A stretch of 60,147 nucleotides of DNA from a virus. A program made the translations under genes and the position numbers. Location: the IMG/VR virus record IMGVR_UViG_3300017720_000006, positions 1-60,147 of that record. One strand, 5' to 3'. Of the stretch, positions 1 through 60,147 are shown in pieces (within the stretch, counting starts at the first letter, position 1; the number at the start of each line of letters is the position of its first letter). The notes beneath the pieces were generated by a model. That model was not told the origin of the DNA and ran no database searches. It saw nothing but the letters and a program-made list of their open reading frames with translations.

Positions 1-1
1 A

Positions 2-3000
2 AGTGCAGGATATACTCCAATACTATCTAATGAAGCTCATACTTTTCCAGCAACAAAAGCAGGTGCAGTATCAGATTTTACAAACTCAGGAACATCAATA
101 GAAGTATACAGAGGAGCAACAAGACTTACTCCAGTAGCAAACACAGGTACACCGGGAACAGACCAATTCTCAGTTACAACTAACTCTGATACTAATATTA
201 CAGTAGGTAGTTATACACTTAACACTGCATCAGCACATGCTAATGTAACGATTGGCAATCATAGTTCTTTCACAACCTCAGCTAATACTGCAGAGATAGA
301 ATACTCTATAAATATAGAAAATGAACTCACAGTAACAAAAGCACAAACTTTCACAAAATCAAAAGAAGGAGATGATGGAGCTGCAGGGGGCACTGGCCCA
401 AGAACTGCTACTGGTTACATTTTCTATCAATCATCAAGTTCGAGTTCACCAGGTAATCCTTCAAACGCAGGAATATCATACAGCTTTAGCACTAGCTTAT
501 TAAGCGGTGGTGTAATTGGTACAGGTGGTACAAATTGGAATCAAATACAACCTACATACACAGGTAGCAACTCTAATAAATATTGGTATGCATACTTTAG
601 TGTTGTTGAAGATGAATTTAATGATAGTACACCAACGATTACATTCTCACAAGCCTATCAAGGACAGAACTTTACAGGTCTTGTAACATTTACAGGAACT
701 AACTCAATAACAGATGGTACTAACACTCATACAGGAATCACATCTTCAGATCTAGGTTCAAGTGGTACTACTACAATTGATGGGGGAAGAATTACAACAG
801 GAACAATTGATGCTGCACGAATAAATATTGCAGGTAAAGATATATCTGACCTAAATAACGATTCTGGATTTACAGACGATGATAAAGCAAACTCAGCCTT
901 TACACAAGCTAACTCAGCATTTTCCAAAGGTAATACAGCACATACAGCAGCTAACTCAGCATTTGGACAAGCAAACTCAGCATTTTCCAAAGGTAATACA
1001 GCACATACAGCAGCTAATTCAGCACATGCTGCAGCAAACACAAAAGTAACCCATGCCGCAGTTAACTCATCATCAACTATAGTAGGTGGTGGAATAGGTG
1101 GATGGAGCATAACAACTTACCATATAGCAGGTGGAGGTATTGTAGGAAACTTTACAACAAACGATAACACACAAGGCAATGCTTCATTCTTAAACACAGG
1201 GGGCCTTTTACTAGGGTCAGACGGTTTTATTTCTGCAAATCAATTTTATATAGACACTGCAGGTAACGCTAAATTTAAAGGAGAACTACAAGCTGCAACA
1301 GGAAGTTTTAGCGGAAGTATATCAGTAGGTGCATTTAACACAGCAGCTGGAAGTTCCACTTTATCAGGCACAGTTAATAGTGCATTTACACAAGCAAACT
1401 CAGCCTTTACACAAGCTAACTCAGCATTTGGACAAGCAAACTCAGCTTTTGGTCAAGCAAATTCAGCTTTTGGTCAAGCAAATACTGCTACAACAAATGC
1501 CGCATCAGCAGATACAAAAGCGGGCAACGCTTTTACACAAGCTAATACTGCTACTACTAACGCAGCAGCAGCTGATACAAAAGCAGGTAATGCTTTCGGT
1601 CAAGCTAACACGGCTACGACTAATGCAGCCGCGGCTGATACAAAAGCGGGCAATGCATATGGGCAGGCTAACACAGCTACTACCAATGCTGCCTCGGCAG
1701 ACACAAAAGCAGGTAATGCTTATGGACAAGCCAATACTGCAACAACAAATGCAGCAGCTGCAGATACAAAAGCAGGCAATGCATACGGTCAAGCGAATAC
1801 TGCAACTACCAATGCAGCAACTGCTCAAAGTACCGCAGACTCAAAAGTTACTCACGCCGCAGTAAATGCTTCATCAACAGTAGTTGGCGGAGGTATTGGT
1901 GGTTGGTCAATCAGTCAATATCACTTAGCAGGTGGTGGAATCGTAGGTAACTTTACTACTACTGATAGTACGCAAGGTAATAATGCTTTCTTAAATACAG
2001 GTGGTATATTACTAGGATCGGATGGATTTATATCTGCTAATACATTTATGATTGATACAGCAGGTAATGCAAAATTCAAAGGTACACTTGAAGGAGATGA
2101 CATAGTAGTAAATGGTACACTTGTAGTGCCTTCATCTGGTGCCAATGTATCTGGTAGTACTGTAGGTAGCTGGTCTACCAACACTATGGATAACAAACAT
2201 ATTGTAAGTGTAGGTAGTGGCCCGGGCTTTTATCAAGGATTTGTAAGATTGACTGGTGGAACAAACCATGTTAAGACTATTAGTATTCAAGCAAGAACAG
2301 GTAGTTCTACTGCAAGTGACGGAACATTAATTTATGAAACTCCTAGGGTAGACCAATATACAGCAGGTAACTTATCAGAAGGTAGACTATTCTCTAGTGC
2401 ACAAACAGCTAATATGCCGATTGCATTTACATATACAGGCTCCGGTAATGTATCAATGTTTATAAGAGCTCAAGCAGATACGGGGCCAGATACAGTAGGT
2501 TCAGCGGAAGCAAGATTTATCAAGTTTGGAACAACAGATCCAGTATTTAGTTTTGCAAACCAAACAGGTGTAGCATTAAATACTGCAACATATTCAAACA
2601 CACAAGTAGTTGGAGGATTCCAAGGAACAAAAACAGCAAGTATAAGTAATACTTCTTTCACAAGATTTAAAATTGATAATGGAAGTTTTGGAACTTCAAA
2701 TCAAAATATAGCAAATGGAAGTTATATCAATGTTGAGATTACTTCAGCAAATGCAAATCTTACCGCAAGAACTTCAACTGTTACTATAGGAGAAGCCTCA
2801 GCAGACTATACTGTAACAACTGGAGGCACCTCTGGAGGCGGAGGAGGCAATCCGCCAGGAGGCGGAGGAGGTTGTTTCGTACAAGGAACTCCTGTCGTCA
2901 TGGCTGATGGAACTACGAAAGCAATCGAAGATGTAACTGCTGGAGAAAATGTAAAATCATTCAGACATTCAAGTTTATCACTCGATGAAAATGCTTGGGA

Positions 3001-3364
3001 AACTTGGACAACTCCAGAAATAGGCAGTGGAAGTTTTGGAACTTCAAATGTTGTCGAGGTAACAGACCCCCATTCACATACAAATTATTATTGGATTAAT
3101 TATAATTTAAAAGTTACTAATGAACATCCAATGTTAACATTTAAAGATGATGTATTTAAATTTGTAATAGTAGAAGATTTAAGAGTTGGGGACTTTTTAA
3201 TCTGTGAAGATGGAACTAGAGAAGAAATATTTGCGATACCTAAAGTAACACAATCTTGTATTACTCATAATATGGATGTAGAAGATGATGATACTTATGT
3301 AGTACGCGGTGGAAATAATAAAGGATACGTTGCACATAACGTAGGTGGGAATCAGAAGGCATAA
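2..3364 (+). CDS. Tail/fibre protein (5'-truncated) with C-terminal Hint domain
   Basis: The reading frame is open from the window edge to TAA at 3362-3364, giving 1120 visible residues; the start is outside the window. There is no in-frame ATG before 2048, so a tool that needs ATG sees only the last 438 residues. Visible order: beta-rich, Thr/Ser-rich domain (residues 1-280, with a collagen-like KEGDDGAAGGTGP stretch near 122); an IDAARINIAGKDISDLN segment typical of central-fibre/tip proteins; Ala/Asn-rich repeats; two copies of an 80-residue module; a beta domain; a Gly-rich linker (about 941-957); and a Hint domain (958-1113) followed by only VGGNQKA. It is probably a tail-tip or central fibre protein (gpJ-like) that mediates host contact. 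The next gene overlaps its stop by one base (TAATG). Tail assignment is confident; the exact role is inferred. Confidence 0.75.
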   Translation, partial: SAGYTPILSNEAHTFPATKAGAVSDFTNSGTSIEVYRGATRLTPVANTGTPGTDQFSVTTNSDTNITVGSYTLNTASAHANVTIGNHSSFTTSANTAEIEYSINIENELTVTKAQTFTKSKEGDDGAAGGTGPRTATGYIFYQSSSSSSPGNPSNAGISYSFSTSLLSGGVIGTGGTNWNQIQPTYTGSNSNKYWYAYFSVVEDEFNDSTPTITFSQAYQGQNFTGLVTFTGTNSITDGTNTHTGITSSDLGSSGTTTIDGGRITTGTIDAARINIAGKDISDLNNDSGFTDDDKANSAFTQANSAFSKGNTAHTAANSAFGQANSAFSKGNTAHTAANSAHAAANTKVTHAAVNSSSTIVGGGIGGWSITTYHIAGGGIVGNFTTNDNTQGNASFLNTGGLLLGSDGFISANQFYIDTAGNAKFKGELQAATGSFSGSISVGAFNTAAGSSTLSGTVNSAFTQANSAFTQANSAFGQANSAFGQANSAFGQANTATTNAASADTKAGNAFTQANTATTNAAAADTKAGNAFGQANTATTNAAAADTKAGNAYGQANTATTNAASADTKAGNAYGQANTATTNAAAADTKAGNAYGQANTATTNAATAQSTADSKVTHAAVNASSTVVGGGIGGWSISQYHLAGGGIVGNFTTTDSTQGNNAFLNTGGILLGSDGFISANTFMIDTAGNAKFKGTLEGDDIVVNGTLVVPSSGANVSGSTVGSWSTNTMDNKHIVSVGSGPGFYQGFVRLTGGTNHVKTISIQARTGSSTASDGTLIYETPRVDQYTAGNLSEGRLFSSAQTANMPIAFTYTGSGNVSMFIRAQADTGPDTVGSAEARFIKFGTTDPVFSFANQTGVALNTATYSNTQVVGGFQGTKTASISNTSFTRFKIDNGSFGTSNQNIANGSYINVEITSANANLTARTSTVTIGEASADYTVTTGGTSGGGGGNPPGGGGGCFVQGTPVVMADGTTKAIEDVTAGENVKSFRHSSLSLDENAWETWTTPEIGSGSFGTSNVVEVTDPHSHTNYYWINYNLKVTNEHPMLTFKDDVFKFVIVEDLRVGDFLICEDGTREEIFAIPKVTQSCITHNMDVEDDDTYVVRGGNNKGYVAHNVGGNQKA
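1043..1282 (+). repeat. 80-residue module, copy 1
   Basis: Codes for an 80-residue block starting KVTHAAVNSSSTIVGGG and ending IDTAGNAKFKG inside the first tail gene. A second copy of exactly the same length (240 bases) lies at 1844-2083 with diverged codons, so the duplication is old or kept by selection on the protein. The two copies bracket the Ala/Asn-rich repeat tract. Confidence 0.85.
1475..1789 (+). repeat. Five 63-base coding repeats (21 residues each)
   Basis: Five consecutive in-frame units of 63 bases, each coding for QANTATTNAA-x-ADTKAGNA(F/Y)(T/G); a sixth, degenerate unit follows from 1790. A looser series of QANSAF units precedes it. The composition suggests a trimeric alpha-helical or mixed shaft segment in the fibre. 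Codon differences between units show they are not a recent exact amplification. Confidence 0.85.
1844..2083 (+). repeat. 80-residue module, copy 2
   Basis: Second copy of the 80-residue module of the tail gene, starting KVTHAAVNASSTVVGGG and ending IDTAGNAKFKG, in the same frame and of the same length as the copy at 1043-1282. Confidence 0.85.
2873..3340 (+). other. Hint (intein-like, BIL-type) domain at the end of the tail protein
   Basis: 156 residues. It begins with Cys (CFVQGTPVVMADGTTKAIED, the N-terminal splicing block A), has a TNEHP motif in LKVTNEHPML (block B TxxH), a VEDLRVGDFL segment and ends in YVAHN (block G, terminal His-Asn). The residue after Asn is Val, not Cys/Ser/Thr, and only seven residues follow, so ordinary protein splicing should not occur. 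This matches bacterial intein-like domains, which cleave or transfer the upstream protein rather than splice. A Gly-rich linker precedes the Cys. There is no homing endonuclease insert. The domain call is strong; the cleavage outcome is inferred. Confidence 0.85.
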
Positions 3365-3804
3365 TGGACTATATAATTAAAACAGGAACAGACAGCGAAG
3401 GAAACGCAGTTACTACAACACTTAATGTACAAATGAATTTTGTATGGGAGTATTCTAATCATGAAACTCAACATTTTGTAAATAATCAAGAAATGCCAAG
3501 AATAAGAGAAAATGACATGGTAAAGATGGTTAGACTAAAAATTACAGGAAAAGATGATACTTCCTCAAATGCCAGTCACTTAGTTGAAGGGCAGAATGAC
3601 CAAGAACACGAAGAATATGAAAAAGTTTACTTACCTTGGAGAGCCAAAGCAGGGGGTGAACTATCAGGATTTGTCACTCCCTATCAAAACGTAACTGAGG
3701 CTATAATGCTTAACTGGGCAAAAACTATCATGTTAGAAGAAGACAAACTACTAGCGTTAAAAGATAAATTTGCTCGAACATTGTATGGAGATAGATATAA
3801 CTAA
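3364..3804 (+). CDS. Conserved-looking phage structural or accessory protein, unknown
   Basis: 146 residues, acidic, no signal peptide or membrane segment. The ATG overlaps the stop of the tail gene (TAATG), so it is translationally coupled to the Hint-domain protein. The C-terminal half (KTIMLEEDKLLALKDKFARTLYGDRYN region) is helical and charged; the N-terminal half is beta-like. I recognise no family. Its position directly after the tail protein suggests a virion component, tail chaperone or a partner that acts on the Hint domain. After its stop comes a 95-base gap that holds a promoter. Confidence 0.7.
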   Translation: MDYIIKTGTDSEGNAVTTTLNVQMNFVWEYSNHETQHFVNNQEMPRIRENDMVKMVRLKITGKDDTSSNASHLVEGQNDQEHEEYEKVYLPWRAKAGGELSGFVTPYQNVTEAIMLNWAKTIMLEEDKLLALKDKFARTLYGDRYN

Positions 3805-3838
3805 AAACGGACTTTTCTAGTTAGCACATATGCCTCTC

Positions 3839-3878
3839 AAAAATAGTTCTTGACATCACCTCTTATTTTTGATATAAT
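3839..3878 (+). promoter_or_regulatory. Sigma70-type promoter P1 with AAAAATAGTTC box
   Basis: TTGACA at 3850-3855, 17-base spacer, TATAAT at 3873-3878, and AAAAATAGTTC directly upstream (3839-3849). Transcription should start near 3885. AGGAG at 3888-3892 is the ribosome site for ATG 3900. It is the only member of the family on the plus strand and should drive the small tail proteins and the two giant fibres. Confidence 0.88.
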
Positions 3879-3899
3879 TTAGCATATAGGAGTATAAAT

Positions 3900-4238
3900 A
3901 TGGCAGCAGGAAATTATGATATAGTTATTGACCAAGGCAGTGATTTTGCTTTGGAATTTGCTTTAGCCCAAGACGGCACAGCAGTTAATCTTAGTAACCA
4001 CAGTGTTACAGCACAACTACGTCCTACCCCTTCTTCCAATACTCTTACAGCAACATTTACTTGTACAGTTACAGACACAGCTAATGGTAAGTTCACTATG
4101 AAATTAGGACATGCTCTTACTGCAAATATAGCTGCAGGTAAATATTATTATGATACTGAAATTTTTAATTCTAGTGCAAATACAATCACTAGATTGGTTC
4201 AAGGTGTAGCAAGAGTTACACAGAATGTGACAAGATAA
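3900..4238 (+). CDS. Small beta-rich tail/virion protein
   Basis: 112 residues, first gene after promoter P1, with AGGAG seven bases before the ATG. It starts AAGNYDIVIDQGSDFALEFA, predicted all-beta, alternating Thr/Ala/Asn, with the immunoglobulin-like look of phage tail accessory domains (similar to N-terminal domains of baseplate upper proteins). No membrane segment. Its stop overlaps the next ATG (TAATG), so the two are likely coupled. Function within the tail is not recognised. Confidence 0.72.
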   Translation: MAAGNYDIVIDQGSDFALEFALAQDGTAVNLSNHSVTAQLRPTPSSNTLTATFTCTVTDTANGKFTMKLGHALTANIAAGKYYYDTEIFNSSANTITRLVQGVARVTQNVTR

Positions 4239-4618
4239 TGGCAACAACTATATCAATTACTCCACAAACACAGACTATAAATGCCACTGCACAAACCACT
4301 ACACTAACAATTTCTAACGCCATAGGCGGAGATACTTCAGCTGCTTCAGGTATCACACTTACTTCACCAGTAGGTACTATCTCAACAGCTTCAAATGTAG
4401 AGGAAGCACTCAACTTTCTTGCCAACCAATTTTTTGTATCAACAACAGCTCCTACGTCAAGTACAACAGACTTGGCAGAAGGAGATTTATATTATGATAC
4501 TGATGATAATCAGTTAAAGATCTACCGAGAAACATCTAGTGGAACATTTGAATTTGTCCCTATAATGATAGGTAACAACTCAGCGGACTCAGATACGGTA
4601 GACGCAGGGAGCTTTTAA
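4238..4618 (+). CDS. Small tail protein ending in DAGSF
   Basis: 126 residues, Thr/Ser-rich. The C-terminal part (GDLYYDTDDNQLKIYRETS) is the phage-fibre motif in which a predicted beta hairpin reads YDT-x-x-x-x-LKIY. It ends DTVDAGSF, closely resembling the TLDGGTF end of the following gene, which suggests a shared C-terminal docking element. Start ATG overlaps the previous stop. Probably a fibre or baseplate accessory component; specific role unknown. Confidence 0.7.
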   Translation: MATTISITPQTQTINATAQTTTLTISNAIGGDTSAASGITLTSPVGTISTASNVEEALNFLANQFFVSTTAPTSSTTDLAEGDLYYDTDDNQLKIYRETSSGTFEFVPIMIGNNSADSDTVDAGSF

Positions 4619-4636
4619 GCTCGATAGGATAAAATC

Positions 4637-6208
4637 ATGGCACAAACCATTAAAATCAAAAGAAGTAGTAGTACCGCCGCTCCTACCTCCTTGGGTCAAG
4701 GTGAGTTAGCGTATTCGTCTAATTCCAAAAAGCTCTTTGTAGGACACCCAACTTCTTCAGCAGTAACAACAATAGGGGGAGACTTATTTGTCGAAATGCT
4801 CGACCATACAGCTGGTACTCTTACAGCGAGTTCAGCAGTAGTCGTAGACGCCTCTAGTAAAATAGACCAATTAAAAACTGGTAATATTGTAGTTACTGGC
4901 TCAAATAATACTATTAGTACTGCCTCTGGTAATTTAACAATAGCACCAGCAGGGTCACTAGTAATAACACACGGCGGAACACTTAGCTTAGCAAGTCAAG
5001 CTACCTCTTTAACCATTCCCGATAATGAAGCAGCAGCTTTAGACATAAATGAAGGCGGAACCTCTTATGTTAAATTTATCACAACAAATGGTGCAGAAGA
5101 AGTAGAAATCAACAAAGATGTTGACTTGAATGGAGCGTTAGATGTTTCAGGAGCAGCAACTTTAGGATCAGCAGTAGTTACAGGTAACTTAACGGTAAAC
5201 ACAGACAAATTTACAGTAGCAAGTGGTACAGGTAATACATTAGTAGCAGGTACTTTAGATGTAACTGGAAACTCAACTTTAACAGGAAACTTAGAAGTTG
5301 ATGGTGCTTTACAAGCTGATGGCAATGTAACACTTGGTAACGCATCAGGCGATACAATAACAGTAACAGGTACAGCAACCTTCACAGAGTCAGCAGACTT
5401 TGATGGTGGAATGACAGTAGCAGGTTCACAGACTGTGGACATGGGCGGAAATAAAGTTACTAATATCGGTACTCCAGTACAAGCTACAGATGCAGTAACA
5501 AAAGCATATGTAGATGGTGTAAAACAAGCACTTGATATTAAAGATTCAGTAAGAGTTGGTTCACAATCAAACTTATCAGCAGCATATAACAACGGTACTA
5601 GTGGTGTCGGAGCGACACTGACAGCAGATGGAAATGGGGCTGTAACAATAGACAGCGTTGCATTAACTTCTGGAGATAGAGTACTTGTTAAGGCTCAAAC
5701 AGCTGGACTACAAAATGGTATCTATTCTGTAACAACAGTTGGTGATGTTTCAAACCCATATGTTCTTACAAGAGCAACAGACGCAGATAGCTCATCAGAA
5801 GTTACTGGTGGTATGTTTACATTTGTAGAAGAAGGAAGTGACGCAGACGCAGGTTTCGTACTTTCAAACATAACTGGCTCAGCAACAATCGGAACATCTG
5901 TTATAACAATGACTCAGTTCTCAGGAGCTGGTAGTGTTACTGCAGGAAACGGTTTAGCAAAATCAGGAAACACACTTTCTCTTAATGTAGATGATACTAC
6001 AATAGAGATAAACTCAGACACAGCAAGATTAAAAGGAGTAAGTTCTTTACCAGAAGGCACACTACTATATGGTGCAAATGGTGGAAGTTCATTTGCTTCT
6101 TTATCAATCGGAACATATGACTCAACAAATTCAGTAGGACAAGTTCTACAAGTTGGGGCAAACGGAACAATAGTATGGACAAATACATTAGATGGAGGAA
6201 CATTCTAA
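4637..6208 (+). CDS. Tail fibre-like protein
   Basis: 523 residues. The N-terminus (TIKIKRSSSTAAPTSLGQGE) is the attachment-type motif found in many phage fibre proteins. Residues about 75-270 are short beta repeats (LDVTGNSTLTGNLEVDGAL style), followed by PVQATDAVTKAYVDG, a recurrent tail-fibre motif, then a globular domain and the C-terminal TLDGGTF. No membrane segment. It lies between small tail proteins in the P1 unit. It may be a trimeric side fibre; receptor unknown. Confidence 0.78.
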   Translation: MAQTIKIKRSSSTAAPTSLGQGELAYSSNSKKLFVGHPTSSAVTTIGGDLFVEMLDHTAGTLTASSAVVVDASSKIDQLKTGNIVVTGSNNTISTASGNLTIAPAGSLVITHGGTLSLASQATSLTIPDNEAAALDINEGGTSYVKFITTNGAEEVEINKDVDLNGALDVSGAATLGSAVVTGNLTVNTDKFTVASGTGNTLVAGTLDVTGNSTLTGNLEVDGALQADGNVTLGNASGDTITVTGTATFTESADFDGGMTVAGSQTVDMGGNKVTNIGTPVQATDAVTKAYVDGVKQALDIKDSVRVGSQSNLSAAYNNGTSGVGATLTADGNGAVTIDSVALTSGDRVLVKAQTAGLQNGIYSVTTVGDVSNPYVLTRATDADSSSEVTGGMFTFVEEGSDADAGFVLSNITGSATIGTSVITMTQFSGAGSVTAGNGLAKSGNTLSLNVDDTTIEINSDTARLKGVSSLPEGTLLYGANGGSSFASLSIGTYDSTNSVGQVLQVGANGTIVWTNTLDGGTF

Positions 6209-6209
6209 T

Positions 6210-6419
6210 ATGTCTCACGTAATAAAAGTAAAAAGGTCAGAAACGGCGGGAGCTGCACCAGGAACAGACGATTTGCAAACACATGAAATTGCAATGAATG
6301 TTCACGAACAGAAAGTTTATACTAAAGCTGCAAACGGAAGTATTGTGACTATTGCTAGTCACAATCCCGATCAGCTAACAACTCAAGATTTACTCGCCTT
6401 TTCAATAGCATTAGGATAA
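6210..6419 (+). CDS. Small tail protein with IKVKRS N-terminal motif
   Basis: 69 residues from ATG 6210, preceded by GGAGGA at 6194-6199; an earlier in-frame ATG at 6192 lies inside the upstream gene and is less likely. It starts SHVIKVKRSETAGAAPG and continues EIAMNVHEQKVYT, the same layout as the first 35 residues of the 523-aa fibre upstream. It looks like a free-standing version of that N-terminal domain, perhaps a connector for fibres. Confidence 0.7.
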   Translation: MSHVIKVKRSETAGAAPGTDDLQTHEIAMNVHEQKVYTKAANGSIVTIASHNPDQLTTQDLLAFSIALG

Positions 6420-6423
6420 GATT

Positions 6424-6756
6424 ATGGCATCAGCATTTAAAACAGCAACAAGCGCAAATGTGGGTACAAGTTTAGCAACAGTATACACTTGCCCATCAAA
6501 CACCACTACCACTATTATAGGATTATATCTTTGTAATCAGAGTGGAGGGGCGGCCGAAGCAAATGTAGAGTTTTACGATGCATCGTCAACTACCCATGTA
6601 GGTATAGTATCACAAATAGAAATACCAGGACAATCTACACTCGCACCAGTCGGGGGAGATGCTAAAGTAGTACTAGAAGCAGGAGACGCAATAAAAGTTC
6701 AATCGAACATAGCCTCCTCAATAGATGTAGTACTAAGTTATTTGGAGCAAACATAA
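6424..6756 (+). CDS. Small beta-sandwich virion protein
   Basis: 110 residues. It begins ASAFKTATSANVGTSLATVY and contains TTTIIGLYLCNQSG and DASSTTHVGIVSQIEIPG: a beta-sandwich pattern seen in small structural proteins of marine podo- and myoviruses. Two Cys are present (CPS, LCNQ). No signal or membrane segment. It sits four bases after the previous stop and one base before the next ATG, in the tail operon. Precise role unknown. Confidence 0.7.
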   Translation: MASAFKTATSANVGTSLATVYTCPSNTTTTIIGLYLCNQSGGAAEANVEFYDASSTTHVGIVSQIEIPGQSTLAPVGGDAKVVLEAGDAIKVQSNIASSIDVVLSYLEQT

Positions 6757-6757
6757 A

Positions 6758-9757
6758 ATGCCATTAATAGGTAAGGTTTTAGTACAAGAAAATGCGGTAG
6801 CAGGTAATGCTATTACGGCCACTAAGATAGCAGCTAATGCTGTCACGGCTTCAGAAATAGCAGTTAATGCAATTACACAAGCTGAGTTAGCAACTAATGC
6901 AGTTGGTGCCGCTCAACTACAAGCTACATCAGTAGCAGGGGTTCAAGACAATGCAATCGATGCAGCAGCTATAGCAGCTAATGCAGTAGACTCTAGCGAG
7001 TTAGTTTCAGGAAGTATAGATACAATACATCTATCAACAGGTGCAGTTACAACAGCGAAGATAGGAGCAAACGCAATCACTTCGAGTGAGATAGCTGCCA
7101 ATTCAATAGATACTGCAGAAATAGCAGGTAACGCAGTAGGTAGTACACAACTATCAGCAAACTCTGTAGATTCAGCAGAATTAATTACAGGTTCAATAGA
7201 TACAATACATATTGGAGCTTCACAAGTAACAACAGCAAAAATAGCAAACTTAAATGTTACTACAGGTAAGATAGCAGCTGACGCAGTTACAAGCGCAAAA
7301 ATAGCTGATGATTCAATAGATTCCGAACATTTAGTAGATGGTAGTATAGATACTGCTCACATAGCAGCTAATCAAATTACTAGCGCACTTATAGCTGAAA
7401 ACTCAATTACTGCAAGTGAAATCGCAACTGATGGTGTAGGAGCTTTACAGATAGCTGCTAACTCAGTAGATTCAGCAGAATTAGTAACAGGCTCAATAGA
7501 CACAATACATTTAGGAGCATTACAAGTAACAACAGCAAAGATAGCTAACAACGCTATTACATCGGCAAAAATACCTGCAAATGCAATAGGCTCATCAGAG
7601 ATAGCTGAAAATTCAGTAGACTCAGCAGAGTTAGTAACTGGTAGTATAGATGCAATACATCTTGCAACTGATGCTGTAACAACAGCAAAAATTGGTGCCT
7701 CACAAGTAACTAGTAATGAACTTGCTGATAATTCTGTTACTTCAGCAAAAATAGTAAATGGAGCAGTCAATACAGTAGACCTTGCAGACAATCTAATTAC
7801 AGCGGCTAAAATAGCTGCTAACTCAGTAGACTCAGCAGAACTTGTTTCAGGCAGTATCGATGCAATACACTTAGCTGCAGATGTAGTAAGTGGAGCAAAA
7901 ATTGCAGACGATAGTATCAATTCAGAACACTATGTAGACGGCAGTATTGATACAGCACATATTGCAGACTCAAATGTAACAACAGCAAAGATAGCTGACA
8001 ATGCGATTACAGCAGTAAAGATAGCAGCTAACGCTGTATCATCATCAGAACTAAAATCAGACGCACTTAGTGGACAAACATTTACAGGTAGTGTCAGTTT
8101 TTCAGGTGATGTAGAATTTACAGGAACAACAACAACAGCTTCATCAACAAATACAGTAGTATCAGATAAGTTAATAGAACTAGCAAACGGAGTAACAGGA
8201 ACTCCATCTGGTGACTTAGGTATTGTAATGGAAAGAGGCGACTCAAACAATGTATTTATTGGTTGGGATGAAAGTGCAGACAGAGTAAGATTTGCAACTA
8301 CAACAGCAACAGGTGCATCGACTGGAGACTTATCTCTTACAAATGCAAATATACAAGCAGGTAGACTTTACGGAGATGTAACAGGTGCGTTAACAGGTAA
8401 TGCAGATACAGCTACAGCTTTAGCAACAAATAGAGCTTTCTCTCTAACAGGAGATGTAACTGCTTCAGGTGTGAACTTCAATGGTTCAGCTGGAGTCGCT
8501 CTAGCAACAAGTCTAGCCGCCAACTCAGTAGACTCAGCAGAGTTAGTTAGTGGATCAATAGATACAATACATTTAGGAGACTTACAGGTAACTACTGTTA
8601 AGTTAGCAAATAATGCAGTAACAGCTGGTAAGATAGCACAGAATAGTGTAGACAGCGCAGAATTAGTAACTGGTAGTATAGATGGTATACATCTTGCAGG
8701 TAATTCAGTACTAACAGCTAAGATAGCAGCTAACAATGTTACTTCAGCAAAAATTGCAACCGACCAAATAGTATCAAGACATATTGCAGACAACGCTATT
8801 GATAGTGTTGACTTTATTGCAGACGCTCTAATTAACACAGCACAATTAGCTGGTAACTCAGTAGCGACTGCAAAGGTACAAGACAATGCAATCACAAGTG
8901 AAAAAATAGCACAGAATAGTATTCTTACTAAACATATTGACAATGGTCAAGTAGATTCAGCTCAACTAGCGACTGATTCAGTAATATCAAGTAAGATAGC
9001 AGATAATGCTATTAATAGTGTTGCGTTTATATCAAGCGGTCTAATTACATCAGACTTGATAGCAGATGCAACTATTGCAGCAGGAGACTTAGCAGCAAAC
9101 TCAGTAGATTCAGCAGAATTAGTAAGTGGTAGTATAGACACTATACATTTAGGAAACTTACAAGTTACAACAGCTAAACTAGCTGCTGATGCAGTAACAC
9201 AAGCAAAGTTAGCAGATAACTCAGTTGTTACAGCAAATATAGTTGCAGGTAATGTAGATACAACAGAACTAGCAGATGATGCAGTAACAGCAGCTAAGAT
9301 AGATGCAGGGGCTTTAAATCAAACATTTACTGGAACTCAAGTAATACCAACACTTAATGCTACTACAAGATTACAAGCAGATAAGATAGGTATACAAGAT
9401 ACTAACCCACCACAAAAACTACACATAGATGAAGTAGCTGGTATGGATGTTGGTACAGGAACATCAGGTGCTACAACAGTATTTACACTAGATTCATTCA
9501 GCGCTTCTATATTTAGAACTGCTAAGTACAATGTACAGGTAACAAATTCAACAGACACAAACTTTCATGCAATAGAAATATTCTTATTCCATGATGGTTC
9601 AACAGTATATTTAACACAGTACGCTTCTATATTTGACAATGGTGCACAAGCAACATTTGATGCAGATATAAGTGGTGGTAATGTAAGGTTAAGAGTAACA
9701 CCAGCAAGTGGTGATACTATGGCATATAAGTTCGTTAGAACAACAATAGAGGTATAA
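6758..9757 (+). CDS. Long tail fibre with decapeptide repeats
   Basis: 999 residues. About residues 10-430 and 590-850 are built of 10-residue units of the type (T/S)AKIA-x-NAIT and SAELVSGSID, with a hydrophobic residue at positions 4 and 9. This should form a long, regular trimeric shaft. Between them (about 440-590) lies a globular domain with SNTVVSDKLIELANG and the RLYGDVTGALTGNADTAT motif common in phage fibres. The C-terminal 130 residues (from LNQTFTGTQVIP) form a non-repetitive beta domain, likely the receptor-binding tip or trimerisation head. No membrane segment. Most probably a long tail fibre. Confidence 0.82.
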   Translation: MPLIGKVLVQENAVAGNAITATKIAANAVTASEIAVNAITQAELATNAVGAAQLQATSVAGVQDNAIDAAAIAANAVDSSELVSGSIDTIHLSTGAVTTAKIGANAITSSEIAANSIDTAEIAGNAVGSTQLSANSVDSAELITGSIDTIHIGASQVTTAKIANLNVTTGKIAADAVTSAKIADDSIDSEHLVDGSIDTAHIAANQITSALIAENSITASEIATDGVGALQIAANSVDSAELVTGSIDTIHLGALQVTTAKIANNAITSAKIPANAIGSSEIAENSVDSAELVTGSIDAIHLATDAVTTAKIGASQVTSNELADNSVTSAKIVNGAVNTVDLADNLITAAKIAANSVDSAELVSGSIDAIHLAADVVSGAKIADDSINSEHYVDGSIDTAHIADSNVTTAKIADNAITAVKIAANAVSSSELKSDALSGQTFTGSVSFSGDVEFTGTTTTASSTNTVVSDKLIELANGVTGTPSGDLGIVMERGDSNNVFIGWDESADRVRFATTTATGASTGDLSLTNANIQAGRLYGDVTGALTGNADTATALATNRAFSLTGDVTASGVNFNGSAGVALATSLAANSVDSAELVSGSIDTIHLGDLQVTTVKLANNAVTAGKIAQNSVDSAELVTGSIDGIHLAGNSVLTAKIAANNVTSAKIATDQIVSRHIADNAIDSVDFIADALINTAQLAGNSVATAKVQDNAITSEKIAQNSILTKHIDNGQVDSAQLATDSVISSKIADNAINSVAFISSGLITSDLIADATIAAGDLAANSVDSAELVSGSIDTIHLGNLQVTTAKLAADAVTQAKLADNSVVTANIVAGNVDTTELADDAVTAAKIDAGALNQTFTGTQVIPTLNATTRLQADKIGIQDTNPPQKLHIDEVAGMDVGTGTSGATTVFTLDSFSASIFRTAKYNVQVTNSTDTNFHAIEIFLFHDGSTVYLTQYASIFDNGAQATFDADISGGNVRLRVTPASGDTMAYKFVRTTIEV
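6800..9310 (+). repeat. Decapeptide-coding (30-base) repeats in the 999-aa fibre
   Basis: About 70 imperfect 30-base units in two blocks, roughly 6800-8060 and 8515-9310. A higher-order unit containing SVDSAEL(V/I)xGSID recurs at least eight times, with two EH(L/Y)VDGSIDTAHIA variants. Codon variation between units is high. Block edges are approximate. Confidence 0.8.
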
Positions 9758-9758
9758 A

Positions 9759-9980
9759 ATGGGACAAAAATTAGATTTCAACATCGAGGACTCAGGACTT
9801 AAAATTGATGGTACAGATACTATCGATGCAAGTAGAAACTTTGAAGGAGCAGTAGCTACTGGAAAAATTACTAGTGGTACTATCGCATCCGCAAGATTAC
9901 CTATGACTATAACAACAACTGCTCCAACAAATACCAGTGGTACATCAAGTGGGCATATTTGGTTTGTATATTCGAGTTAA
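9759..9980 (+). CDS. Small tail-associated protein
   Basis: 73 residues. It starts GQKLDFNIEDSGLKIDGTDT and contains EGAVATGKITSGTIASARLP, the same ITSGTI-A-ARL pattern as the end of tail-fibre shafts and of the first gene in this window. It ends GHIWFVYSS. It lies one base after the long fibre and three bases before the giant Thr-rich protein, so it may be a joint or cap between fibres. Family not recognised. Confidence 0.65.
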   Translation: MGQKLDFNIEDSGLKIDGTDTIDASRNFEGAVATGKITSGTIASARLPMTITTTAPTNTSGTSSGHIWFVYSS

Positions 9981-9983
9981 TAG

Positions 9984-12900
9984 ATGGCAATATATGTTAA
10001 TGACAGTGGAACACTTCGTCAAATCTCTTTTCTGGCCGTTAATGACAGCGGTACTATCAGAAGAGTCAATGAAGTATACGTAAACGATGGAGGCTCTCTA
10101 GCAGGGCCATTCACTGTTACGCATGAAACTTCAAGGAATACAGCAACTTCTACTAGTACAATAAGCGGTACTAGAGAGACTGCCTTCTCTACAACCACAA
10201 CATTTAACACAACACAAAGTACTCTTACTACTTTTGATACAAGTAGAACTACTACATTTAATACAGGTAATACTACTGAGACAAGTAGAACAACAGCATT
10301 TAATACAACAACTGCATTTACAACTACTACCTTATTCTCAACAACCACTGTATTTAATACTACGCAAAGTACTACAACTGCTTTTAATACTACAACAGCA
10401 TTTACTACAACTACAACATTTAATACAACACAAAGTACTACAACTGCGTTCAATACAACAACTGCCTATACAACTACAACTACATTTAATACTACACAGG
10501 CTACTACTACTGCATTTAATACAACGACTGCATTTACAACTACTACTACTTACAATACAACACAAAGTACCACAACAGCGTATACTACTACTACCACATT
10601 TAATACAACAACAACTTATAATACATCGCAAGGTACTACTACTGCATTTAATACAACGACTGCATTCACTACAACTACTGTATTTAATACTACACAGGCG
10701 ACTACTACTGCGTTTACGACTACTACTACATTTAATACAACAACAACATTTAATACTTCGCAGTCAACAACAACAGCGTTTACGACTACTACTACATTTA
10801 ATACAACAACAACATTTAATACTTCACAGTCAACAACAACTGCATTTACAACTACAACTGCATTTAACACAACAACAACATTTAATACTAGTCAAAGCAC
10901 AGAAACTGCATTTACAACTACAACTGCATTTGCAACAACAACAGTATTTGCAACTACAAAAAGTACAACAACTGCCTATAATACCACAACGACTTACACT
11001 ACTTCATATGACACAGTGATAAGTACTAGTAGGAATACTTCTTTTGCTACAAACACAGCAAGAAATACAAATACATCGCAGTCAACAAGTTACAGTACTA
11101 CATTTACAACAAGCACTGCTTATATAGATAATACATCACAAGCTACAAATACTGCTAGAAGTACAAATACATCGCAGTCAACAAGTTTCAATACTACATT
11201 TACAACAACTACAGCTTATCAGGATAACACTTCATTTGCTACAAGTAGAACAACTACATTTGCAACGAACACAACATTCGCAACAAATACGACATTTACT
11301 ACAACGACTGCATATCAAGATAATACCAGTTTTGCTACAAGTAGAACAACGACATTTACTACCACAACAACATTTGGTACTGCAACTATATTTACAACGA
11401 CAACAGCATATCAAGATAATACCAGCTTTGCAACTAGTAGAACAACAACATTTGCTACAAATACAACTTTTGCAACAACTACTACATTTACAACAACAAC
11501 GGCATATCAAGATAATACAAGTTTTGCTACTACAAGAACAACAACATTTGCTACGAATACTACATTCGCAACAACAACAACATTTGCTACGACAACAGCG
11601 TATCAAGATAACACTAGCTTTGCAACAACAAGGACTACAACATTTACTACTGCAACAGCGTATCAAGATAACACTAGCTTTGCGACAAGTAGAACAACTA
11701 CCTTTACAACTGCAACTGCGTATGTAGATAATACTTCATTTACAACTGCTTATATAGATAATACATCACAAGGCACAAGTAGAAATACAAACACAGCAAG
11801 AATAACAGCATATGTAGATAACACAACATTTGCAACATCTACAAGTTATACTACTACACAAGCAACAAATACAAGTAGGTCAACAGGCTTTACTAACTCT
11901 ACAGCCTATAATACTACACAAGCAACAAACACAAGTAGATCAACAGGGTTTACTAACTCTACGGCCTATAATACTTCACAAGCAACAAATACAAGTAGGT
12001 CAACAGGGTTTACAAATAATACTAATACTTCTAGAAACACAAACACATCAAGGAATACGTCCTTCGCTACAAACACATCTAGAAATACTGCTTTTTCAGG
12101 CGCTACGAATACTTCAAGAATTACTACTTACATTACAATGTATCTAGAACTAGAAGAAGATTCTGAAGGAGAAGAGTACACACAAACCTCATATGTAAAC
12201 ACTTCAAGAAGTACTGGATTTACAAACAACACATCAGGTTCAAGAAGTACTGGGTTTACAAATAATACAAGTAGATCAACTTCATTTACAAACGCCACTT
12301 CATTTACAAATAGTACTAACACCTCTAGAATTACAGCATATATAGATAACACAAGTTTCGGAACTTCTAGAAATACGAACACAAGTAGAATAACAGCGTA
12401 CATAGATAATACGTCTTTTGGTACATCAAGAAATACTAATACAAGTAGAATAACAGCGTACATAGATAATACCTCTTTTGGTACATCAAGAAATACTAAT
12501 ACAAGTAGAATAACAGCGTATGTAGATAATACCTCTTTTGCTACAACAAGAAACACAAACACTACTCAGTCTACAAATACAAGTAGGTCAACAGGGTTTA
12601 CAAACTCTACTGCTTATAATACCTCGTTTGCAACAAATACAAGTAGAACTACTACACAGGCAACAAACACAAGTAGAAATACAAATACAAGTCAGAGTAC
12701 AAGTTACAACACTGTAAGACTATCAAACACATCAAGAAACACAAATACTTCACAGTCAACAAGCTATAACACAGTAAGACTTTCAAACACTGCTAGAAGT
12801 ACAAATACAGCTCAGAGTACTAACACAACTCAAAGCACGAACACATCACAATCAACAAGTTATAACACTGTAAGATTGTCTAATACTGCAAGAAGTACAA

Positions 12901-14375
12901 ATACAGCTCAGAGTACTAACACAACTCAAAGCACAAACACTTCACAGTCAACAAGTTACAATACTGTCAGACTATCGAATACTGCTAGAAGTACTAATAC
13001 TTCTCAGACTACAAATACTTCGCAGTCTACAAATACATCACAGTCAACAAGTTATGACACAGTAAGATTGTCAAACACAGCAAGAAGTACAAATACTACT
13101 CAGTCAACAAATACAACACAGTCTACAAATACTTCACAAAGCACAACTTATAATACAGTTAGACTGTCTAATACTGCACGAAGTACAAATACTACTCAGT
13201 CAACAACAAGAACTACAACATTTACAACAAGTACAGCTTACATAGATAATACATCTTTTGCAACAAATACTGCAAGGAATACAAATACTACTCAGACAAC
13301 GTCAAGAACTACAACATTTACTACATCAACAGCATATGTAGATAATACTTCTCAGTCAACAAGTTATGAGACAGCTTACATTACAAGTAGAATTAGTTCA
13401 AGAGCGACAGGAACAAGTAGAAATACAACAACTACATTTGCTACTTCACAAGGAACAATTACAAGTAGAGCTACTGCATCTGCTAGAGATACAACAACAG
13501 TATTTAATACAGCACAAGCTACACAAACTACTAGAAGTACAGCGTCAAGTAGAGATACAACTACAACATTTAATACTACACAAGCGACTGCCACAAGTAA
13601 GAGTACAGCATCTAGTAGAGATACTACTACAACATTTAATACTACACAAGCTACACAAACTAGTAGAAGTACAGCATCGAGTAGGTCTACAACAACTACA
13701 TTTACTACTTCACAGGGAACTGTTACAACAAGAACTACAGGTACAAGTAAGTCCACAACTACAACATTTAATACAAACACTACTACCGCAACCGATAGAG
13801 GTACTGCATCAAGTAGAGCGACTACTACCACATTTAATACAAATACTACAACAGCCTCTAGTAGAAGTACTGCGTCAAGTAGAGAGACTACCTCAACCTT
13901 CTTAACAGATAGAGGGACAGGATCGAGTAGAGCTACCGAAACAAGTAAAGCTACTACTACTACTTTTGCAACTACTCAAGGAACTGTTACAACAAGAAGT
14001 ACAGGTACAAGTAAGTCTACAACTACAACTTTTGAGACTGATAATGTAACCGCATCAAGTAGAAGTACAGCATCGTCAAGAAGCACTGAAACTTCAAGAA
14101 CAACTGCATTTGATACTACTACAGGATTTGAAACAAGCAAAACAACAACTTTTGGTACAGATAGAACTACAACTACAACATTTAATACTAATAGAACTAC
14201 TGATACCACGGTCACGACCGACCACTTAACCACAACTGTGTTCCTAACAAATACAGTTGTATACGAAAGAACAACTGCCTCTCAGGCGGGTACTCTGTTT
14301 GACACAGAGGTATCAAGCCTTGACAACTACGGATTCTCCTTCTGGGATGGCTCACAATGGAGTGAAAGCAACTAG
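9984..14375 (+). CDS. Giant Thr/Ser/Asn-rich hexapeptide-repeat fibre
   Basis: 1463 residues. The N-terminal 45 residues contain three VNDSGT/VNDGGS motifs (IYVNDSGTLRQIS, AVNDSGTIRRVN, VYVNDGGSL), a small attachment domain seen in phage tail proteins. From about residue 55 to 1420 the protein is low complexity with a period of six: first TTTTFNT-type units, then DNTSFATSRTTTF, NTSRSTGFTNST, NTSRNTNTSQST and finally TASSRDTTTTFNTTQ units. An aromatic residue (F/Y) recurs every six or twelve positions. An acidic LELEEDSEGEEY insert lies near residue 718. The last 30 residues (SLDNYGFSFWDGSQWSESN region) are non-repetitive. No stop interrupts the frame, so it is a real gene. Probably a very long beta-structured fibre; function unknown. 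Confidence 0.8.
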   Translation: MAIYVNDSGTLRQISFLAVNDSGTIRRVNEVYVNDGGSLAGPFTVTHETSRNTATSTSTISGTRETAFSTTTTFNTTQSTLTTFDTSRTTTFNTGNTTETSRTTAFNTTTAFTTTTLFSTTTVFNTTQSTTTAFNTTTAFTTTTTFNTTQSTTTAFNTTTAYTTTTTFNTTQATTTAFNTTTAFTTTTTYNTTQSTTTAYTTTTTFNTTTTYNTSQGTTTAFNTTTAFTTTTVFNTTQATTTAFTTTTTFNTTTTFNTSQSTTTAFTTTTTFNTTTTFNTSQSTTTAFTTTTAFNTTTTFNTSQSTETAFTTTTAFATTTVFATTKSTTTAYNTTTTYTTSYDTVISTSRNTSFATNTARNTNTSQSTSYSTTFTTSTAYIDNTSQATNTARSTNTSQSTSFNTTFTTTTAYQDNTSFATSRTTTFATNTTFATNTTFTTTTAYQDNTSFATSRTTTFTTTTTFGTATIFTTTTAYQDNTSFATSRTTTFATNTTFATTTTFTTTTAYQDNTSFATTRTTTFATNTTFATTTTFATTTAYQDNTSFATTRTTTFTTATAYQDNTSFATSRTTTFTTATAYVDNTSFTTAYIDNTSQGTSRNTNTARITAYVDNTTFATSTSYTTTQATNTSRSTGFTNSTAYNTTQATNTSRSTGFTNSTAYNTSQATNTSRSTGFTNNTNTSRNTNTSRNTSFATNTSRNTAFSGATNTSRITTYITMYLELEEDSEGEEYTQTSYVNTSRSTGFTNNTSGSRSTGFTNNTSRSTSFTNATSFTNSTNTSRITAYIDNTSFGTSRNTNTSRITAYIDNTSFGTSRNTNTSRITAYIDNTSFGTSRNTNTSRITAYVDNTSFATTRNTNTTQSTNTSRSTGFTNSTAYNTSFATNTSRTTTQATNTSRNTNTSQSTSYNTVRLSNTSRNTNTSQSTSYNTVRLSNTARSTNTAQSTNTTQSTNTSQSTSYNTVRLSNTARSTNTAQSTNTTQSTNTSQSTSYNTVRLSNTARSTNTSQTTNTSQSTNTSQSTSYDTVRLSNTARSTNTTQSTNTTQSTNTSQSTTYNTVRLSNTARSTNTTQSTTRTTTFTTSTAYIDNTSFATNTARNTNTTQTTSRTTTFTTSTAYVDNTSQSTSYETAYITSRISSRATGTSRNTTTTFATSQGTITSRATASARDTTTVFNTAQATQTTRSTASSRDTTTTFNTTQATATSKSTASSRDTTTTFNTTQATQTSRSTASSRSTTTTFTTSQGTVTTRTTGTSKSTTTTFNTNTTTATDRGTASSRATTTTFNTNTTTASSRSTASSRETTSTFLTDRGTGSSRATETSKATTTTFATTQGTVTTRSTGTSKSTTTTFETDNVTASSRSTASSRSTETSRTTAFDTTTGFETSKTTTFGTDRTTTTTFNTNRTTDTTVTTDHLTTTVFLTNTVVYERTTASQAGTLFDTEVSSLDNYGFSFWDGSQWSESN
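10150..14240 (+). repeat. ACA/ACT-rich triplet and 18-base periodic DNA repeats
   Basis: The whole repeat region of the 1463-aa gene is composed of Thr, Ser, Asn, Arg and Phe codons in an 18-base (six-codon) rhythm. Some units repeat almost exactly at the DNA level, for example the TTTGGTACATCAAGAAATAC type near 12420-12500 and the blocks near 12700-13180. Such DNA is prone to recombination and length change, and other frames are open by chance. Confidence 0.85.
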
Positions 14376-14376
14376 A

Positions 14377-14553
14377 ATGGATAAATCACAAGGCGGATTT
14401 GAAACTGATAAAAAGGTTACACCTGAATACCTAAATCGAAAGATGGAAAGTATGATGCATGCACTGTACGACAGTATCGAGCATCAAGAAAAACGAATGA
14501 GAAACTTAGAGCAACAAATATTTGAGCTAAAGAATGCCAAGCATCAAAGTTAA
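14377..14553 (+). CDS. Small coiled-coil protein
   Basis: 58 residues from ATG 14377, one base after the fibre stop (CTAGAATGG). The sequence DKSQGGFETDKKVTPEYLNR is followed by a clear heptad-like stretch rich in Met, Glu and Gln (SIEHQEKRMRNLEQQIFELK). It could be a fibre chaperone or assembly scaffold, or an adaptor. It overlaps the start of the next gene by 20 bases. An in-frame start at 14257 would lie within the fibre gene and is unlikely. Confidence 0.65.
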   Translation: MDKSQGGFETDKKVTPEYLNRKMESMMHALYDSIEHQEKRMRNLEQQIFELKNAKHQS

Positions 14554-15433
14554 AGGAAAATTAGAAGCTCTAACAATAAATGAGTCGCTAGGAGATATAC
14601 CTACTCATTTTATGAAGTCAGGTTCTTGTTATAGACCAACAAGTGACTTGGAAGGATTAGAAGAATTTAAGGAAAGAATTATACCTAAACAGTATCGTGG
14701 TTCTCCTTTTCAGTATGATATTTGGTTTAACACTAATACATTAAACACTGTTCATAAATGGTTATACACAGATTTTTTAGGTAATGGTATACTGGTCAAA
14801 ACACCAAGTATAAAAATTAATGATAAGTTAATGATATCTATTGTTGATAACCCAGATGTAAAAATAGATTATGATAGATGTAATAAAATTATTAACAACT
14901 TTCATAACAAATATACTCTAACAGGAAATCAAAAATATTATGATAAAGTAATATTTTTACCAGGCAGTAACTTATTGTCTAAAGGTAAGTGTGTTCATTG
15001 GGGTAGAGTAAGACGAGCAATCGAGGAGGGGTTTGTAATTAAACCTCATCCTATTACTCAGAAAATATGGGTAGCAAAGATGAAAAAAGATTTTGGAGAT
15101 GAGAACGTACTCGATCCAAAAGAAGGAGGTTTTGAACTTCTTGCAAATTGCACTCACTGTGCCACAATGCCGAATAGTGAAATGGGAATGATGGCACTAA
15201 TGTTAGACAAGCAGTTAAGTATGGTATCACATACAAAAGAGGATAGAGAGAAGGCTCTCTTGACTTACGAAAGCATTTACTTTGCGATAGCAAATACAAA
15301 TGCAAAAGAATCGCTGATGAAATTATTCTCAGCAAGGAACTCAGGCATTATATTCAATTTTGACGAAGATGCAGAGACAAGAATGGAAATGTTCCTAAAT
15401 AACTTTTGGGGCATGAAGGTAATAAACGGATGA
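14534..15433 (+). CDS. Probable glycosyltransferase-like (capsule/teichoic type) protein
   Basis: 299 residues, no membrane segment. The segment FVIKPHPITQKIWVAKMKKD, followed by LLANCTHCATMPNSEMGMMAL, resembles the C-terminal half of GT-B enzymes of the capsule or CDP-glycerol glycerophosphotransferase type (K-x-H-P-x-T, then a Ser/Glu region that binds the nucleotide). The N-terminal half is not recognised. It is translationally coupled to the next gene (ATGA overlap). In this position after the fibres it may decorate virion fibres or change host surface sugars. Family is tentative. Confidence 0.6.
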   Translation: MPSIKVKGKLEALTINESLGDIPTHFMKSGSCYRPTSDLEGLEEFKERIIPKQYRGSPFQYDIWFNTNTLNTVHKWLYTDFLGNGILVKTPSIKINDKLMISIVDNPDVKIDYDRCNKIINNFHNKYTLTGNQKYYDKVIFLPGSNLLSKGKCVHWGRVRRAIEEGFVIKPHPITQKIWVAKMKKDFGDENVLDPKEGGFELLANCTHCATMPNSEMGMMALMLDKQLSMVSHTKEDREKALLTYESIYFAIANTNAKESLMKLFSARNSGIIFNFDEDAETRMEMFLNNFWGMKVING

Positions 15434-16374
15434 TAGAATTAGTAACAACATATAAGAAAGATTGGACATTTTTCACCTTAGCTTCCCTACTTGATAAGTC
15501 AGGGTTTCGCTTACATTTATTTATACATAAAGAAGATTGGGTAGAAAAAGAAGTCCAATGGATGATAAACAATTTTGATAACATTAAAATCTACGAATCT
15601 TGGTGGAGGGAAGAACACATCTCTAGAATGACATTCCATCTAAAAGATCATTGGAAAGATAAAGGTGGACTTGCAAAGAGAATGGTCGTATGGTATGGTA
15701 ACAGAATCTTCAATAGACCTATTGATGAAGGAGACATACCACCAGCAGAGTTTTTCAAAAGCTCACTTTCATTTTTAAGTAGAGAATTAGTATTCGATAA
15801 AAGTCATTTGAAGAACTACTATGGAATATTGAATATAGCAACCCAAACACATCAAAGAATACCACTAGTAGATAAATCAATGGTCATCTTAAACTATGAC
15901 AAACTCGCTGAGTTTCATGATAAAGATTTATTTTTTATTGACCAAAAGCTACCACCAAATCAAGGCAGACGCCCTCGTATAGATACTAAACTTATAGCAT
16001 GTAATGACCGTGCTTTCTTTGAAGCACTTACTTTTTACAAGCACTCATGGTCACCGCTATATGTAAATGGAAAGGTAGATGTACTTATCGAATTAGATGC
16101 AGTAGGAGCAAAAGAATTACTAGACTATAATGTCATGTTAAGAAAATCCTGGACTATAGATGTAAAACATGAACACTTAGCACTTCAGTATATATACTTA
16201 CAAACAGGACTGCAACTAGCTGTACCATGGGATTGTTATACTTCATTGATAGATAAGATTCCTATGAATTTTAGAAACGCTAGATTAAATGATGTATTGC
16301 TCACTAAGACAGCGAAACAAAAATCAACAGCAGGAAAGTTAGTAGAAAGAGGTTTCTACTTAGGAAAGGTCTAG
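15430..16374 (+). CDS. Unknown protein, last plus-strand gene
   Basis: 314 residues from ATG 15430, overlapping the previous stop (ATGA); an earlier in-frame start at 15406 is less likely. It begins MIELVTTYKKDWTFFTLASL, which resembles a glycosyltransferase first beta strand and helix, but no clear donor motif follows. Predicted alpha/beta, soluble, no Cys cluster. It forms a two-gene unit with the GT-like gene upstream. It converges with and overlaps the minus-strand gene that ends at 16360, leaving no room for an ordinary terminator. Confidence 0.65.
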   Translation: MIELVTTYKKDWTFFTLASLLDKSGFRLHLFIHKEDWVEKEVQWMINNFDNIKIYESWWREEHISRMTFHLKDHWKDKGGLAKRMVVWYGNRIFNRPIDEGDIPPAEFFKSSLSFLSRELVFDKSHLKNYYGILNIATQTHQRIPLVDKSMVILNYDKLAEFHDKDLFFIDQKLPPNQGRRPRIDTKLIACNDRAFFEALTFYKHSWSPLYVNGKVDVLIELDAVGAKELLDYNVMLRKSWTIDVKHEHLALQYIYLQTGLQLAVPWDCYTSLIDKIPMNFRNARLNDVLLTKTAKQKSTAGKLVERGFYLGKV

Positions 16375-17019
16375 ATAGCTCTCATCTAAATCGGTTAAAA
16401 TTTTCCAATCAATCACACCCCTTTCATATAAATCAACTACAATCTCTTTTTCCTTCGGGGAATGGGGATTGCTTGTTACTGTGTTTAAAGGAATATGCCA
16501 ACTATAAGGATTATTCGTTCCAGCAATAATTGGAAGTGCTTTCGAAAAAAAGTCAAAGCCTACCAATGTAAGAGAAGAAAATTTTGTTTTCTGTAAAAAA
16601 TATTGTATTGCAATGAAACCTGCCGATGGCCTTGCGCCAACAGTTTTCCCTACTTCCGATCCACATAATTTGAAGAGTGACATAAGCTCTTTGTCCGAAA
16701 ACATATTTACATATTTAAAATCTATTTGATGTCTTGAATCGACATCATCACCGAGATGTATTCGGGAACGATTGAACAAGACTGCGCAATCTTTCGCGAA
16801 CATTTTTCTTTTACCATATCTCAAATACCCAGTAACCCAAATATCAGTACGCTTACCAATACTATCCCAATTAGTTGCATCAGGTATACCATTTCCAAAT
16901 CGCACTACTGTATCGAAACTTTCGATGTAGTCAGCAAGTTGATGTTGTAATATTTCGACAGAATTGCCGACAAGTATTATTGATTTGTTGTTTGTAAGGT
17001 TGTGTAAAGTTTCTTCCAT
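16360..17019 (-). CDS. GT29-like (sialyltransferase-type) glycosyltransferase
   Basis: 219 residues. SIILVGNSVEIL (residues 13-24), FDTVVRFGNG, then GKRTDIWVTGY match the L-sialylmotif region of family GT29; ARPSAGFIAIQYFL with LTLVGFDFF matches the S-motif; HSPKEKEIV provides the late His. GT29 enzymes transfer sialic acid-type sugars from CMP donors. No membrane anchor is visible, unlike eukaryotic relatives. It overlaps the upstream GT8-like gene by 43 bases and is the last gene of the long P2 unit. The family call is good; donor and acceptor are unknown. Confidence 0.72.
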   Translation of the reverse strand: MEETLHNLTNNKSIILVGNSVEILQHQLADYIESFDTVVRFGNGIPDATNWDSIGKRTDIWVTGYLRYGKRKMFAKDCAVLFNRSRIHLGDDVDSRHQIDFKYVNMFSDKELMSLFKLCGSEVGKTVGARPSAGFIAIQYFLQKTKFSSLTLVGFDFFSKALPIIAGTNNPYSWHIPLNTVTSNPHSPKEKEIVVDLYERGVIDWKILTDLDESYLDLS

Positions 17020-17633
17020 TCGTTAGAGTATCCTAGGTTATCGTGTATATCATGCCACGGTCCACCGTCTGTAAAATGAACCGCTTTTGCTTCTGGAAAT
17101 TGATAGTAATTTACCATGGCGTTGTATTCCGCAGGTAAACTACCGATAGATTCCGCCCAATCCATTTCATGTAACGCACCCGCTGGGGCTTGGTTTACAT
17201 ACTCTTTGGTAAGTTGTCTACATTTACCATTATCAAATAACATAAGTGATGACCAGTATTTCTTTGGATAAGATAGATTTGGTTTATCATTCATCTTAGT
17301 GGTGGGAGATAGAAAGGCGGGGTGTTGAACGCAATATATGGACTTACCACATTTTGCGTAATTGAATAGTTCTGCAGGGTCACACTTCCACATGAAATCA
17401 CTATCACAGAAAAGTGCAAAACCTGAATACATAGAAAGATGCGGAACTAGAAACCGAGTAAAAGCAAATTCTGTACTTTCATTTTGAAACGGTCTCCAGT
17501 ATAATCCTTCATCTTTTAAGTCGTTAAGTATCAAAGGTGTAATGGTATGGCTACGATTGTATCGTAAGATACTTTCCCTACATACTTCGTATGCCTCGGG
17601 TTGTTCAGAATCATAGCCAATGTATATTACCAC
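16977..17633 (-). CDS. GT8-like glycosyltransferase
   Basis: 218 residues, GTG start. It opens MVIYIGYDSEQPEAYEVCRE, typical of the GT8/GT-A fold in bacterial and viral glycosyltransferases, and has FALFCDSDFMWKCD (residues about 72-85) with the metal-binding DxD motif. VHFTDGGPWHD near the C-terminus supplies the third metal ligand (HxxGGPW type). It probably transfers a hexose from a nucleotide sugar. It overlaps the GT29-like gene and shares one base with the small gene upstream. A related GT8-like gene is at 54972-55817. Confidence 0.8.
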   Translation of the reverse strand: MVIYIGYDSEQPEAYEVCRESILRYNRSHTITPLILNDLKDEGLYWRPFQNESTEFAFTRFLVPHLSMYSGFALFCDSDFMWKCDPAELFNYAKCGKSIYCVQHPAFLSPTTKMNDKPNLSYPKKYWSSLMLFDNGKCRQLTKEYVNQAPAGALHEMDWAESIGSLPAEYNAMVNYYQFPEAKAVHFTDGGPWHDIHDNLGYSNEWKKLYTTLQTTNQ

Positions 17634-17821
17634 TAGTCGTCCTTTAAACTGTTACCTAAATCATTAACATAAGCCTGTCTTGCAGTTTGTAAAGCAGCCT
17701 TTTCATTATCAAGTTCTACTAATTTTACATCACAGAAATTTATAGCGTGATGCAACGCCTGCTGGTCTTTGTTAAAGGACTCGGTATCATGTTCGATACC
17801 ATCGATTGTAATTGTACTCAT
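17633..17821 (-). CDS. Small protein, DUF6447-like
   Basis: 62 residues: STITIDGIEHDTESFNKDQQ, then a long amphipathic helix (QALHHAINFCDVKLVELDNE). Similar small proteins (a T-x-T-I-D-G-x-x-x-D start followed by a coiled coil with QTARQAY) are common in marine phages and cyanobacteria and are called DUF6447. Function unknown. It sits between the ribonucleotide reductase small subunit and the glycosyltransferases, overlapping both neighbours by one to four bases. Confidence 0.72.
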   Translation of the reverse strand: MSTITIDGIEHDTESFNKDQQALHHAINFCDVKLVELDNEKAALQTARQAYVNDLGNSLKDD

Positions 17822-18780
17822 TTAAAAATATCCTGCCAATTGCCTTGTGTACTCGCCTTAGCATACTCGGTAGCACGGTTTTCAAAAAAGTTGGTATGCT
17901 CAACTGCATTTACTTGCATATCAATCCATGGTAATGGATTTTCAGTACTATGGAATATTCCTTTCATTCCTAGTCCTAGTAATCTTCTATCCGCAATATA
18001 ACGAATATATTCTTTGACTTCTTTTGCTGTTAAATCTTTAATATCTGCTTTCTCGAAACAAACATCAATAAATTTATCTTCTAATTCAACAACCCGTTCT
18101 GCCGCACAATATATCTCATATTTTAGCTTATCTGTCCATATATCAGGATTTTCTGCAATAAAAGTTCTAAAGAGTTTTGATAGTCCTTCAACATGAAGGG
18201 ACTCATCTCTTATCGACCATGTAACTATCTGCCCCATACCTTTCATCAAGTTATGTCTTGGATAGTTTAGAAGTATAGCAAAACTACTAAATAGTTGTAC
18301 TCCTTCTGTAAATCCACTATATACGGCCATGGTCTTAGCCATCTCGTGTGGAGTTTCCATATTGAAGTCAGTTAGATAGTCGTGTTTTTCTGACATAGCT
18401 TGTATATCAAAAAACTCTTGGTACATATCTTCTGACTTACCCAATGTTTCTAAAAGTAATGAGTATGCTTCTTGGTGTACTGCTTCCATAGCAGCATAGC
18501 TTACTAGCATCATTCTTACTTCTGGTTGCTTGAATGTTGGAAGGTAATGCTTGGCATACCCACAACATACATCTACATCAGCTTGTGTAAAAAACTTAAA
18601 TATATTGTCTATAAGTATTCTTTCACCGTCTGATAGCTTTTGGTTATAATCCTTTATATCATCTTGGAGTGGTACTTCATCAGGAAGCCAATGCATTTGT
18701 TGTTGTTTTTTGTAAAACTCAAATGCCCAAGGATAGTCAAAAGGTTTATAATAATCTCGTTCTTCTAATAGTTTACTCAT
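17818..18780 (-). CDS. nrdB: Ribonucleotide reductase class I, beta subunit
   Basis: 320 residues. Diiron ligands are visible: FTQADVD (Asp), AMEAVHQEAYS (Glu and His, with the radical Tyr four residues after His), FTEGVQL (Glu), RDESLHVEG (Glu and His). The C-terminus has NFFENRATEYAKA, the helix preceding the alpha-subunit binding tail. The protein generates the tyrosyl radical that NrdA uses to reduce ribonucleotides to deoxyribonucleotides, supplying phage DNA synthesis. It directly follows nrdA with no gap, and the operon also has glutaredoxin as a likely electron donor. Confidence 0.95.
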   Translation of the reverse strand: MSKLLEERDYYKPFDYPWAFEFYKKQQQMHWLPDEVPLQDDIKDYNQKLSDGERILIDNIFKFFTQADVDVCCGYAKHYLPTFKQPEVRMMLVSYAAMEAVHQEAYSLLLETLGKSEDMYQEFFDIQAMSEKHDYLTDFNMETPHEMAKTMAVYSGFTEGVQLFSSFAILLNYPRHNLMKGMGQIVTWSIRDESLHVEGLSKLFRTFIAENPDIWTDKLKYEIYCAAERVVELEDKFIDVCFEKADIKDLTAKEVKEYIRYIADRRLLGLGMKGIFHSTENPLPWIDMQVNAVEHTNFFENRATEYAKASTQGNWQDIFK

Positions 18781-20556
18781 TTATCCCTCGCAACTTAGAC
18801 AATCTTGTTGTTCAAAGATTATCTCTCTTTTAGCCTGAGAAGTAACATTATCAGCTCTACTGATAGCTTCACTCCTAAGGTAGTATAATGTTTTTAAATT
18901 CTTTGCCCATGCCAACATATGAACATTATGCAAATCTGCTTTGTTCACATCTGGAGGAAAGAATAAGTTTACAGACTGTGATTGACAAATAAATTGTTGT
19001 CTCACAGCTGCGTGTTCGATAACCCAAGACTGATTAATTTCTACAGCAGTCTTGAATACATCTTTGTCCCACTCTTCTAGTATATCTAGATGTTGGACAC
19101 TTCCTTTGTTTGCAACTATACTTCTCCAGTATTCTGCATACTCATCTTCGTTATTTGACTTTTCTCTGACAATTAAATCAAGATATTTATTTTTAACTAG
19201 ATTACTTCCAGTCTTAGTCTTTTGAGTATAAGCATTTGCTCTAAAAGGTTCAATACTTGGAGAAGTGTTACCGCATAAAATACTAGAACTTGCATTAGGA
19301 GCTATAGCTAATAGGTGAGCATTTCTCACTGAAGCTGTGTCATCATCTGGACATGCTCCTCTTTCTATTGCTAGTTCTCTAGTAGTTTGGTCTGCTTTAT
19401 TTTTGATGTAATTAAACATTTCTAGATTAGTACCACCTGCCATTGCACTTTCAAATGGTATACCATTTTTCTGTAAGTACGCATGAAATCCCATAGCGCC
19501 TAGTCCAATACTTCTCTCCCTCATAGCACTGAATCTAGCTCTTTCTAATTGGGGTGGCGCATTATCGATAAAGTCCGATAATACATTATCAAGCATACGA
19601 ATTAAATCTGGTATAAAAGCTGGGTGGTCTTTCCAGTCGTCATAGTACTCTAAGTTTACAGAAGATAAACAACATACTGCTGTTCTTTCTTCATCAGTAG
19701 CAAGAGTAATCTCACTACATAAATTACTATGATGAACTTTCAATCCTTTTCTTTTCTGGAAGTCAGGTAACTCATTTTGTACCGCATTCTCGAACATAAT
19801 GTAAGGTTCGCCTGTTTCCATTCTATTAAGAAGTAGTTTTACCCATAAGGCTCTCGCACTTACTGTCTTTACTACTCGTTTCGTGTGAGGATCCACAAGG
19901 TCCCAGCTATCGTCGAAATTATCAATTTTTCCAGCATTGTGTATTCGCTCCATAAAGGAATCAGAAATAACAACACCATGATGGAGATTAGTACACTTGC
20001 GATTAGTATCGCCGCCTGTAGGCTTTCTGACATCTAAAAACTCCTCTATCTCGGGGTGTGATATGTGTAGATAAGAAGCGTAACTACCCCGTCTAGTTAC
20101 TCCCTGGCTAAATGCCAACATTTCTGCATCCACAACTTTCATAAATGGCATAACACCAGTTGACTCTGAACCTTTAGATGTTTTAGTTCCTATAGAACGA
20201 ACATCACTCCATGAGCCTCCGATACCTCCGCCAAATGATGATAAAAAAGCATTCTCGGTAAAATGGTCTGTAATACCTTCCCTGCTATCATCAACATAAT
20301 TTAAGAAACAGCTAATGGGTAGTCCTCTACGAGTACCTCCATTTGATAATACAGGAGTTGCAAACATAAACCATAAGTTACTGACATAGTCATATAACCG
20401 TTGAGCATGGTCATCATCATCTGCGAATGTCTCGGCTGCACGAGCAAAAGCTTCCTGTGGTGAATTTTCACCGGGTATCATATATCTATCTTTTAGAGTT
20501 GCATGTGCGAACTCATCCAAGAGAGAATCTCTACTATAATCTATCTTCACTGACAT
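18781..20556 (-). CDS. nrdA: Ribonucleotide reductase class I, alpha (catalytic) subunit
   Basis: 591 residues, shorter than host enzymes (about 750), because the N-terminal ATP-cone allosteric domain is absent; the enzyme should escape dATP inhibition. Visible: FATPVLSNGGT, LPISCFLN (first redox Cys), HHSNLCSEI (Asn, thiyl-radical Cys, Glu), AVCCLSSVN (second redox Cys), APNASSSILCGNTSPSIEP (phosphate-binding loop), and a C-terminal CLSCEG pair that relays electrons. It overlaps the 5'-exonuclease gene upstream by 23 bases. Confidence 0.96.
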   Translation of the reverse strand: MSVKIDYSRDSLLDEFAHATLKDRYMIPGENSPQEAFARAAETFADDDDHAQRLYDYVSNLWFMFATPVLSNGGTRRGLPISCFLNYVDDSREGITDHFTENAFLSSFGGGIGGSWSDVRSIGTKTSKGSESTGVMPFMKVVDAEMLAFSQGVTRRGSYASYLHISHPEIEEFLDVRKPTGGDTNRKCTNLHHGVVISDSFMERIHNAGKIDNFDDSWDLVDPHTKRVVKTVSARALWVKLLLNRMETGEPYIMFENAVQNELPDFQKRKGLKVHHSNLCSEITLATDEERTAVCCLSSVNLEYYDDWKDHPAFIPDLIRMLDNVLSDFIDNAPPQLERARFSAMRERSIGLGAMGFHAYLQKNGIPFESAMAGGTNLEMFNYIKNKADQTTRELAIERGACPDDDTASVRNAHLLAIAPNASSSILCGNTSPSIEPFRANAYTQKTKTGSNLVKNKYLDLIVREKSNNEDEYAEYWRSIVANKGSVQHLDILEEWDKDVFKTAVEINQSWVIEHAAVRQQFICQSQSVNLFFPPDVNKADLHNVHMLAWAKNLKTLYYLRSEAISRADNVTSQAKREIIFEQQDCLSCEG

Positions 20557-21391
20557 AATTTTCTACCAATCCTATAATTTCTTGTCCGTGTCCAAGTACT
20601 GCGCCTTCGACATCATAAGTTAAATCCATGAGTTGCACTCCTACTTCTAGTCCTTTACTTCCAAACTCATTTAAGTTTTGAATATACTTGTACTTTCCGT
20701 CAAGTGGCAAACTCGCCATAATATCAAATACATCTCCGTATTGCTCGATTAACTGAGTAGCACGCTTTGGTCCAACTCCGTCAACTCCTGGAACATTATC
20801 TCCCTTATCTCCTGTCAAACATTTGTAAGTCAAAAAATAAACAGGGTCAAAATCATAATGTTCATCCCAGTTATGTACTGTTGTTTCTTTTCTAGTTACA
20901 GTCGAAAAACGACTTATTTTTGGGTCAACTAGTAAATCCCAGTCTTTATCTGATGATATCATCCATATCTCATCTACACCTATGTTTTCTCGGTTTTGGC
21001 ATATAAGTGCGGCTATATCATCAGCTTCTACTCCAGCATATTTTAGTGTAAGGTAACCCTTACGTTTTAAACTAGACATAGTAGTTTGAAACTCCGCAAG
21101 AAACATTTCAAATTCTTTTGCTTCTTCGGGAGTTTGTTCTGCATATCGTTCCTTACGATTTGCTTTGTACTCTGGGTCGATAGTTTTACGGTAATTACTA
21201 CCGCCATCGCCTAAAACGACTATCTCTCCACAGTTATAGGACTTTGCTAAAGACTCGACTGTACGAATATAATCATGTTCGAAGTCGTTGCGTCCTTGAT
21301 GTTTCCATCTAAAAGCCAGATTGAGTCCATCAACAATCAATAAGTTCCCATTGGGAATCGGCTTTCCATGGCTCGTAAATTGTATTGCCAT
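20534..21391 (-). CDS. 5'-3' exonuclease / flap endonuclease
   Basis: 285 residues. LLIVDGLNLAFRW (first acidic site), FRKT-type arch sequence NYRKTIDPEYKANR, GVEADDIAALI and SSDKDWDLLV (metal-binding acids), then GDKGDNVPGVDGVGPKRATQ, the helix-3-turn-helix DNA-binding motif. This is the stand-alone FEN domain seen in T5 D15 and T7 gp6. It removes RNA primers or processes flaps beside the family A polymerase. ATG start at 21391; it overlaps the nuclease gene upstream by 62 bases. Confidence 0.93.
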   Translation of the reverse strand: MAIQFTSHGKPIPNGNLLIVDGLNLAFRWKHQGRNDFEHDYIRTVESLAKSYNCGEIVVLGDGGSNYRKTIDPEYKANRKERYAEQTPEEAKEFEMFLAEFQTTMSSLKRKGYLTLKYAGVEADDIAALICQNRENIGVDEIWMISSDKDWDLLVDPKISRFSTVTRKETTVHNWDEHYDFDPVYFLTYKCLTGDKGDNVPGVDGVGPKRATQLIEQYGDVFDIMASLPLDGKYKYIQNLNEFGSKGLEVGVQLMDLTYDVEGAVLGHGQEIIGLVENYVSEDRL

Positions 21392-21818
21392 TTGTAAATT
21401 TTACCTCTTGTGTTTCTAAAAATTGTTCAGCAAAGGTGACATAGCACCCAAGCCAGTTTATATACATATGTTTTTTGTACTGTGGCTTTCTTGTCGTTGC
21501 CACATACCACTGCGAGTGGTTTTCTTTGAAGATTAACAATGGCTCTTGTTTCATTTCTTCAGACTGTCTACAAAGTTTAGACCACCACTTAACAAATACA
21601 TTACTCTTTTGAGTAAAGATTTTGTGATTGAATCCCATATCTTTGTAATGTTTTATCTCTATGCAAAACAAATTATGTTTATGTTCTACATGTAGATCGC
21701 CTTTAATTTTACCTGAGCCACTGCCTGGAGTCTGTACGAAGTTTTCTCCAGTTATTCTTTTCATCATAGCTGCCGCTTTTAGTTCTGCGTCATGTCCTTT
21801 CCGTCTAGAATTAACCAA
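21330..21818 (-). CDS. PD-(D/E)XK nuclease (Holliday-junction-resolvase-like)
   Basis: 162 residues from a TTG start at 21818. NSRRKGHDAELKAA supplies the N-terminal basic helix and Glu; TPGSGSGKIKGDLHVEH and FCIEIKHYKD give the Asp and ExK of a PD-(D/E)XK active site, as in archaeal Hjc-type and phage resolvases. It probably cuts branched DNA before packaging. TTG follows GGAG by a normal distance, and no ATG precedes the catalytic motif. It overlaps the glutaredoxin stop by eight bases. Confidence 0.8.
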   Translation of the reverse strand: MVNSRRKGHDAELKAAAMMKRITGENFVQTPGSGSGKIKGDLHVEHKHNLFCIEIKHYKDMGFNHKIFTQKSNVFVKWWSKLCRQSEEMKQEPLLIFKENHSQWYVATTRKPQYKKHMYINWLGCYVTFAEQFLETQEVKFTNGNTIYEPWKADSQWELIDC

Positions 21819-22032
21819 TCAACTTCTCCAGTTCTGTATAACCTCCAATCTTTTCGCCATCTACAATAATTTGTGGGAATGTTCTAGCAGTTGGGAATAA
21901 TGTTCTTACATCCCCTGCTTGAAACTCTTCGCCCATCATATTGTAAACTACTTCATGTCCTTTTTGTTCTGCAAGATTTTTTGCTCTTACACAATATGGA
22001 CAGTTAGGAATACTGTAAATTTCTATTTTCAT
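21811..22032 (-). CDS. Glutaredoxin
   Basis: 73 residues, single thioredoxin-fold domain. IPNCPYCVRAK carries the CPYC dithiol active site; RTFPQIIVDGEKIGGYTELEK carries the cis-Pro loop and the glutathione-binding GG-Y. It is the likely reductant for the phage ribonucleotide reductase two genes downstream and may also serve the peroxiredoxin. It overlaps both neighbours by a few bases. Confidence 0.94.
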   Translation of the reverse strand: MKIEIYSIPNCPYCVRAKNLAEQKGHEVVYNMMGEEFQAGDVRTLFPTARTFPQIIVDGEKIGGYTELEKLIG

Positions 22033-22463
22033 TTTGGCATACCTCCTTGTATGAATTTGCCAATAGTTGATATCTCATCTTCAGTCAGCATACCTGCTTG
22101 ACCCCACATAAGAGCAGACTGTGCACCAATCTGTCCTCTGTTTTTGTAGATAGTCAACTTACTAATAATATCTTCTGCATTTTGACCAGCAAGCATTGGT
22201 CCTATACCACCACCACCGTCTGCACCATGGCAGGCAGCACATCCAGCCCATAGGCTTCTGATATTACTGAACTCGTCAGCTTGTGCTAATGCTTGTTTTT
22301 TTCTTTCAATTTCTGCAGGTGTACCATTTATGCGAACATACTCTGCATAACACTCACCAGAACAAGAAGTAGTACGAGGAACACCTCTGTACTCTAAGTT
22401 TTGGTATGTGTATGCTATTGTTGCTGTCATAAAGAAACAAATTGTTAATATGTACCCTTTCAT
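22029..22463 (-). CDS. Secreted c-type cytochrome
   Basis: 144 residues. An N-terminal hydrophobic signal (GYILTICFFMTATIAYTY) leads to the periplasm. WAGCAACHGADGGGG contains CAACH, the CxxCH heme c attachment site, and GPMLAGQNAEDI follows as in class I cytochromes c. MWGQAGMLTEDEI offers Met as the distal heme ligand. An extra Cys pair (SCSGEC, residues about 33-38) may form a disulfide. Heme attachment would use the host cytochrome c maturation system. It could feed electrons to a host oxidase during infection; that is inference. ATG follows TAA of a small gene with no gap. Confidence 0.9.
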   Translation of the reverse strand: MKGYILTICFFMTATIAYTYQNLEYRGVPRTTSCSGECYAEYVRINGTPAEIERKKQALAQADEFSNIRSLWAGCAACHGADGGGGIGPMLAGQNAEDIISKLTIYKNRGQIGAQSALMWGQAGMLTEDEISTIGKFIQGGMPK

Positions 22464-22583
22464 TTACTTTTCCATACTTTTTTGTTTGGCGTCAAGCATT
22501 TTATCTTTGATATCTACTTCGCCATCCCAGTTCTTATCATTTCCGATAAGTATATTCCACCATTTAGTTATGAATCTAAACAT
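22464..22583 (-). CDS. Small protein (39 aa), unknown
   Basis: ATG at 22583 lies within the end of the Rad50-like gene, and TAA at 22466-22464 abuts the cytochrome ATG (TAAATG). The product begins FRFITKWWNILIGNDKNWDG and continues with a charged helix (EVDIKDKMLDAKQKSMEK). The perfect fit between two coupled genes supports a real gene. The hydrophobic N-terminus could touch the membrane. Function unknown. Confidence 0.6.
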   Translation of the reverse strand: MFRFITKWWNILIGNDKNWDGEVDIKDKMLDAKQKSMEK

Positions 22584-24385
22584 GATATATTATCCTCTTT
22601 AATTATTTCTATTTTTTCTAGTAGCGGATGTGTCCAACCATGAGATACTAAATATGTATTTAGTCTTTCTTCTTTGAGTAGGACTTCTACTACTTTTTCT
22701 TTACCTTGTTCATCGAGAGCCTGATTGACTTCATCGAGAAACAGAACATTAATTTGACTTCTACTAATAGATGTCATAAGTTTTCGTATTGCAACTAATG
22801 TCGCAATATTCACTCTTGCTAGTTCTCCACTAGATAGAGCTAGTATGTCAATAATGTTTCCATTATCTGATACTTCTACATTTAGTTTGTCGTTAGTAAC
22901 AACAAAATTGATACTAAATCTACCATCACTAAACTCTGCTAGATAATCATTTGTCATAACTTCTAGCTCTTTTACTAGACTCTCTATCTTATACGCGAGG
23001 AGTCCGTTTGTAGAAAATGCCTTCTTAAGCGTTTCAAGTGCCGCCAAGTGTTCTTCTTTATCTGATAGTTCAGATTCAAGTTTATCAAGTTGACTTTGAA
23101 ATTCGCCAGTCTGTTCGAGTATAATTCCAATTCTTGTGTTATGTCGTTCTCTTTTCTCATTTTCTTCTATTACTTCTTGAAGAGCAGATTTAGTACTGGT
23201 AATCGTTTTGCGAAGTTCAGTAACTTGGTCTTGTAAGTCTGCTTCATCAAGGACTGTCGTTGTAAGGTCGTGGTCAACAGACCTGTAGAGGTCTTCCCAA
23301 CTTGAGATTTCTCTTTGCGCTGTCCTATGGATCGCATTGTTTTCCTCCAATCTTGTGAGCTTTTTTGCAGCATCTTGTGTAAACTTTTCACACTGCTCTA
23401 TTCTTTGAGTATGGTCTTTTATCATACTCTCTACAAACATCTTGTCAACTTCTTGTTCGCAAGTTGGACACTGCATATCTTCTAGTTGCATAAGGTCATT
23501 ATACTTCTTAAGCATTCTTTCCTCATGTATCATTTCAGACTTCCAGGTTGCTACAGAAGAGATTTGTATTTTAGTATCGACTTCTTCTGGGTATTTTGCT
23601 AACCTTCTTTTGTACTCATGCAAATCTATATCATTTAACTGATGTTTGAGTTGATTATTAGTATTTATTTTTTTATTCTTTTCAGTGATATTTTCCAGTT
23701 CTACTAATAGTGAACGTAAAGATATCTCATCTTCTTCCGAGTAAAATGGTAAATCCATTTTTGAAAGTATGGAACTATCTTCGAGAAAATTGTCTTCTAA
23801 CCATTTTGCAATAGTTGATATTTTCGCATTGATAGTTGTAACTTCTGTGGAATTTACCCTTACCGCTTCTTTGAATGTCTCAAAGAAAGAAACATATTGG
23901 TCTAGTTTCAATAGGTCAATTAAGAACTTTTTACGGTTTGTATCTGTAGCAGTTAAAAACTGCAATGATGCATTAGTGTTTTGATACACTAGCTGTGAAA
24001 AAGTTTTAAAGTCAATACCTAAGACATCGCCCAAGGTTTTGTAAGTATTAGAAGCTGTGTGTGAAGATATATCCTCACCATTCTTTGTTAGCTTACATTT
24101 GAGTGTACCACGCCGTATAACAGTAATGTTGTATACGTCAGTGTCCACAGTAAAGTCAAGACTAATATCATATCCTTTGTTAACATATCTATTTGCAATA
24201 TCCGCTTTCTTAACATTCTTACTATTTTTGTTGAATAGTATTTCTTCTAGTATTAATGGTATAGATGATTTACCTACACCATTTGTACCAACTAATTGTG
24301 TGAGTGTATCTGATGATAGATCCATCTCATTATTTGCCCCATAAGAGAAGCAATTATCCCATTTCAGTTTTTGTAGAATAATCAT
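22568..24385 (-). CDS. Rad50/SbcC-like ATPase (T4 gp46-type recombination nuclease subunit)
   Basis: 605 residues. LVGTNGVGKSSIPL (residues about 32-45) is the Walker A; two coiled-coil arms flank CPTCEQEVDK, the CxxC zinc hook (about 300); LALSSGELARVNIATL is the ABC signature; INVLFLDEVNQALDEQ is the Walker B and D-loop. The protein partners the Mre11-like nuclease encoded just upstream to resect DNA ends, degrade host DNA or support recombination-dependent replication. Its start overlaps the partner stop by 32 bases, as in T4-like gene pairs. Confidence 0.95.
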   Translation of the reverse strand: MIILQKLKWDNCFSYGANNEMDLSSDTLTQLVGTNGVGKSSIPLILEEILFNKNSKNVKKADIANRYVNKGYDISLDFTVDTDVYNITVIRRGTLKCKLTKNGEDISSHTASNTYKTLGDVLGIDFKTFSQLVYQNTNASLQFLTATDTNRKKFLIDLLKLDQYVSFFETFKEAVRVNSTEVTTINAKISTIAKWLEDNFLEDSSILSKMDLPFYSEEDEISLRSLLVELENITEKNKKINTNNQLKHQLNDIDLHEYKRRLAKYPEEVDTKIQISSVATWKSEMIHEERMLKKYNDLMQLEDMQCPTCEQEVDKMFVESMIKDHTQRIEQCEKFTQDAAKKLTRLEENNAIHRTAQREISSWEDLYRSVDHDLTTTVLDEADLQDQVTELRKTITSTKSALQEVIEENEKRERHNTRIGIILEQTGEFQSQLDKLESELSDKEEHLAALETLKKAFSTNGLLAYKIESLVKELEVMTNDYLAEFSDGRFSINFVVTNDKLNVEVSDNGNIIDILALSSGELARVNIATLVAIRKLMTSISRSQINVLFLDEVNQALDEQGKEKVVEVLLKEERLNTYLVSHGWTHPLLEKIEIIKEDNISCLDS

Positions 24386-25313
24386 TAAACACTCCCATTA
24401 ATTTTCTTGTTTTCATATCATCAAGAGATAGAATCTCTTTTAGATACACACTTAGTTCGTCAGCAATAGACATCTCGTTTGTTAACGATAGAGTTGCCTC
24501 TGTCTCTCGCTTAACGACTTTTTTATCAAGTAGATCGGAGTTTTTAACTTGTGCCAAATCTTGTACATCTCCTTCTAATTCATAGATTGTATGATGAAAG
24601 TCTGTTTGCACCATATCATCGGGGTTGGTAACAGTCTTTCTGATTAATTGTGGTAAATCAAATTCATGCCATGTCCAAACCCAATCGGTATTGGTATCAA
24701 TTACTAAGTAACCTGTTGTTACTTCATTTCTATGAAAAGATGTAGTCATCGGACTGCCTGGGTACACAATATTTCGTTGAGTATTCTCGTGAGCATGTAA
24801 GTCTCCAGCAAATACGATTTTGAACGAGTCAAATCTTTCTAAATCTACTTCAGGTATAACATGAGGTGGTATTTCACCCCTCACATGAGTAAATAGATAG
24901 TCTGCATCTATCATCTCTATACTTTTCTTTTTATGCAAATCTGCATATGGTAGAATACACCAATCATCCTCATAATAAGTTTCAGTTATTACTGTTACTA
25001 GAGGATTTAATTCATTTGTTACTCTCTTTAAGTTATCAAAGAAAGTATTATTTTTTCTAGTGGCTTCATGGTTGCCGTCATAGATAATCGTTCTTACTTT
25101 TTGTCTCTTTACAAAATCAAAATATAAAGTAAGTTCATCCATGGAAGGGACTCGATCAAACAAGTCCCCACCTATGATGTGAAGGTCAACTTCGTGTTTA
25201 TCTACAGCGTCTTGCACTTGCTGAAAAAACAATTGATATCTAGTACATGCCCATGAGACAGGTACATTCTTCTGTCCTAGCTTTATATGCCAGTCTGCTG
25301 TAAATAAAATCAT
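24354..25313 (-). CDS. Mre11/SbcD-like nuclease (T4 gp47-type)
   Basis: 319 residues from ATG 25313, which overlaps the peroxiredoxin TGA (ATGA); an in-frame start at 25340 is upstream of the natural N-terminus. Calcineurin-like phosphoesterase motifs: ILFTADWHIKLGQ (D-x-H), IIGGDLFDRVP (GGDLFD), IYDGNHEATRKN (GNHE), FAGDLHAHE (GDxHxH). It forms a resection complex with the Rad50-like protein. Metal ligands are complete, so it should be active. Confidence 0.95.
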   Translation of the reverse strand: MILFTADWHIKLGQKNVPVSWACTRYQLFFQQVQDAVDKHEVDLHIIGGDLFDRVPSMDELTLYFDFVKRQKVRTIIYDGNHEATRKNNTFFDNLKRVTNELNPLVTVITETYYEDDWCILPYADLHKKKSIEMIDADYLFTHVRGEIPPHVIPEVDLERFDSFKIVFAGDLHAHENTQRNIVYPGSPMTTSFHRNEVTTGYLVIDTNTDWVWTWHEFDLPQLIRKTVTNPDDMVQTDFHHTIYELEGDVQDLAQVKNSDLLDKKVVKRETEATLSLTNEMSIADELSVYLKEILSLDDMKTRKLMGVFNDYSTKTEMG

Positions 25314-25831
25314 CCTACGAAATCTTCTCCTGGTTGCCATTCACAACCTGTTAATCCACCTGCTTTAATGCCTTGCAAAGTTCTAAGAACTTCATGAGCA
25401 TTTCTGCCTGTGTCAAGTGCGTTAACACTTACATGTTGTATTATATCATTTTTGTCAATGATAAAAGTAGCTCTAAAACATACTCCTGCTTCTTCGTGTA
25501 CTATTCCTAGTTTAGAAGATAGTCCTAGGCCGCAGTCTGCTGCTAAGGAGTGTTGTATGTTTCCTATGAGTGTATTATCTTGTTTCCAAGCTAATTTACA
25601 AAACTCATTATCTCCACTAATACCAATAACATTAGCTTCCTCTACTAACATATCCATTCCCGCAATTTCTGTTGGGCATATGAAAGTAAAGTCTTTTGGA
25701 TAGAAGTATATAACTGTGTAATCTTTTTTCAAAGGTTCGTACTGTTCTGTGACAGATACTGTTACAAAGTTATTATCTTTGTCTACACCCTGCAGTGTAA
25801 AGGCAGGGAACTTCTCTCCAACGCCTATCAT
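25310..25831 (-). CDS. 2-Cys peroxiredoxin (AhpC/TSA family)
   Basis: 173 residues. FYPKDFTFICPTEIAGMD has the peroxidatic Cys in the canonical F-x-x-x-CPTE loop. LTGCEWQPGEDFVG at the C-terminus has the resolving Cys and a YF-less tail. VCFRATFIIDKN supplies the conserved Arg. It reduces hydrogen peroxide and organic peroxides, probably drawing electrons from the phage glutaredoxin or host thioredoxin. Peroxiredoxins are uncommon in phages. It sits between SSB-like and Mre11-like genes with overlaps, suggesting protection of DNA during replication (inferred). Confidence 0.93.
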   Translation of the reverse strand: MIGVGEKFPAFTLQGVDKDNNFVTVSVTEQYEPLKKDYTVIYFYPKDFTFICPTEIAGMDMLVEEANVIGISGDNEFCKLAWKQDNTLIGNIQHSLAADCGLGLSSKLGIVHEEAGVCFRATFIIDKNDIIQHVSVNALDTGRNAHEVLRTLQGIKAGGLTGCEWQPGEDFVG

Positions 25832-26460
25832 GATATGTCAAATTCGCTTGATACATCTTCAGGAGTTTCACTACCTGAGTCGTTGACTCTTCTAAGAAGC
25901 TCTAACTGTGCATCTGCAGTTGGTCTTGGTAAAACATCATCCATTGACTTTAATTCAGCCATTAGATCTTTCTCCCAGTCATCTAGTTCTCTTGGTTTGC
26001 ACTTAAGAACCTGTAATTGATATTCGACATTGAACACCTGTGGACCAGTCTTCTTTCTTTTGAAATGGATATCATATCCTGTGACTGGGTCTGTTGGGTC
26101 TCCCAACTCTTCCATGGCGACTATAACTTGGTCGAATAATTTTCTTTTTAGATTAAGAACTTTAACAGTTTTATCAGCGTAATCAATGCACTGGACAGCG
26201 TAAGACCATCCACATTTTAAGTCTGGGTAAAAGTCACGAACATGGTCATGTTCTTTGTTGTTAAAGGTTTCAGAGTTTCTGTCAAAAGATAAGCACTCCA
26301 TAGGAATGTTTTTGCCATTTTCTCCTTTAATCCAATAGACATATCTAGGTAGTAAGTCACCAACCATTCTTAGATGATGATCTTCTTTACCTGCATAGTT
26401 ATAGGTTTCGATTTTATTTTTTTGGGCTGAGCCCTTGGTTTGGTTGAATCCAATTGCCAT
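25828..26460 (-). CDS. Single-stranded DNA-binding protein-like
   Basis: 210 residues. No match in detail, but layout fits a phage SSB: a basic start (AIGFNQTKGSAQKNK), an OB-fold-like beta core (RYVYWIKGENGKNIPMECLS, WSYAVQCIDYADKTVKVLNL), a PTDPVTGYDIHFKRKKTG segment and an acidic, Ser-rich tail (SETPEDVSSEFDIS) like those that recruit replication partners. It stands at the head of the recombination/RNR operon, where T4-like phages have gp32. Function is inferred from composition and position. Confidence 0.65.
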   Translation of the reverse strand: MAIGFNQTKGSAQKNKIETYNYAGKEDHHLRMVGDLLPRYVYWIKGENGKNIPMECLSFDRNSETFNNKEHDHVRDFYPDLKCGWSYAVQCIDYADKTVKVLNLKRKLFDQVIVAMEELGDPTDPVTGYDIHFKRKKTGPQVFNVEYQLQVLKCKPRELDDWEKDLMAELKSMDDVLPRPTADAQLELLRRVNDSGSETPEDVSSEFDIS

Positions 26461-26462
26461 TT

Positions 26463-26855
26463 TTATTCTCCTAATGTCTCCTCGAAAAGAAAGTGTACCC
26501 GTCCATCTTTCACTTCAAGCAGTCTGTTATTATTAATTATATCATCTGATATTGGACACATCAAATGATCTAGTGTGGTGTCTTTTGTATTAACATAGTT
26601 GTGATAGTTGCGGAATGATGCGACACCTGCATATTCTGCTACCTCTTTATCACTGTATGCTCGTCCTCGTTCAAGTAAATCTTTTGGGTTAAGAAGATAA
26701 GACTTGCCTCCGAACTTGTACTTGTAAAACTTAAATGTTTTATCATAGTAGTTTTTTGGTTGAATCTTGTAAGTTATAATACGAAGGATCTGAATGATGT
26801 CACCAACATTCCCTTTGCTTACTTTTACAATCTTATTCCAATCAAATAACAACAT
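26463..26855 (-). CDS. Unknown protein, first gene of the recombination/RNR unit
   Basis: About 130 residues, basic, soluble. It contains KVSKGNVGDIIQILRIITYK, a Tyr/Lys-rich middle (NYYDKTFKFYKYKFGGKSYL) and VAEYAGVASFRNYHNYV. I recognise no family; position before the SSB-like gene recalls replication accessory proteins. The start is odd. ATG 26855 touches the -10 box of promoter P2, upstream of the expected transcript start, so translation from P2 would need TTG 26852 or an internal start, or the transcript begins elsewhere. The next gene lies two bases downstream. Confidence 0.65.
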   Translation of the reverse strand: MLLFDWNKIVKVSKGNVGDIIQILRIITYKIQPKNYYDKTFKFYKYKFGGKSYLLNPKDLLERGRAYSDKEVAEYAGVASFRNYHNYVNTKDTTLDHLMCPISDDIINNNRLLEVKDGRVHFLFEETLGE

Positions 26856-26895
26856 ATTATAACAAATTTTCAAACTCGTGTCAAGAACTATTTTT
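26856..26895 (-). promoter_or_regulatory. Promoter P2
   Basis: On the minus strand: AAAAATAGTTC (26895-26885), TTGACA (26884-26879), 17-base spacer, TATAAT (26861-26856). It should start the 10.5 kb unit from the unknown gene through SSB-like, peroxiredoxin, Mre11/Rad50-like, cytochrome c and nrdAB to the glycosyltransferases. The TGA inside TTGACA is the stop codon of the upstream gene. Confidence 0.88.
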
Positions 26896-27831
26896 CTCAG
26901 CTTTATTACTATCTGCTGTTGCTTGGTCAGGAGCAGGTGTTTGTGGCAACGTGCCTAACTTCCGCTTATGTACCTTACCAACATCGTCAGGATCTAAAGT
27001 TGCGTGTACTCCTGCCTGAGCCATATCAATCAATTTACCTTGAAATATGTGACTGCCGCAGTGCATTAATTCTATCATAGGTAAACACCATATGTCTACT
27101 CCAAAATTTCTTACAGTTTCAGAGAACATATAATCTTCACTAAGATATCTGTTCTGTTCATTGATTATGCAATCAAAGTATGCCATTATTTGCTCACCAG
27201 TCTCAAACTCTCCTTCTCTTATATGGTCAGGAGTGTATAGTCTTTCAGGGTGATGCTGGTCATATTCTTCAAAGACAGACCTATGTATAAACATAAATCC
27301 TGTTGCACCTTCTTTTATTTTTACAGGTTCGTAGATAGGGGCTTGCCCATCTGGATGCTCATCTGGTAAAGGATTAAACACCATATCTCCTGCAACTTTT
27401 TCTAGTGCCATAGGGTCTTCGTCATATAACCCTGTTTTTGCTGCTCTAAGTACTTTCTCCCATGCAATAGTTTTCTTAGGATATAATGCACAGAAAACTT
27501 TTAATTCTTCCTTTCTTGTAGCAAGTAAATGCCACATATAAAGTAAGTCCATTGCATTCCAAGCTATATCGCTATCTACAAAAAGTAGGTACTCTGCATC
27601 ACTTTTAAGAAAGTTAGCAACACAATAGTTTCTAGCTCTAGTAATAAGTGATTCGTTAAACATATAGTAAATTTGCAACTGCAATCCGTGATTCATACAT
27701 ACTGCAGTAGTGTCCATTAAAGACTTAGTATAAAGTCCATTGCACATACCACCATACATAGGTGTAGCAAGAAATACTTTATTCTTGCGCATTTCCTCAA
27801 TATTTAACTGTATTGTTTTTTCATTACTCAT
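26881..27831 (-). CDS. GT-A-fold glycosyltransferase
   Basis: 316 residues. NKVFLATPMYGGMCNGLYT, an RARNYCVANFL segment and YLLFVDSDIAWNAMDL (DxD metal site, about residue 87) form the N-terminal nucleotide-sugar fold. GATGFMFIHRSVFEEYD matches the acceptor-side motif of related phage glycosyltransferases, and LSEDYMFSETVRNFG holds the catalytic-type ED. The C-terminal 40 residues are Pro/Asp-rich. It may glycosylate virion proteins or host surface. It is the last gene of the P3 unit; its KNSS-stop end overlaps promoter P2. Confidence 0.78.
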   Translation of the reverse strand: MSNEKTIQLNIEEMRKNKVFLATPMYGGMCNGLYTKSLMDTTAVCMNHGLQLQIYYMFNESLITRARNYCVANFLKSDAEYLLFVDSDIAWNAMDLLYMWHLLATRKEELKVFCALYPKKTIAWEKVLRAAKTGLYDEDPMALEKVAGDMVFNPLPDEHPDGQAPIYEPVKIKEGATGFMFIHRSVFEEYDQHHPERLYTPDHIREGEFETGEQIMAYFDCIINEQNRYLSEDYMFSETVRNFGVDIWCLPMIELMHCGSHIFQGKLIDMAQAGVHATLDPDDVGKVHKRKLGTLPQTPAPDQATADSNKAEKNSS

Positions 27832-29108
27832 AGTATATTTACCTCGTAATCTTGTTTCATGTAGTAGCCCAGTCTTGCATTTGCTTGACGGGCTGCCGTT
27901 TTTCCTTTGAGATGAATGTCTACAACCACAGGTTGTTGTTTTCCTTCCTTCTCTCTTATTACTCTACCGATTAGCTGTGTTAGCAGAGGGTCATTATTTA
28001 TTGGTGTACCCAACACTAAACAACTTAAATCGTTCAATGATATGCCTTCTGAGAATATAGACTGTGTACCAAACAAAATATTTTTATCTTTCTTTATTTG
28101 ATTCATTACTTTATCTCTTTCAGCAAACTCCATATCTCCTGTTATGGAAACTGCTTTATCGCCACACAATTCAGAGCATGCCTTTAGAAAAGCTACTCTG
28201 TCAGACACTACTAAAACTTTGTGTCCTTGTGCGGCATATTTTGCAGCAATCATACTTACACTATGAACATATTCCTCATTAAATGCAAGATGATTTATTC
28301 TTTCTGCCCAAGGCGTATACGCACCATCAAGGAAGCGTATCTCGGACTTAATTACATCAATCCTAGGAGTCATGTAATTTTCTTTTGGTGGTTTCATTAC
28401 ATTGTGACCAAAGTAATCTCTAAAAACCACATGGCGTCCATCCTTTCTTTCTAGTGTTCCTGTCAAACCTATCTTATAACGACAAGGCATTTCATCAACA
28501 ATCCGAGTAAAAGTCGGACTACTAACATGGTGCATCTCGTCTAAAATCACAGTTCCGAAAACTTGTTTGATGTCGTCCATTTTTCGGTACAAACTTTGGA
28601 TATTCCCGACAACGATTGGGGACGAAGTATCAAAGCTACCTGACCCGATTCTCCCTGCTTGTATTCCAAAACAATTTTGTACGTCTTTTTCCCACTGATT
28701 TCTTAAGTTAGTTGTGTGGGTAACAACTAATGTTTTCTGACCTAACTTCTTAGCTATAGCCAAAGCCGTTATTGTCTTTCCCCAACTTACCCATGCGTTA
28801 ACTATCGCATTGTCTTGTACCTCGTCATGTACCTTCTGCTGGGAAGGTCGTAAAGTGTACGCAAAGTCAGGTAGTTCGACTGGCGATGTTACTCGCTTGT
28901 CGATAATCTCGTAATCTGATGGGACTAAATCCTCTCTACCCATTGGTATGGAAATCAATCCCTCTTTTATCCATCGTATTGTTTTGAACACGATAGGTGG
29001 GTCAGTCGGAATACGCGGTGCTATTGTATATGTAAGCTCCTTTTCGATATCCGAACTTGTTTTTGTATCTACAGAAAGATAGATTCTGTTAGAGTATACT
29101 GCCTTCAT
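27828..29108 (-). CDS. Superfamily 2 DNA helicase (T4 UvsW-type)
   Basis: 426 residues from ATG 29108 (ATGA overlap with the amidotransferase stop). Motifs in order: NAWVSWGKTITALAIA (motif I, SWGKT), VVTHTTNLRNQW (Ia), VILDEMHHVSS (DEMH, II), IGLTGTLERKDG (III), KVLVVSDRVAFL (IV), FGTQSIFSEGISL (V), LIGRVIREKEGK (VI). The RecA-like domains fit UvsW, which remodels branched DNA and helps switch from origin- to recombination-dependent replication. It shares four bases with the glycosyltransferase downstream. Confidence 0.93.
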   Translation of the reverse strand: MKAVYSNRIYLSVDTKTSSDIEKELTYTIAPRIPTDPPIVFKTIRWIKEGLISIPMGREDLVPSDYEIIDKRVTSPVELPDFAYTLRPSQQKVHDEVQDNAIVNAWVSWGKTITALAIAKKLGQKTLVVTHTTNLRNQWEKDVQNCFGIQAGRIGSGSFDTSSPIVVGNIQSLYRKMDDIKQVFGTVILDEMHHVSSPTFTRIVDEMPCRYKIGLTGTLERKDGRHVVFRDYFGHNVMKPPKENYMTPRIDVIKSEIRFLDGAYTPWAERINHLAFNEEYVHSVSMIAAKYAAQGHKVLVVSDRVAFLKACSELCGDKAVSITGDMEFAERDKVMNQIKKDKNILFGTQSIFSEGISLNDLSCLVLGTPINNDPLLTQLIGRVIREKEGKQQPVVVDIHLKGKTAARQANARLGYYMKQDYEVNIL

Positions 29109-30613
29109 AAGTTTGCAATAAATTCCAAATCTTGTAGCTTCCATAGCTTAGTCAACTCTGGATGGTTATTATCCCAAGGGGATGACCACCCTGTTTTGTT
29201 CATTCTGTTACGGACATGATTTGGTAAATAGTCCGCCATAACTTCTCTTAATAGATACTTATATGTCCCTAACTGATACTTACGATGCTTAGTGAATTTT
29301 ACTCCGCTTTCTATACCTATCATGTATCTTACAAAACTTTGTGATAAAAATACTGGTCTGCTTTCTAATCCCCACATACCGCAGGTTTGGTCAGTTGTCA
29401 GTATATTTTGTTCTGATGTACTCACTAAATCATACCATAAAGCATTATTCTTGTGGTCTGTTTCACTAAATATCTGTCTTGGAATCCACTGTTGTCTTGT
29501 AGAATATTGTTCTATTGTTTCTTTATTATATTCATCATCATAGTATCTATCATGATGTTGATATCCTGTAAATAATTCATCGGCACTATCTCCAGTTAGA
29601 ACTACTTTACACCCGTCACGACTTGCCGCTTTACACAGTGCAAATCTAGGAGCTGTTCTATTTCTATCTACCCAAGGATAGTGTGTATGTGCTAACCACA
29701 TTCTATGATAGTGATGTAAAGATTCATAGTTTAGATTTACAACTTTATAAGGAACTCCCCACTCTTGACAAGTTTGTACTGCCATTCTTGCCTCATTTCT
29801 AAATCCATCATGATCGTGAAAAAGCTCTCCACCCTTACCATAATTACAGATGTACGCAGTCAAGTTCAAATCTTCTTCTTTGAGCACACCTAGTGCACAA
29901 GTACTATCTAATCCTCCACTAAGGAATAATGCTGTTTTTTGTTTATTCTTTGCAACCTTTTTTATTCCATTGATACAGTTTTCTTTGAACTCTGCCAAGT
30001 CTATTTCCTTTGACCCAATTCTCATATTTGCCCATAGATTCTTTTGTTCCATTTTGTTTGTCTTTAAATCATAAATCCACATTTGACCAGGAGCAACTTT
30101 AATTATATCTTTATATGGAGACTTTGTTCCTAACCATAAAGGGTTGTGCATGTACATATTATATTCATCTTTATTAGTTTCTTTCCAATATATACTTCTC
30201 AAACTAGTACTAACAGTCATATCATTACCTTTCTTATAAATCCACAAAGGTTTTGCCCCAAAGTGATCTCGTACTATGATTAATTTATTTGTTTGTTTAT
30301 TGTGATATACAAACGAGCCATGAAAGTCAGTGCTTCCAATAAATCTATATCCGAATAAATCTAGCCCATTTCCTAGAAAAGCTGTATCATTACTAACATT
30401 AGAATCATACATTTCTCCATTGAATACTAGAATATTTCCTTTCTTTGTTTTGTAAGGTTGTACTTGATGCTCTCCATTTACATCAAGTAAAACATGCCCG
30501 TAAGCAAACCTACCATCTTTATAGTAACCTGTATCTGTTGGACCACGATGTTTCTGTCTCATGGTCATGTATTCTATATCATGCCTTCTAGTTGTTACTA
30601 CGAATCCACACAT
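29105..30613 (-). CDS. AsnB-like glutamine amidotransferase / synthetase
   Basis: 502 residues. The N-terminal Cys2 (MCGFVVTTRR) is the Ntn-hydrolase glutaminase nucleophile, followed by KHRGPTDTGYY and VFNGEMYDS (glutamine-site loops). FLSGGLDSTCALGVL (about residue 232) is the PP-loop ATP site; LTGDSADELFTGY and ESRPVFLSQSFVRY match the synthetase domain. It transfers ammonia to an AMP-activated carboxylate: asparagine, or a sugar/peptide precursor in natural-product pathways. The substrate cannot be told from sequence. It overlaps the oxygenase gene upstream by 16 bases. Confidence 0.92.
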   Translation of the reverse strand: MCGFVVTTRRHDIEYMTMRQKHRGPTDTGYYKDGRFAYGHVLLDVNGEHQVQPYKTKKGNILVFNGEMYDSNVSNDTAFLGNGLDLFGYRFIGSTDFHGSFVYHNKQTNKLIIVRDHFGAKPLWIYKKGNDMTVSTSLRSIYWKETNKDEYNMYMHNPLWLGTKSPYKDIIKVAPGQMWIYDLKTNKMEQKNLWANMRIGSKEIDLAEFKENCINGIKKVAKNKQKTALFLSGGLDSTCALGVLKEEDLNLTAYICNYGKGGELFHDHDGFRNEARMAVQTCQEWGVPYKVVNLNYESLHHYHRMWLAHTHYPWVDRNRTAPRFALCKAASRDGCKVVLTGDSADELFTGYQHHDRYYDDEYNKETIEQYSTRQQWIPRQIFSETDHKNNALWYDLVSTSEQNILTTDQTCGMWGLESRPVFLSQSFVRYMIGIESGVKFTKHRKYQLGTYKYLLREVMADYLPNHVRNRMNKTGWSSPWDNNHPELTKLWKLQDLEFIANL

Positions 30614-31104
30614 AATTGTTCCTTATTTGGTAGCCACATAACTATACTCATCTTTTCACCACTCGTAAGAGGACTGACTCTGTGTGCCAAGTTACTATCG
30701 TAAAATACTGCGCTTTTATATGGCAGTTGTAAATCTTCTTGTCTAAACTGTAATTCAGCACCTTCATATTCTTCTGATATGTTGATAGATACTGATACAG
30801 TACTAATATTAGGTTCTGCATGCCACCTCAATCCTTGTCCAGGAGTGTGATAATGCATTATATGTCCATAGTTTCTTTTTTGAAAATATAACTTTTTCTT
30901 AAAATTTTTCTCTGCAAGATACTTTACTTCATCCATAAAGTTATATTTACTTAGTAAGGTGTAATAATTTCTATCTACTTTTTGTGGCACTTCTTGTACT
31001 TTTAATGCTACTTCTAAACTATCATTATTACTAGCAAAAGAACAGTAAGAGCGCCAAAACGCACACTGTTCATCCGTAAAGAAATTATTAATAACCATTA
31101 TCAT
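30598..31104 (-). CDS. Fe(II)/2-oxoglutarate oxygenase (prolyl-4-hydroxylase type)
   Basis: 168 residues. The double-stranded beta-helix core has LRWHAEPNISTVSVSINISE (HxE rather than the usual HxD), EGAELQF and AVFYDSNLAHRVSPLTSGEK (distal His), then SIVMWL. The 2-oxoglutarate Arg position is replaced by Lys/Met (GEKMSIV), so cofactor use needs testing. ATG overlaps the upstream stop (ATGA). The target could be a protein residue, nucleobase or small molecule. One of at least five such proteins in the window. Confidence 0.82.
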   Translation of the reverse strand: MIMVINNFFTDEQCAFWRSYCSFASNNDSLEVALKVQEVPQKVDRNYYTLLSKYNFMDEVKYLAEKNFKKKLYFQKRNYGHIMHYHTPGQGLRWHAEPNISTVSVSINISEEYEGAELQFRQEDLQLPYKSAVFYDSNLAHRVSPLTSGEKMSIVMWLPNKEQLCVDS

Positions 31105-31343
31105 TGTACTACTTTAAATTGTTGTATAGTGTAAAGTTGTAAGTCTTCCCACTTTTTAAATTCTACATCATAACATATCAAAGTATCTCCACTTTGATTT
31201 TTTATATGATTAGGAACTTCCATGTATTTCTCATTTAAAGTGTACTCTCTGGAATATACTTTGCCAGACTTTAAACTTTCAAATGTGATTAATACTATAT
31301 TTGTTTCTAACTTACTTTTGAGTTTTTCGATATTGATAACCAT
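31101..31343 (-). CDS. Small SH3-like phage protein (DUF2693-like), unknown
   Basis: 80 residues: KLETNIVLITFESLKSGKVY, SREYTLNEKYMEVP and DTLICYDVEFKKWEDLQLYT. The pattern (first strand V-x-x-T-F, then R-x-x-T/L, then a closing D-V-E-x-x-W-R/E-x-x-x-x) resembles small single-domain phage proteins of the DUF2693 kind. No membrane segment. It overlaps the membrane protein gene upstream by 37 bases. Function unknown. Confidence 0.62.
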   Translation of the reverse strand: MVINIEKLKSKLETNIVLITFESLKSGKVYSREYTLNEKYMEVPNHIKNQSGDTLICYDVEFKKWEDLQLYTIQQFKVVQ

Positions 31344-31513
31344 ATCTTTTCATGCCCCATATATGCTACTAGCTTGACTAACATATCAAGCCAGGCTATG
31401 CCTGCCGCATACTCGATTTTGCCGAGTATTGCCCAAGCGATTAAAAATGTTATTGTTGTTGCTATTATTCTCCAAGTTATTGCCTTGTAGAATATAACTA
31501 AATTTTCCGCCAT
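31307..31513 (-). CDS. DUF2061 small membrane protein
   Basis: 68 residues. KAITWRIIATTITFLIAWAI, GKIEYAAGIAWLDMLVKLVA and YMGHEKIW match the DUF2061 pattern (K-x-x-T-W-R, glycine turn, Y-x-x-HE-x-x-W), with two membrane segments. Relatives are widespread in marine bacteria and phages, often next to sulfate-assimilation genes; this may be relevant because an APS-kinase-like fusion gene lies 1 kb upstream. Function unknown. Confidence 0.82.
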   Translation of the reverse strand: MAENLVIFYKAITWRIIATTITFLIAWAILGKIEYAAGIAWLDMLVKLVAYMGHEKIWLSISKNSKVS

Positions 31514-31962
31514 GTATCTTTCTTCTGCTCCTCACAGTATTCCCATATCTTCCATGGTATTCCTTTCTTGTACAAAACTCCTGCCCATGAGTTACCTTCT
31601 TGCGGAGGTCGTGCCTCTACAAAAGGGAAAGGAACATCCTTTAACCACACAACTGTGGCAATATCTTTCTTTTCTACTTTTCTTATTTTATGATATTTGA
31701 GTTGGGCAGTTCCTGTTTTCTCATTGTACCAATACACTCCATTTGTATCTATGAAATGTTTGCCTCTATGTTTCATCATTCCTATTTCATCATCAATCTG
31801 ATAACGAAGCGGATAGATACTTTTCATAGGGCTTTGTAATCTTCTCATTCCTAGTGTTTTACCAGTCATATTTCTATCGTCTACTATCTGGTCGCCAATC
31901 AATACTAATCCATCTATCTCTTCTGGCTCGTCTGAAAGTATGTATGCTGGAAATTTAATCAC
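31498..31962 (-). CDS. Conserved phage protein, unknown
   Basis: 154 residues, GTG start, acidic and aromatic-rich, predicted beta. Contains LVLIGDQIVDDRNMTGKTLG, HFIDTNGVYWYNEKTGTAQL and VVWLKDVPFPFVEARPP. No catalytic motif or membrane segment seen. It overlaps the oxygenase gene upstream by eight bases and the DUF2061 gene downstream by 16. A stand-alone recognition or adaptor domain is possible; I do not recognise it. Confidence 0.62.
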   Translation of the reverse strand: MIKFPAYILSDEPEEIDGLVLIGDQIVDDRNMTGKTLGMRRLQSPMKSIYPLRYQIDDEIGMMKHRGKHFIDTNGVYWYNEKTGTAQLKYHKIRKVEKKDIATVVWLKDVPFPFVEARPPQEGNSWAGVLYKKGIPWKIWEYCEEQKKDTWRKI

Positions 31963-32515
31963 GACTTATCTTAAATCCTTTATAGCAAGTTTCCCACTCT
32001 TTGACTAACCATTGGAAGTCCTTATCAATTATAGATATTTTAAACATAATTTTATCTTCTTTTCTAACTTTTACTTTATGTTCTATCTGTGTATCTATTA
32101 AAGCATCTTTGTATACCCACTTTCTATCATGGTCTCCTCTGTTGCCACCAGTCTGACTTGGATGTCTAAAGTATGTAGTTGAGTTATCCCACCCACCTGC
32201 AAGTGACCATATTATAGTACACTTATTATTCTTGTCTGTATGCCATGGCAATACACTATTCTTAGTAAGCCAGACAAAACTTGTTCTGTATTTACACTTT
32301 GAGAGAAAAGGCATAGTTTCTAGGAAGCCTTCTATTTCATCATCATGGTAATGTGCAAACTTATAGTTGGGAACTTTTGTCCCATCTTTATGTGTATAGT
32401 CTTTCTTTTTTAGTTTATTTGCTTTATCCAATAAATATTCAACATCAGCTCTGAAACTAATCGGTTGTATTATTTCGTATTTTTGTTGCGCTAATGTTTT
32501 CAATTTCTTTCTCAA
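31955..32515 (-). CDS. Aspartyl/asparaginyl beta-hydroxylase-like oxygenase
   Basis: Up to 186 residues. TSFVWLTKNSVLPWHTDKNN (HxD), KCTIIWSLAGGWDNSTTYFR and IEHKVKVRKEDKIMFKISI (distal His with a following Lys/Arg) fit the beta-hydroxylase branch of Fe(II)/2-oxoglutarate enzymes. The start is uncertain: TTG 32515 lies 59 bases inside the upstream gene, and no ATG occurs before the domain. Substrate unknown; relatives act on protein or sugar-nucleotide substrates. Confidence 0.75.
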   Translation of the reverse strand: MRKKLKTLAQQKYEIIQPISFRADVEYLLDKANKLKKKDYTHKDGTKVPNYKFAHYHDDEIEGFLETMPFLSKCKYRTSFVWLTKNSVLPWHTDKNNKCTIIWSLAGGWDNSTTYFRHPSQTGGNRGDHDRKWVYKDALIDTQIEHKVKVRKEDKIMFKISIIDKDFQWLVKEWETCYKGFKISRD

Positions 32516-33221
32516 AATGTTCTTGTTCTATAGTATACCCTACTTTTCTGCCATATGTAATATTTACTATATTTGGCACTATGGATATTGATACTATACC
32601 AGCTAGATGTGCTAGTTTGTTTCTTAAATTTGTTTGTACTTCATGTACACTAAAGGGGTTATTGTCACCCCAAGGCATTGTTCTTATTTGTATATCTACT
32701 TGTGGCGCTTTCTCTAGACATCTATCTAGTAGGGCTTGGTGTCCCTCATGCCATGGTTGCCACCTACCAAGCATTTGTACTGTTGGCATATCATCTTGCC
32801 ATAATCTTTTACCTATAGTCCAACATACATCAACAGGATCGTCATCATCCCACTCATGTATATCGAAGTCATACTCACTCCAGTGCGGCCATTCAAATAT
32901 CTTGTTAGTATCTTCATACTTACCATTCACTACTGTTGACATAAAAATAATCAGGTCGGCATCAAACTGCTCTCGACCTGACTTGTATGGGCATATAAAA
33001 TCTACTAAGGCAACTTTACCACTTTCTGATACAGCATTTGCCTTGTTCAACATTCTTCTAAACTGTCTCCAACGACCTTGTTCTGAAAAGTCCCAATCAT
33101 CTGCTTCTTTACGAACTTCATCCGCATTGATATGAACGACTCTATCGCCCATTATATCGACTATGTTTTTACATAGAGTAGTCTTGCCTGAACCAGACTG
33201 ACCAAATATCAATACTTTCAC
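32457..33221 (-). CDS. APS-kinase-like / nucleotidyltransferase fusion
   Basis: 254 residues, GTG start. The N-terminal half is a P-loop kinase (MKVLIFGQSGSGKTTLCKNI; HINADEVRKEADDWDFSEQG, the adenylylsulfate-kinase-type lid and DGD-like loop). The C-terminal half is an HIGH-superfamily nucleotidyltransferase: LGRWQPWHEGHQALLDRC (HxGH) and NISATKIRNN (ISxTxIR). Kinase followed by nucleotidyltransferase is the reverse of the common sulfurylase-APS-kinase order. It may make PAPS for the phage sulfotransferase or activate another small molecule; inferred. It overlaps the oxygenase downstream. Confidence 0.78.
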   Translation of the reverse strand: MKVLIFGQSGSGKTTLCKNIVDIMGDRVVHINADEVRKEADDWDFSEQGRWRQFRRMLNKANAVSESGKVALVDFICPYKSGREQFDADLIIFMSTVVNGKYEDTNKIFEWPHWSEYDFDIHEWDDDDPVDVCWTIGKRLWQDDMPTVQMLGRWQPWHEGHQALLDRCLEKAPQVDIQIRTMPWGDNNPFSVHEVQTNLRNKLAHLAGIVSISIVPNIVNITYGRKVGYTIEQEHFEKEIENISATKIRNNTTD

Positions 33222-33527
33222 TTACTTGTCGTTTCTCCAGTCCTTCAACCATTGTGCGCCATCTCTTTCTGCATCTAAAAATATTGCATTTGTAAATCCT
33301 AATGGAATCAAAACGGCTAGATGAACTACTATACTTGTTACTGTATTATATCCATACCAACCCATATAATAAGTTGCGACTGCTCCAAAATATACTGACC
33401 ACATTGTAAACAATACTAATGTGAAGTACATTTGTAAACTAGGGTCTGGAATATGTTTCAATGGATTATATCTATTATCCATTACTAATCTCCAACAATC
33501 CACTACCCATAAAATAAATTTTTTCAT
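33222..33527 (-). CDS. Small membrane protein, unknown
   Basis: 101 residues from ATG 33527 (GAGGAA seven to eight bases upstream); an in-frame ATG at 33539 is within the previous gene. Two or three membrane segments are visible: MYFTLVLFTMWSVYFGAVAT and TSIVVHLAVLIPLGFTNAIF. The N-terminus is basic with DNRYNPLKHIPDPSLQ. The C-terminus (LKDWRNDK) is cytoplasmic by charge. No family recognised. It is placed between GNAT-like and kinase-fusion genes. Confidence 0.68.
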   Translation of the reverse strand: MKKFILWVVDCWRLVMDNRYNPLKHIPDPSLQMYFTLVLFTMWSVYFGAVATYYMGWYGYNTVTSIVVHLAVLIPLGFTNAIFLDAERDGAQWLKDWRNDK

Positions 33528-33528
33528 A

Positions 33529-34020
33529 CTATTCCTCATAGATAAAAACCCAGTTTCTTCTACCTGCTGGGTCTACATTTGTTCCTACTTCTATCATACC
33601 AAAATCTAAAAATACATCTCTACCTTTTTCATATGTTATTTCACACATCATGTTAGGACTATCGAATTGTTTTTCACAAAACTCTTTACCGATAGTAAGG
33701 TCATAGGTTGATGCTCCACCCTTGTAGGCATCAACCCACGATTGTCTACGAAACGCAGGGTAGCGATACTCTGTACCATCATCCCCTGTAAATACTTTAT
33801 TAGTACACAATGCATTTACGCCCACCATAACTTGCGGTTGCATACCAAGAACTGTGTCATATGTCATCATATACCACTGCTCTTTATCATAATGCGCTTC
33901 AAGATCTTGATAACAAGTTCCATTTCTTACAATAAAACCTTGTATTCTCAACTGAATAACTCTATAAAGTTCATCAGTTGTTAATTCATCATAGTGCTTT
34001 ATTACTGTAACTAAACTCAT
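33529..34020 (-). CDS. GNAT (ElaA-like) acetyltransferase
   Basis: 163 residues. The start IKHYDELTTDELYRVIQLRI, followed by QGFIVRNGTCYQDLEAHYD, closely follows ElaA-type GNAT proteins (F-D-E-L-S-x-x-E-L-Y-x-x-x-x-L-R-x-x-V-F). A recognisable acetyl-CoA pyrophosphate loop is not obvious: the expected R/Q-G-x-G-x-A region reads WVDAYKGGASTYDLTIGKEF. It may therefore be divergent or inactive. Four-base overlap with the polymerase downstream (ATGA type). Confidence 0.65.
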   Translation of the reverse strand: MSLVTVIKHYDELTTDELYRVIQLRIQGFIVRNGTCYQDLEAHYDKEQWYMMTYDTVLGMQPQVMVGVNALCTNKVFTGDDGTEYRYPAFRRQSWVDAYKGGASTYDLTIGKEFCEKQFDSPNMMCEITYEKGRDVFLDFGMIEVGTNVDPAGRRNWVFIYEE

Positions 34021-36278
34021 AGTCCGTATAATTTCTCAAACTTACCTAGTGAGTAATCATCAGCAACATCAAAGTCACATCCAACAGGGGCGTCAGGTAT
34101 TGACAGTCCTCTATCTTTCTGAATAAACTCTTTTAGTTTAGCACTATATAGTTCTATCTCATCTTCTGGAACTTCAGCAAGTATGGAGTCATGCACTAGC
34201 GCAAATATTTTTGCTTTCATGCCAGTCTTACGAATATACTTCTGTGTATCTATCGCACCAAGCAAGTTGATGTCAGATGATACAGACTGCACAAGTGCAT
34301 TTACTCCAGACCTTACTTCGTGAGCAGCGATTCCCTTGTCTTGCGAGAATACATTTGGTAATCTTCTCTTTCTTCCGAAATGAGAATAAATGAAACCATT
34401 TGCTTGAATGAACTTCTGCATGTTGTTCAACCATTCTCGCAGTTTAGGGAAAGCCTCAAAGTAATCTTTGATAACATATTGAGCTTCTTGCATACTAAAT
34501 ACACTTCCACTATCCTTAGTTACCTGCTCACTAATTTTCTTCGGGCCAGCTCCGTACATGATACCAAAGGTAACTGCCTTCGCTTGTTGTCTTTTGTCTC
34601 CATATAACTCTGCAACTTGTTCTACTTCACAAGGAAGTCTGAACACTTGCTTTGCAATCGTACTATGGAAGTTTCCTCCAGACTTAAACACATTCATTAG
34701 ACCTTTATCATTTGCAAGTACAGCCGCACAATATACTTCTGCGGTTGTCAAGTCCATGGCAACTATCTTATGACCCGCCTTTGCCTTGATACAACCCTTT
34801 ACTGTAGGATTGTCTCTTGGAAGCTGTTGCATGTTTAGTTTACCACTTGATGAAAGTCTGCCCGAAGTTGTACCATGAAGGTTGAAATTCGTCCTAAGTC
34901 GCCTGTCCTTGTCCAAGTTAGGTATAATTTTATCAAGATATGTATTCTTAATTTTAACCTTTTGACGAATTTCAAGAATGTGTTTTGGTACTTCGTGTTG
35001 TTCTGCTAGTATACCCAATACTTCCGCATCAGTACTATCAGCACCAGTACCCGTTTTCTTACCCGTTGGGGCTAAGCCTATGTAGTCAAACAATAGACTT
35101 CGTAATTGAACTGTAGAGTTAGGATTGAACCCACCCTTTGCAGCTATAAATGCTTTGACCTCTGGGAAAGCTTGAAGTGCATCAACTGCAGCTTGTATAT
35201 CTTCTCCCATTCTCTTTTGCCCAAACTCTAGTCGAGTCTTATCAAAAGGTACGCCATTGGATTCTACATCTTTTAAGAATCGAACACCCTCTATAAGAAT
35301 ATTCTTGTAAACCCAATATAGTTTTTCATTCTTCAATATAGCACTCTCAAATTTTTCAAACAATAAGAAAGTAACTACAGCATCCATTGCAGCATAGTTC
35401 TTCATTACCTCAAAGGGTATCAAATCATAACTGAAACTAGCTTTAAGTATTCCTGTGCGTTTCAAATAATCTTTGATATAGTTGTCGAGTTCTGCCTCGT
35501 AATCTCCATAGTCTGTATGCTTAATAGCAAGTTGTTTCAAACCATGCGTACCAGGATTCTCGTCAAACATATAGTGCATAAGCATAGTATCTTCAAAGTG
35601 TGGAAACTCAAAGTTGAAATGATACTCAAACCACTGCAAGTCAAACTTACTGTTGTGAAATACAACTCGTTTCTTGCTGAATAGTGTTTGCATCATTTGT
35701 TCTGCTTTTTCATCTATACACTCTGTATCTACATATACACCATGTTCTTTTTTGTATGACATAGAGAAACCAAGCATATAGCCATCACGGCAATATAGTG
35801 CTGATGTCTCGGAGTCAAGTGCAACGAAATCATTTGGATGGTCTAGCGCATCTTGTAGGTACGCATGAAGCTGTTCTGAATCTTGTATACCAAAGCATCT
35901 ATCTTCGCCTAAGGATTTCTGTGTAAGCTCTCCGCTTACATATCCCGATATACTCTCAACGGCTTCCTCGAATGACTTCTTTGCCTCTGGTCTGAACTTA
36001 ATCATTGCAGGGTTTATCAAAGCCAAAAATCTATCATCAATTATTTTTCCATTGTACTCTGTTATTGATGTCTTTTTAGTGAAATGTTTGAAAGGCTCTG
36101 AACCTACAAGAATGAGCCATTCGTACGAATCGATATCGATTTCAATATCAACATCTCTTTTCAAAATTTTCTGTTTTGAACTATCTGAACATAACGCAAA
36201 TCTGTCATGCTCAAAGTCAAAGTACTTATCATAGTTAGTACTTGACATTGTCTTTTCTATTATTGCTACATTAGCCAT
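34017..36278 (-). CDS. Family A DNA polymerase with 3'-5' proofreading domain
   Basis: 753 residues. The exonuclease domain has FVALDSETSALYCRDGYM (DxE), VVFHNSKFDLQWFEYHF and YAAMDAVVTFLLF (YxxxD). Polymerase motifs: VAMDLTTAEVYCAAVL (motif A), KRQQAKAVTFGIMYGAGPKK (motif B) and FALVHDSILAEVP (motif C, HDS). The residue aligned with E. coli Pol I 762 is Phe. There is no 5'-nuclease domain; that is the separate gene at 20534-21391. It is the replicative polymerase of the phage and follows the primase with eight bases of overlap. Confidence 0.96.
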   Translation of the reverse strand: MANVAIIEKTMSSTNYDKYFDFEHDRFALCSDSSKQKILKRDVDIEIDIDSYEWLILVGSEPFKHFTKKTSITEYNGKIIDDRFLALINPAMIKFRPEAKKSFEEAVESISGYVSGELTQKSLGEDRCFGIQDSEQLHAYLQDALDHPNDFVALDSETSALYCRDGYMLGFSMSYKKEHGVYVDTECIDEKAEQMMQTLFSKKRVVFHNSKFDLQWFEYHFNFEFPHFEDTMLMHYMFDENPGTHGLKQLAIKHTDYGDYEAELDNYIKDYLKRTGILKASFSYDLIPFEVMKNYAAMDAVVTFLLFEKFESAILKNEKLYWVYKNILIEGVRFLKDVESNGVPFDKTRLEFGQKRMGEDIQAAVDALQAFPEVKAFIAAKGGFNPNSTVQLRSLLFDYIGLAPTGKKTGTGADSTDAEVLGILAEQHEVPKHILEIRQKVKIKNTYLDKIIPNLDKDRRLRTNFNLHGTTSGRLSSSGKLNMQQLPRDNPTVKGCIKAKAGHKIVAMDLTTAEVYCAAVLANDKGLMNVFKSGGNFHSTIAKQVFRLPCEVEQVAELYGDKRQQAKAVTFGIMYGAGPKKISEQVTKDSGSVFSMQEAQYVIKDYFEAFPKLREWLNNMQKFIQANGFIYSHFGRKRRLPNVFSQDKGIAAHEVRSGVNALVQSVSSDINLLGAIDTQKYIRKTGMKAKIFALVHDSILAEVPEDEIELYSAKLKEFIQKDRGLSIPDAPVGCDFDVADDYSLGKFEKLYGL

Positions 36279-37110
36279 ATAATTTTTCCTTTAATCTTTC
36301 TATTTCTGGTTTTGTTAAATTACCAGGGTCTACATTATCCCTTAGTTTTACTACTCTTGCTGAGAGCTCCAGTTTCTCAGCCAAGCCTTTGGCTTGCTCA
36401 GCAGCTTTTATACCCGCCTCATCCCCGTCAAACATAATGTCTAAGCCTTGAACACCTTGTAGTTTCAGCAGACTTAGTTTGACCCAATTCACTTGTTGTG
36501 TGCCAAATGTACACACTGTATTTTTGAGACCTTTATCCCAAAGGTTAAGAGCATCAAATATGCCCTCCACCAATATAACTCTATTCTGCATAGGTTTTAC
36601 TTTTGCTGGACAGAATGGCATTTCTACGCCATTCGGATAGATGTAATACTTCATTTGTGAGAAGTCATCTAAACTCCTACCTATCAGTGCGACTGTCTTG
36701 CCTCGAATGTCACGAATAGGAAAGATGATACGGTTCTCGAACTGGGGAGCACTCCATGTGAATGCATCCCATATTGCGAGAGTTTCCTCAGATATATTTC
36801 TGAGTCCGCCACCTTTCCACATCACTCGATCCTTTGGGAGTTGGATACCGACAGTTTCGCTTTTAACTTTATTGACCTTTTCTTTTATGCGGTGCATCTT
36901 CACTTCTAACGGTGATGCTGGTGCACCAAAATAACTAAATAGATTACCTTTGTAACCGCAAGAGAAACAATGGAATATGCCTGTAATTTTGTCCACCCTC
37001 ATTGATGGATTAGTGTCGTCATGCTCTGGGTTCAGACATGAGATTATTGCGTCTTTACCCGAAAGACGATAATCAATTCCTTTTTCTCTAAGAAGTTCTT
37101 CAGCTATCAT
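36271..37110 (-). CDS. DNA primase (zinc finger plus Toprim)
   Basis: 279 residues. AIISCLNPEHDDTNPSMRVD and IFHCFSCGYKGNLFSYFG form the CHC2-like zinc finger; the catalytic core has RIIFPIRDIRGKTVALIGRS, RVILVEGIFDAL (Toprim Glu) and GLDIMFDGDEAGIKAAEQ (Toprim DxD). No helicase domain is attached; the DnaB-like helicase is separate. ATG at 37110 lies 11 bases after the -10 box of promoter P3, so the mRNA would have a 5' leader of only about four bases. Confidence 0.93.
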   Translation of the reverse strand: MIAEELLREKGIDYRLSGKDAIISCLNPEHDDTNPSMRVDKITGIFHCFSCGYKGNLFSYFGAPASPLEVKMHRIKEKVNKVKSETVGIQLPKDRVMWKGGGLRNISEETLAIWDAFTWSAPQFENRIIFPIRDIRGKTVALIGRSLDDFSQMKYYIYPNGVEMPFCPAKVKPMQNRVILVEGIFDALNLWDKGLKNTVCTFGTQQVNWVKLSLLKLQGVQGLDIMFDGDEAGIKAAEQAKGLAEKLELSARVVKLRDNVDPGNLTKPEIERLKEKLYG

Positions 37111-37120
37111 AATTACATAT

Positions 37121-37160
37121 ATTATAACAAATTTTTAAGGATTTGTCAAGAAATATTTTC
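37121..37160 (-). promoter_or_regulatory. Promoter P3
   Basis: Minus strand: GAAAATATTTC-type upstream box (37160-37150), TTGACA (37149-37144), 17 bases, TATAAT (37126-37121). It drives the primase-polymerase unit down to 26881. The TGA within TTGACA ends the upstream DapF-like gene. The predicted transcript start near 37114 leaves almost no 5' leader before ATG 37110. Confidence 0.87.
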
Positions 37161-37640
37161 CGCCTCCATAGTCCAACTGTAATAATCCTTTTTGATTGTA
37201 TACTTACCGCCTCTGCAATATACATCCATAAATGTATTATTACCGAATAGTGCTGCAGATGCAGCTCCTGTTCCGCAACTAGGTACATAACCTACACCTT
37301 TTTCCCATACATCTACAAATATGTTGCCATCATATAAATCATGTACCATAATTTGATTCTGGTCTAATTCTGTGTCTATTGTCTCTACCCATGTATGCTC
37401 TATTATTTTATTGTTTCTACATATTTCTATAGTATTTGGTCGTGTTATTACTGGGGCTAGAAAAGTAATCTCTTTCTGCTCTGCTAACTCTGCATTGAAA
37501 CATACTTGTGCTTCGCTGCCATCAACATTCCATATTTGTTTTGTATTTATATTTTTCCATTGACAATACCCTTCATGATGTAAAGGATTTGTGTCTGCTA
37601 GAATTATTACTTGTCCGTTAACTTTGACTTGTGTTTCCAT
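37146..37640 (-). CDS. DapF-fold (diaminopimelate-epimerase-like) half-size protein
   Basis: 164 residues. GVGYVPSCGTGAASAALFGN carries the ACGTGA signature Cys loop of the DapF/PhzF-type epimerase fold, and FNAELAEQKEITFLAPVIT with VHDLYDGNIFVDVWEKG resembles the second DapF domain. Full enzymes have about 275 residues and two Cys bases; here only one domain is present, so epimerisation needs a partner or dimer. It ends at promoter P3. A role in cell-wall precursor handling is possible but unproven. Confidence 0.7.
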   Translation of the reverse strand: METQVKVNGQVIILADTNPLHHEGYCQWKNINTKQIWNVDGSEAQVCFNAELAEQKEITFLAPVITRPNTIEICRNNKIIEHTWVETIDTELDQNQIMVHDLYDGNIFVDVWEKGVGYVPSCGTGAASAALFGNNTFMDVYCRGGKYTIKKDYYSWTMEAENIS

Positions 37641-38086
37641 TCCAATTCATCTCCTAATCTTTCGTACTCCCTAAATTTTTCATCATTCTCATAGTACATA
37701 CTTTTCCATACTAATTCTGCCATTTGAAACCAAACAGCAACCGCTTTGTCTCTAAATTCTGTGTCGCCCCATAAATAATAATGTAGCCACCACTCTTTAT
37801 CAAATCTGCATACTCTTACTTCTTGTTCCCATAGTTCAGGTATCTCACTAAGCACTCTCAGTCTTTGACTTCCTGCAATCGGGTACCAGTTTGGCATACA
37901 TAAAAATGGAGAACGCACTCCTTCTTTCTTTAGTGCTTCTCTCAGTGGTTCATTGGGCGGAACATTTACTATATTCTCTTTTACTTTAGGTTGCTCTAGT
38001 AGCCACCCTATCTTTCTTACATACCAAGTATGTGGTGCTAGAGGTACTAGTTCTGCAGTTTCTCTACTTACTCTGTCATCTGCCAT
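37607..38086 (-). CDS. ParB/sulfiredoxin-fold protein
   Basis: 159 residues. VPPNEPLREALKKEGVRSPF and LCMPNWYPIAGSQRLRVLSE give the G-x-x-x-P and (G)SQRLRAL pattern of the ParB-like nuclease/CTPase fold; the R-R or GxxRxxA motif reads GSQRLRV. The C-terminal half (EWWLHYYLWGDTEFRDKAVA) is aromatic and not recognised. A second protein with the same core layout is at 53529-53915. It overlaps the sulfotransferase (19 bases) and DapF-like (34 bases) genes. Confidence 0.62.
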   Translation of the reverse strand: MADDRVSRETAELVPLAPHTWYVRKIGWLLEQPKVKENIVNVPPNEPLREALKKEGVRSPFLCMPNWYPIAGSQRLRVLSEIPELWEQEVRVCRFDKEWWLHYYLWGDTEFRDKAVAVWFQMAELVWKSMYYENDEKFREYERLGDELEWKHKSKLTDK

Positions 38087-38721
38087 CTTTCAAAATCCTT
38101 CCTGTAGTATTCGTAAATTAATTTCATTACATACTCTTTATCATACCCTGCTAGTTGTGTTATAGAGGCATGATGATTGTTTCTTATTATTCCTAGAGCT
38201 TTCCAAATAGTGTGGTCTTCTAGTCTATGCACTTCTACTTCTGGTTCTCTGTAGTATGTCCATGCTGGTAAATACATCACATGGTAACTGCCCATACGAA
38301 CTAAACTTTTTTCAAATACATCTAAGTTCTGTATAGTACCGAAGTATGCCCCATTCTCTAGGGACTGTATTGCTTTCTTTGTCCAAGTTATAATATCCCA
38401 GTCTACTATAAAGCCTTCATCACAAGCGTGTTTATAAAGACTTTCCCATCTTGTGAGAGGGTTTCTTATTACAGTATAATACTTATAGTTTGGGTACTGT
38501 ATTGCTAACTGGTCGTAGGTTGCGTGTATATTGTTAAATACTGTTCCTTTTGTTCTGTTGTCTATTCCCTCTCTAATAAAATCGGCATTTAATCCTACTT
38601 GCCAATTTCTATGTTGGAATAAAAATTTTTTGTCTTGTTGAGCTAACCATGCTCTTGTTATTGATATACCTCCGCATTTAGGTATATGTACATAACACCA
38701 TTTCTTATCATGTGCGACCAC
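38068..38721 (-). CDS. Sulfotransferase
   Basis: 217 residues, GTG start. CYVHIPKCGGISITRAWLAQ (residues 8-27) is the 5'-phosphosulfate-binding loop (H-x-P-K-C/T-G-G-x-S/T); YKYYTVIRNPLTRWESLYKH is the 3'-phosphate-binding motif (R-N-P-x-x-R-x-x-S). It would move a sulfuryl group from PAPS to a sugar, lipid or protein. Together with the APS-kinase-like fusion at 32.5-33.2 kb it suggests a sulfation activity. The upstream small gene overlaps its start by 14 bases. Confidence 0.85.
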   Translation of the reverse strand: MVAHDKKWCYVHIPKCGGISITRAWLAQQDKKFLFQHRNWQVGLNADFIREGIDNRTKGTVFNNIHATYDQLAIQYPNYKYYTVIRNPLTRWESLYKHACDEGFIVDWDIITWTKKAIQSLENGAYFGTIQNLDVFEKSLVRMGSYHVMYLPAWTYYREPEVEVHRLEDHTIWKALGIIRNNHHASITQLAGYDKEYVMKLIYEYYRKDFERWQMTE

Positions 38722-38875
38722 TTAATATATCCTCCATCATTTCTTCATAGATAGGTCTGAACTCCTCTAGTGTTGGATATGCTAAATATACTGTGCTTTC
38801 TTGGTTGCTATATACTATTTCTGCACAATGAATGTGCCATGCGTCTTCAAGTTGTTTTTCTGTGTATAATATCAT
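38708..38875 (-). CDS. Small acidic protein (55 aa), unknown
   Basis: ATG at 38875 overlaps the helicase stop (ATGA), and TGA at 38710-38708 lies just inside the sulfotransferase gene. The product starts ILYTEKQLEDAWHIHCAEIV and ends EEFRPIYEEMMEDILSGRT. Similar short proteins starting MILYTE-x-Q-L-E-x-A-W are familiar from marine phages. Function unknown. The perfect coupling on both sides supports a real gene. Confidence 0.68.
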   Translation of the reverse strand: MILYTEKQLEDAWHIHCAEIVYSNQESTVYLAYPTLEEFRPIYEEMMEDILSGRT

Positions 38876-40233
38876 AGATCGTATGTATCTTCCCCTGTTG
38901 TCATTGCTTCTTTCATTTCTGACTTTTCATCTGGGTCAAGGGCAGTGTGAGGCCCAATCTTTAAGGTTTCCCAGTTCATTTCTGAGGTGAAGTTTTCTGC
39001 TGCTCCACTTCTCATCTTATCACACTTAAACTTAATACAAGGTTCTTCGTCTCCCCAATGCTGTATGCTGTAAGCAGCATCAACAGCATCCAAGATTCCT
39101 TTTGAGAATCTTGCCTCTCCTTTCTCATTAGTCTGAAAAGCGGAGAGAACTAGAACTTTGCTCTCTTGTGCGAGAGATTTGAGACCTTTTGAGATCTCGA
39201 TTTGCTCGGTCCAATCATACTGACCTGAACGATTTGGTGCGTTATGGCGTTTCACTTGGTTTAGATAGTCCACTATGACCACGCCCAAGTTTGGTAACTG
39301 GACTTGCTTTTGTCTTACTACGCTAATAATTTTCGCTAAAGTAAGTGATGGGTCGTAATGAATATCTATGAGAGGTTGTCCTTCTTTCAGTCTGTTTCTA
39401 CTAAGTTCATAATGGAACTTGTCGAAATCTTGGTGGTCTTGCCACTTACTGTAGACTTCTTCTCCTGAATTGAATCTAGCAGCCCACCATTGAGCAACTT
39501 TATCCCACTCCATTGGAGAAAGATTCTTTGCTTTGATTCGCTTACTAGGAACACCTGTCTGAATACCACAGATTCTCTGCAACATTTGTCTAGTGTCCAT
39601 TTCAATAGTAAAGTATAGTGCTGATTTGCCCTTATCTTGGGCAGCAGCTGCCACGTTACAACAGGTAAAGGACTTACCTCCACCACGCTGTCCACCGATA
39701 ACTACCAAGTCTTTGGGAGAGAATGTATAGTCCAGGTCGTATTCTTGATTGAGCCCGAGCGGTAAAAACTTTGCTAAGTCCTCATCACTATCGAAAAGCT
39801 CTACAGTTTCCATGTTGTCAGCTTCGTCGTTGGTGTCAACGCTATCTTCCACTTGCACAACAATTTCTTGTAGTAGGTCTATGTTTTCTCTAGCATCTGA
39901 TATAGCTACTTGTGTGTCAACATAGTTTTCGATTTTCGATAATATCTCGGATTGAGTAAATTGATTTTTCAGATAGTCTAATAGAATTATAGACTCGACA
40001 TCTGTTTCAACTGTTTCGATTGCATATATTTTTTCTTGTAAATCACGCGAACGGACTTCTAGCTTTAAATCTTCAAAGCTAGGTAAATCGTTATACTTGT
40101 GAACATGTTTGTCTACTATTCGCCACAGTTTTCGGTACTCACCTTCTGGGAAATAGTGTTCTTTCAGACCATTCCAAGTCTCAAAGTCGCCATTCGCAAG
40201 TATTTGTTTGAGTAATGCACTCTCTAAAGTCAA
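38872..40233 (-). CDS. Replicative DNA helicase (DnaB/gp41-type)
   Basis: 453 residues, TTG start at 40233 preceded by GGGAGAG. The N-terminal helical domain (about 1-140) is followed by the RecA core: LVVIGGQRGGGKSFTCCNVA (Walker A), SALYFTIEMDTRQMLQRICG (H1a), GVVIVDYLNQVKRHN (Walker B) and SKVLVLSAFQTN (H3). It ends in an acidic tail (SEMKEAMTTGEDTYDL). It unwinds the fork with the separate primase. It lies after a terminator, so expression must come from read-through or an unseen promoter. Confidence 0.93.
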   Translation of the reverse strand: MTLESALLKQILANGDFETWNGLKEHYFPEGEYRKLWRIVDKHVHKYNDLPSFEDLKLEVRSRDLQEKIYAIETVETDVESIILLDYLKNQFTQSEILSKIENYVDTQVAISDARENIDLLQEIVVQVEDSVDTNDEADNMETVELFDSDEDLAKFLPLGLNQEYDLDYTFSPKDLVVIGGQRGGGKSFTCCNVAAAAQDKGKSALYFTIEMDTRQMLQRICGIQTGVPSKRIKAKNLSPMEWDKVAQWWAARFNSGEEVYSKWQDHQDFDKFHYELSRNRLKEGQPLIDIHYDPSLTLAKIISVVRQKQVQLPNLGVVIVDYLNQVKRHNAPNRSGQYDWTEQIEISKGLKSLAQESKVLVLSAFQTNEKGEARFSKGILDAVDAAYSIQHWGDEEPCIKFKCDKMRSGAAENFTSEMNWETLKIGPHTALDPDEKSEMKEAMTTGEDTYDL

Positions 40234-40265
40234 TCTGTCTCTCCCAAAACAAAGTTAATATATAC

Positions 40266-40303
40266 AAAAAAGGCGAGGCAATCCATAGATGAACTGCTCG
40301 CCT
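40266..40303 (-). terminator. Rho-independent terminator
   Basis: Read on the minus strand: a seven-base stem AGGCGAG (40303-40297) and CTCGCCT (40277-40271) with a 19-base loop, followed by a run of T (40271-40266). It lies 15 bases after the stop of the repeat helix-turn-helix gene and before the helicase, splitting the P4 unit. Confidence 0.82.
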
Positions 40304-40317
40304 CGGATAGAAATAGT

Positions 40318-41034
40318 TTAGCCTATTTCTTTTTTAGCAGCGCCGTTATAGTCCGCACACTGTAAGCCTCTTCTAGTAAGCATTGTTTTCACGCCTCTTA
40401 CTGTTTTGCCGATTTCATCAGCAATTTCTTCAACAGTCATGCCGTCAATGTCGACACCTGCTAAAGGATCAGCTTTGCTTGAACCTTTGGTTTCTTTCTG
40501 CTTAGGAATAGCATTGATTTCTCCTGCTCTGAGAAGAGATAATGCTTTACCTCTGATTGAGTTTACACTTCTGCCTAGGGCTTCAGCGATGTCCTCAATA
40601 AATGCACCATCATTTACTAATGATACAAATTGCCCTTCTTCTTCCTCGTTGTAAGACTTAACAGTCTCAACTTTAGGTGCAGGTTTAACATGTTCTGTTA
40701 ACTGCATAGAAAGGATTTTTCCTTGAATTGACTTCGCACTAAAGTGTCCGCCTTCAAAGTTTCCAGCAATTTCAGCATATGTGTATACGCCAGAATTGTC
40801 TTGCACGAATGTGCTTAATGTAGCTTCTTGCTCATCTGAGAATGATTTAGAAGCTGAAGCTGAAGCTAGTTCAACCTCGAAACCCATTTTTCTGAGTTTA
40901 GAAGAAACACTTCTTACAGATGTTTCTAACTCATCAGCTGCGTTAGCAACTGTGTTTTGTGAGATAGGTGACTCACTTCCAACGAAATCAACTAATTGTT
41001 GAGTTCTTTCGTCTGTCCATTTAGGTAATGCCAT
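40318..41034 (-). CDS. Repeat helix-turn-helix DNA-binding protein
   Basis: 238 residues with four imperfect helix-turn-helix units: residues about 5-52 (WTDERTQQLV...TSVRSVSSKLRKMG), 64-110 (FSDEQEATLSTFV...SAKSIQGKILSMQL), 128-168 (DIAEALGRSVNSIRGKALSL) and 199-228 (EIADEIGKTVRGVKTMLTRR). The spacing resembles SANT/Myb-like or resolvase-like HTH units. It is probably a DNA-organising or transcription-regulating protein. It directly precedes a terminator, which suggests high expression from P4. The unit is shared with the protein at 49321-49671. Confidence 0.75.
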   Translation of the reverse strand: MALPKWTDERTQQLVDFVGSESPISQNTVANAADELETSVRSVSSKLRKMGFEVELASASASKSFSDEQEATLSTFVQDNSGVYTYAEIAGNFEGGHFSAKSIQGKILSMQLTEHVKPAPKVETVKSYNEEEEGQFVSLVNDGAFIEDIAEALGRSVNSIRGKALSLLRAGEINAIPKQKETKGSSKADPLAGVDIDGMTVEEIADEIGKTVRGVKTMLTRRGLQCADYNGAAKKEIG

Positions 41035-41794
41035 TTTTATTTTCCTCTATCAAATGTTTAATATTACTTATTATTATAACACCTCGGTCACGAGCTGTCG
41101 TTGTTTTTGCTGACTCGATTCCACTCTCATTTATAAGATGAGTGCAGTCCTTTGTCAACGAACTCTTTACTGTAAAACCATATTCATTTAGAACTTTAGT
41201 GGCGTGTGCCTTAGTCGAATATGACTTTAACTTACCTGATATGCAAACAACTCCTATGACCTCTTTTTTTCTAATTACTTTATTATTCCATTTGAAAGGT
41301 AGTGTTGTCAAGTATTGATTAGGGTAGAATTCAGTTTCTAACCACTGAATTAAGTTAGCCGATGCTTTTGGTCCGATACCTGCTTCAGTACAACTTTTCT
41401 CGCTAATATCTTCGATGTGTGATATTCTATCGCATAATTTTTGAGAAGCCGACCGACCAATAAGGGGTATGCTGAAAGCTGGTATAATATCAACCAACTT
41501 ACTTTGTTTTGATTTCTCAATCTCGACAAAGAGTTTCTCAGCTAACTTTGTACTTCCTAATCTTTCTCTTATTTCAGATACTGTTAGTTCGTAAAGTTCT
41601 GCATAGTCTTCGATTTGCAACTTGTTAAGAGTTGCAGGTCCGAGTCCTTTTATCTTAAGAGTCGAAGCAAAGTGTTCTACTTTTTTATCCCACTGTGCTG
41701 GACAAGTAATGTCCTCACAAAATAACTGGTCATTGCGGTATACTAATATACTAGCGCAACAAGGACAGTTAGTCGGTGGTATAATCTGTTTCAC
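41021..41794 (-). CDS. NAD+-dependent DNA ligase, C-terminal half (zinc finger, HhH, BRCT)
   Basis: 257 residues, GTG start with GGAGAG upstream. TNCPCCASILVYRNDQLFCE with the later Cys of DITCPAQWD is the four-Cys zinc finger; FASTLKIKGLGPATLNKLQI and GIGPKASANLIQWL are helix-hairpin-helix units; VIGVVCISGKLKSYSTKAHA through CTHLINESG is a BRCT domain. Adenylation and OB domains are missing; they are encoded at 47649-48590. Together the two make a full LigA. Such a split ligase is known in T5. Confidence 0.9.
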   Translation of the reverse strand: MKQIIPPTNCPCCASILVYRNDQLFCEDITCPAQWDKKVEHFASTLKIKGLGPATLNKLQIEDYAELYELTVSEIRERLGSTKLAEKLFVEIEKSKQSKLVDIIPAFSIPLIGRSASQKLCDRISHIEDISEKSCTEAGIGPKASANLIQWLETEFYPNQYLTTLPFKWNNKVIRKKEVIGVVCISGKLKSYSTKAHATKVLNEYGFTVKSSLTKDCTHLINESGIESAKTTTARDRGVIIISNIKHLIEENKNGIT

Positions 41795-41822
41795 TTAGCT
41801 TCTCTCTCCAAAATATAGATAT

Positions 41823-41862
41823 ATTATAGACGATTTTTGAGCTGCTGTCAAGAACTATTTTT
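41823..41862 (-). promoter_or_regulatory. Promoter P4
   Basis: Minus strand: AAAAATAGTTC (41862-41852), TTGACA (41851-41846), 17 bases, TATAAT (41828-41823). The predicted start near 41816 gives a leader of about 22 bases with GGAGAG before the GTG start of the ligase C-half. It drives that gene and the repeat helix-turn-helix gene up to the terminator. Confidence 0.88.
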
Positions 41863-41894
41863 TGAGTGCTAGATACGATTTTTTGGGACAAAAT

Positions 41895-42008
41895 TTAATT
41901 GTCCTCGCCTTCATAAATGTGAGTGTCCTCAACCATGTTGCGGTTCTCCCACTGCCAGCACAAAGCTTTCCATTTCTTAACTAAAGACTTTATCCAGTTT
42001 TTTATCAT
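41895..42008 (-). CDS. Small basic/aromatic protein (37 aa)
   Basis: ATG 42008 is preceded by GGAG (GGAGATATATATG) and lies inside the end of the SGNH-like gene; TAA at 41897-41895 is 33 bases before promoter P4. The product starts IKNWIKSLVKKWKALCWQWE, an amphipathic basic helix, and ends in an acidic tail (VEDTHIYEGEDN). It resembles the 39-aa protein at 22464-22583 in layout. No known family; real gene likely but not certain. Confidence 0.55.
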   Translation of the reverse strand: MIKNWIKSLVKKWKALCWQWENRNMVEDTHIYEGEDN

Positions 42009-42726
42009 ATATATCTCCAATAATTCTCTCTGCCATCAACTTGTGACCTTCCTCTAATGGATGGTCTTTCGGTCCGAATGGCACTTGTTCTCTTTTACAC
42101 ATGTCATAGAAAGCTTCTTCTTGCAAGTGAGGTAGTTCATCTAGATAGTCATTTAACTTCATGTGTCCTACCTCCCACAAGTTATTAGCGCCTTCCATTC
42201 TTTGCTCGTCTAATATTTTTAGTGTGGGTTGTATTTGTCCATCAGACAAATTGTAAAATAGATATGGTATGTTCTTTGATTCTAAAAAATACTTTATACT
42301 TATCATATGATTAAATGTATTTATAATATTGTATCTCATAGAACGAACGTGTATAGCCCAACCCTGTATAGCTTTCCACTGTTTCAATGTCATGCGTGGG
42401 TGAAAGTGTGTTTCTGATTGTTCACTAATTTTTAAATTTTTCTTATCAAACTTATACTTTACCCAAACTGCACTTCTCCATGTGTTGTGGTCGTCAAGAT
42501 ACTCAAATCTATTTATTCCTGACCAACAGATGATGGCTAGCTTTGCTGGTTTCCGTATCATGTCATCCATGGTTGTTCTCCATATTCTGTCATTACTTCC
42601 ACCAACTTTAGCATTATCCCACCAAGGTTGACCAAATTCTTCACTAACAATGTTAGCAAAGATATCACGAGGACGGTTGCGTATCTCCATGCCTCTAACA
42701 AAACTACATCCGTTCCAGTAAATCAA
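41977..42726 (-). CDS. SGNH-hydrolase-like protein
   Basis: 249 residues from TTG 42726, overlapping the carbamoyltransferase stop. IYWNGCSFVRGMEI supplies the GxSxxxG-type block I (GCSF), VGGSNDRIWR the Gly/Asn block, and DHPLEEGHKLMAERI the late DxxH block, as in SGNH/GDSL-like phage proteins (DUF6071 type). Blocks are in the right order. It could remove or add an acyl group on the product of the adjacent carbamoyltransferase; inferred. No signal peptide. Confidence 0.68.
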   Translation of the reverse strand: MIYWNGCSFVRGMEIRNRPRDIFANIVSEEFGQPWWDNAKVGGSNDRIWRTTMDDMIRKPAKLAIICWSGINRFEYLDDHNTWRSAVWVKYKFDKKNLKISEQSETHFHPRMTLKQWKAIQGWAIHVRSMRYNIINTFNHMISIKYFLESKNIPYLFYNLSDGQIQPTLKILDEQRMEGANNLWEVGHMKLNDYLDELPHLQEEAFYDMCKREQVPFGPKDHPLEEGHKLMAERIIGDIYDKKLDKVFS

Positions 42727-44069
42727 AATACTCTCACTCCGTAGTTGCTTTGAAATCTATCAGCGTCTTCCACAGTATTAACCATAGGTTCGCCTTTAAT
42801 ATTCAAACTTGTATTGAGCAACATAGGTACTCCTGTTCTCTCGTAATATTCTTCTAGTATAGGTCGCAGTGCTGACTTAGAGCTAGGCTTGACCACCTGG
42901 ACTCTTGAGGTTCCATCAATGTGTGTGACAGAACTGTAGTCGTGTTTCGCTTTTGCAACGAATTGCATGTATTCGTTTCCGTATCCTTCAAAATATTTTT
43001 CATAATACTCCTCGAGGATTGCGGGAGCAAAAGGACGAAACTTTTGTCTTCGCTTAATATTATTGACTGTGTCTTTAATATCATAACGAACATCACCAAG
43101 CAAACTGCGATTCCCGAGGGCACGAGGCCCAAATTCTGCTTTTCCATTTGCTACTCCTACTACTTTTCTTTTAAGTAGTGTATCGACTACTAACTTAGGA
43201 TTGATACTTCTTGTTATATCATGTCCTAGGAAAGTGTCTTCGAATTTTATTTTCTGTTTAGTTTTTGCAAGTACGCAACCTAACGCACTACCTGCATCGC
43301 CTGGGTTTGGAAATATCCACATATTGTCAAACATAGGTCTTATCTTACTGTTTGCCACACAGTTTAACGCAACCCCACCAGCATACGCTACATTTGGTCC
43401 ATACTTCCTTGCTTTTGCAAAGATGTCTAGTAGCTCTGTTTCTAGATGAGCTTGTGCTGACGCAGCTATATCTTCAGGAGTGTGCCAAAACCACTTACGT
43501 CTCTTAAAACCTTTGTGATTATTTTGGTGTATTTCTTCCTGCATATCTATAGATATATCCCCAAAGGCAGCCATGCCCATAGTAATATACTCATCTTCGT
43601 TTGGTTTTAGTCCTATTCGTTTCGTGATTGCACTATAGAATAATCCTAGTGACCATGGGTATTGCTTTGACCATACTTTCTTACCCTCTACCCATATTGT
43701 TGCTGTATCAAACTCTCCAATAGCATCGATTACAACCGTGCTGTCAGGAGTGAAAGGAGCAGAAAAATAAGCAGCGGCAGAATGGCTTTCATGGTGAAAT
43801 ATATTTCTGTGAGTATACGGTCTGCACGGCGTTGTTTTTGCCATTCTGTACATGTCTCGTCTCGCATTCTTGATATCAGTATGTTCATAAAAAATTGTTT
43901 CATCATAATTAAATTTACTCTGTAATGTGTTGAAGTGAAAATCTGGTATTGTTTTATCATTTTTTACACGAGTTATTCTCTCTACTTCTGTTGCGTAGAT
44001 AACCTTATCTCCTTCCACTACAGCGTATGCTGCATTGTGAAAGCCCTCGCTAATCCCTAAATATCTCAT
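42723..44069 (-). CDS. O-carbamoyltransferase (NodU/CmcH family)
   Basis: 448 residues from ATG 44069, where the natural N-terminus MRYLGISEGFHNAAYAV begins; a longer frame reaching 44258 lies inside the upstream gene. EVERITRVKNDKTIPDF, FHHESHSAAAYFSAPF (metal-binding His pair), VAYAGGVALNCVANSKI, KAEFGPRALGNRSLLGD and KFRPFAPAILEEY are family hallmarks of the Kae1-like and YrdC-like parts. It carbamoylates a hydroxyl of a sugar, nucleoside or antibiotic-like molecule using carbamoyl phosphate and ATP. Central enzyme of the 42-47 kb cassette. Confidence 0.94.
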   Translation of the reverse strand: MRYLGISEGFHNAAYAVVEGDKVIYATEVERITRVKNDKTIPDFHFNTLQSKFNYDETIFYEHTDIKNARRDMYRMAKTTPCRPYTHRNIFHHESHSAAAYFSAPFTPDSTVVIDAIGEFDTATIWVEGKKVWSKQYPWSLGLFYSAITKRIGLKPNEDEYITMGMAAFGDISIDMQEEIHQNNHKGFKRRKWFWHTPEDIAASAQAHLETELLDIFAKARKYGPNVAYAGGVALNCVANSKIRPMFDNMWIFPNPGDAGSALGCVLAKTKQKIKFEDTFLGHDITRSINPKLVVDTLLKRKVVGVANGKAEFGPRALGNRSLLGDVRYDIKDTVNNIKRRQKFRPFAPAILEEYYEKYFEGYGNEYMQFVAKAKHDYSSVTHIDGTSRVQVVKPSSKSALRPILEEYYERTGVPMLLNTSLNIKGEPMVNTVEDADRFQSNYGVRVF

Positions 44070-44430
44070 TCTTCTTCGGAAATACCTCCAAGATTTTGCT
44101 GTCCATTGAGAAACACTCCGTATGTCCGCCAAATTTATGCTCCGTTTTATGTCTATCTTTCTGAAACTGGTTGTGTAGTTTTTGCTCGAATCTCCAACAA
44201 TCGTATAGATTCCCCTGCCACAGTCTCTGAATCCGAATGTCGTAGTTTGTAAATCCACGCCCTCTTCGTACTGCGTCTTTGAAGGTTCTTCCTTTTGCGA
44301 TGCCTACTTTTATAGTTTCTCGTTCCCATGTTTTCATATTTACCAATACAATACCATACAGTATTCCTTCCCTTTCTTTTTCTTCAGGGTAGTTCTTAAA
44401 ATATGTTTCGTTATATATTCCCCCAGCCAT
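44050..44430 (-). CDS. GIY-YIG-superfamily (T5orf172-like) protein
   Basis: 126 residues. GILYGIVLVNMKTWERETIK followed by VGIAKGRTFKDAVRRGRGF, a YDCWRFEQKLHNQF Glu/His helix and GHTECFSM match the T5orf172/MUG113 branch of GIY-YIG nucleases (K-V-G-x-T/A-x-x-x-x-x-R; E-x-x-L-H; E-x-F). It may be a nuclease or a DNA-binding domain. It overlaps the carbamoyltransferase by 20 bases and the cupin upstream by one base (TAATG). Possible homing-type passenger in the cassette. Confidence 0.72.
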   Translation of the reverse strand: MAGGIYNETYFKNYPEEKEREGILYGIVLVNMKTWERETIKVGIAKGRTFKDAVRRGRGFTNYDIRIQRLWQGNLYDCWRFEQKLHNQFQKDRHKTEHKFGGHTECFSMDSKILEVFPKKNEIFRD

Positions 44431-44960
44431 TAAAAGAATGTCCTAATTATTTCCCAACATTCTTTCTCAGACTTTTTGAAGTCCTGTAAAGGACAACGAA
44501 ACGTTTTATCTTTTCTTCTTATTGTCAAGTTGTTTCTAGTTTCCTTGTCAAATATGTGTAATCTTGTTATGGTTTGTTCGGGACACTTCACTCTGTGAAA
44601 GGTATCTGCTTCGCTGATATACCATGCACCCGCTGGGAGTGAGTATGTACCGTCTGGTCGTATATGAATACTTTCTTCTATTACATTTCTTCTGAAATGT
44701 GGATGTATGCAGTTGGTTTCTACTATCTGTAGTAGGCTATCTTTTGACCTCTCCCACTTACATACTTCGTTGACTAGTCGCCCTCTTATTACTTGGGACT
44801 CAAATCTAATTCTATGGGTATGAAAATCATTTACTTCAACAGGTGTAAGGTCAGGGCAATAGAAGTTCCATCTAACTTGCTTGTTAGATTCGTGCAGGAA
44901 TATAAATCCTAATCCACTATACTCAGGTTTAACTCCCCAAGATTTTAACTCATCTATCAC
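44430..44960 (-). CDS. Cupin-like protein B (paralogue of 47113-47652)
   Basis: 176 residues, GTG start. SGLGFIFLHESNKQVRWNFY, CPDLTPVEVNDFHTHRIRFE and SQVIRGRLVNEV are shared with the protein at 47113-47652, as are a late H (DTFHRVK) and the C-terminal CPLQDFKKSEKECWEIIR. The HTHR and FHR histidines lie where a cupin holds its metal. It may be an isomerase, lyase or binding protein for a sugar-like substrate. Paralogy is clear; activity unknown. Confidence 0.72.
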   Translation of the reverse strand: MIDELKSWGVKPEYSGLGFIFLHESNKQVRWNFYCPDLTPVEVNDFHTHRIRFESQVIRGRLVNEVCKWERSKDSLLQIVETNCIHPHFRRNVIEESIHIRPDGTYSLPAGAWYISEADTFHRVKCPEQTITRLHIFDKETRNNLTIRRKDKTFRCPLQDFKKSEKECWEIIRTFF

Positions 44961-45348
44961 TTATTCTGTTCCTTAGTTGTGTTGTTGAAAAGGAGTGCGC
45001 TCTACTCGTATAGAATATTTCGTGTAATCCTTTGCCTGTGAAATGTTTTTCACTCCAATCTTCTCCAACAAATCTTATATGTATTGGAGTTGCCTCTAGT
45101 AAATCTAGCAGGCTTTGTTCTGTATCGTAAGGTATGATTTCATCTACATACTTTACTGCGTTTAGTTGGACATATCTTTCAAATACTGACTGAATAGGTT
45201 GATTTTTGTCTTGTCTGTCTATGCTAGGGTCTGTTTGTAATCCTACTATTAAGTGGTCACAATGTGCTTTTGCCTCTTTTAGCATAACGATATGTCCTGC
45301 ATGAAGCAAATCAAATGCTCCACATGTAAATCCTATTCGTCTATCCAT
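44950..45348 (-). CDS. Cytidylyltransferase-like nucleotidyltransferase (TagD type)
   Basis: 132 residues. GFTCGAFDLLHAGHIVMLKE is the HxGH nucleotide-binding signature, LIVGLQTDPSID and QSVFERYVQLNAVKYVDEII follow as in glycerol-3-phosphate cytidylyltransferases, and HSFSTTQLRNRI matches the RTxGISTTxLxxRI motif. It would activate a phosphorylated small molecule with CTP or ATP. In the cassette it stands between the PP-loop protein and cupin B, overlapping both. Confidence 0.88.
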   Translation of the reverse strand: MDRRIGFTCGAFDLLHAGHIVMLKEAKAHCDHLIVGLQTDPSIDRQDKNQPIQSVFERYVQLNAVKYVDEIIPYDTEQSLLDLLEATPIHIRFVGEDWSEKHFTGKGLHEIFYTSRAHSFSTTQLRNRISDR

Positions 45349-46079
45349 TGTTGGTTTGGTTTTTTCTTTTTAAATGTTCCTTCTTGTTGTTTGTAAACTG
45401 ATTTATTTGCTACTTGTACTGCGTGTTTCCACTCAATACATTTTATACATTCTCCGCATGGAATGTAACCTCCATCATCTTTCTTCTTTATCTTTTTAAC
45501 TAGGTCTGTTTTTCTATCAGGAGGGTAACAGTACCAGATGTTGTGTTTTGCAAAGTCCCATAAGTTCTTTGCTATCATTGAAACTACTTCTGATTTATAT
45601 AGTGTTTCAAATGGGAATATATTTATAGGAGCATACATTACTTCTTGTGCTGATACTCCATGTAGGTCTAATTGATATGACCTTTGAGCCAAGTAAGCTC
45701 TTATAGGAAACCTTAATTGTAGCCTTTGTGCAAAAGAATCTTCTGCATTTGCTCCCCATACTAAGTATCTCCAATCATTGTCTGGGTTTCCAAGTAATAA
45801 AGTTGCAGCTGCTGACATATGTTGATTGACAGCTAATGCTAGAGTTACTTGTTGTGGTAACTCATTTCTATCTACTACTAACGGAATCTTGAAAAAATCA
45901 CATTGTTTCTGAGCATAGTGTAATTGTGCATCTTTTGCTGGGTGGTTGTGTGGATTATTATATAGATGTAATCCTACTGGTTTCAATCCATTTTCTTTTG
46001 CCCACCACAAAGCAGCAAAGCACTCAGCCCCACCACTTACATTTACTATACTATTTATAGACTTGTCTAAGCCTTCCAA
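45333..46079 (-). CDS. PP-loop ATP pyrophosphatase, QueC-like
   Basis: 248 residues from TTG 46079, with AGGAG 10-14 bases upstream. SIVNVSGGAECFAALWWAKE is a modified PP-loop (SGGAEC in place of SGGxDS); PVGLHLYNNPHNHPAKDAQL follows. NIWYCYPPDRK and PCGECIKCIEWKHAV give the four-Cys zinc site typical of QueC (7-cyano-7-deazaguanine synthase). No queD, queE or folE is visible, and the altered PP-loop Asp and Ser suggest another adenylated substrate. It overlaps the radical SAM gene by 29 bases. Confidence 0.75.
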   Translation of the reverse strand: MEGLDKSINSIVNVSGGAECFAALWWAKENGLKPVGLHLYNNPHNHPAKDAQLHYAQKQCDFFKIPLVVDRNELPQQVTLALAVNQHMSAAATLLLGNPDNDWRYLVWGANAEDSFAQRLQLRFPIRAYLAQRSYQLDLHGVSAQEVMYAPINIFPFETLYKSEVVSMIAKNLWDFAKHNIWYCYPPDRKTDLVKKIKKKDDGGYIPCGECIKCIEWKHAVQVANKSVYKQQEGTFKKKKPNQQWIDE

Positions 46080-46818
46080 TTCTTTTCTCCTCTCTATCTG
46101 TTACTTTCCTATTACAATTTGTGCATATAGGATTAGCACTTCTATTGCCATATAACAGCTGTGTTCTTATCTTTATAAGTTCTTCATTATTATTCCATAC
46201 ATCAAAGAAGTTATCATGTGCAATGTTGCCATATACATTTGTGTCTGTCCAATCATTACAACATAACTGTATAGTTCCGTCATGATGTATCCACCCTTTA
46301 CTTGCTGGTAATATGCAAGGTGTGTTAATTTCACTTCTATCTGTTGCGATTCTTTCGTATAGTTCAGTTCTATTTTGAACTTGAATAGGTGTTTCACCCC
46401 ATTCTTCTGGCTCTATACTTTGATCCCAATACCTGTGGGTAGCACGAGGCATAAGTTTTTTTCTTGCTTCCATCTGATGTTTACTCTCGTAAGAGTTGAT
46501 GATTAGCGAATCAAACATGTTAAACCATTCATACTTTTCTTTTAGTTTATATCCATTTGTCAAAATTCTAGTCTTATACTTCCTATCACTCGAATGTAAA
46601 ATTTCCACAAGTTTCTTGAATTTTGGGTTTAAACTGTTTTCTCCTCTGCCTGTAAAACAGATGAACCCAGTATAATCCTTACAATCATTTATGAACTTAG
46701 TAAAAAGTTCTACACTCATATATTCTTTTTTGTTTGGATATGAAGATGACCTCGGGCAATAATTACACGATTCGTTACAGATACCACATACATCTATATT
46801 GATTAGTATGGGGTTCAT
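46051..46818 (-). CDS. Radical SAM enzyme with SPASM-like domain
   Basis: 255 residues. NIDVCGICNESCNYCPRSSS carries the CxxxCxxC iron-sulfur motif; FICFTGRGENSLNPKFKKLV has the GGEP-like strand (TGRGE), KTRILTNGYKL the next strand. CILPASKGWIHHDGTIQLCC and ICTNCNRK supply the extra Cys of a SPASM/twitch cluster. It generates a 5'-deoxyadenosyl radical; relatives mature peptides or modify sugars/aminoglycosides. No precursor peptide is obvious nearby. ATG at 46818, four-base overlap with the membrane protein upstream. Confidence 0.88.
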   Translation of the reverse strand: MNPILINIDVCGICNESCNYCPRSSSYPNKKEYMSVELFTKFINDCKDYTGFICFTGRGENSLNPKFKKLVEILHSSDRKYKTRILTNGYKLKEKYEWFNMFDSLIINSYESKHQMEARKKLMPRATHRYWDQSIEPEEWGETPIQVQNRTELYERIATDRSEINTPCILPASKGWIHHDGTIQLCCNDWTDTNVYGNIAHDNFFDVWNNNEELIKIRTQLLYGNRSANPICTNCNRKVTDREEKRIGRLRQVYK

Positions 46819-47123
46819 GACAATACTTTAGTGAATATTCCTGTTAATAATATGAAACAAGCTATGCCGTTTAAAAGTATTAATGCTCTATCCTTCCAGA
46901 TAAACGCTACAAATAACCAACCTAAACACCCAATAAAAGATAATATTGTATCAGCAAGATTTGATACTCCTGCCGACCTAATAACCATAGCTGTAAGTAG
47001 TACTCCAGAGGCTGCCCACTTGATATACCAATCAGTTGTCTGTTTTGGTGTGGCACTCTTATAAATTCTATTACTATTTTTTTGTTCTTCTTTACTAAAG
47101 ATTATTTCTTTTTTATTTGCCAT
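46815..47123 (-). CDS. Small membrane protein of the cassette
   Basis: 102 residues. After a charged start (KEIIFSKEEQKNSNRIYKSA) there are three membrane segments: WAASGVLLTAMVIRSAGVSN, ILSFIGCLGWLFVAFIWKDR and LILLNGIACFILLTGIF. The (D)WYIKW...GWLFVAFIWKDRALI layout is familiar from small marine-phage membrane proteins. Within this operon it could anchor the pathway or transport its product; inferred. Confidence 0.68.
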   Translation of the reverse strand: MANKKEIIFSKEEQKNSNRIYKSATPKQTTDWYIKWAASGVLLTAMVIRSAGVSNLADTILSFIGCLGWLFVAFIWKDRALILLNGIACFILLTGIFTKVLS

Positions 47124-47652
47124 GGTTTATAATCTCCTCAATAATCTCCCAACATAAATGGTGTGGTAATTTAAAATCTGCGATAGGACAATGATGATAG
47201 TCATATCTATGATACACTCCTAGACCTTGTATAGGTTCGCCCATTTGTTCTAGATGCGTAATAGCAGGGGTCTCTGCCCATGCTATGTGATATTCATTTT
47301 GGTGCATATAGTAACTGTCGCCCTCATTTAGATACTCTACTTCTCCTTCAAATATATCAATGCCGTTGTCCAGTTTTTTAGACTCTCCACCTTTTAGTTT
47401 ACTCTTGTCTCCAACGCAGTCAATAGCCCAAAGCTCTTTATTGCCCTCAACTAACTCTGCTTTTCTGTTGCAGAACTTACCTTTAAGAATCTTAGAAATA
47501 AAACTGTATCTATGATTGTGATACTGTTGTACTCCAATAGGCAGTAGCTCTGGATGATAGAAATTATATCTTTCCTCTCCATCCATAATCCATATGAAAC
47601 CTAAGCCGTTCCTTCTAGGATTGCCAAGTTTTCTGTAATCATCCACTGTCAT
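47113..47652 (-). CDS. Cupin-like protein A (paralogue of 44430-44960)
   Basis: 179 residues. NGLGFIWIMDGEERYNFYHP, ELLPIGVQQYHNHRYSFISK and ILKGKFCNR parallel the GLGFI, NFYCPDL-P and HTHR-x-x-F-x-S-x-I-x-G of protein B; MHQNEYHIAWAETPAITHLE supplies the late His; the end CPIADFKLPHHLCWEIIEE matches the CPLQDFK...CWEII end of B. Putative metal-binding cupin. ATG overlaps the ligase stop (ATGA). Two diverged copies in one operon suggest a heteromer or successive steps. Confidence 0.72.
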   Translation of the reverse strand: MTVDDYRKLGNPRRNGLGFIWIMDGEERYNFYHPELLPIGVQQYHNHRYSFISKILKGKFCNRKAELVEGNKELWAIDCVGDKSKLKGGESKKLDNGIDIFEGEVEYLNEGDSYYMHQNEYHIAWAETPAITHLEQMGEPIQGLGVYHRYDYHHCPIADFKLPHHLCWEIIEEIINHGK

Positions 47653-48590
47653 ATTCTTTTTACTATTCTAGGTATTATTTCTCCACTTCGTATTACTTCT
47701 ACATCACAACCAATCTCTAGTTCCAATGCATCAATATACGCCATGTTATGTAGGGTTGCCCTACTAACTGTCGCCTCACCGATTACACAGGGCTCCAGTA
47801 TTGCTACTGGTGAAACAGCACCTGACTTCCCGACATTCCATTCAACATCTAAGAGTCGAGTAACTACTCCTGCCTGTCTAGTTTTTAGAGCGAAGCTGCC
47901 TCTAGGGTGGTGTGAGGTGTAGCCTAATTTTTCAAAATATTTATTAGAGTCGACTCGTACCACTTTACCGTCCTGAGGGAACATGCTGTAATCACTTTGT
48001 GTGACAGTTGAAAATCCATTATGTACAAGTTCTCTCATATCTTCTACCCAACTATCGGTTGGATATGGCTGAACACCATACGCTATGAAAGTTACATCTC
48101 TGGATTTAAATTCTTCTATATCTTTGAGATTCAAAGCACCACTCGCATAATTTCTAGCGTTAGGAATACTTTTGGGAGCAACTACTTCTCCAGTAATTTG
48201 TCTTACCCCATAAAGATTATCCAATCGTTCTGGTACTATACATCTCATTTTATCAGTAATATCTAGCCCTGCTTTACCATCACCACGAGTCAACGCCTGT
48301 GTCAGTACGCCATCTATATAAGTTATAGACACGGCTGCACCGTCCAACTTGGCAGTCATTATATGTGGTTGTTTGATTTCCCAATCTGGTTCTTTATCTT
48401 CTCCGACAAAGACTTTCTGTAATGAATACATTGGGTAGGGATGTTGAAATCGTTCTTCTGTGGAATCATATCCGACCTTACTTTCAAGTTCGGTATTTTC
48501 TACTAGTCTATCGTATACTTCGTCAGGCAATATAGGATTACCTTCTGCATACATCTGATTACAATATTCTAGGTATTCTGTTTTATTCAT
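47649..48590 (-). CDS. NAD+-dependent DNA ligase, N-terminal half (adenylation plus OB)
   Basis: 313 residues. HIMTAKLDGAAVSITYIDG has the KxDG nucleophile Lys; LTRGDGKAGLDITDKMRCIV, ITGEVVAPKS, NARNYASGALNLKD and GSFALKTRQAGVVTRLLDVE are nucleotidyltransferase motifs; CDVEVIRSGEIIPRIVKRI closes the OB fold. The NAD-binding Ia domain is shortened, and zinc finger, HhH and BRCT domains are absent; they are at 41021-41794. ATG 48590 is at the predicted transcript start of P5, so the mRNA appears leaderless. Confidence 0.93.
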   Translation of the reverse strand: MNKTEYLEYCNQMYAEGNPILPDEVYDRLVENTELESKVGYDSTEERFQHPYPMYSLQKVFVGEDKEPDWEIKQPHIMTAKLDGAAVSITYIDGVLTQALTRGDGKAGLDITDKMRCIVPERLDNLYGVRQITGEVVAPKSIPNARNYASGALNLKDIEEFKSRDVTFIAYGVQPYPTDSWVEDMRELVHNGFSTVTQSDYSMFPQDGKVVRVDSNKYFEKLGYTSHHPRGSFALKTRQAGVVTRLLDVEWNVGKSGAVSPVAILEPCVIGEATVSRATLHNMAYIDALELEIGCDVEVIRSGEIIPRIVKRI

Positions 48591-48596
48591 AAGTAT

Positions 48597-48636
48597 ATTA
48601 TACAGAATTTTTGGGTTCGTGTCAAGTATTATTTTT
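48597..48636 (-). promoter_or_regulatory. Promoter P5 (leaderless)
   Basis: Minus strand: AAAAAATAATAC-type box, TTGACA (48625-48620), 17 bases, TATAAT (48602-48597), then six bases and ATG at 48590. Transcription starting seven bases after the -10 would begin with the A of ATG. It drives the ligase N-half and the 42-47 kb cassette. Confidence 0.88.
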
Positions 48637-48641
48637 TGATA

Positions 48642-48944
48642 CTATAAATAAATCTTATCGAGTATTTCTTTGAAATGTGTTTCTAATACTCCTTTGACTT
48701 CTGATATGGAAAGAATCTCAACTAATGCGTCAAAAAGTTCTCTAGTGTTATCCAAATCAATAGGTAAGGCAATGCCCTCCCTTGTAGGTTTCCATTCTTC
48801 ATCAAAGTCTTGATAATACTTCCTTATGTGTAGATACTCTGTGCCACGAAAATTGTTTATCATAACATAAACTTTTTCATTCTTTTCTTCGTTATAATGA
48901 ATAACCTTTTCGTAGACAGGTGTTTCGTTATGTAGTTCTATCAT
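48642..48944 (-). CDS. PC4-like single-stranded DNA-binding coactivator
   Basis: 100 residues. EKVYVMINNFRGTEYLHIRK, YYQDFDEEWKPTREGIALPI and DNTRELFDALVEIL follow the PC4/Sub1 (p15) pattern: a strand ending F-x-G, (Y)L-x-I-R-x-Y, a turn with W-x-P-T-x-x-G-I-x-L, then the dimerising helix. In bacteria and phages such proteins bind single-stranded DNA. It may act in transcription or replication at the phage promoters. It lies just upstream of P5. Confidence 0.78.
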   Translation of the reverse strand: MIELHNETPVYEKVIHYNEEKNEKVYVMINNFRGTEYLHIRKYYQDFDEEWKPTREGIALPIDLDNTRELFDALVEILSISEVKGVLETHFKEILDKIYL

Positions 48945-49200
48945 TTTTTAGTATAGCTGCTAAAGGCACGATAGAAGTTACATTGTCAGGTTGTAATAAT
49001 CTGTAAGAATCAGTATCCCAACAAAACAAGAGAACTTGTCTTGGATTCGGCTTAGCTCGATTCTTTTTTGATTGTATATATTTATTGTCGAAGTCACTAG
49101 TGCAGACATTATACTTTAGTCTACGACTGTTTTGACTTCTGTAGGTGACGATTGCATCACCTGCATCGTCTAGTTTTCTAACAAAATCGTCCTTTTTCAT
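48928..49200 (-). CDS. Small phage protein, SH3-like, unknown
   Basis: 90 residues. KKDDFVRKLDDAGDAIVTYR, then a basic linker (YIQSKKNRAKPNPRQ) and LLFCWDTDSYRLLQPDNVTS. The last strand pattern (F-x-W-D-x-D-x-Y-R-x-L-x-x-x-x-V-T-x-I-x-P-L) is that of small regulatory or virion-associated phage proteins. Function unknown. It overlaps the PC4-like gene by 17 bases. The 84 bases upstream hold no gene, only the terminator of the preceding unit and an AAGGAAAG ribosome site. Confidence 0.62.
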   Translation of the reverse strand: MKKDDFVRKLDDAGDAIVTYRSQNSRRLKYNVCTSDFDNKYIQSKKNRAKPNPRQVLLFCWDTDSYRLLQPDNVTSIVPLAAILKNDRTT

Positions 49201-49277
49201 TCTTTCCTTGTAGGTGGTTAATATCTATTAGCGTCCTATCAATGGTAAGGTTCTTACGAGCTATTTCTGTTAGATAC

Positions 49278-49308
49278 AAAAATACTCAGGGAGGTTGCCC
49301 TCCCCAAG
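49278..49308 (-). terminator. Rho-independent terminator with GCAA tetraloop
   Basis: Minus strand: ten-base stem CTTGGGGAGG / CCTCCCTGAG (49308-49299 and 49294-49285, two wobble pairs) closed by a GCAA tetraloop, followed by TATTTTT (49284-49278). It lies 12 bases after the stop of the helix-turn-helix gene, so most P6 transcripts should end here. Confidence 0.85.
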
Positions 49309-49320
49309 ATTCAGGGGTAA

Positions 49321-49791
49321 TTAATCGTTAAGTTCGTTAATTAGTGTTGCAAAATACATAGCAGCTTTACCTGTTAGCTTACTTATGATTGCAGTATCGG
49401 CTTCTTTACCCATATCTGAGATAGCTTTTGCTAACTCGTCTTGAGCAGCTGCGACATTTACTCTGCCACCGCCAGTTCCACCACTGCTTTTTGCAGCTGG
49501 AGTTTTCTTTACATATACACCAGCTTTTGTTAGAATCATTCTGACACCATTTGGGCTCTCGCCTAATTCTTCAGCAATCATCTTTACAACTTCCATACTG
49601 TTGTCTGGAGTTGGTTCTTCCGCAGTATACATCTCTACTGCTTGAGCTTTAGCTTCATCTGTCCAAGCCATTCTTTTTCTCCTTTTTGTTTTACCAAATT
49701 TTGATTCAAATTCACTAAGAGTTAGAGTATTGCGGTAGCCAGGACACCAACCTGTGGCTTCTAGCTGTTGCGTATAAAATCTGTCACTCAT
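49321..49791 (-). CDS. Helix-turn-helix protein, paralogue of the repeat protein at 40318; two possible starts
   Basis: The frame from ATG 49791 encodes 156 residues: an N-terminal part (SDRFYTQQLEATGWCPGYRN, basic KTKRRKR) and, from an internal ATG at 49671 with the strong AAGGAG at 49679-49684, a 116-residue protein beginning AWTDEAKAQAVEMYTAEEPT. The latter has IAEELGESPNGVRMILTKAG, the same helix-turn-helix unit as the protein at 40318-41034, followed by a Gly-rich linker and a helical C-terminus. The strong internal site suggests the short product is the main one, or that two forms exist. Confidence 0.72.
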   Translation of the reverse strand: MSDRFYTQQLEATGWCPGYRNTLTLSEFESKFGKTKRRKRMAWTDEAKAQAVEMYTAEEPTPDNSMEVVKMIAEELGESPNGVRMILTKAGVYVKKTPAAKSSGGTGGGRVNVAAAQDELAKAISDMGKEADTAIISKLTGKAAMYFATLINELND

Positions 49792-49816
49792 TAGCTTATT
49801 TCCATAATATAGATAT

Positions 49817-49856
49817 ATTATAACGGAATTTTGACCTTGTGTCAAGAACTATATTT
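49817..49856 (-). promoter_or_regulatory. Promoter P6
   Basis: Minus strand: AATATAGTTC-type box, TTGACA (49845-49840), 17 bases, TATAAT (49822-49817). The predicted start near 49810 leaves 19 bases before ATG 49791. It drives the helix-turn-helix gene ahead of the GCAA terminator. Confidence 0.87.
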
Positions 49857-50212
49857 TAGAAGCTATAACCGTAGGTTAAAATATCTTCCCGATATATTGA
49901 GTAAACTAAAGTTTTAGTCTTCATTGTATACCACCTATTCCACATAGGTACTATCTCCTCATCCTTCAAAATTGATGTATCTTTTGGATGTAGTTTTGCA
50001 AATTTAAGTTCATCTTCCCATGCCTCGAAACGAACTAAGTGGTCACAATTCTTATACAGAACTACTTGTTTTTCAGGAGGGTATTTGGCTATCCAATTAT
50101 CCAATCCAATATAATCCAAGCTCTCCATATACAGATTAACTACTCGTTCATAGGGGTTTCGTACAACTCCGATAGTTTTGTTATCGTAGTGAAGTAATAA
50201 ACTCTGATTCAT
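49856..50212 (-). CDS. Sulfotransferase-like protein, N-terminally truncated
   Basis: 118 residues. KTIGVVRNPYERVVNLYMES matches the 3'-phosphate-binding motif of sulfotransferases (V-x-R-N-P-x-x-R), and NCDHLVRFEAWEDELKF resembles the region after it. The 5'-phosphosulfate loop that should precede it is absent: the protein begins only 12 residues upstream. Either a decayed remnant or a different small domain. It abuts promoter P6 (its TAA ends at 49856). Upstream small gene overlaps by 32 bases. Confidence 0.62.
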   Translation of the reverse strand: MNQSLLLHYDNKTIGVVRNPYERVVNLYMESLDYIGLDNWIAKYPPEKQVVLYKNCDHLVRFEAWEDELKFAKLHPKDTSILKDEEIVPMWNRWYTMKTKTLVYSIYREDILTYGYSF

Positions 50213-50345
50213 TCTTTAGTTCTCTTGCTAACTCTTTTGCGTTTTGTAGTTTCCAAGGTAAGGTCGTTTGGTTATCCTTGTCTATTCTTTCTACTGCATC
50301 AATTAATGCAATAAGTTTTTGAGTACACTTTTGTATATCGTGCAT
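50181..50345 (-). CDS. Small helical protein (54 aa), unknown
   Basis: ATG 50345 overlaps the upstream stop (TAATG) and TAA is at 50183-50181, inside the truncated sulfotransferase-like gene. The product begins HDIQKCTQKLIALIDAVERI and contains PWKLQNAKELARELKNE; it is helical and charged. Unknown function; the coupling argues for a real gene. Confidence 0.6.
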   Translation of the reverse strand: MHDIQKCTQKLIALIDAVERIDKDNQTTLPWKLQNAKELARELKNESEFITSLR

Positions 50346-50548
50346 TACAGCAACCCTTCTAATGCTTTTAGCTTATCTTTTGATTCTGCTAGTACACCTA
50401 CCCATTTATCAAACTCTGGTAATAGTTCGGAGTGTTCCCCAATACCTACTGAGTTCGTAAAGTATGTTCCTAGTACTGCCTCTGCTTCTGCAATTTCGGC
50501 TAAGTATTTTAATTTTAATGCTTCGTAGTATGCGTTTCCTCTATACAT
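50345..50548 (-). CDS. Small soluble protein (67 aa), unknown
   Basis: From ATG 50548, which overlaps the membrane protein stop (TAATG) and has GGGAGA upstream. A longer in-frame reading to 50680 lies inside that gene. Begins YRGNAYYEALKLKYLAEIAE and continues as a charged helix (SKDKLKALEGLL). A small virion or regulatory protein is possible; not recognised. Confidence 0.65.
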   Translation of the reverse strand: MYRGNAYYEALKLKYLAEIAEAEAVLGTYFTNSVGIGEHSELLPEFDKWVGVLAESKDKLKALEGLL

Positions 50549-50808
50549 TATTTTTCTCCCATATATGCTGGTATAAATGCTCTCAGGAATCTTTCCTGAT
50601 GTTTGTCTATTAGTATTATGTGTATAAGAAAAGGTAAAGATACTGCTGAAAAGAAGGCGAAAACAATCCCGCCTAACCAAGCATATCTATATCCTAAATT
50701 GTTCTTATCTATTCTTCCAATTATCTGCACTGCTGGAATGTAGAGTGTATAAATTGCCATTCCCACTCCAGCTATCCAAAATGCCGACACTAACATTAGT
50801 GCGTCCAT
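50548..50808 (-). CDS. Small membrane protein (86 aa)
   Basis: Two membrane segments: LMLVSAFWIAGVGMAIYTLY near the N-terminus and LGGIVFAFFSAVSLPFLIHI in the second half, joined by a loop IIGRIDKNNLGYRYA. The C-terminus (KHQERFLRAFIPAYMGEK) is basic. No holin signature, though size and topology would allow it. Position between DUF3310-like and other small genes gives no functional hint. Confidence 0.68.
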   Translation of the reverse strand: MDALMLVSAFWIAGVGMAIYTLYIPAVQIIGRIDKNNLGYRYAWLGGIVFAFFSAVSLPFLIHIILIDKHQERFLRAFIPAYMGEK

Positions 50809-50821
50809 TTTTATTCCTTTT

Positions 50822-51481
50822 TTACATGTACTCTTGTAAATGTCTTAAACTACCCATATCATAAGCTGCAAGGCAATGATATTTACCTGCATACTCTAAG
50901 TATGGGAAGAATGTATTTGCGAGGTCGTCTTGTGTTGCTTCAATAGTATATACTAGATATACTTTGAATCCTCGCTGTTCGGCAACTTCAGGTGATAACT
51001 CTCTTTGCACTATTGCAGGATAGTTCTGTCTGATTGCCCATATCTTTTCTTTTGGTTCGAAACTTTCTGCTACACATTGTTCTGGTAGCATGGCATTTCG
51101 TCTGCCTTCGTAATCTGTGTGTGCTATCTTTTGTGGCACACCTATCTTATCAATTATTGATTTGATAAATGCTGGAGACCTATATAGCGATTTTGCTATA
51201 TCACTTACATTATCTCCTTCAAGATACATCTTTACTGTATCTTTTATCTCTGCTGGTGTTGCAGCCTTGCCTCTGTTCTGTGCTTTTCTTCTTGCACGGA
51301 ATTCCATCATTTCTTCAAACTCTGCAATGATGTTGCCTAATCTTGTTGTGTTGTAAGCTATGTTAAGTATACTACATGCTTCTTTTTTAGTGATAGGCTT
51401 ACTACCATCTGTAGGGTTTAAGTATTCAATTACCTTGCTTATATTTGCTTGTGAAAGATTTTCGTGTTTCTTCGTTCTCAA
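50822..51481 (-). CDS. Phage protein with helix-turn-helix-like segment, unknown
   Basis: 219 residues, TTG start preceded by AGGGG. ITKKEACSILNIAYNTTRLG and MYLEGDNVSDIAKSLYRSPA look like two winged or simple helix-turn-helix units; the C-terminal half (RGFKVYLVYTIEATQDDLAN, YHCLAAYDMGSLRHL) is alpha/beta. Similar proteins occur in marine phages without known role. It may bind phage DNA. It overlaps the DUF3310-like gene by 56 bases. Confidence 0.65.
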   Translation of the reverse strand: MRTKKHENLSQANISKVIEYLNPTDGSKPITKKEACSILNIAYNTTRLGNIIAEFEEMMEFRARRKAQNRGKAATPAEIKDTVKMYLEGDNVSDIAKSLYRSPAFIKSIIDKIGVPQKIAHTDYEGRRNAMLPEQCVAESFEPKEKIWAIRQNYPAIVQRELSPEVAEQRGFKVYLVYTIEATQDDLANTFFPYLEYAGKYHCLAAYDMGSLRHLQEYM

Positions 51482-51743
51482 TTTCTACCCCTAATAAAAT
51501 TATTCCATAATGTAAAATTTTGAGTAAGTCATCAACATTCTTACCATCTTTCTTGCCATATCTCTGTGCATACTTGATGATGTTTCCTAAACAGAAACCT
51601 TCGCCATGTCCTGCATCGAATACGAACTCAGTAGATTGTATCTTATTCATACTGTAATGCTTACCATAGGTAGACATTATGTATTCTTCAAGCATTTCTA
51701 ATACTTGATGTTCGTTAAATTTATCGCTGTTGTACTCACTCAT
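51426..51743 (-). CDS. DUF3310-like protein
   Basis: 105 residues from ATG 51743, overlapping the oxygenase stop (ATGA). STEFVFDAGHGEGFCLGNII, KYAQRYGKKDGKNVDDLLKI and LHYGIILLGVEIE follow DUF3310 (F-x-x-GN-x-x-KY-x-x-R-x-x-x-K-x-x-x-x-D-L-x-K). These small phage proteins have been linked to nucleotide metabolism or thymidylate-related genes, but no activity is proven. Confidence 0.78.
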   Translation of the reverse strand: MSEYNSDKFNEHQVLEMLEEYIMSTYGKHYSMNKIQSTEFVFDAGHGEGFCLGNIIKYAQRYGKKDGKNVDDLLKILHYGIILLGVEIENEETRKSFTSKYKQGN

Positions 51744-52366
51744 TTTTTGTTTATCGTAAAAAAGCCAACCTGAACTAATCGTCCAGTAGCTTTGTCGTGT
51801 CCATATCCCGCACAGAATGGAGCGTGCCAATAGTGTGCAGGGTACAAAACACATCTGTTATAGATGTTCCCAACATAAGTGTGCATTAAGAACTCTCCGT
51901 CCTCTTTCCACATTTGTTTGAACATACCTTTGCCTTTACTTAGTTCGTCATTCTTATGTACTTTTCCTGTCTTTATAGACTGGAATAATCCTGTACCTTT
52001 TCTAACATCTGCGTTAGGGCTTAGATATATAACTGCTGCGTACGCTTGACCTCTCATGTCTTTGCTAGTATTCTCTAAGAATCCTGAACAGTCATGGTGT
52101 ACCCAGTTCCAGTTTGCATCATCATGCTCTGACAATGTAAAAGCTGTATTACTATTTCTTCTAGGAAAATATTGCATTTTTGCGTTAAGCATATTCTCCC
52201 ACCTATTCCTACAATAAATGAAGTTCTCATTACTGAAGGATGACTTAGTGCGACGCCCTGGAAACATAGTTCTTCGTTCCCTGCGCCCTGGTCTAAAAAA
52301 CATAGACAAGGCTTCTTTTCTGACCTCGTCTGGGTAAGCGTAAAAATCGTCCTTTATTACTATCAC
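51740..52366 (-). CDS. DUF6445-like Fe(II)/2-oxoglutarate oxygenase
   Basis: 208 residues. NWVHHDCSGFLENTSKD (HxD-type pair), QAYAAVIYLSPNADVRKGTG and VLYPAHYWHAPFCAGYGHDK with TGRLVQVGFF give the jelly-roll core with distal His and Arg. The N-terminus FYAYPDEVRKEALSMFF is typical of this family. Substrate unknown. GTG/ATG context normal; the gene overlaps the coiled-coil gene upstream by four bases. Confidence 0.78.
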   Translation of the reverse strand: MIVIKDDFYAYPDEVRKEALSMFFRPGRRERRTMFPGRRTKSSFSNENFIYCRNRWENMLNAKMQYFPRRNSNTAFTLSEHDDANWNWVHHDCSGFLENTSKDMRGQAYAAVIYLSPNADVRKGTGLFQSIKTGKVHKNDELSKGKGMFKQMWKEDGEFLMHTYVGNIYNRCVLYPAHYWHAPFCAGYGHDKATGRLVQVGFFTINKK

Positions 52367-52578
52367 TTGCTTAATTCATCAAGTACATCAAGTCCGCCCT
52401 CTATCTTTGCAAGGTATTCTTTCTTAGAGTCTAATTGACCCTGAAGCAAAGAAATTTCTTGCTCGGTGACTTCTCTTTGTTTGTTTAGATTTACACGAAT
52501 CATATCTCTATGTTCCATAGTATTTATAGGTTCTTTTTTGACTCCCAATAATACATCAAGAGGTATGTCTTTTGCCAT
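52363..52578 (-). CDS. Small coiled-coil protein (71 aa)
   Basis: KDIPLDVLLGVKKEPINTME then a long helix NLNKQREVTEQEISLLQGQL and KEYLAKIEGGLDVLDELSK with regular heptads. The pattern is that of small phage scaffold or adaptor proteins. It overlaps the next gene upstream by 23 bases. No function recognised. Confidence 0.65.
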   Translation of the reverse strand: MAKDIPLDVLLGVKKEPINTMEHRDMIRVNLNKQREVTEQEISLLQGQLDSKKEYLAKIEGGLDVLDELSK

Positions 52579-52750
52579 GTTTTCTTACTCCATTTCCTAG
52601 ATGTACAATATTGCCATCTTTCTTGTGCATAACAATCGGTCTAAACCATCTGCTCTTTGCTAGATGTCTTTTGATTGCTTCTTGCTGTTGTTCTTCTGTT
52701 GTTCCGTCATTAAATGTAAAGGTATAGCCTTCGCTTTCTACTTTAATCAT
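52556..52750 (-). CDS. Small basic protein (64 aa), unknown
   Basis: KVESEGYTFTFNDGTTEEQQ, QEAIKRHLAKSRWFRPIVMH, then a basic tail (GNGVRKHGKRHTS). ATG overlaps the upstream stop (ATGA). The tail suggests nucleic-acid contact. Not recognised. Confidence 0.65.
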   Translation of the reverse strand: MIKVESEGYTFTFNDGTTEEQQQEAIKRHLAKSRWFRPIVMHKKDGNIVHLGNGVRKHGKRHTS

Positions 52751-53343
52751 CTTGTTATCCGTTGGTCATACCATGCGAGACCTTCATCCCACCAATGGGG
52801 TTTGTCTCGGTGTGACCACTTGGCGAATGTCGCCTTGTCTGTGTGATAATAGAGTCGATAACTGCCTACAACATCCGCTTCGTCTTTCAACTCATCTGGC
52901 ATAGCCATTCCGAATGGAGTCTGTCCTAGACGCTCCATATTCTTTGGCTCAGGCAGTTTGTTTACTACTTCTACTATCGACTTGTGTTGCTTACCATAAC
53001 GATAATGATACTCGTCATTTAGTGCATTTGCATAACAATGAGTCCATTCAAAGTTGTCAAGAGATGACCTAGTCCATATTGTGCAAGGATGGTTGTACAT
53101 CATTGGTAAGTAAGGTGTCAATGGTCTCTCTTCCATTGGTAAGTCTTTGATTTTTGCTTTCTCCTCGTTGAGGATTTTACTTTCTTCTTTGTTCAAAGCA
53201 CGGGGAACAAAGCCAAGTACATGGTCTACCCAGACAGCAGTACACAAAAGCTGTGCAGCTTCAAGTGGCATCTTTACTATGTGTTTATCCACATGGTATT
53301 CAGCACACTTGTCTAAATCTTCGTCTAAGTAAAATAAATTCAT
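52747..53343 (-). CDS. Pyrimidine-dimer DNA glycosylase-like conserved phage protein
   Basis: 198 residues. MNLFYLDEDLDKCAEYHVDK then HIVKMPLEAAQLLCTAVW is the typical start of phage proteins annotated as pyrimidine dimer DNA glycosylase/endonuclease V-like (x-D-x-D-P-x-x-x-A-x-x-H-x-D-K-H-V-V-K-M-x-x-E). HPCTIWTRSSLDNFEWTHCY and YHTDKATFAKWSHRDKPHWW follow. It may repair UV lesions in surface-water DNA. ATG at 53343 lies one base after TAA of the Cys-rich gene. Confidence 0.72.
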   Translation of the reverse strand: MNLFYLDEDLDKCAEYHVDKHIVKMPLEAAQLLCTAVWVDHVLGFVPRALNKEESKILNEEKAKIKDLPMEERPLTPYLPMMYNHPCTIWTRSSLDNFEWTHCYANALNDEYHYRYGKQHKSIVEVVNKLPEPKNMERLGQTPFGMAMPDELKDEADVVGSYRLYYHTDKATFAKWSHRDKPHWWDEGLAWYDQRITR

Positions 53344-53344
53344 A

Positions 53345-53497
53345 TTATATCCAGCACTTATATTGTTTACACTCGCCTGTTTTGTGGTCTACTAATGTAT
53401 CACAATGTTCGCAGTTATCCCAGTACCAAGTCTCAAAGGACTGTGTTTCTGAGTTCCACATCTGACAAGTTTTTTTGTTTGTTGTATTTTCATTCAT
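53345..53497 (-). CDS. Small Cys-rich (zinc-ribbon-like) protein, leaderless
   Basis: 50 residues: NENTTNKKTCQMWNSETQSF, WDNCEHCDTLVDHKTGECKQ, YKCWI. Five Cys and two His suggest a zinc ribbon. ATG 53497 is exactly seven bases after the last base of the -10 of promoter P7, so the transcript should begin with ATG. TAA ends one base before the glycosylase-like ATG. It starts NEN like the small protein at the right end, which is also leaderless. Confidence 0.75.
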   Translation of the reverse strand: MNENTTNKKTCQMWNSETQSFETWYWDNCEHCDTLVDHKTGECKQYKCWI

Positions 53498-53503
53498 ATG
53501 TAT

Positions 53504-53543
53504 ATTATACAGAAATTTTTTGTTCGTGTCAAGAACTATTTTT
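53504..53543 (-). promoter_or_regulatory. Promoter P7 (leaderless)
   Basis: Minus strand: AAAAATAGTTC (53543-53533), TTGACA (53532-53527), 17 bases, TATAAT (53509-53504), six bases, ATG 53497. The TGA in TTGACA is the stop codon of the upstream ParB-like gene, whose last residues KNSS are coded by the AAAAATAGTTCT box. Confidence 0.9.
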
Positions 53544-53915
53544 TAGTTCTAGGAATACAGCATGTGACCACTCCACATTTTCAGTTACCACACTCCATAT
53601 ATAACTGAAGGAAGCGTCCTTGTATATGTCTAATCTTTGATTTCCATACATACATAAATATTTAGTCTTTACTCTGTCAACAATATACTCAGCATTTACT
53701 TGTCTTATTGCTAACTGATAGTTGTTTTCTGTATTAGGAATTAAGATGACAGGATGCTTCATCCCATTGCTGAGTACATCCTGTCGGAGTTGGGCATACC
53801 CATCCTGTTCCTTTCTATGAGAAACAGGACAGAATATATCCGTAGTATGAATCATTGCTGGTTCATACTGTTTTTCAATTAATTCAAAGTCTATAAATAA
53901 TTTTGCTGTTATCAC
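53529..53915 (-). CDS. ParB-like-fold protein
   Basis: 128 residues. LRQDVLSNGMKHPVILIPNT then YLCMYGNQRLDIYKDASFSY (GNQR-L in place of GxxRxxA) has the same core as the protein at 37607-38086. No helix-turn-helix is attached, so it is not a partition protein in the usual sense; phage relatives act as nucleases or modification adaptors. It ends KNSS-stop within promoter P7. Confidence 0.62.
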   Translation of the reverse strand: MITAKLFIDFELIEKQYEPAMIHTTDIFCPVSHRKEQDGYAQLRQDVLSNGMKHPVILIPNTENNYQLAIRQVNAEYIVDRVKTKYLCMYGNQRLDIYKDASFSYIWSVVTENVEWSHAVFLELKNSS

Positions 53916-54286
53916 TTTCCAAATGCTCTTCCTGCTTCACTGATTCCAAAACTTCCTAGTGTAATCACTACGAGGCTTGTGAATATGGTGTCACTAATTA
54001 CTAAGTCCTGTCCCCAGAACGCCGTTACTAAGTCACACCCAGCGAAAACAATAAGCATAAAGAATGCGATAAAGCCAATTATAGCCTTCTCATTAACATC
54101 ATTGTCGTCAAGAAATAAGTCCATAAACTTTCGTTTAGGAGGTGCAAGTCTTTTCTTGGCTGCTGCAGCCTCAAGTTGCATTTCTTTTATCATATCTTCA
54201 GACTTGTCTAACTTCTCTATGAGAGCCATATACTTGTCTAAATCTATTTCGACTTCATTTCGTGAATTATCACTTCCTTCTGCCAT
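53912..54286 (-). CDS. Membrane protein with coiled coil (holin-like?)
   Basis: 124 residues. An acidic N-terminal helix (EIDLDKYMALIEKLDKSEDM) with a coiled coil (IKEMQLEAAAAKKRLAPPK) precedes two membrane segments (AIIGFIAFFMLIVFAGCDLV and ISDTIFTSLVVITLGSFGIS). The short C-terminus is basic (EAGRAFGK). Layout fits a class II holin or a membrane adaptor; the lysis genes lie 3.5 kb upstream in the same unit. Holin role is speculative. Confidence 0.6.
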   Translation of the reverse strand: MAEGSDNSRNEVEIDLDKYMALIEKLDKSEDMIKEMQLEAAAAKKRLAPPKRKFMDLFLDDNDVNEKAIIGFIAFFMLIVFAGCDLVTAFWGQDLVISDTIFTSLVVITLGSFGISEAGRAFGK

Positions 54287-54295
54287 AGTAATCTC

Positions 54296-54982
54296 CTATG
54301 GTTTCCAGTTATACCAATTCTTCCTATAATATGGGTTACCTTCACTTCGGTCCTGAAAGTGAAAGCTAATTGATATTCGTGGGCTTAGAGTATCCACTCT
54401 ATGATACTTACCTTTCGGTATGTAAAGTAAGTCGCCATCATCTAAATCTACTACTTCTTCCAAAGTAGCATCTTCCCAGCGACCTCCCTTTTCTGCAAAC
54501 TCCTCATAAATGTACCAGCGTATTTTACCAGATACATGAAATAAAAAGTTGTCAGTAGAATCTGCATGAATGGGAAAGCACTTAGCATCTTCCTGCTTAC
54601 TGCAGTAAATGTTTGCTTGACCAACACCGTAATGTTTTTCAAACTCTTGACATTGCTTCCACATAGTTTCACTTAAGAACTCACTAAGTGTGAGTATGAA
54701 ACTACTTCCATTATTCCACAGATTCCAAAGTTCTGTGCGTGTCTTTTTAGTCTTGTCTTTTTTCTTACACCACTTCTTTCCGTCAGGCAACACTACCTGT
54801 AGCTGTGGTGTTCTATCCCAAGTTCCTATACTTATCTGATTGAGATAGTTATCTAGTTCTTCCCAACTAAAATGTTTTACAAACGGATTATCTTTCCGTT
54901 TGATGTAAAAATGTTTCTTCCCCTTGTATTTTAAGTGAAACTCATCAACCCCGATGGGATGAATTAGTTCTTCAAATCTCAC
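54296..54982 (-). CDS. JmjC/cupin-8-type Fe(II)/2-oxoglutarate oxygenase
   Basis: 228 residues, GTG start. Double-stranded beta helix: AKCFPIHADSTDNFLFHVSG (HxD and 2-oxoglutarate Lys/Arg area), KIRWYIYEEFAEKGGRWEDA, VDLDDGDLLYIPKGKYHRVD (distal His in YHRV) and ISISFHF. This is the ribosomal-oxygenase-like cupin branch that hydroxylates protein residues. Target unknown. It overlaps the GT8-like gene by 11 bases. Confidence 0.82.
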   Translation of the reverse strand: MRFEELIHPIGVDEFHLKYKGKKHFYIKRKDNPFVKHFSWEELDNYLNQISIGTWDRTPQLQVVLPDGKKWCKKKDKTKKTRTELWNLWNNGSSFILTLSEFLSETMWKQCQEFEKHYGVGQANIYCSKQEDAKCFPIHADSTDNFLFHVSGKIRWYIYEEFAEKGGRWEDATLEEVVDLDDGDLLYIPKGKYHRVDTLSPRISISFHFQDRSEGNPYYRKNWYNWKP

Positions 54983-55817
54983 TTAACTTCTCCAATGTTT
55001 TCAACTCCCTACTATACTTCCAATACACCTCCATTATGTCTTGTCGTTTATGACTAGCTTTTGCATGAGGAGAGTACTTCGGATGCCAAGGTTGATAGCT
55101 TAACGCTGTCAAATGCACTTGCCATATTTCTTCTAAGGCTAACTGTTCTTTATCATCCATTGGGTATGGTTTTTTGTATGGAAATGCTGTATCAGCACCA
55201 TCAAATGAGTTCCATCTTGCATCTAGTTCCTGCACTATCTCTTTTGATTTCTCTTTGAAGGGAGAACCTATACCTGCCATGAAATCCCATTTATATGTTG
55301 TAGGCCACTTTGCTTGTTCTTTTATAGGGTGTATGTATTCTTTTGCTTTTTCACAATCTATCAACATGACACTATCACACCACCAACCTCTTTCGTGGTC
55401 AGTGCCTTTAAATTTATCTGAATTCATTTGTAGTGCATCCCAGACCATTCCAAATGGTTTACCTTTTAAGTCTGTTCTCCAAAGATGTTGTATATCTCTA
55501 AAGTTTATCATATCGCAGTCAGTATACAAGGCTCTTCCTTTAAAATTACACATCTCTGGTATTGCATATCTAAAACAAGTAAATGGTGTTCCCCATCCTT
55601 GTCTTGTCCAATCAGGGAACATACTTGGTCTAAGCCAAGTGACTTCTACAGGGTGGTCAGTATTTCTTAGTATACTGTATAGATATATTTGCTCTGGGTG
55701 TCTATCAAAAGTTTCACTTGTTCCAACAAATAAACGAATTGGTTCGTTATCCCAGTTATCTCTTTTAAATTGTGGAGTTATCTCCCAATCTTCTTCACTT
55801 ATCATAGTGTGTGACAT
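54972..55817 (-). CDS. GT8-like glycosyltransferase
   Basis: 281 residues. IRLFVGTSETFDRHPEQIYL and EVTWLRPSMF are followed by FTCFRYAIPEMCNFKGRALY, TDCDMINFRDIQHLW (DxD), and SVMLIDCEKAKEYI. VHLTALSYQPWHPKYSPHAK provides the late His/Lys motif. Same family as the gene at 16977-17633, distant paralogue. It probably transfers a hexose. It overlaps neighbours by 11 and 23 bases. Confidence 0.8.
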   Translation of the reverse strand: MSHTMISEEDWEITPQFKRDNWDNEPIRLFVGTSETFDRHPEQIYLYSILRNTDHPVEVTWLRPSMFPDWTRQGWGTPFTCFRYAIPEMCNFKGRALYTDCDMINFRDIQHLWRTDLKGKPFGMVWDALQMNSDKFKGTDHERGWWCDSVMLIDCEKAKEYIHPIKEQAKWPTTYKWDFMAGIGSPFKEKSKEIVQELDARWNSFDGADTAFPYKKPYPMDDKEQLALEEIWQVHLTALSYQPWHPKYSPHAKASHKRQDIMEVYWKYSRELKTLEKLSEI

Positions 55818-56322
55818 GAACTATTATATCCCCCTCTTTTAAATGTGCGTTGTAGTTCCATAGATTTCCAACTGATATATGACCACCTTTTCTTACTATT
55901 TTATGGTCGAGTTTTCTACTTGCCCAAGGAAATAGTTTGTAATCATTTACTTCTAGTGTATTGAGCAATCTTACTGGGTCTTTACCTAAGATAAAATCAA
56001 TATCTCCCTTAATTACGAAGGTCTGTTGTCTACAAGCTGGGTGATTAGGTATCATAATACCCTTTTCTGTTCCTTTGACTATCATTATTTTTGCTATTTG
56101 TTCTTTGAAAGTTCCTGTAATCATGATGTCTTCCATTACAGTGTTACCATGCTCTCTCCAGTATGGAAAAGTACAGTTGTATGTTTCTATATCGTTAAAC
56201 TTAGTTCCTGAAAAATCATGCCACATTAAATAGGAATCACAGAAAGGAAACTGACTATCTCTTTGTCCGTCCATCCACTCTATTACTTCATTTGCTAAAT
56301 CAATGATACTCTGTGCTACCAT
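55795..56322 (-). CDS. Beta-rich protein (cupin-like?), unknown
   Basis: 175 residues. QFPFCDSYLMWHDFSGTKFN, MIPNHPACRQQTFVIKGDID and KIVRKGGHISVGNLWNYNAH, then LKEGDIIVHVTHYDK. The spacing of short beta segments and KGD/EGD turns hints at a jelly roll, but metal ligands are not clear. It sits between GT8-like and oxygenase genes. Function unknown. Confidence 0.6.
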   Translation of the reverse strand: MVAQSIIDLANEVIEWMDGQRDSQFPFCDSYLMWHDFSGTKFNDIETYNCTFPYWREHGNTVMEDIMITGTFKEQIAKIMIVKGTEKGIMIPNHPACRQQTFVIKGDIDFILGKDPVRLLNTLEVNDYKLFPWASRKLDHKIVRKGGHISVGNLWNYNAHLKEGDIIVHVTHYDK

Positions 56323-56963
56323 ACTTTAGTTTCTCCTCGTATAAAACATACTAATACATCTCTCAATCCTGATTCTAGTGGTTTGCTTTCGTGCATATGA
56401 AATGATGTAAATATTGTTAAACTTCCTTTATTCTTCATACTTTTAAATTTGTGTCTAAACTCGTTAGGGGGTGTTAGCTCTCCTCCGAGTATATCTTTTT
56501 GTCTAAATGATTCTGCAATCTCTAAATCTCCACCTGTATATCCATCAGTCAATTGCACACTAATACTTATTTTTCTCATTGACCTTCTGAGATGAATGTG
56601 ATTTAACATTGGTCTACAGTCTCTGTGTGCAGTAAAAAATTGTCCTTTCTTTTTGTATCTTACTATGTTAAACTCATGATGTTCTGAATCAATAGGGTAT
56701 AGGTCAAACTGGTATGTTTTGTCATTGTACATACTGATTGCTTGATTGAGCTTTTCTCCTAACCACTTAGGTATAGTTGCTCCACTAAGTTTATCACAAT
56801 CTCTTATAGACTTGTCTAATCCTCTGTATCTGGTTATTGCTGGTTTAAATTCTTTTGTTTGGTGGGAATAAAAGTCGTTAATCTCTGTGTCAGACAGGAA
56901 GTTTTCTATGTGTCCACATAGGTCTGATAAGTTATTTTTGTCTTGACTGAGTATTAAGTTCAT
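56316..56963 (-). CDS. Fe(II)/2-oxoglutarate oxygenase (prolyl-hydroxylase/PiuC-type)
   Basis: 215 residues. KKKGQFFTAHRDCRPMLNHI (HxD), MRKISISVQLTDGYTGGDLE and SLTIFTSFHMHESKPLESGL (distal His) with RDVLVCFIRGE (2-oxoglutarate Arg) form a complete active site. It probably hydroxylates a protein residue. ATG at 56963 overlaps the small gene upstream by 32 bases. Confidence 0.85.
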   Translation of the reverse strand: MNLILSQDKNNLSDLCGHIENFLSDTEINDFYSHQTKEFKPAITRYRGLDKSIRDCDKLSGATIPKWLGEKLNQAISMYNDKTYQFDLYPIDSEHHEFNIVRYKKKGQFFTAHRDCRPMLNHIHLRRSMRKISISVQLTDGYTGGDLEIAESFRQKDILGGELTPPNEFRHKFKSMKNKGSLTIFTSFHMHESKPLESGLRDVLVCFIRGETKVW

Positions 56964-57195
56964 CTTTTATCATTTTTTTGATGTTATTCATATGTTCTTC
57001 GTATGAATCAAATTCACACAATTCTTTTGGTGGGTGGCAATCTTTTTCTAATGAGATTATCCTATCCTCTAATTCTTCTAGCCACTCTTCGTTTTCTTCA
57101 AATCGTGCCTGTGCTGGTTCGTTCTTGTCAAACCATTTTGAGTGTTGCTCCATGTCTCTCTTCCACATGAGCATTGTAAATAAATTTTTAAACAT
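56932..57195 (-). CDS. Small acidic helical protein (87 aa)
   Basis: FKNLFTMLMWKRDMEQHSKW then a strongly acidic, helical stretch (RFEENEEWLEELEDRIISLE) and a His/Pro segment (KDCHPPKELCEFD). The N-terminus could sit on the membrane. Predicted coiled coil; no family. It overlaps both neighbouring oxygenase-like genes. Confidence 0.62.
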   Translation of the reverse strand: MFKNLFTMLMWKRDMEQHSKWFDKNEPAQARFEENEEWLEELEDRIISLEKDCHPPKELCEFDSYEEHMNNIKKMIKDELNTQSRQK

Positions 57196-57805
57196 GGATT
57201 GTTTCTATGAACTCTATAAATTGCTTTACAGATTCATGATATTTTCCGTCTATTGATAGGTCAAATATTACTCTAGGGTGGCTACCTAAGTTTCTATCAC
57301 TCATCCATGTAGTGTTGCCGTCTAAATAACCAGTAATACAAGTCCAGTTTTTAGTAGTTTCTGGGTTATGGTTATCCTCTATTTTTGTTCTTTTACCATC
57401 TTTAATGTAATTTGTAAATCCAACTCCACTATTGTGTATGAATCTAACAAAGTATCTAGGCTTATTGCCTCCATTATGCCATGCTGTCCAGCCTGTTTCT
57501 GGAACTTGGAATACCATACTATCCCAATACCATGACTTATTATCAGTTAATTGTTTTACTGAGCCTATAAAAGCATTGGTTCTATCTTTATAATTCCTAC
57601 TAACTGCTCTGCCAGCATAATCTAAATTATTACTTTTCTTAGGATAACCACTATTGTTTTCATCATCCATGCACTCTTTAAGGTCTGCTGCTGTTGTCTT
57701 TGGTAGTGGAGTATGTTGCCACTGATGGGGCAATCTTAAAAAGTCCTCTGCTATTAAATCTAGTCTTTGTATTATCTGATGTTCTCTAATCTGTACTTGC
57801 TTCAT
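57188..57805 (-). CDS. Oxygenase-like protein, possibly without a full metal site
   Basis: 205 residues. VFQVPETGWTAWHNGGNKPR, YFVRFIHNSGVGFTNYI and WMSDRNLGSHPRVIFDLSID follow the order of a jelly-roll hydroxylase: WHxN in place of HxD, and the SHPRV His/Arg pair at the end. The second metal ligand is Asn or missing, so it may bind ligand without oxidising it. Function open. It overlaps the spanin-like gene by 20 bases. Confidence 0.6.
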   Translation of the reverse strand: MKQVQIREHQIIQRLDLIAEDFLRLPHQWQHTPLPKTTAADLKECMDDENNSGYPKKSNNLDYAGRAVSRNYKDRTNAFIGSVKQLTDNKSWYWDSMVFQVPETGWTAWHNGGNKPRYFVRFIHNSGVGFTNYIKDGKRTKIEDNHNPETTKNWTCITGYLDGNTTWMSDRNLGSHPRVIFDLSIDGKYHESVKQFIEFIETIHV

Positions 57806-58151
57806 TGGTTGTTACTTCACGATAGTATATTACTACCTCTTTGAGTTCACGAATGTATCGTTTTAACTCTTGTGTGTTGTATGCCATGAGTTCATAATCA
57901 GGAACTGACATAGCGAAAAACACCACTTGTCCTTGGTCTTTCTCTACTCTTGCTAAAAACTCTTCCAAGTTCTTATCACTAACCACATACCAGTATGGGT
58001 CTTTTAAATCTATCTCTCTTGGGAGAACGGGTTGTGCTATCTGCCTTTCTATAGGCTTGGCACTAACCTCTAATGTCTTCGTTGGTAACAGGCTGCACGA
58101 TGATACTATCATCAGCAGCATCGATGTCACGGCTATCTTGTTCAATTCCAT
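57786..58151 (-). CDS. Outer-membrane lipoprotein, o-spanin (Rz1-like)
   Basis: 121 residues from ATG 58151 (a TTG one codon earlier is unnecessary). IAVTSMLLMIVSSCSLLPTK has a lipobox ending at Cys, for lipidation and outer-membrane anchoring. The mature part is long for an Rz1 protein and contains a helical YIRELKEVVIYYREV. Its 5' end overlaps the coiled-coil membrane gene by 89 bases in another frame, the classic Rz/Rz1 overlap. The pair would fuse inner and outer membranes at lysis and implies a Gram-negative host. Confidence 0.72.
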   Translation of the reverse strand: MELNKIAVTSMLLMIVSSCSLLPTKTLEVSAKPIERQIAQPVLPREIDLKDPYWYVVSDKNLEEFLARVEKDQGQVVFFAMSVPDYELMAYNTQELKRYIRELKEVVIYYREVTTNEASTD

Positions 58152-58473
58152 CAAATACCTCTTTCGTTGCTTTGTTAGCTCTAGTCTCGATTAGACCAGG
58201 CTTTGCTGCGGCTAACTTCGTTAAGTTGTGCCTTTTAAATATATCTAAATAACGATTCATTTCTAACTCGATTTCGTTATTCTTACTTTGTAATCCTGTT
58301 AATGCTTTTGTTTGTTTTGCAAAATCATTTTGTAGTGAGCTTATTGCTTCTTCTTGTAGTTGGACAGCTCCTTCCAACTTTGCATTGTTTGCTACTAAGG
58401 TTGTGTTCTCATTCCATAACCAATAGGTGCTTAAACCTAAGGCTAGTATGATTGCTAGGAGAAACTGATACAT
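58063..58473 (-). CDS. Inner-membrane i-spanin (Rz-like)
   Basis: 136 residues. One N-terminal membrane segment (YQFLLAIILALGLSTYWLWN), then periplasmic coiled coil (LEGAVQLQEEAISSLQNDFA, KQTKALTGLQSKNNEIELEM), and a C-terminal acidic stretch. Topology and overlap with the lipoprotein gene match Rz-type spanins. Endolysin is 0.3 kb upstream. It overlaps the small membrane gene by 19 bases. Confidence 0.75.
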   Translation of the reverse strand: MYQFLLAIILALGLSTYWLWNENTTLVANNAKLEGAVQLQEEAISSLQNDFAKQTKALTGLQSKNNEIELEMNRYLDIFKRHNLTKLAAAKPGLIETRANKATKEVFDGIEQDSRDIDAADDSIIVQPVTNEDIRG

Positions 58474-58598
58474 AATAGTCCTCCAATGATTAGTCCTTTA
58501 CCAAAGCATATCCAATACATTTGATATAAACTAAGTTCATACTTTACTTTTATATTGTTTATGAACTTCATGTGTTTGAGTTTAAGTTTTTCTATCAT
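58455..58598 (-). CDS. Small membrane protein (47 aa), lysis-cassette
   Basis: ATG 58598 overlaps the upstream stop (ATGA), TAG at 58457-58455 lies inside the i-spanin gene. A basic N-terminus (IEKLKLKHMKFINNIKVKYE) precedes one membrane segment (WICFGKGLIIGGLLCISFS). It is between endolysin and spanins, where a small holin or antiholin would be expected. Not previously visible as an obvious gene because it is short. Confidence 0.62.
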   Translation of the reverse strand: MIEKLKLKHMKFINNIKVKYELSLYQMYWICFGKGLIIGGLLCISFS

Positions 58599-58819
58599 AA
58601 CTGCTCTATCCTATAGTTTAATCCTTCTGCTCCTCGGATTTCAACTACTTCCTTGTCCTCGGTGAGGAAACTAAGGTATTTATCTTGTTTTTTGTAAAAT
58701 TTGCGAACTATATAAGTTGAATCGTCAGCGTCTCCCCATGTGTGATTATAACTAACACTTAACTTATATCTTGGCGAGAAATAGTACTTTATTTGTAACC
58801 AAATTTCTTTTAAGTCCAT
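58595..58819 (-). CDS. Small protein (74 aa), unknown
   Basis: DLKEIWLQIKYYFSPRYKLS, then beta segments SYNHTWGDADDSTYIVRKFY and FLTEDKEVVEIRGAEGLNYR. The end (V-x-I-R-G-A-E-G-L-N-Y-R-I-E) is the closing pattern of small SH3-like phage proteins. It overlaps the endolysin stop by ten bases. Function unknown. Confidence 0.65.
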   Translation of the reverse strand: MDLKEIWLQIKYYFSPRYKLSVSYNHTWGDADDSTYIVRKFYKKQDKYLSFLTEDKEVVEIRGAEGLNYRIEQL

Positions 58820-59247
58820 TCCTTTCCCTCGAACAGGTTTGCCTCTGCTTCTCTACGGCGAATAAGTCCTTCAAGAACCTTACCACCTGCTTTATTCCAT
58901 CTCTTCATTTGAGCTGGTACTTCTTCATACTCACCTCGATTTAACACTTTCAACATAGTTGAGGCGTTGAGGTTTCCATTTCCTAGATTGAATGTCCAGC
59001 TAACGAGTGCGTCAAATTGGTCTTGTGATAGTGGAGCTGTGACAGCTGCATTTACATAGTCTTCATACTCTACTATCTCTCCATCAAGGAGTTCGTCAGC
59101 ATACGACTGACTTATAGTCATACCTTCTACTGCTGTTTTAATATGACCATACCCTATAGTCCATACGCCAGCAGCACATTTATATGCTTCTAGTTCACAC
59201 CCTTCAAAGTGTTTTATTAGTTCTAATCCATTTTGTGATATTTTCAT
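58810..59247 (-). CDS. Endolysin, GH24 lysozyme
   Basis: 145 residues from ATG 59247 with TAGGAG upstream; an in-frame ATG at 59289 would begin upstream of the hairpin and is less likely. IKHFEGCELEAYKCAAGVWT has the catalytic Glu and the Cys that takes the Asp-20 place of T4 lysozyme (AYKCAAGVWTIGYGH, a common GH24 variant), then Thr. SWTFNLGNGNLNASTMLK and MKRWNKAGGKVLEGLIRRRE are the lobe-2 motifs. No signal or SAR segment is visible, so a holin should release it. It cleaves peptidoglycan between MurNAc and GlcNAc. Confidence 0.93.
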   Translation of the reverse strand: MKISQNGLELIKHFEGCELEAYKCAAGVWTIGYGHIKTAVEGMTISQSYADELLDGEIVEYEDYVNAAVTAPLSQDQFDALVSWTFNLGNGNLNASTMLKVLNRGEYEEVPAQMKRWNKAGGKVLEGLIRRREAEANLFEGKEWT

Positions 59248-59264
59248 GCTTTCTCCTAAGCAAA

Positions 59265-59301
59265 GGAGCGGCAATCGTACTATGTACACTCATGCCACTC
59301 C
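59265..59301 (-). promoter_or_regulatory. Stem-loop just upstream of the endolysin
   Basis: Minus strand: GGAGTGGCA (59301-59293) pairs with TGCCGCTCC (59273-59265), nine base pairs with one wobble; an inner GTAC-ATA-GTAC can pair too. TTTG follows. It lies 18 bases before the endolysin ATG. It may act as an attenuator, RNA processing site or weak terminator that sets endolysin level. Confidence 0.62.
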
Positions 59302-59317
59302 CTTAATCGTTGACAGT

Positions 59318-59449
59318 CTATATAAGATAGGATAAGTTTAAACCTATGATACTGGCACCAAAACTCATTAAACAGATTTGGCTTACAGCTTCACAGAACT
59401 CCCCATTCTCACATATTGTATCACGAACTTTTAAAGCGATTGCTTTCAT
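59318..59449 (-). CDS. Small membrane protein (43 aa) after Hsp20
   Basis: ATG 59449 lies two bases after the Hsp20 TGA; TAG is at 59320-59318. Product: KAIALKVRDTICENGEFCEA followed by VSQICLMSFGASIIGLNLSY, a possible membrane segment, with three Cys. Its place directly before the endolysin would suit a small holin. Evidence is limited to frame, spacing and hydrophobicity. Confidence 0.55.
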   Translation of the reverse strand: MKAIALKVRDTICENGEFCEAVSQICLMSFGASIIGLNLSYLI

Positions 59450-59450
59450 T

Positions 59451-59831
59451 TCAATTTATCTCCAAGACTTTCCTCTTAGAATCTGGAGTTCGTGATAAGT
59501 TGATTGTCAGTAACCCGTCTTGTAGACTTACCTTATCTACCAATAGGTCGGCGTTTAGAATAAATCTCCTCTCAAAAGATTTTAGACTAAGACCTTGATG
59601 AACGAACTGCTCATCATCACCTAGTTTGTGTTCTTTTTTACCCTTGATTTGAAGTTCTTTGTTATCAAAGACAATCTCCAATTCTTCTTTCTTCCAACCA
59701 GGCACTGCGATTTCTATTCGATAATCGTTGTCCCCTGCTATTAAGTTATATCTAGGATAGCTCGTTTCCGTATATGTGGGAAGCGTAGGCATATCCAATC
59801 CAAGCCAAAATTTACTTAAATCTATACTCAT
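59451..59831 (-). CDS. Small heat shock protein, Hsp20/alpha-crystallin
   Basis: 126 residues. YPRYNLIAGDNDYRIEIAVP then GWKKEELEIVFDNKELQIKG, HQGLSLKSFERRFILN and KVSLQDGLLTINLSRT form the alpha-crystallin domain, and the end has the VLEIN-type (I-x-I/V) tail. Hsp20 proteins are a hallmark of T4-like and other marine phages, where they hold proteins during assembly. It is led by an 86-base structured leader from promoter P8. GGAG nine bases before ATG 59831. Confidence 0.92.
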   Translation of the reverse strand: MSIDLSKFWLGLDMPTLPTYTETSYPRYNLIAGDNDYRIEIAVPGWKKEELEIVFDNKELQIKGKKEHKLGDDEQFVHQGLSLKSFERRFILNADLLVDKVSLQDGLLTINLSRTPDSKRKVLEIN

Positions 59832-59917
59832 TTTTTATCTCCATAATTCCTTTTCAGTAAATATTTACATCTCCTTTCGGTAGATGCACCAATACGCAAG
59901 TGAAACCTATCACTTAC
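59832..59917 (-). promoter_or_regulatory. Structured 5' leader of the Hsp20 gene
   Basis: From the predicted P8 start to ATG 59831. Three helices: AAGTGA/TCACTT (59898-59915), CATCT/AGATG (59868-59886), and the 12-base palindrome GTAAATATTTAC (59857-59868). These are followed by GAAAAGGAAT and GGAG sites. A leader this long is unusual in this window, where most genes start within 0-22 bases of the promoter. Possible thermosensor; unproven. Confidence 0.5.
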
Positions 59918-59923
59918 AAAATA

Positions 59924-59963
59924 ATTATATCAAAATTTAACCTTGATGTCAAGAACTATTTTT
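59924..59963 (-). promoter_or_regulatory. Promoter P8
   Basis: Minus strand: AAAAATAGTTC (59963-59953), TTGACA (59952-59947), 17 bases, TATAAT (59929-59924). TAG in the box is the stop of the small gene upstream. It drives Hsp20, endolysin, spanins and the oxygenase/glycosyltransferase genes down to 53529. Confidence 0.88.
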
Positions 59964-60102
59964 CAGAGTCATCGAACTCTAAGATTCCTTCCTTTTCCAA
60001 ATAGTCTATCGTGCCTCGTATCCCTATTTGCTTTCCACCAAAATAGCAGAACGCACAGGATAAAATTAAAAATATTAAATAGCTTATGTCATTTTCATTC
60101 AT
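59956..60102 (-). CDS. Small membrane protein (48 aa), leaderless
   Basis: ATG 60102 follows the -10 of P9 with six bases between, so the mRNA begins at the start codon. Product: NENDISYLIFLILSCAFCYF (one membrane segment), then GGKQIGIRGTIDYLEKEGIL and EFDDSEK. TAG is inside the AAAAATAGTTC box of P8. It shares the MNEN start with the Cys-rich protein at 53345-53497. Function unknown. Confidence 0.72.
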   Translation of the reverse strand: MNENDISYLIFLILSCAFCYFGGKQIGIRGTIDYLEKEGILEFDDSEK

Positions 60103-60108
60103 ATACAT

Positions 60109-60137
60109 ATTATAGCAACTTTATAACCTGAAGTCAA
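60109..60137 (-). promoter_or_regulatory. Promoter P9 (leaderless)
   Basis: Minus strand: TTGACT (60137-60132), 17 bases, TATAAT (60114-60109), then six bases and ATG 60102. The A-rich box upstream of -35 is not conserved here. The last ten bases of the window show no further feature. Confidence 0.8.
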
Positions 60138-60147
60138 GGTAAATCTA

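Follow-up and report, generated by a model that had tools for sequence, protein, structure and literature searches.

T5-like phages carry a split NAD+-dependent DNA ligase, and in T5 itself, which we take as the parallel for the locus described here, the two ligase subunit genes presumably lie next to a D5-like regulator. Among the described relatives of the enzymes considered below are BtrN of butirosin biosynthesis, a 2-deoxy-scyllo-inosamine dehydrogenase that oxidizes its substrate to a ketone (PMC9012708); the QueC family (PF06508), known from tRNA modification and including Cap9 and QatC, the latter of which has lost the canonical QueC substrate motifs (PMC13329287); the NodU/TobZ/GdmN carbamoyltransferases and the Nol-like enzymes of marine phages; and a phage carbamoyltransferase of the same family that modifies 5-hydroxymethylcytosine (5hmC) in DNA, within a system that includes a thymidylate-synthase homologue (PMC8670742). 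Radical SAM, SGNH and carbamoyltransferase genes also occur together in the Pelagibacter phage Mosig EXVC030M.

The window (the whole stretch of 60,147 nucleotides that was analysed) belongs to a virus from seawater that is a relative of phage T5, and all features described here lie on its minus strand. The ligase is encoded as separate subunits: ligN, the N-half with the adenylation and OB domains (47649..48590; Pfam DNA_ligase_aden, 2.6e-26, and DNA_ligase_OB, 1.1e-23; phrog_3359, 4.9e-105), and ligC, the C-half (41021..41794; phrog_3498, 7.3e-56), the latter beside a D5-like regulator that marks the T5-like lineage (40318..41034; phrog_323, 1.9e-43). The split is the rule in all T5-like relatives compared and not an interruption peculiar to this phage; what differs from the T5-like arrangement is the cassette inserted between the halves. 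Between a promoter ahead of ligN and another ahead of ligC lie ten genes that overlap one another, together with a short conserved open reading frame (ORF). The first-pass annotation had reported a tightly overlapping gene set, and all of its genes were found in the order given, with families as described or close. A perfect sigma-70-type promoter (TTGACA-17-TATAAT; 48597..48625) upstream of ligN starts the ligN-cassette unit, which extends from 48625 to the small ORF, with start and stop codons overlapping by 1-29 bases from ligN (48590-47649) through the SGNH gene (end 41977). A second perfect sigma-70-type promoter (41823..41851) belongs to ligC-D5 and was found again in 13 relatives. The order of the genes and their overlaps are seen again in relatives, and dN/dS is low (~0.05-0.28 in four pairwise comparisons, where dS was unsaturated, and as low as that of the ligase halves), so the cassette is beyond chance and is real. 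The interval is surrounded by replication and regulatory genes rather than virion genes. With positions 40000-50000 as the query, megablast returned no match to described phages.

Comparison of 33 distinct T5-like marine contigs that contain the ligase interval revealed that it is composed of separable modules. The genes for the O-carbamoyltransferase CarbT and the SGNH-like hydrolase are always paired in the interval (32/33 contigs), as are those for the radical SAM and PP-loop enzymes (24/33), and the cytidylyltransferase, cupin and membrane protein genes are optional. Group-b phages retain CarbT and SGNH and have no radical SAM or PP-loop gene, indicating that a common substrate for both modules is not required. 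The cassette comprises two or more modules that can be separated, together with optional parts, and its treatment as a single pathway is not supported; of the co-occurrence anticipated by the first-pass annotation, the conserved neighbourhood was borne out and the one common pathway was not. Across the tree, the radical SAM and PP-loop genes show only some two changes in presence, a number insufficient for a statistical test of linkage. The GIY-YIG-like (T5orf172) gene (44050..44430; T5orf172, 0.0015, just under the cut-off; phrog_681, 7.8e-10) occurs in all 33 contigs, one of which has no CarbT or cassette. It is a resident of the ligase interval, so that its earlier placement within the operon's cassette was not upheld, while the overlaps from ligN to SGNH were; its candidacy as a homing-endonuclease passenger was dropped for the same reason.

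In ten unrelated T4-like marine contigs, CarbT and SGNH also come immediately after the major head gene, which marks the pair as a transferable module, and the pair occurs alone in other phages. Radical SAM, CarbT and SGNH genes meet again in unrelated marine phage loci. The Mosig EXVC030M cluster resembles the cassette in this combination and differs in having its own aminotransferase, methyltransferase and epimerase and no detected QueC-fold gene. In the Pelagibacter phages Mosig and HTVC008M, CarbT adjoins genes for an ArnB-like aminotransferase, an epimerase, a glycosyltransferase or a UDP-glucose dehydrogenase. Contig L226 has several radical SAM genes and either one or two PP-loop-like genes in addition to CarbT-SGNH; its two PP-loop-like genes, with at most a marginal Pfam match, were not counted as QueC relatives.

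Among the optional parts, cupA (47113..47652) encodes a cupin-like protein with an HxH...H motif and weak PHROG matches, and is found in 11/33 contigs. The second cupin-like gene, cupB (44430..44960), encodes a product ~27-35% identical to cupA, with which it shares H47, H49 and H122 (cupB numbering) in the alignment; no solved relative was found for the cupins. The TagD/RfaE-II-like cytidylyltransferase (44950..45348; CTP_transf_like, 2.5e-15) has relatives in at least 600 viral stretches and is widespread in marine phages. A small membrane protein (46815..47123; DUF6552, 4.1e-15; hydropathy) weakly resembles the SWEET/MtN3 sugar efflux proteins (MtN3_slv, 0.0012, below the curated cut-off). 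One reading of such variation is that the ligase interval is a hotspot in which two or more unrelated activities, namely CarbT-SGNH, radical SAM-PP and passengers, have separate roles. The nested and separable gene content, the occurrence of CarbT-SGNH alone in other phages and the presence of TagD elsewhere, including the contig of a group-b relative outside the ligase interval, are in its favour; however, the tight overlaps, the single promoter-to-promoter unit, the purifying selection on all parts and the repeated meeting of radical SAM, CarbT and SGNH in unrelated loci make it, in our judgement, rather unlikely.

The radical SAM enzyme (46051..46818), a core component that pairs with the PP-loop enzyme, is BtrN-like and of the twitch type. 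BtrN (4m7s) was its top solved relative, with a full-length match (7e-14 by phmmer and 3.6e-33 by profile). The cysteines C14, C18 and C21 of the CxxxCxxC motif and the four twitch-cluster cysteines C168, C186, C232 and C235 are invariant; all seven align with those of BtrN, as does an NR pair. The phage enzyme is nevertheless distant from BtrN in sequence, no aminocyclitol synthesis genes were seen in the window, and BtrN-like ancestry leaves the substrate unfixed.

The PP-loop enzyme (45333..46079), also a core component, is an ATP-dependent enzyme of a new QueC-fold subfamily. PF06508 matched 17/19 family members (best 3.3e-8), profile comparison with QueC by hhalign gave 96.1% (E 3.7e-9), and the structure model of the L066 member (pLDDT 82.4) had QueC (3bl5) as its top Foldseek match, with Cap9 (9nto) also among the top matches. 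Pfam, the profile alignment and the structure together confirm the QueC fold; a first AlphaFold model, built from the window sequence, was of insufficient quality (pLDDT 55), and its Foldseek matches were left out of the evidence. Like the QueC family, the phage proteins retain the ATP loop region and the CxxCxxC zinc motif: the cysteines C...CxxCxxC are present in 19/19 members, with a longer or variable first spacing. Unlike that family, all 19 carry SGGx[DE][CS] in the ATP loop and none the exact SGGxDS. In addition, the QueC substrate motifs YxQxHxxE, VPxRN and YPDC were each found in 0/19 members, compared with 5/8, 8/8 and 7/8 canonical QueC controls, which suggests that the substrate has probably changed. 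The usual partners FolE, QueD and TGT are also missing: PF01227, PF01242 and PF01702 had no match in the window, in a 105-kb record of the same species whose ends meet as if complete, or in two relatives, with positive controls. The preQ0 route is therefore not supported, in agreement with the earlier view that a plain preQ0 pathway was unlikely.

Cap9 in type IV CBASS offers a different model, also proposed for QatC, in which the QueC-fold enzyme would couple the N-terminus of a protein to a small acid, possibly as a counter-defence. The rank of Cap9 among the structural matches and the similar loss of substrate motifs in QatC are consistent with such protein modification, and the conserved small ORF could be the substrate. 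We consider it very doubtful, because the analysis identified no partner protein that begins with a conserved MG-, the small ORF follows CarbT-SGNH even where the PP-loop gene is absent, and a deazaguanine would have to be supplied by the host.

CarbT (42723..44069; 448 aa) contains both Carbam_trans_N (1e-34) and Carbam_trans_C (1.4e-47), the combination that defines NodU/TobZ-type O-carbamoyltransferases, and the invariant motifs HHxSH and E-x-GPRALGNRSLL. Its start was corrected to M64 of the listed ORF, where conservation begins. Both domains and the conserved motifs are shared with NodU, TobZ, GdmN and the Nol-like enzymes of marine phages, whereas the phage protein is shorter and paired with an SGNH protein. 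Its nearest solved structures are novobiocin carbamoyltransferase, GdmN and TobZ, the substrates of which we take to be sugar-containing or macrolide natural products. The SGNH-like hydrolase (41977..42726; DUF6071, 5.6e-8) has S8, G42, N45 and H222 invariant in 12 sequences, the Ser/Gly/Asn/His blocks having been assigned by inspection; most members have PKDHP, in which Asp lies at -1 from the catalytic His, whereas an Asp three residues before it would be expected. The small conserved basic ORF (41895..42008; ~37 aa, ending ...VEDTHIYEGEDN) overlaps the SGNH end, with a probable ATG start at 42008 and its end at 41895. Its C-terminus is conserved in relatives, which bears out the small basic protein noted earlier, and it accompanies CarbT-SGNH even in phages that have no PP-loop gene.

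Since a phage carbamoyltransferase of the same superfamily acts on 5hmC in DNA, many phages make deazaguanines via QueC-fold proteins and the cassette is located among replication genes, its product could instead be a carbamoylated or amidated nucleotide for hypermodified phage DNA. However, the thymidylate-synthase homologue (dCMP hydroxymethylase) of the 5hmC system was not found: PF00303 had no match in records G000-G002, with positive controls, no thymidylate synthase turned up in the 105-kb record of the same species, and the 5hmC route is not supported. The records searched likewise hold no FolE, QueD or TGT, the canonical QueC substrate motifs are absent, and the radical SAM enzyme, with its twitch domain, resembles BtrN and not QueE. 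We judge this alternative quite unlikely; DNA modification, one of the purposes suggested in the first-pass annotation, gained no positive evidence, with neither a thymidylate-synthase homologue nor TGT found.

A product of the sugar or glycan type is a better fit than DNA modification because of the BtrN-like radical SAM enzyme, the weak sugar-efflux match of the DUF6552 protein and the glycosyltransferase or nucleotide-sugar genes beside related CarbT in some marine phages, although several glycosyltransferase calls in related contigs were made by reading the sequence and have no Pfam match. We see about an even chance that the cassette, put together from transferable modules, encodes a viral pathway of small-molecule or sugar decoration, with a product most likely placed on a virion or host-surface glycan; the families fit small-molecule or glycan modification, as originally suggested. 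Against this, the cassette itself has no glycosyltransferase or sugar-nucleotide synthase, and glycosyltransferase-like genes lie elsewhere in the window. With the chemistry taken from the families, the radical SAM enzyme would oxidise a sugar or cyclitol taken from the host, turning one of its hydroxyls into a ketone; the QueC-fold enzyme may activate a carboxyl or carbonyl with ATP for attachment of an amine or amide; CarbT would add a carbamoyl group to a hydroxyl; and SGNH may act on an acyl or carbamoyl ester, by trimming or transfer. In phages that have them, the cytidylyltransferase would turn the unit into an activated nucleotide conjugate, the cupins may bring about its isomerisation or oxidation, and the membrane protein may transport it, the probable end point being a virion or host-surface glycan. 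A more specific version, which we put forward as a speculative and rather unlikely one, is an aminocyclitol-type viral route in which the BtrN-like dehydrogenase and the new QueC-fold ligase would together produce the substrate for carbamoylation by CarbT, an amino- or amido-cyclitol or sugar, and in which CarbT-SGNH, common to unrelated marine phages behind the major capsid gene, would be a general virion or host decoration system. We know of no aminocyclitol-type biosynthetic route from viruses.

No cellular PP-loop relative emerged from two genome-contig scans with short peptide patterns, which can miss distant kin, and tblastn against 50,697 phage records returned no match for PP-loop, cupA or SGNH; the QueC-fold subfamily, with its probably changed substrate pocket, was thus not found in any of the cellular genomes or described phage records that were searched. 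For many of the carbamoyltransferases and radical SAM enzymes encoded by marine phages, annotation stops at the family level; the present cassette breaks down into modules whose chemistry can be clearly predicted. A nucleotide product would amount to a new DNA modification, and a glycan decoration would show how viruses take over chemistry of the antibiotic type to adorn virions or the surfaces of their hosts.

The window, a virus record of 60,147 bases, is matched at ~99.85% identity by a longer conspecific record, G001 (105,272 bases). Because the alignment between the two wraps round so that both ends of G001 meet, G001 appears to be a complete genome. The phage is T5-like, as marked by its split ligase, D5-like regulator, polymerase, helicases and SbcCD. 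Every gene that the first-pass annotation had placed between the ligase halves ligN and ligC (minus strand, 41895-48590) was present as described, apart from the start of the O-carbamoyltransferase gene (CarbT), which was corrected to 44069; the small ORF ends at 41895.

Here the minus strand carries three perfect TTGACA-17-TATAAT sites, at 49845, 48625 and 41851, the last being kept in 13 relatives. Promoter-like matches overall showed no excess (34 observed versus 34.8 in shuffles), and the limits of the transcription units were therefore drawn from the perfect matches and their position, together with conservation for 41851, rather than from match number. On these sites, a predicted ligN-cassette unit starts at 48625 and ends with the small ORF, and ligC and the D5-like gene would have a separate promoter. 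The pattern TTGACN-16/18-TAWAAT gave nine promoter-like matches in the window, eight on the minus strand.

T5-like relatives were gathered by scanning viral contigs, and removal of identical intervals left 33 contigs covering ligN to ligC. The GIY-YIG-like gene was present in all 33 intervals; CarbT and the SGNH-like hydrolase gene (SGNH) occurred in 32, never one without the other, and the radical SAM and PP-loop genes in 24, again never singly. The TagD-like cytidylyltransferase (13), cupin A (11), cupin B (11) and membrane protein (12) were optional. Eight intervals held only GIY-YIG, CarbT and SGNH, and one only the membrane protein and GIY-YIG; in G007, a 90-kb record of the former group, no PP-loop match was found anywhere. 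The interval of the distant relative G008 holds radical SAM, SDR, 2OG oxygenase, CarbT, peptide deformylase and SGNH genes, and its PP-loop gene (30% identity) lies outside. Two distant relatives carry a peptide-deformylase-like gene between CarbT and SGNH (L066:8634-9074 and L067:3366-3809). The pairing of radical SAM and PP-loop genes is striking, but with only ~2 changes each on a tree of the ligase and neighbouring proteins it is beyond statistical test. TagD is not bound to the cassette, since its relatives are common among marine viruses (encoded by at least 600 contig stretches) and one lies away from the interval on the contig of a relative that keeps CarbT and SGNH without the radical SAM and PP-loop genes. 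Four pairwise comparisons gave a dN/dS of ~0.05-0.28 at all unsaturated dS values.

The best solved relative of the radical SAM enzyme was BtrN (phmmer, residues 5-244, 7e-14), which a profile of 14 relatives matched at 3.6e-33. The three cysteines of the radical SAM motif and the four of the twitch cluster were invariant; the earlier radical SAM assignment held, and its SPASM label was refined to the twitch type. The PP-loop protein has a QueC fold, yet is no canonical QueC by the features tested. PF06508 matched 17 of 19 members (best 3.3e-8), the family profile matched eight canonical QueC sequences (96.1%, E 3.7e-9), and the L066 member, modelled with AlphaFold (pLDDT 82.4, pTM 0.82), had QueC 3bl5 as its nearest structure, with Cap9 and TtuA among the following matches. 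The members retain the zinc cysteines and have an ATP loop of the form SGGx[DE][CS]. However, the QueC substrate motifs YxQxHxxE, VPxRN and YPDC (PMC13329287) were found in none of the 19 members, and FolE, QueD and TGT families had no match in the window, G001, G007 or G008.

CarbT belongs to the NodU/TobZ family, and its closest phage records share ~42-48% identity. A scan with the G008 protein reached T4-like marine contigs, ten of which (L227, L229, L230, L231, L232, L233, L234, L236, L239 and L240) carry a major head gene (phrog_138) directly in front of CarbT, with an SGNH-like gene next; in an eleventh, L238, CarbT-SGNH is visible and the contig breaks off short of the head gene. Profile comparison matched the SGNH proteins of one lineage to those of the other (98.7%, E 1.9e-16), and although some sat in the profiles that retrieved them, independent members matched too. 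Pelagibacter phage Mosig has radical SAM, SGNH and CarbT together, adjoining an ArnB-like aminotransferase and an epimerase, and in HTVC008M CarbT adjoins a NAD-synthetase-like gene, UDP-glucose dehydrogenase and a glycosyltransferase. The surroundings of CarbT nonetheless vary between phages, since in S-WAM1 it sits amid replication genes. On a terminase-bearing contig (L226:4200-13516), CarbT, SGNH and several radical SAM genes cluster with two genes bearing PP-loop-like SGG/TGG motifs. The codon following HHESH in CarbT (window ~43775-43800) differs by several bases among near-identical genomes: the window has Ser, L003/L004 have Tyr and L002/L005 have Ala, a hint of diversifying change next to the likely metal site.

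Elsewhere, the window encodes an asparagine-synthase-like protein with a glutamine amidotransferase domain (29105-30613), an APS-kinase-like P-loop protein whose C-terminal part weakly matches cytidylyltransferase (32457-33221), two Sulfotransfer_2-like proteins (38068-38721 and 49856-50212, the latter short and under the cut-off) and neighbouring JmjC-like, GT8-like and 2OG-Fe(II) oxygenase genes (54296-56963).

Searches of cellular genomes and of described phage records yielded neither the QueC-fold subfamily nor the gene combination; as these searches relied on short patterns or tblastn, they give limited evidence that both may be new. Modification of DNA and modification of protein are possible roles of the cassette, each of lower probability. 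We favour a putative sugar or cyclitol chemistry, in which carbamoylation would be the common step and the radical SAM and QueC-fold proteins would provide an added step.
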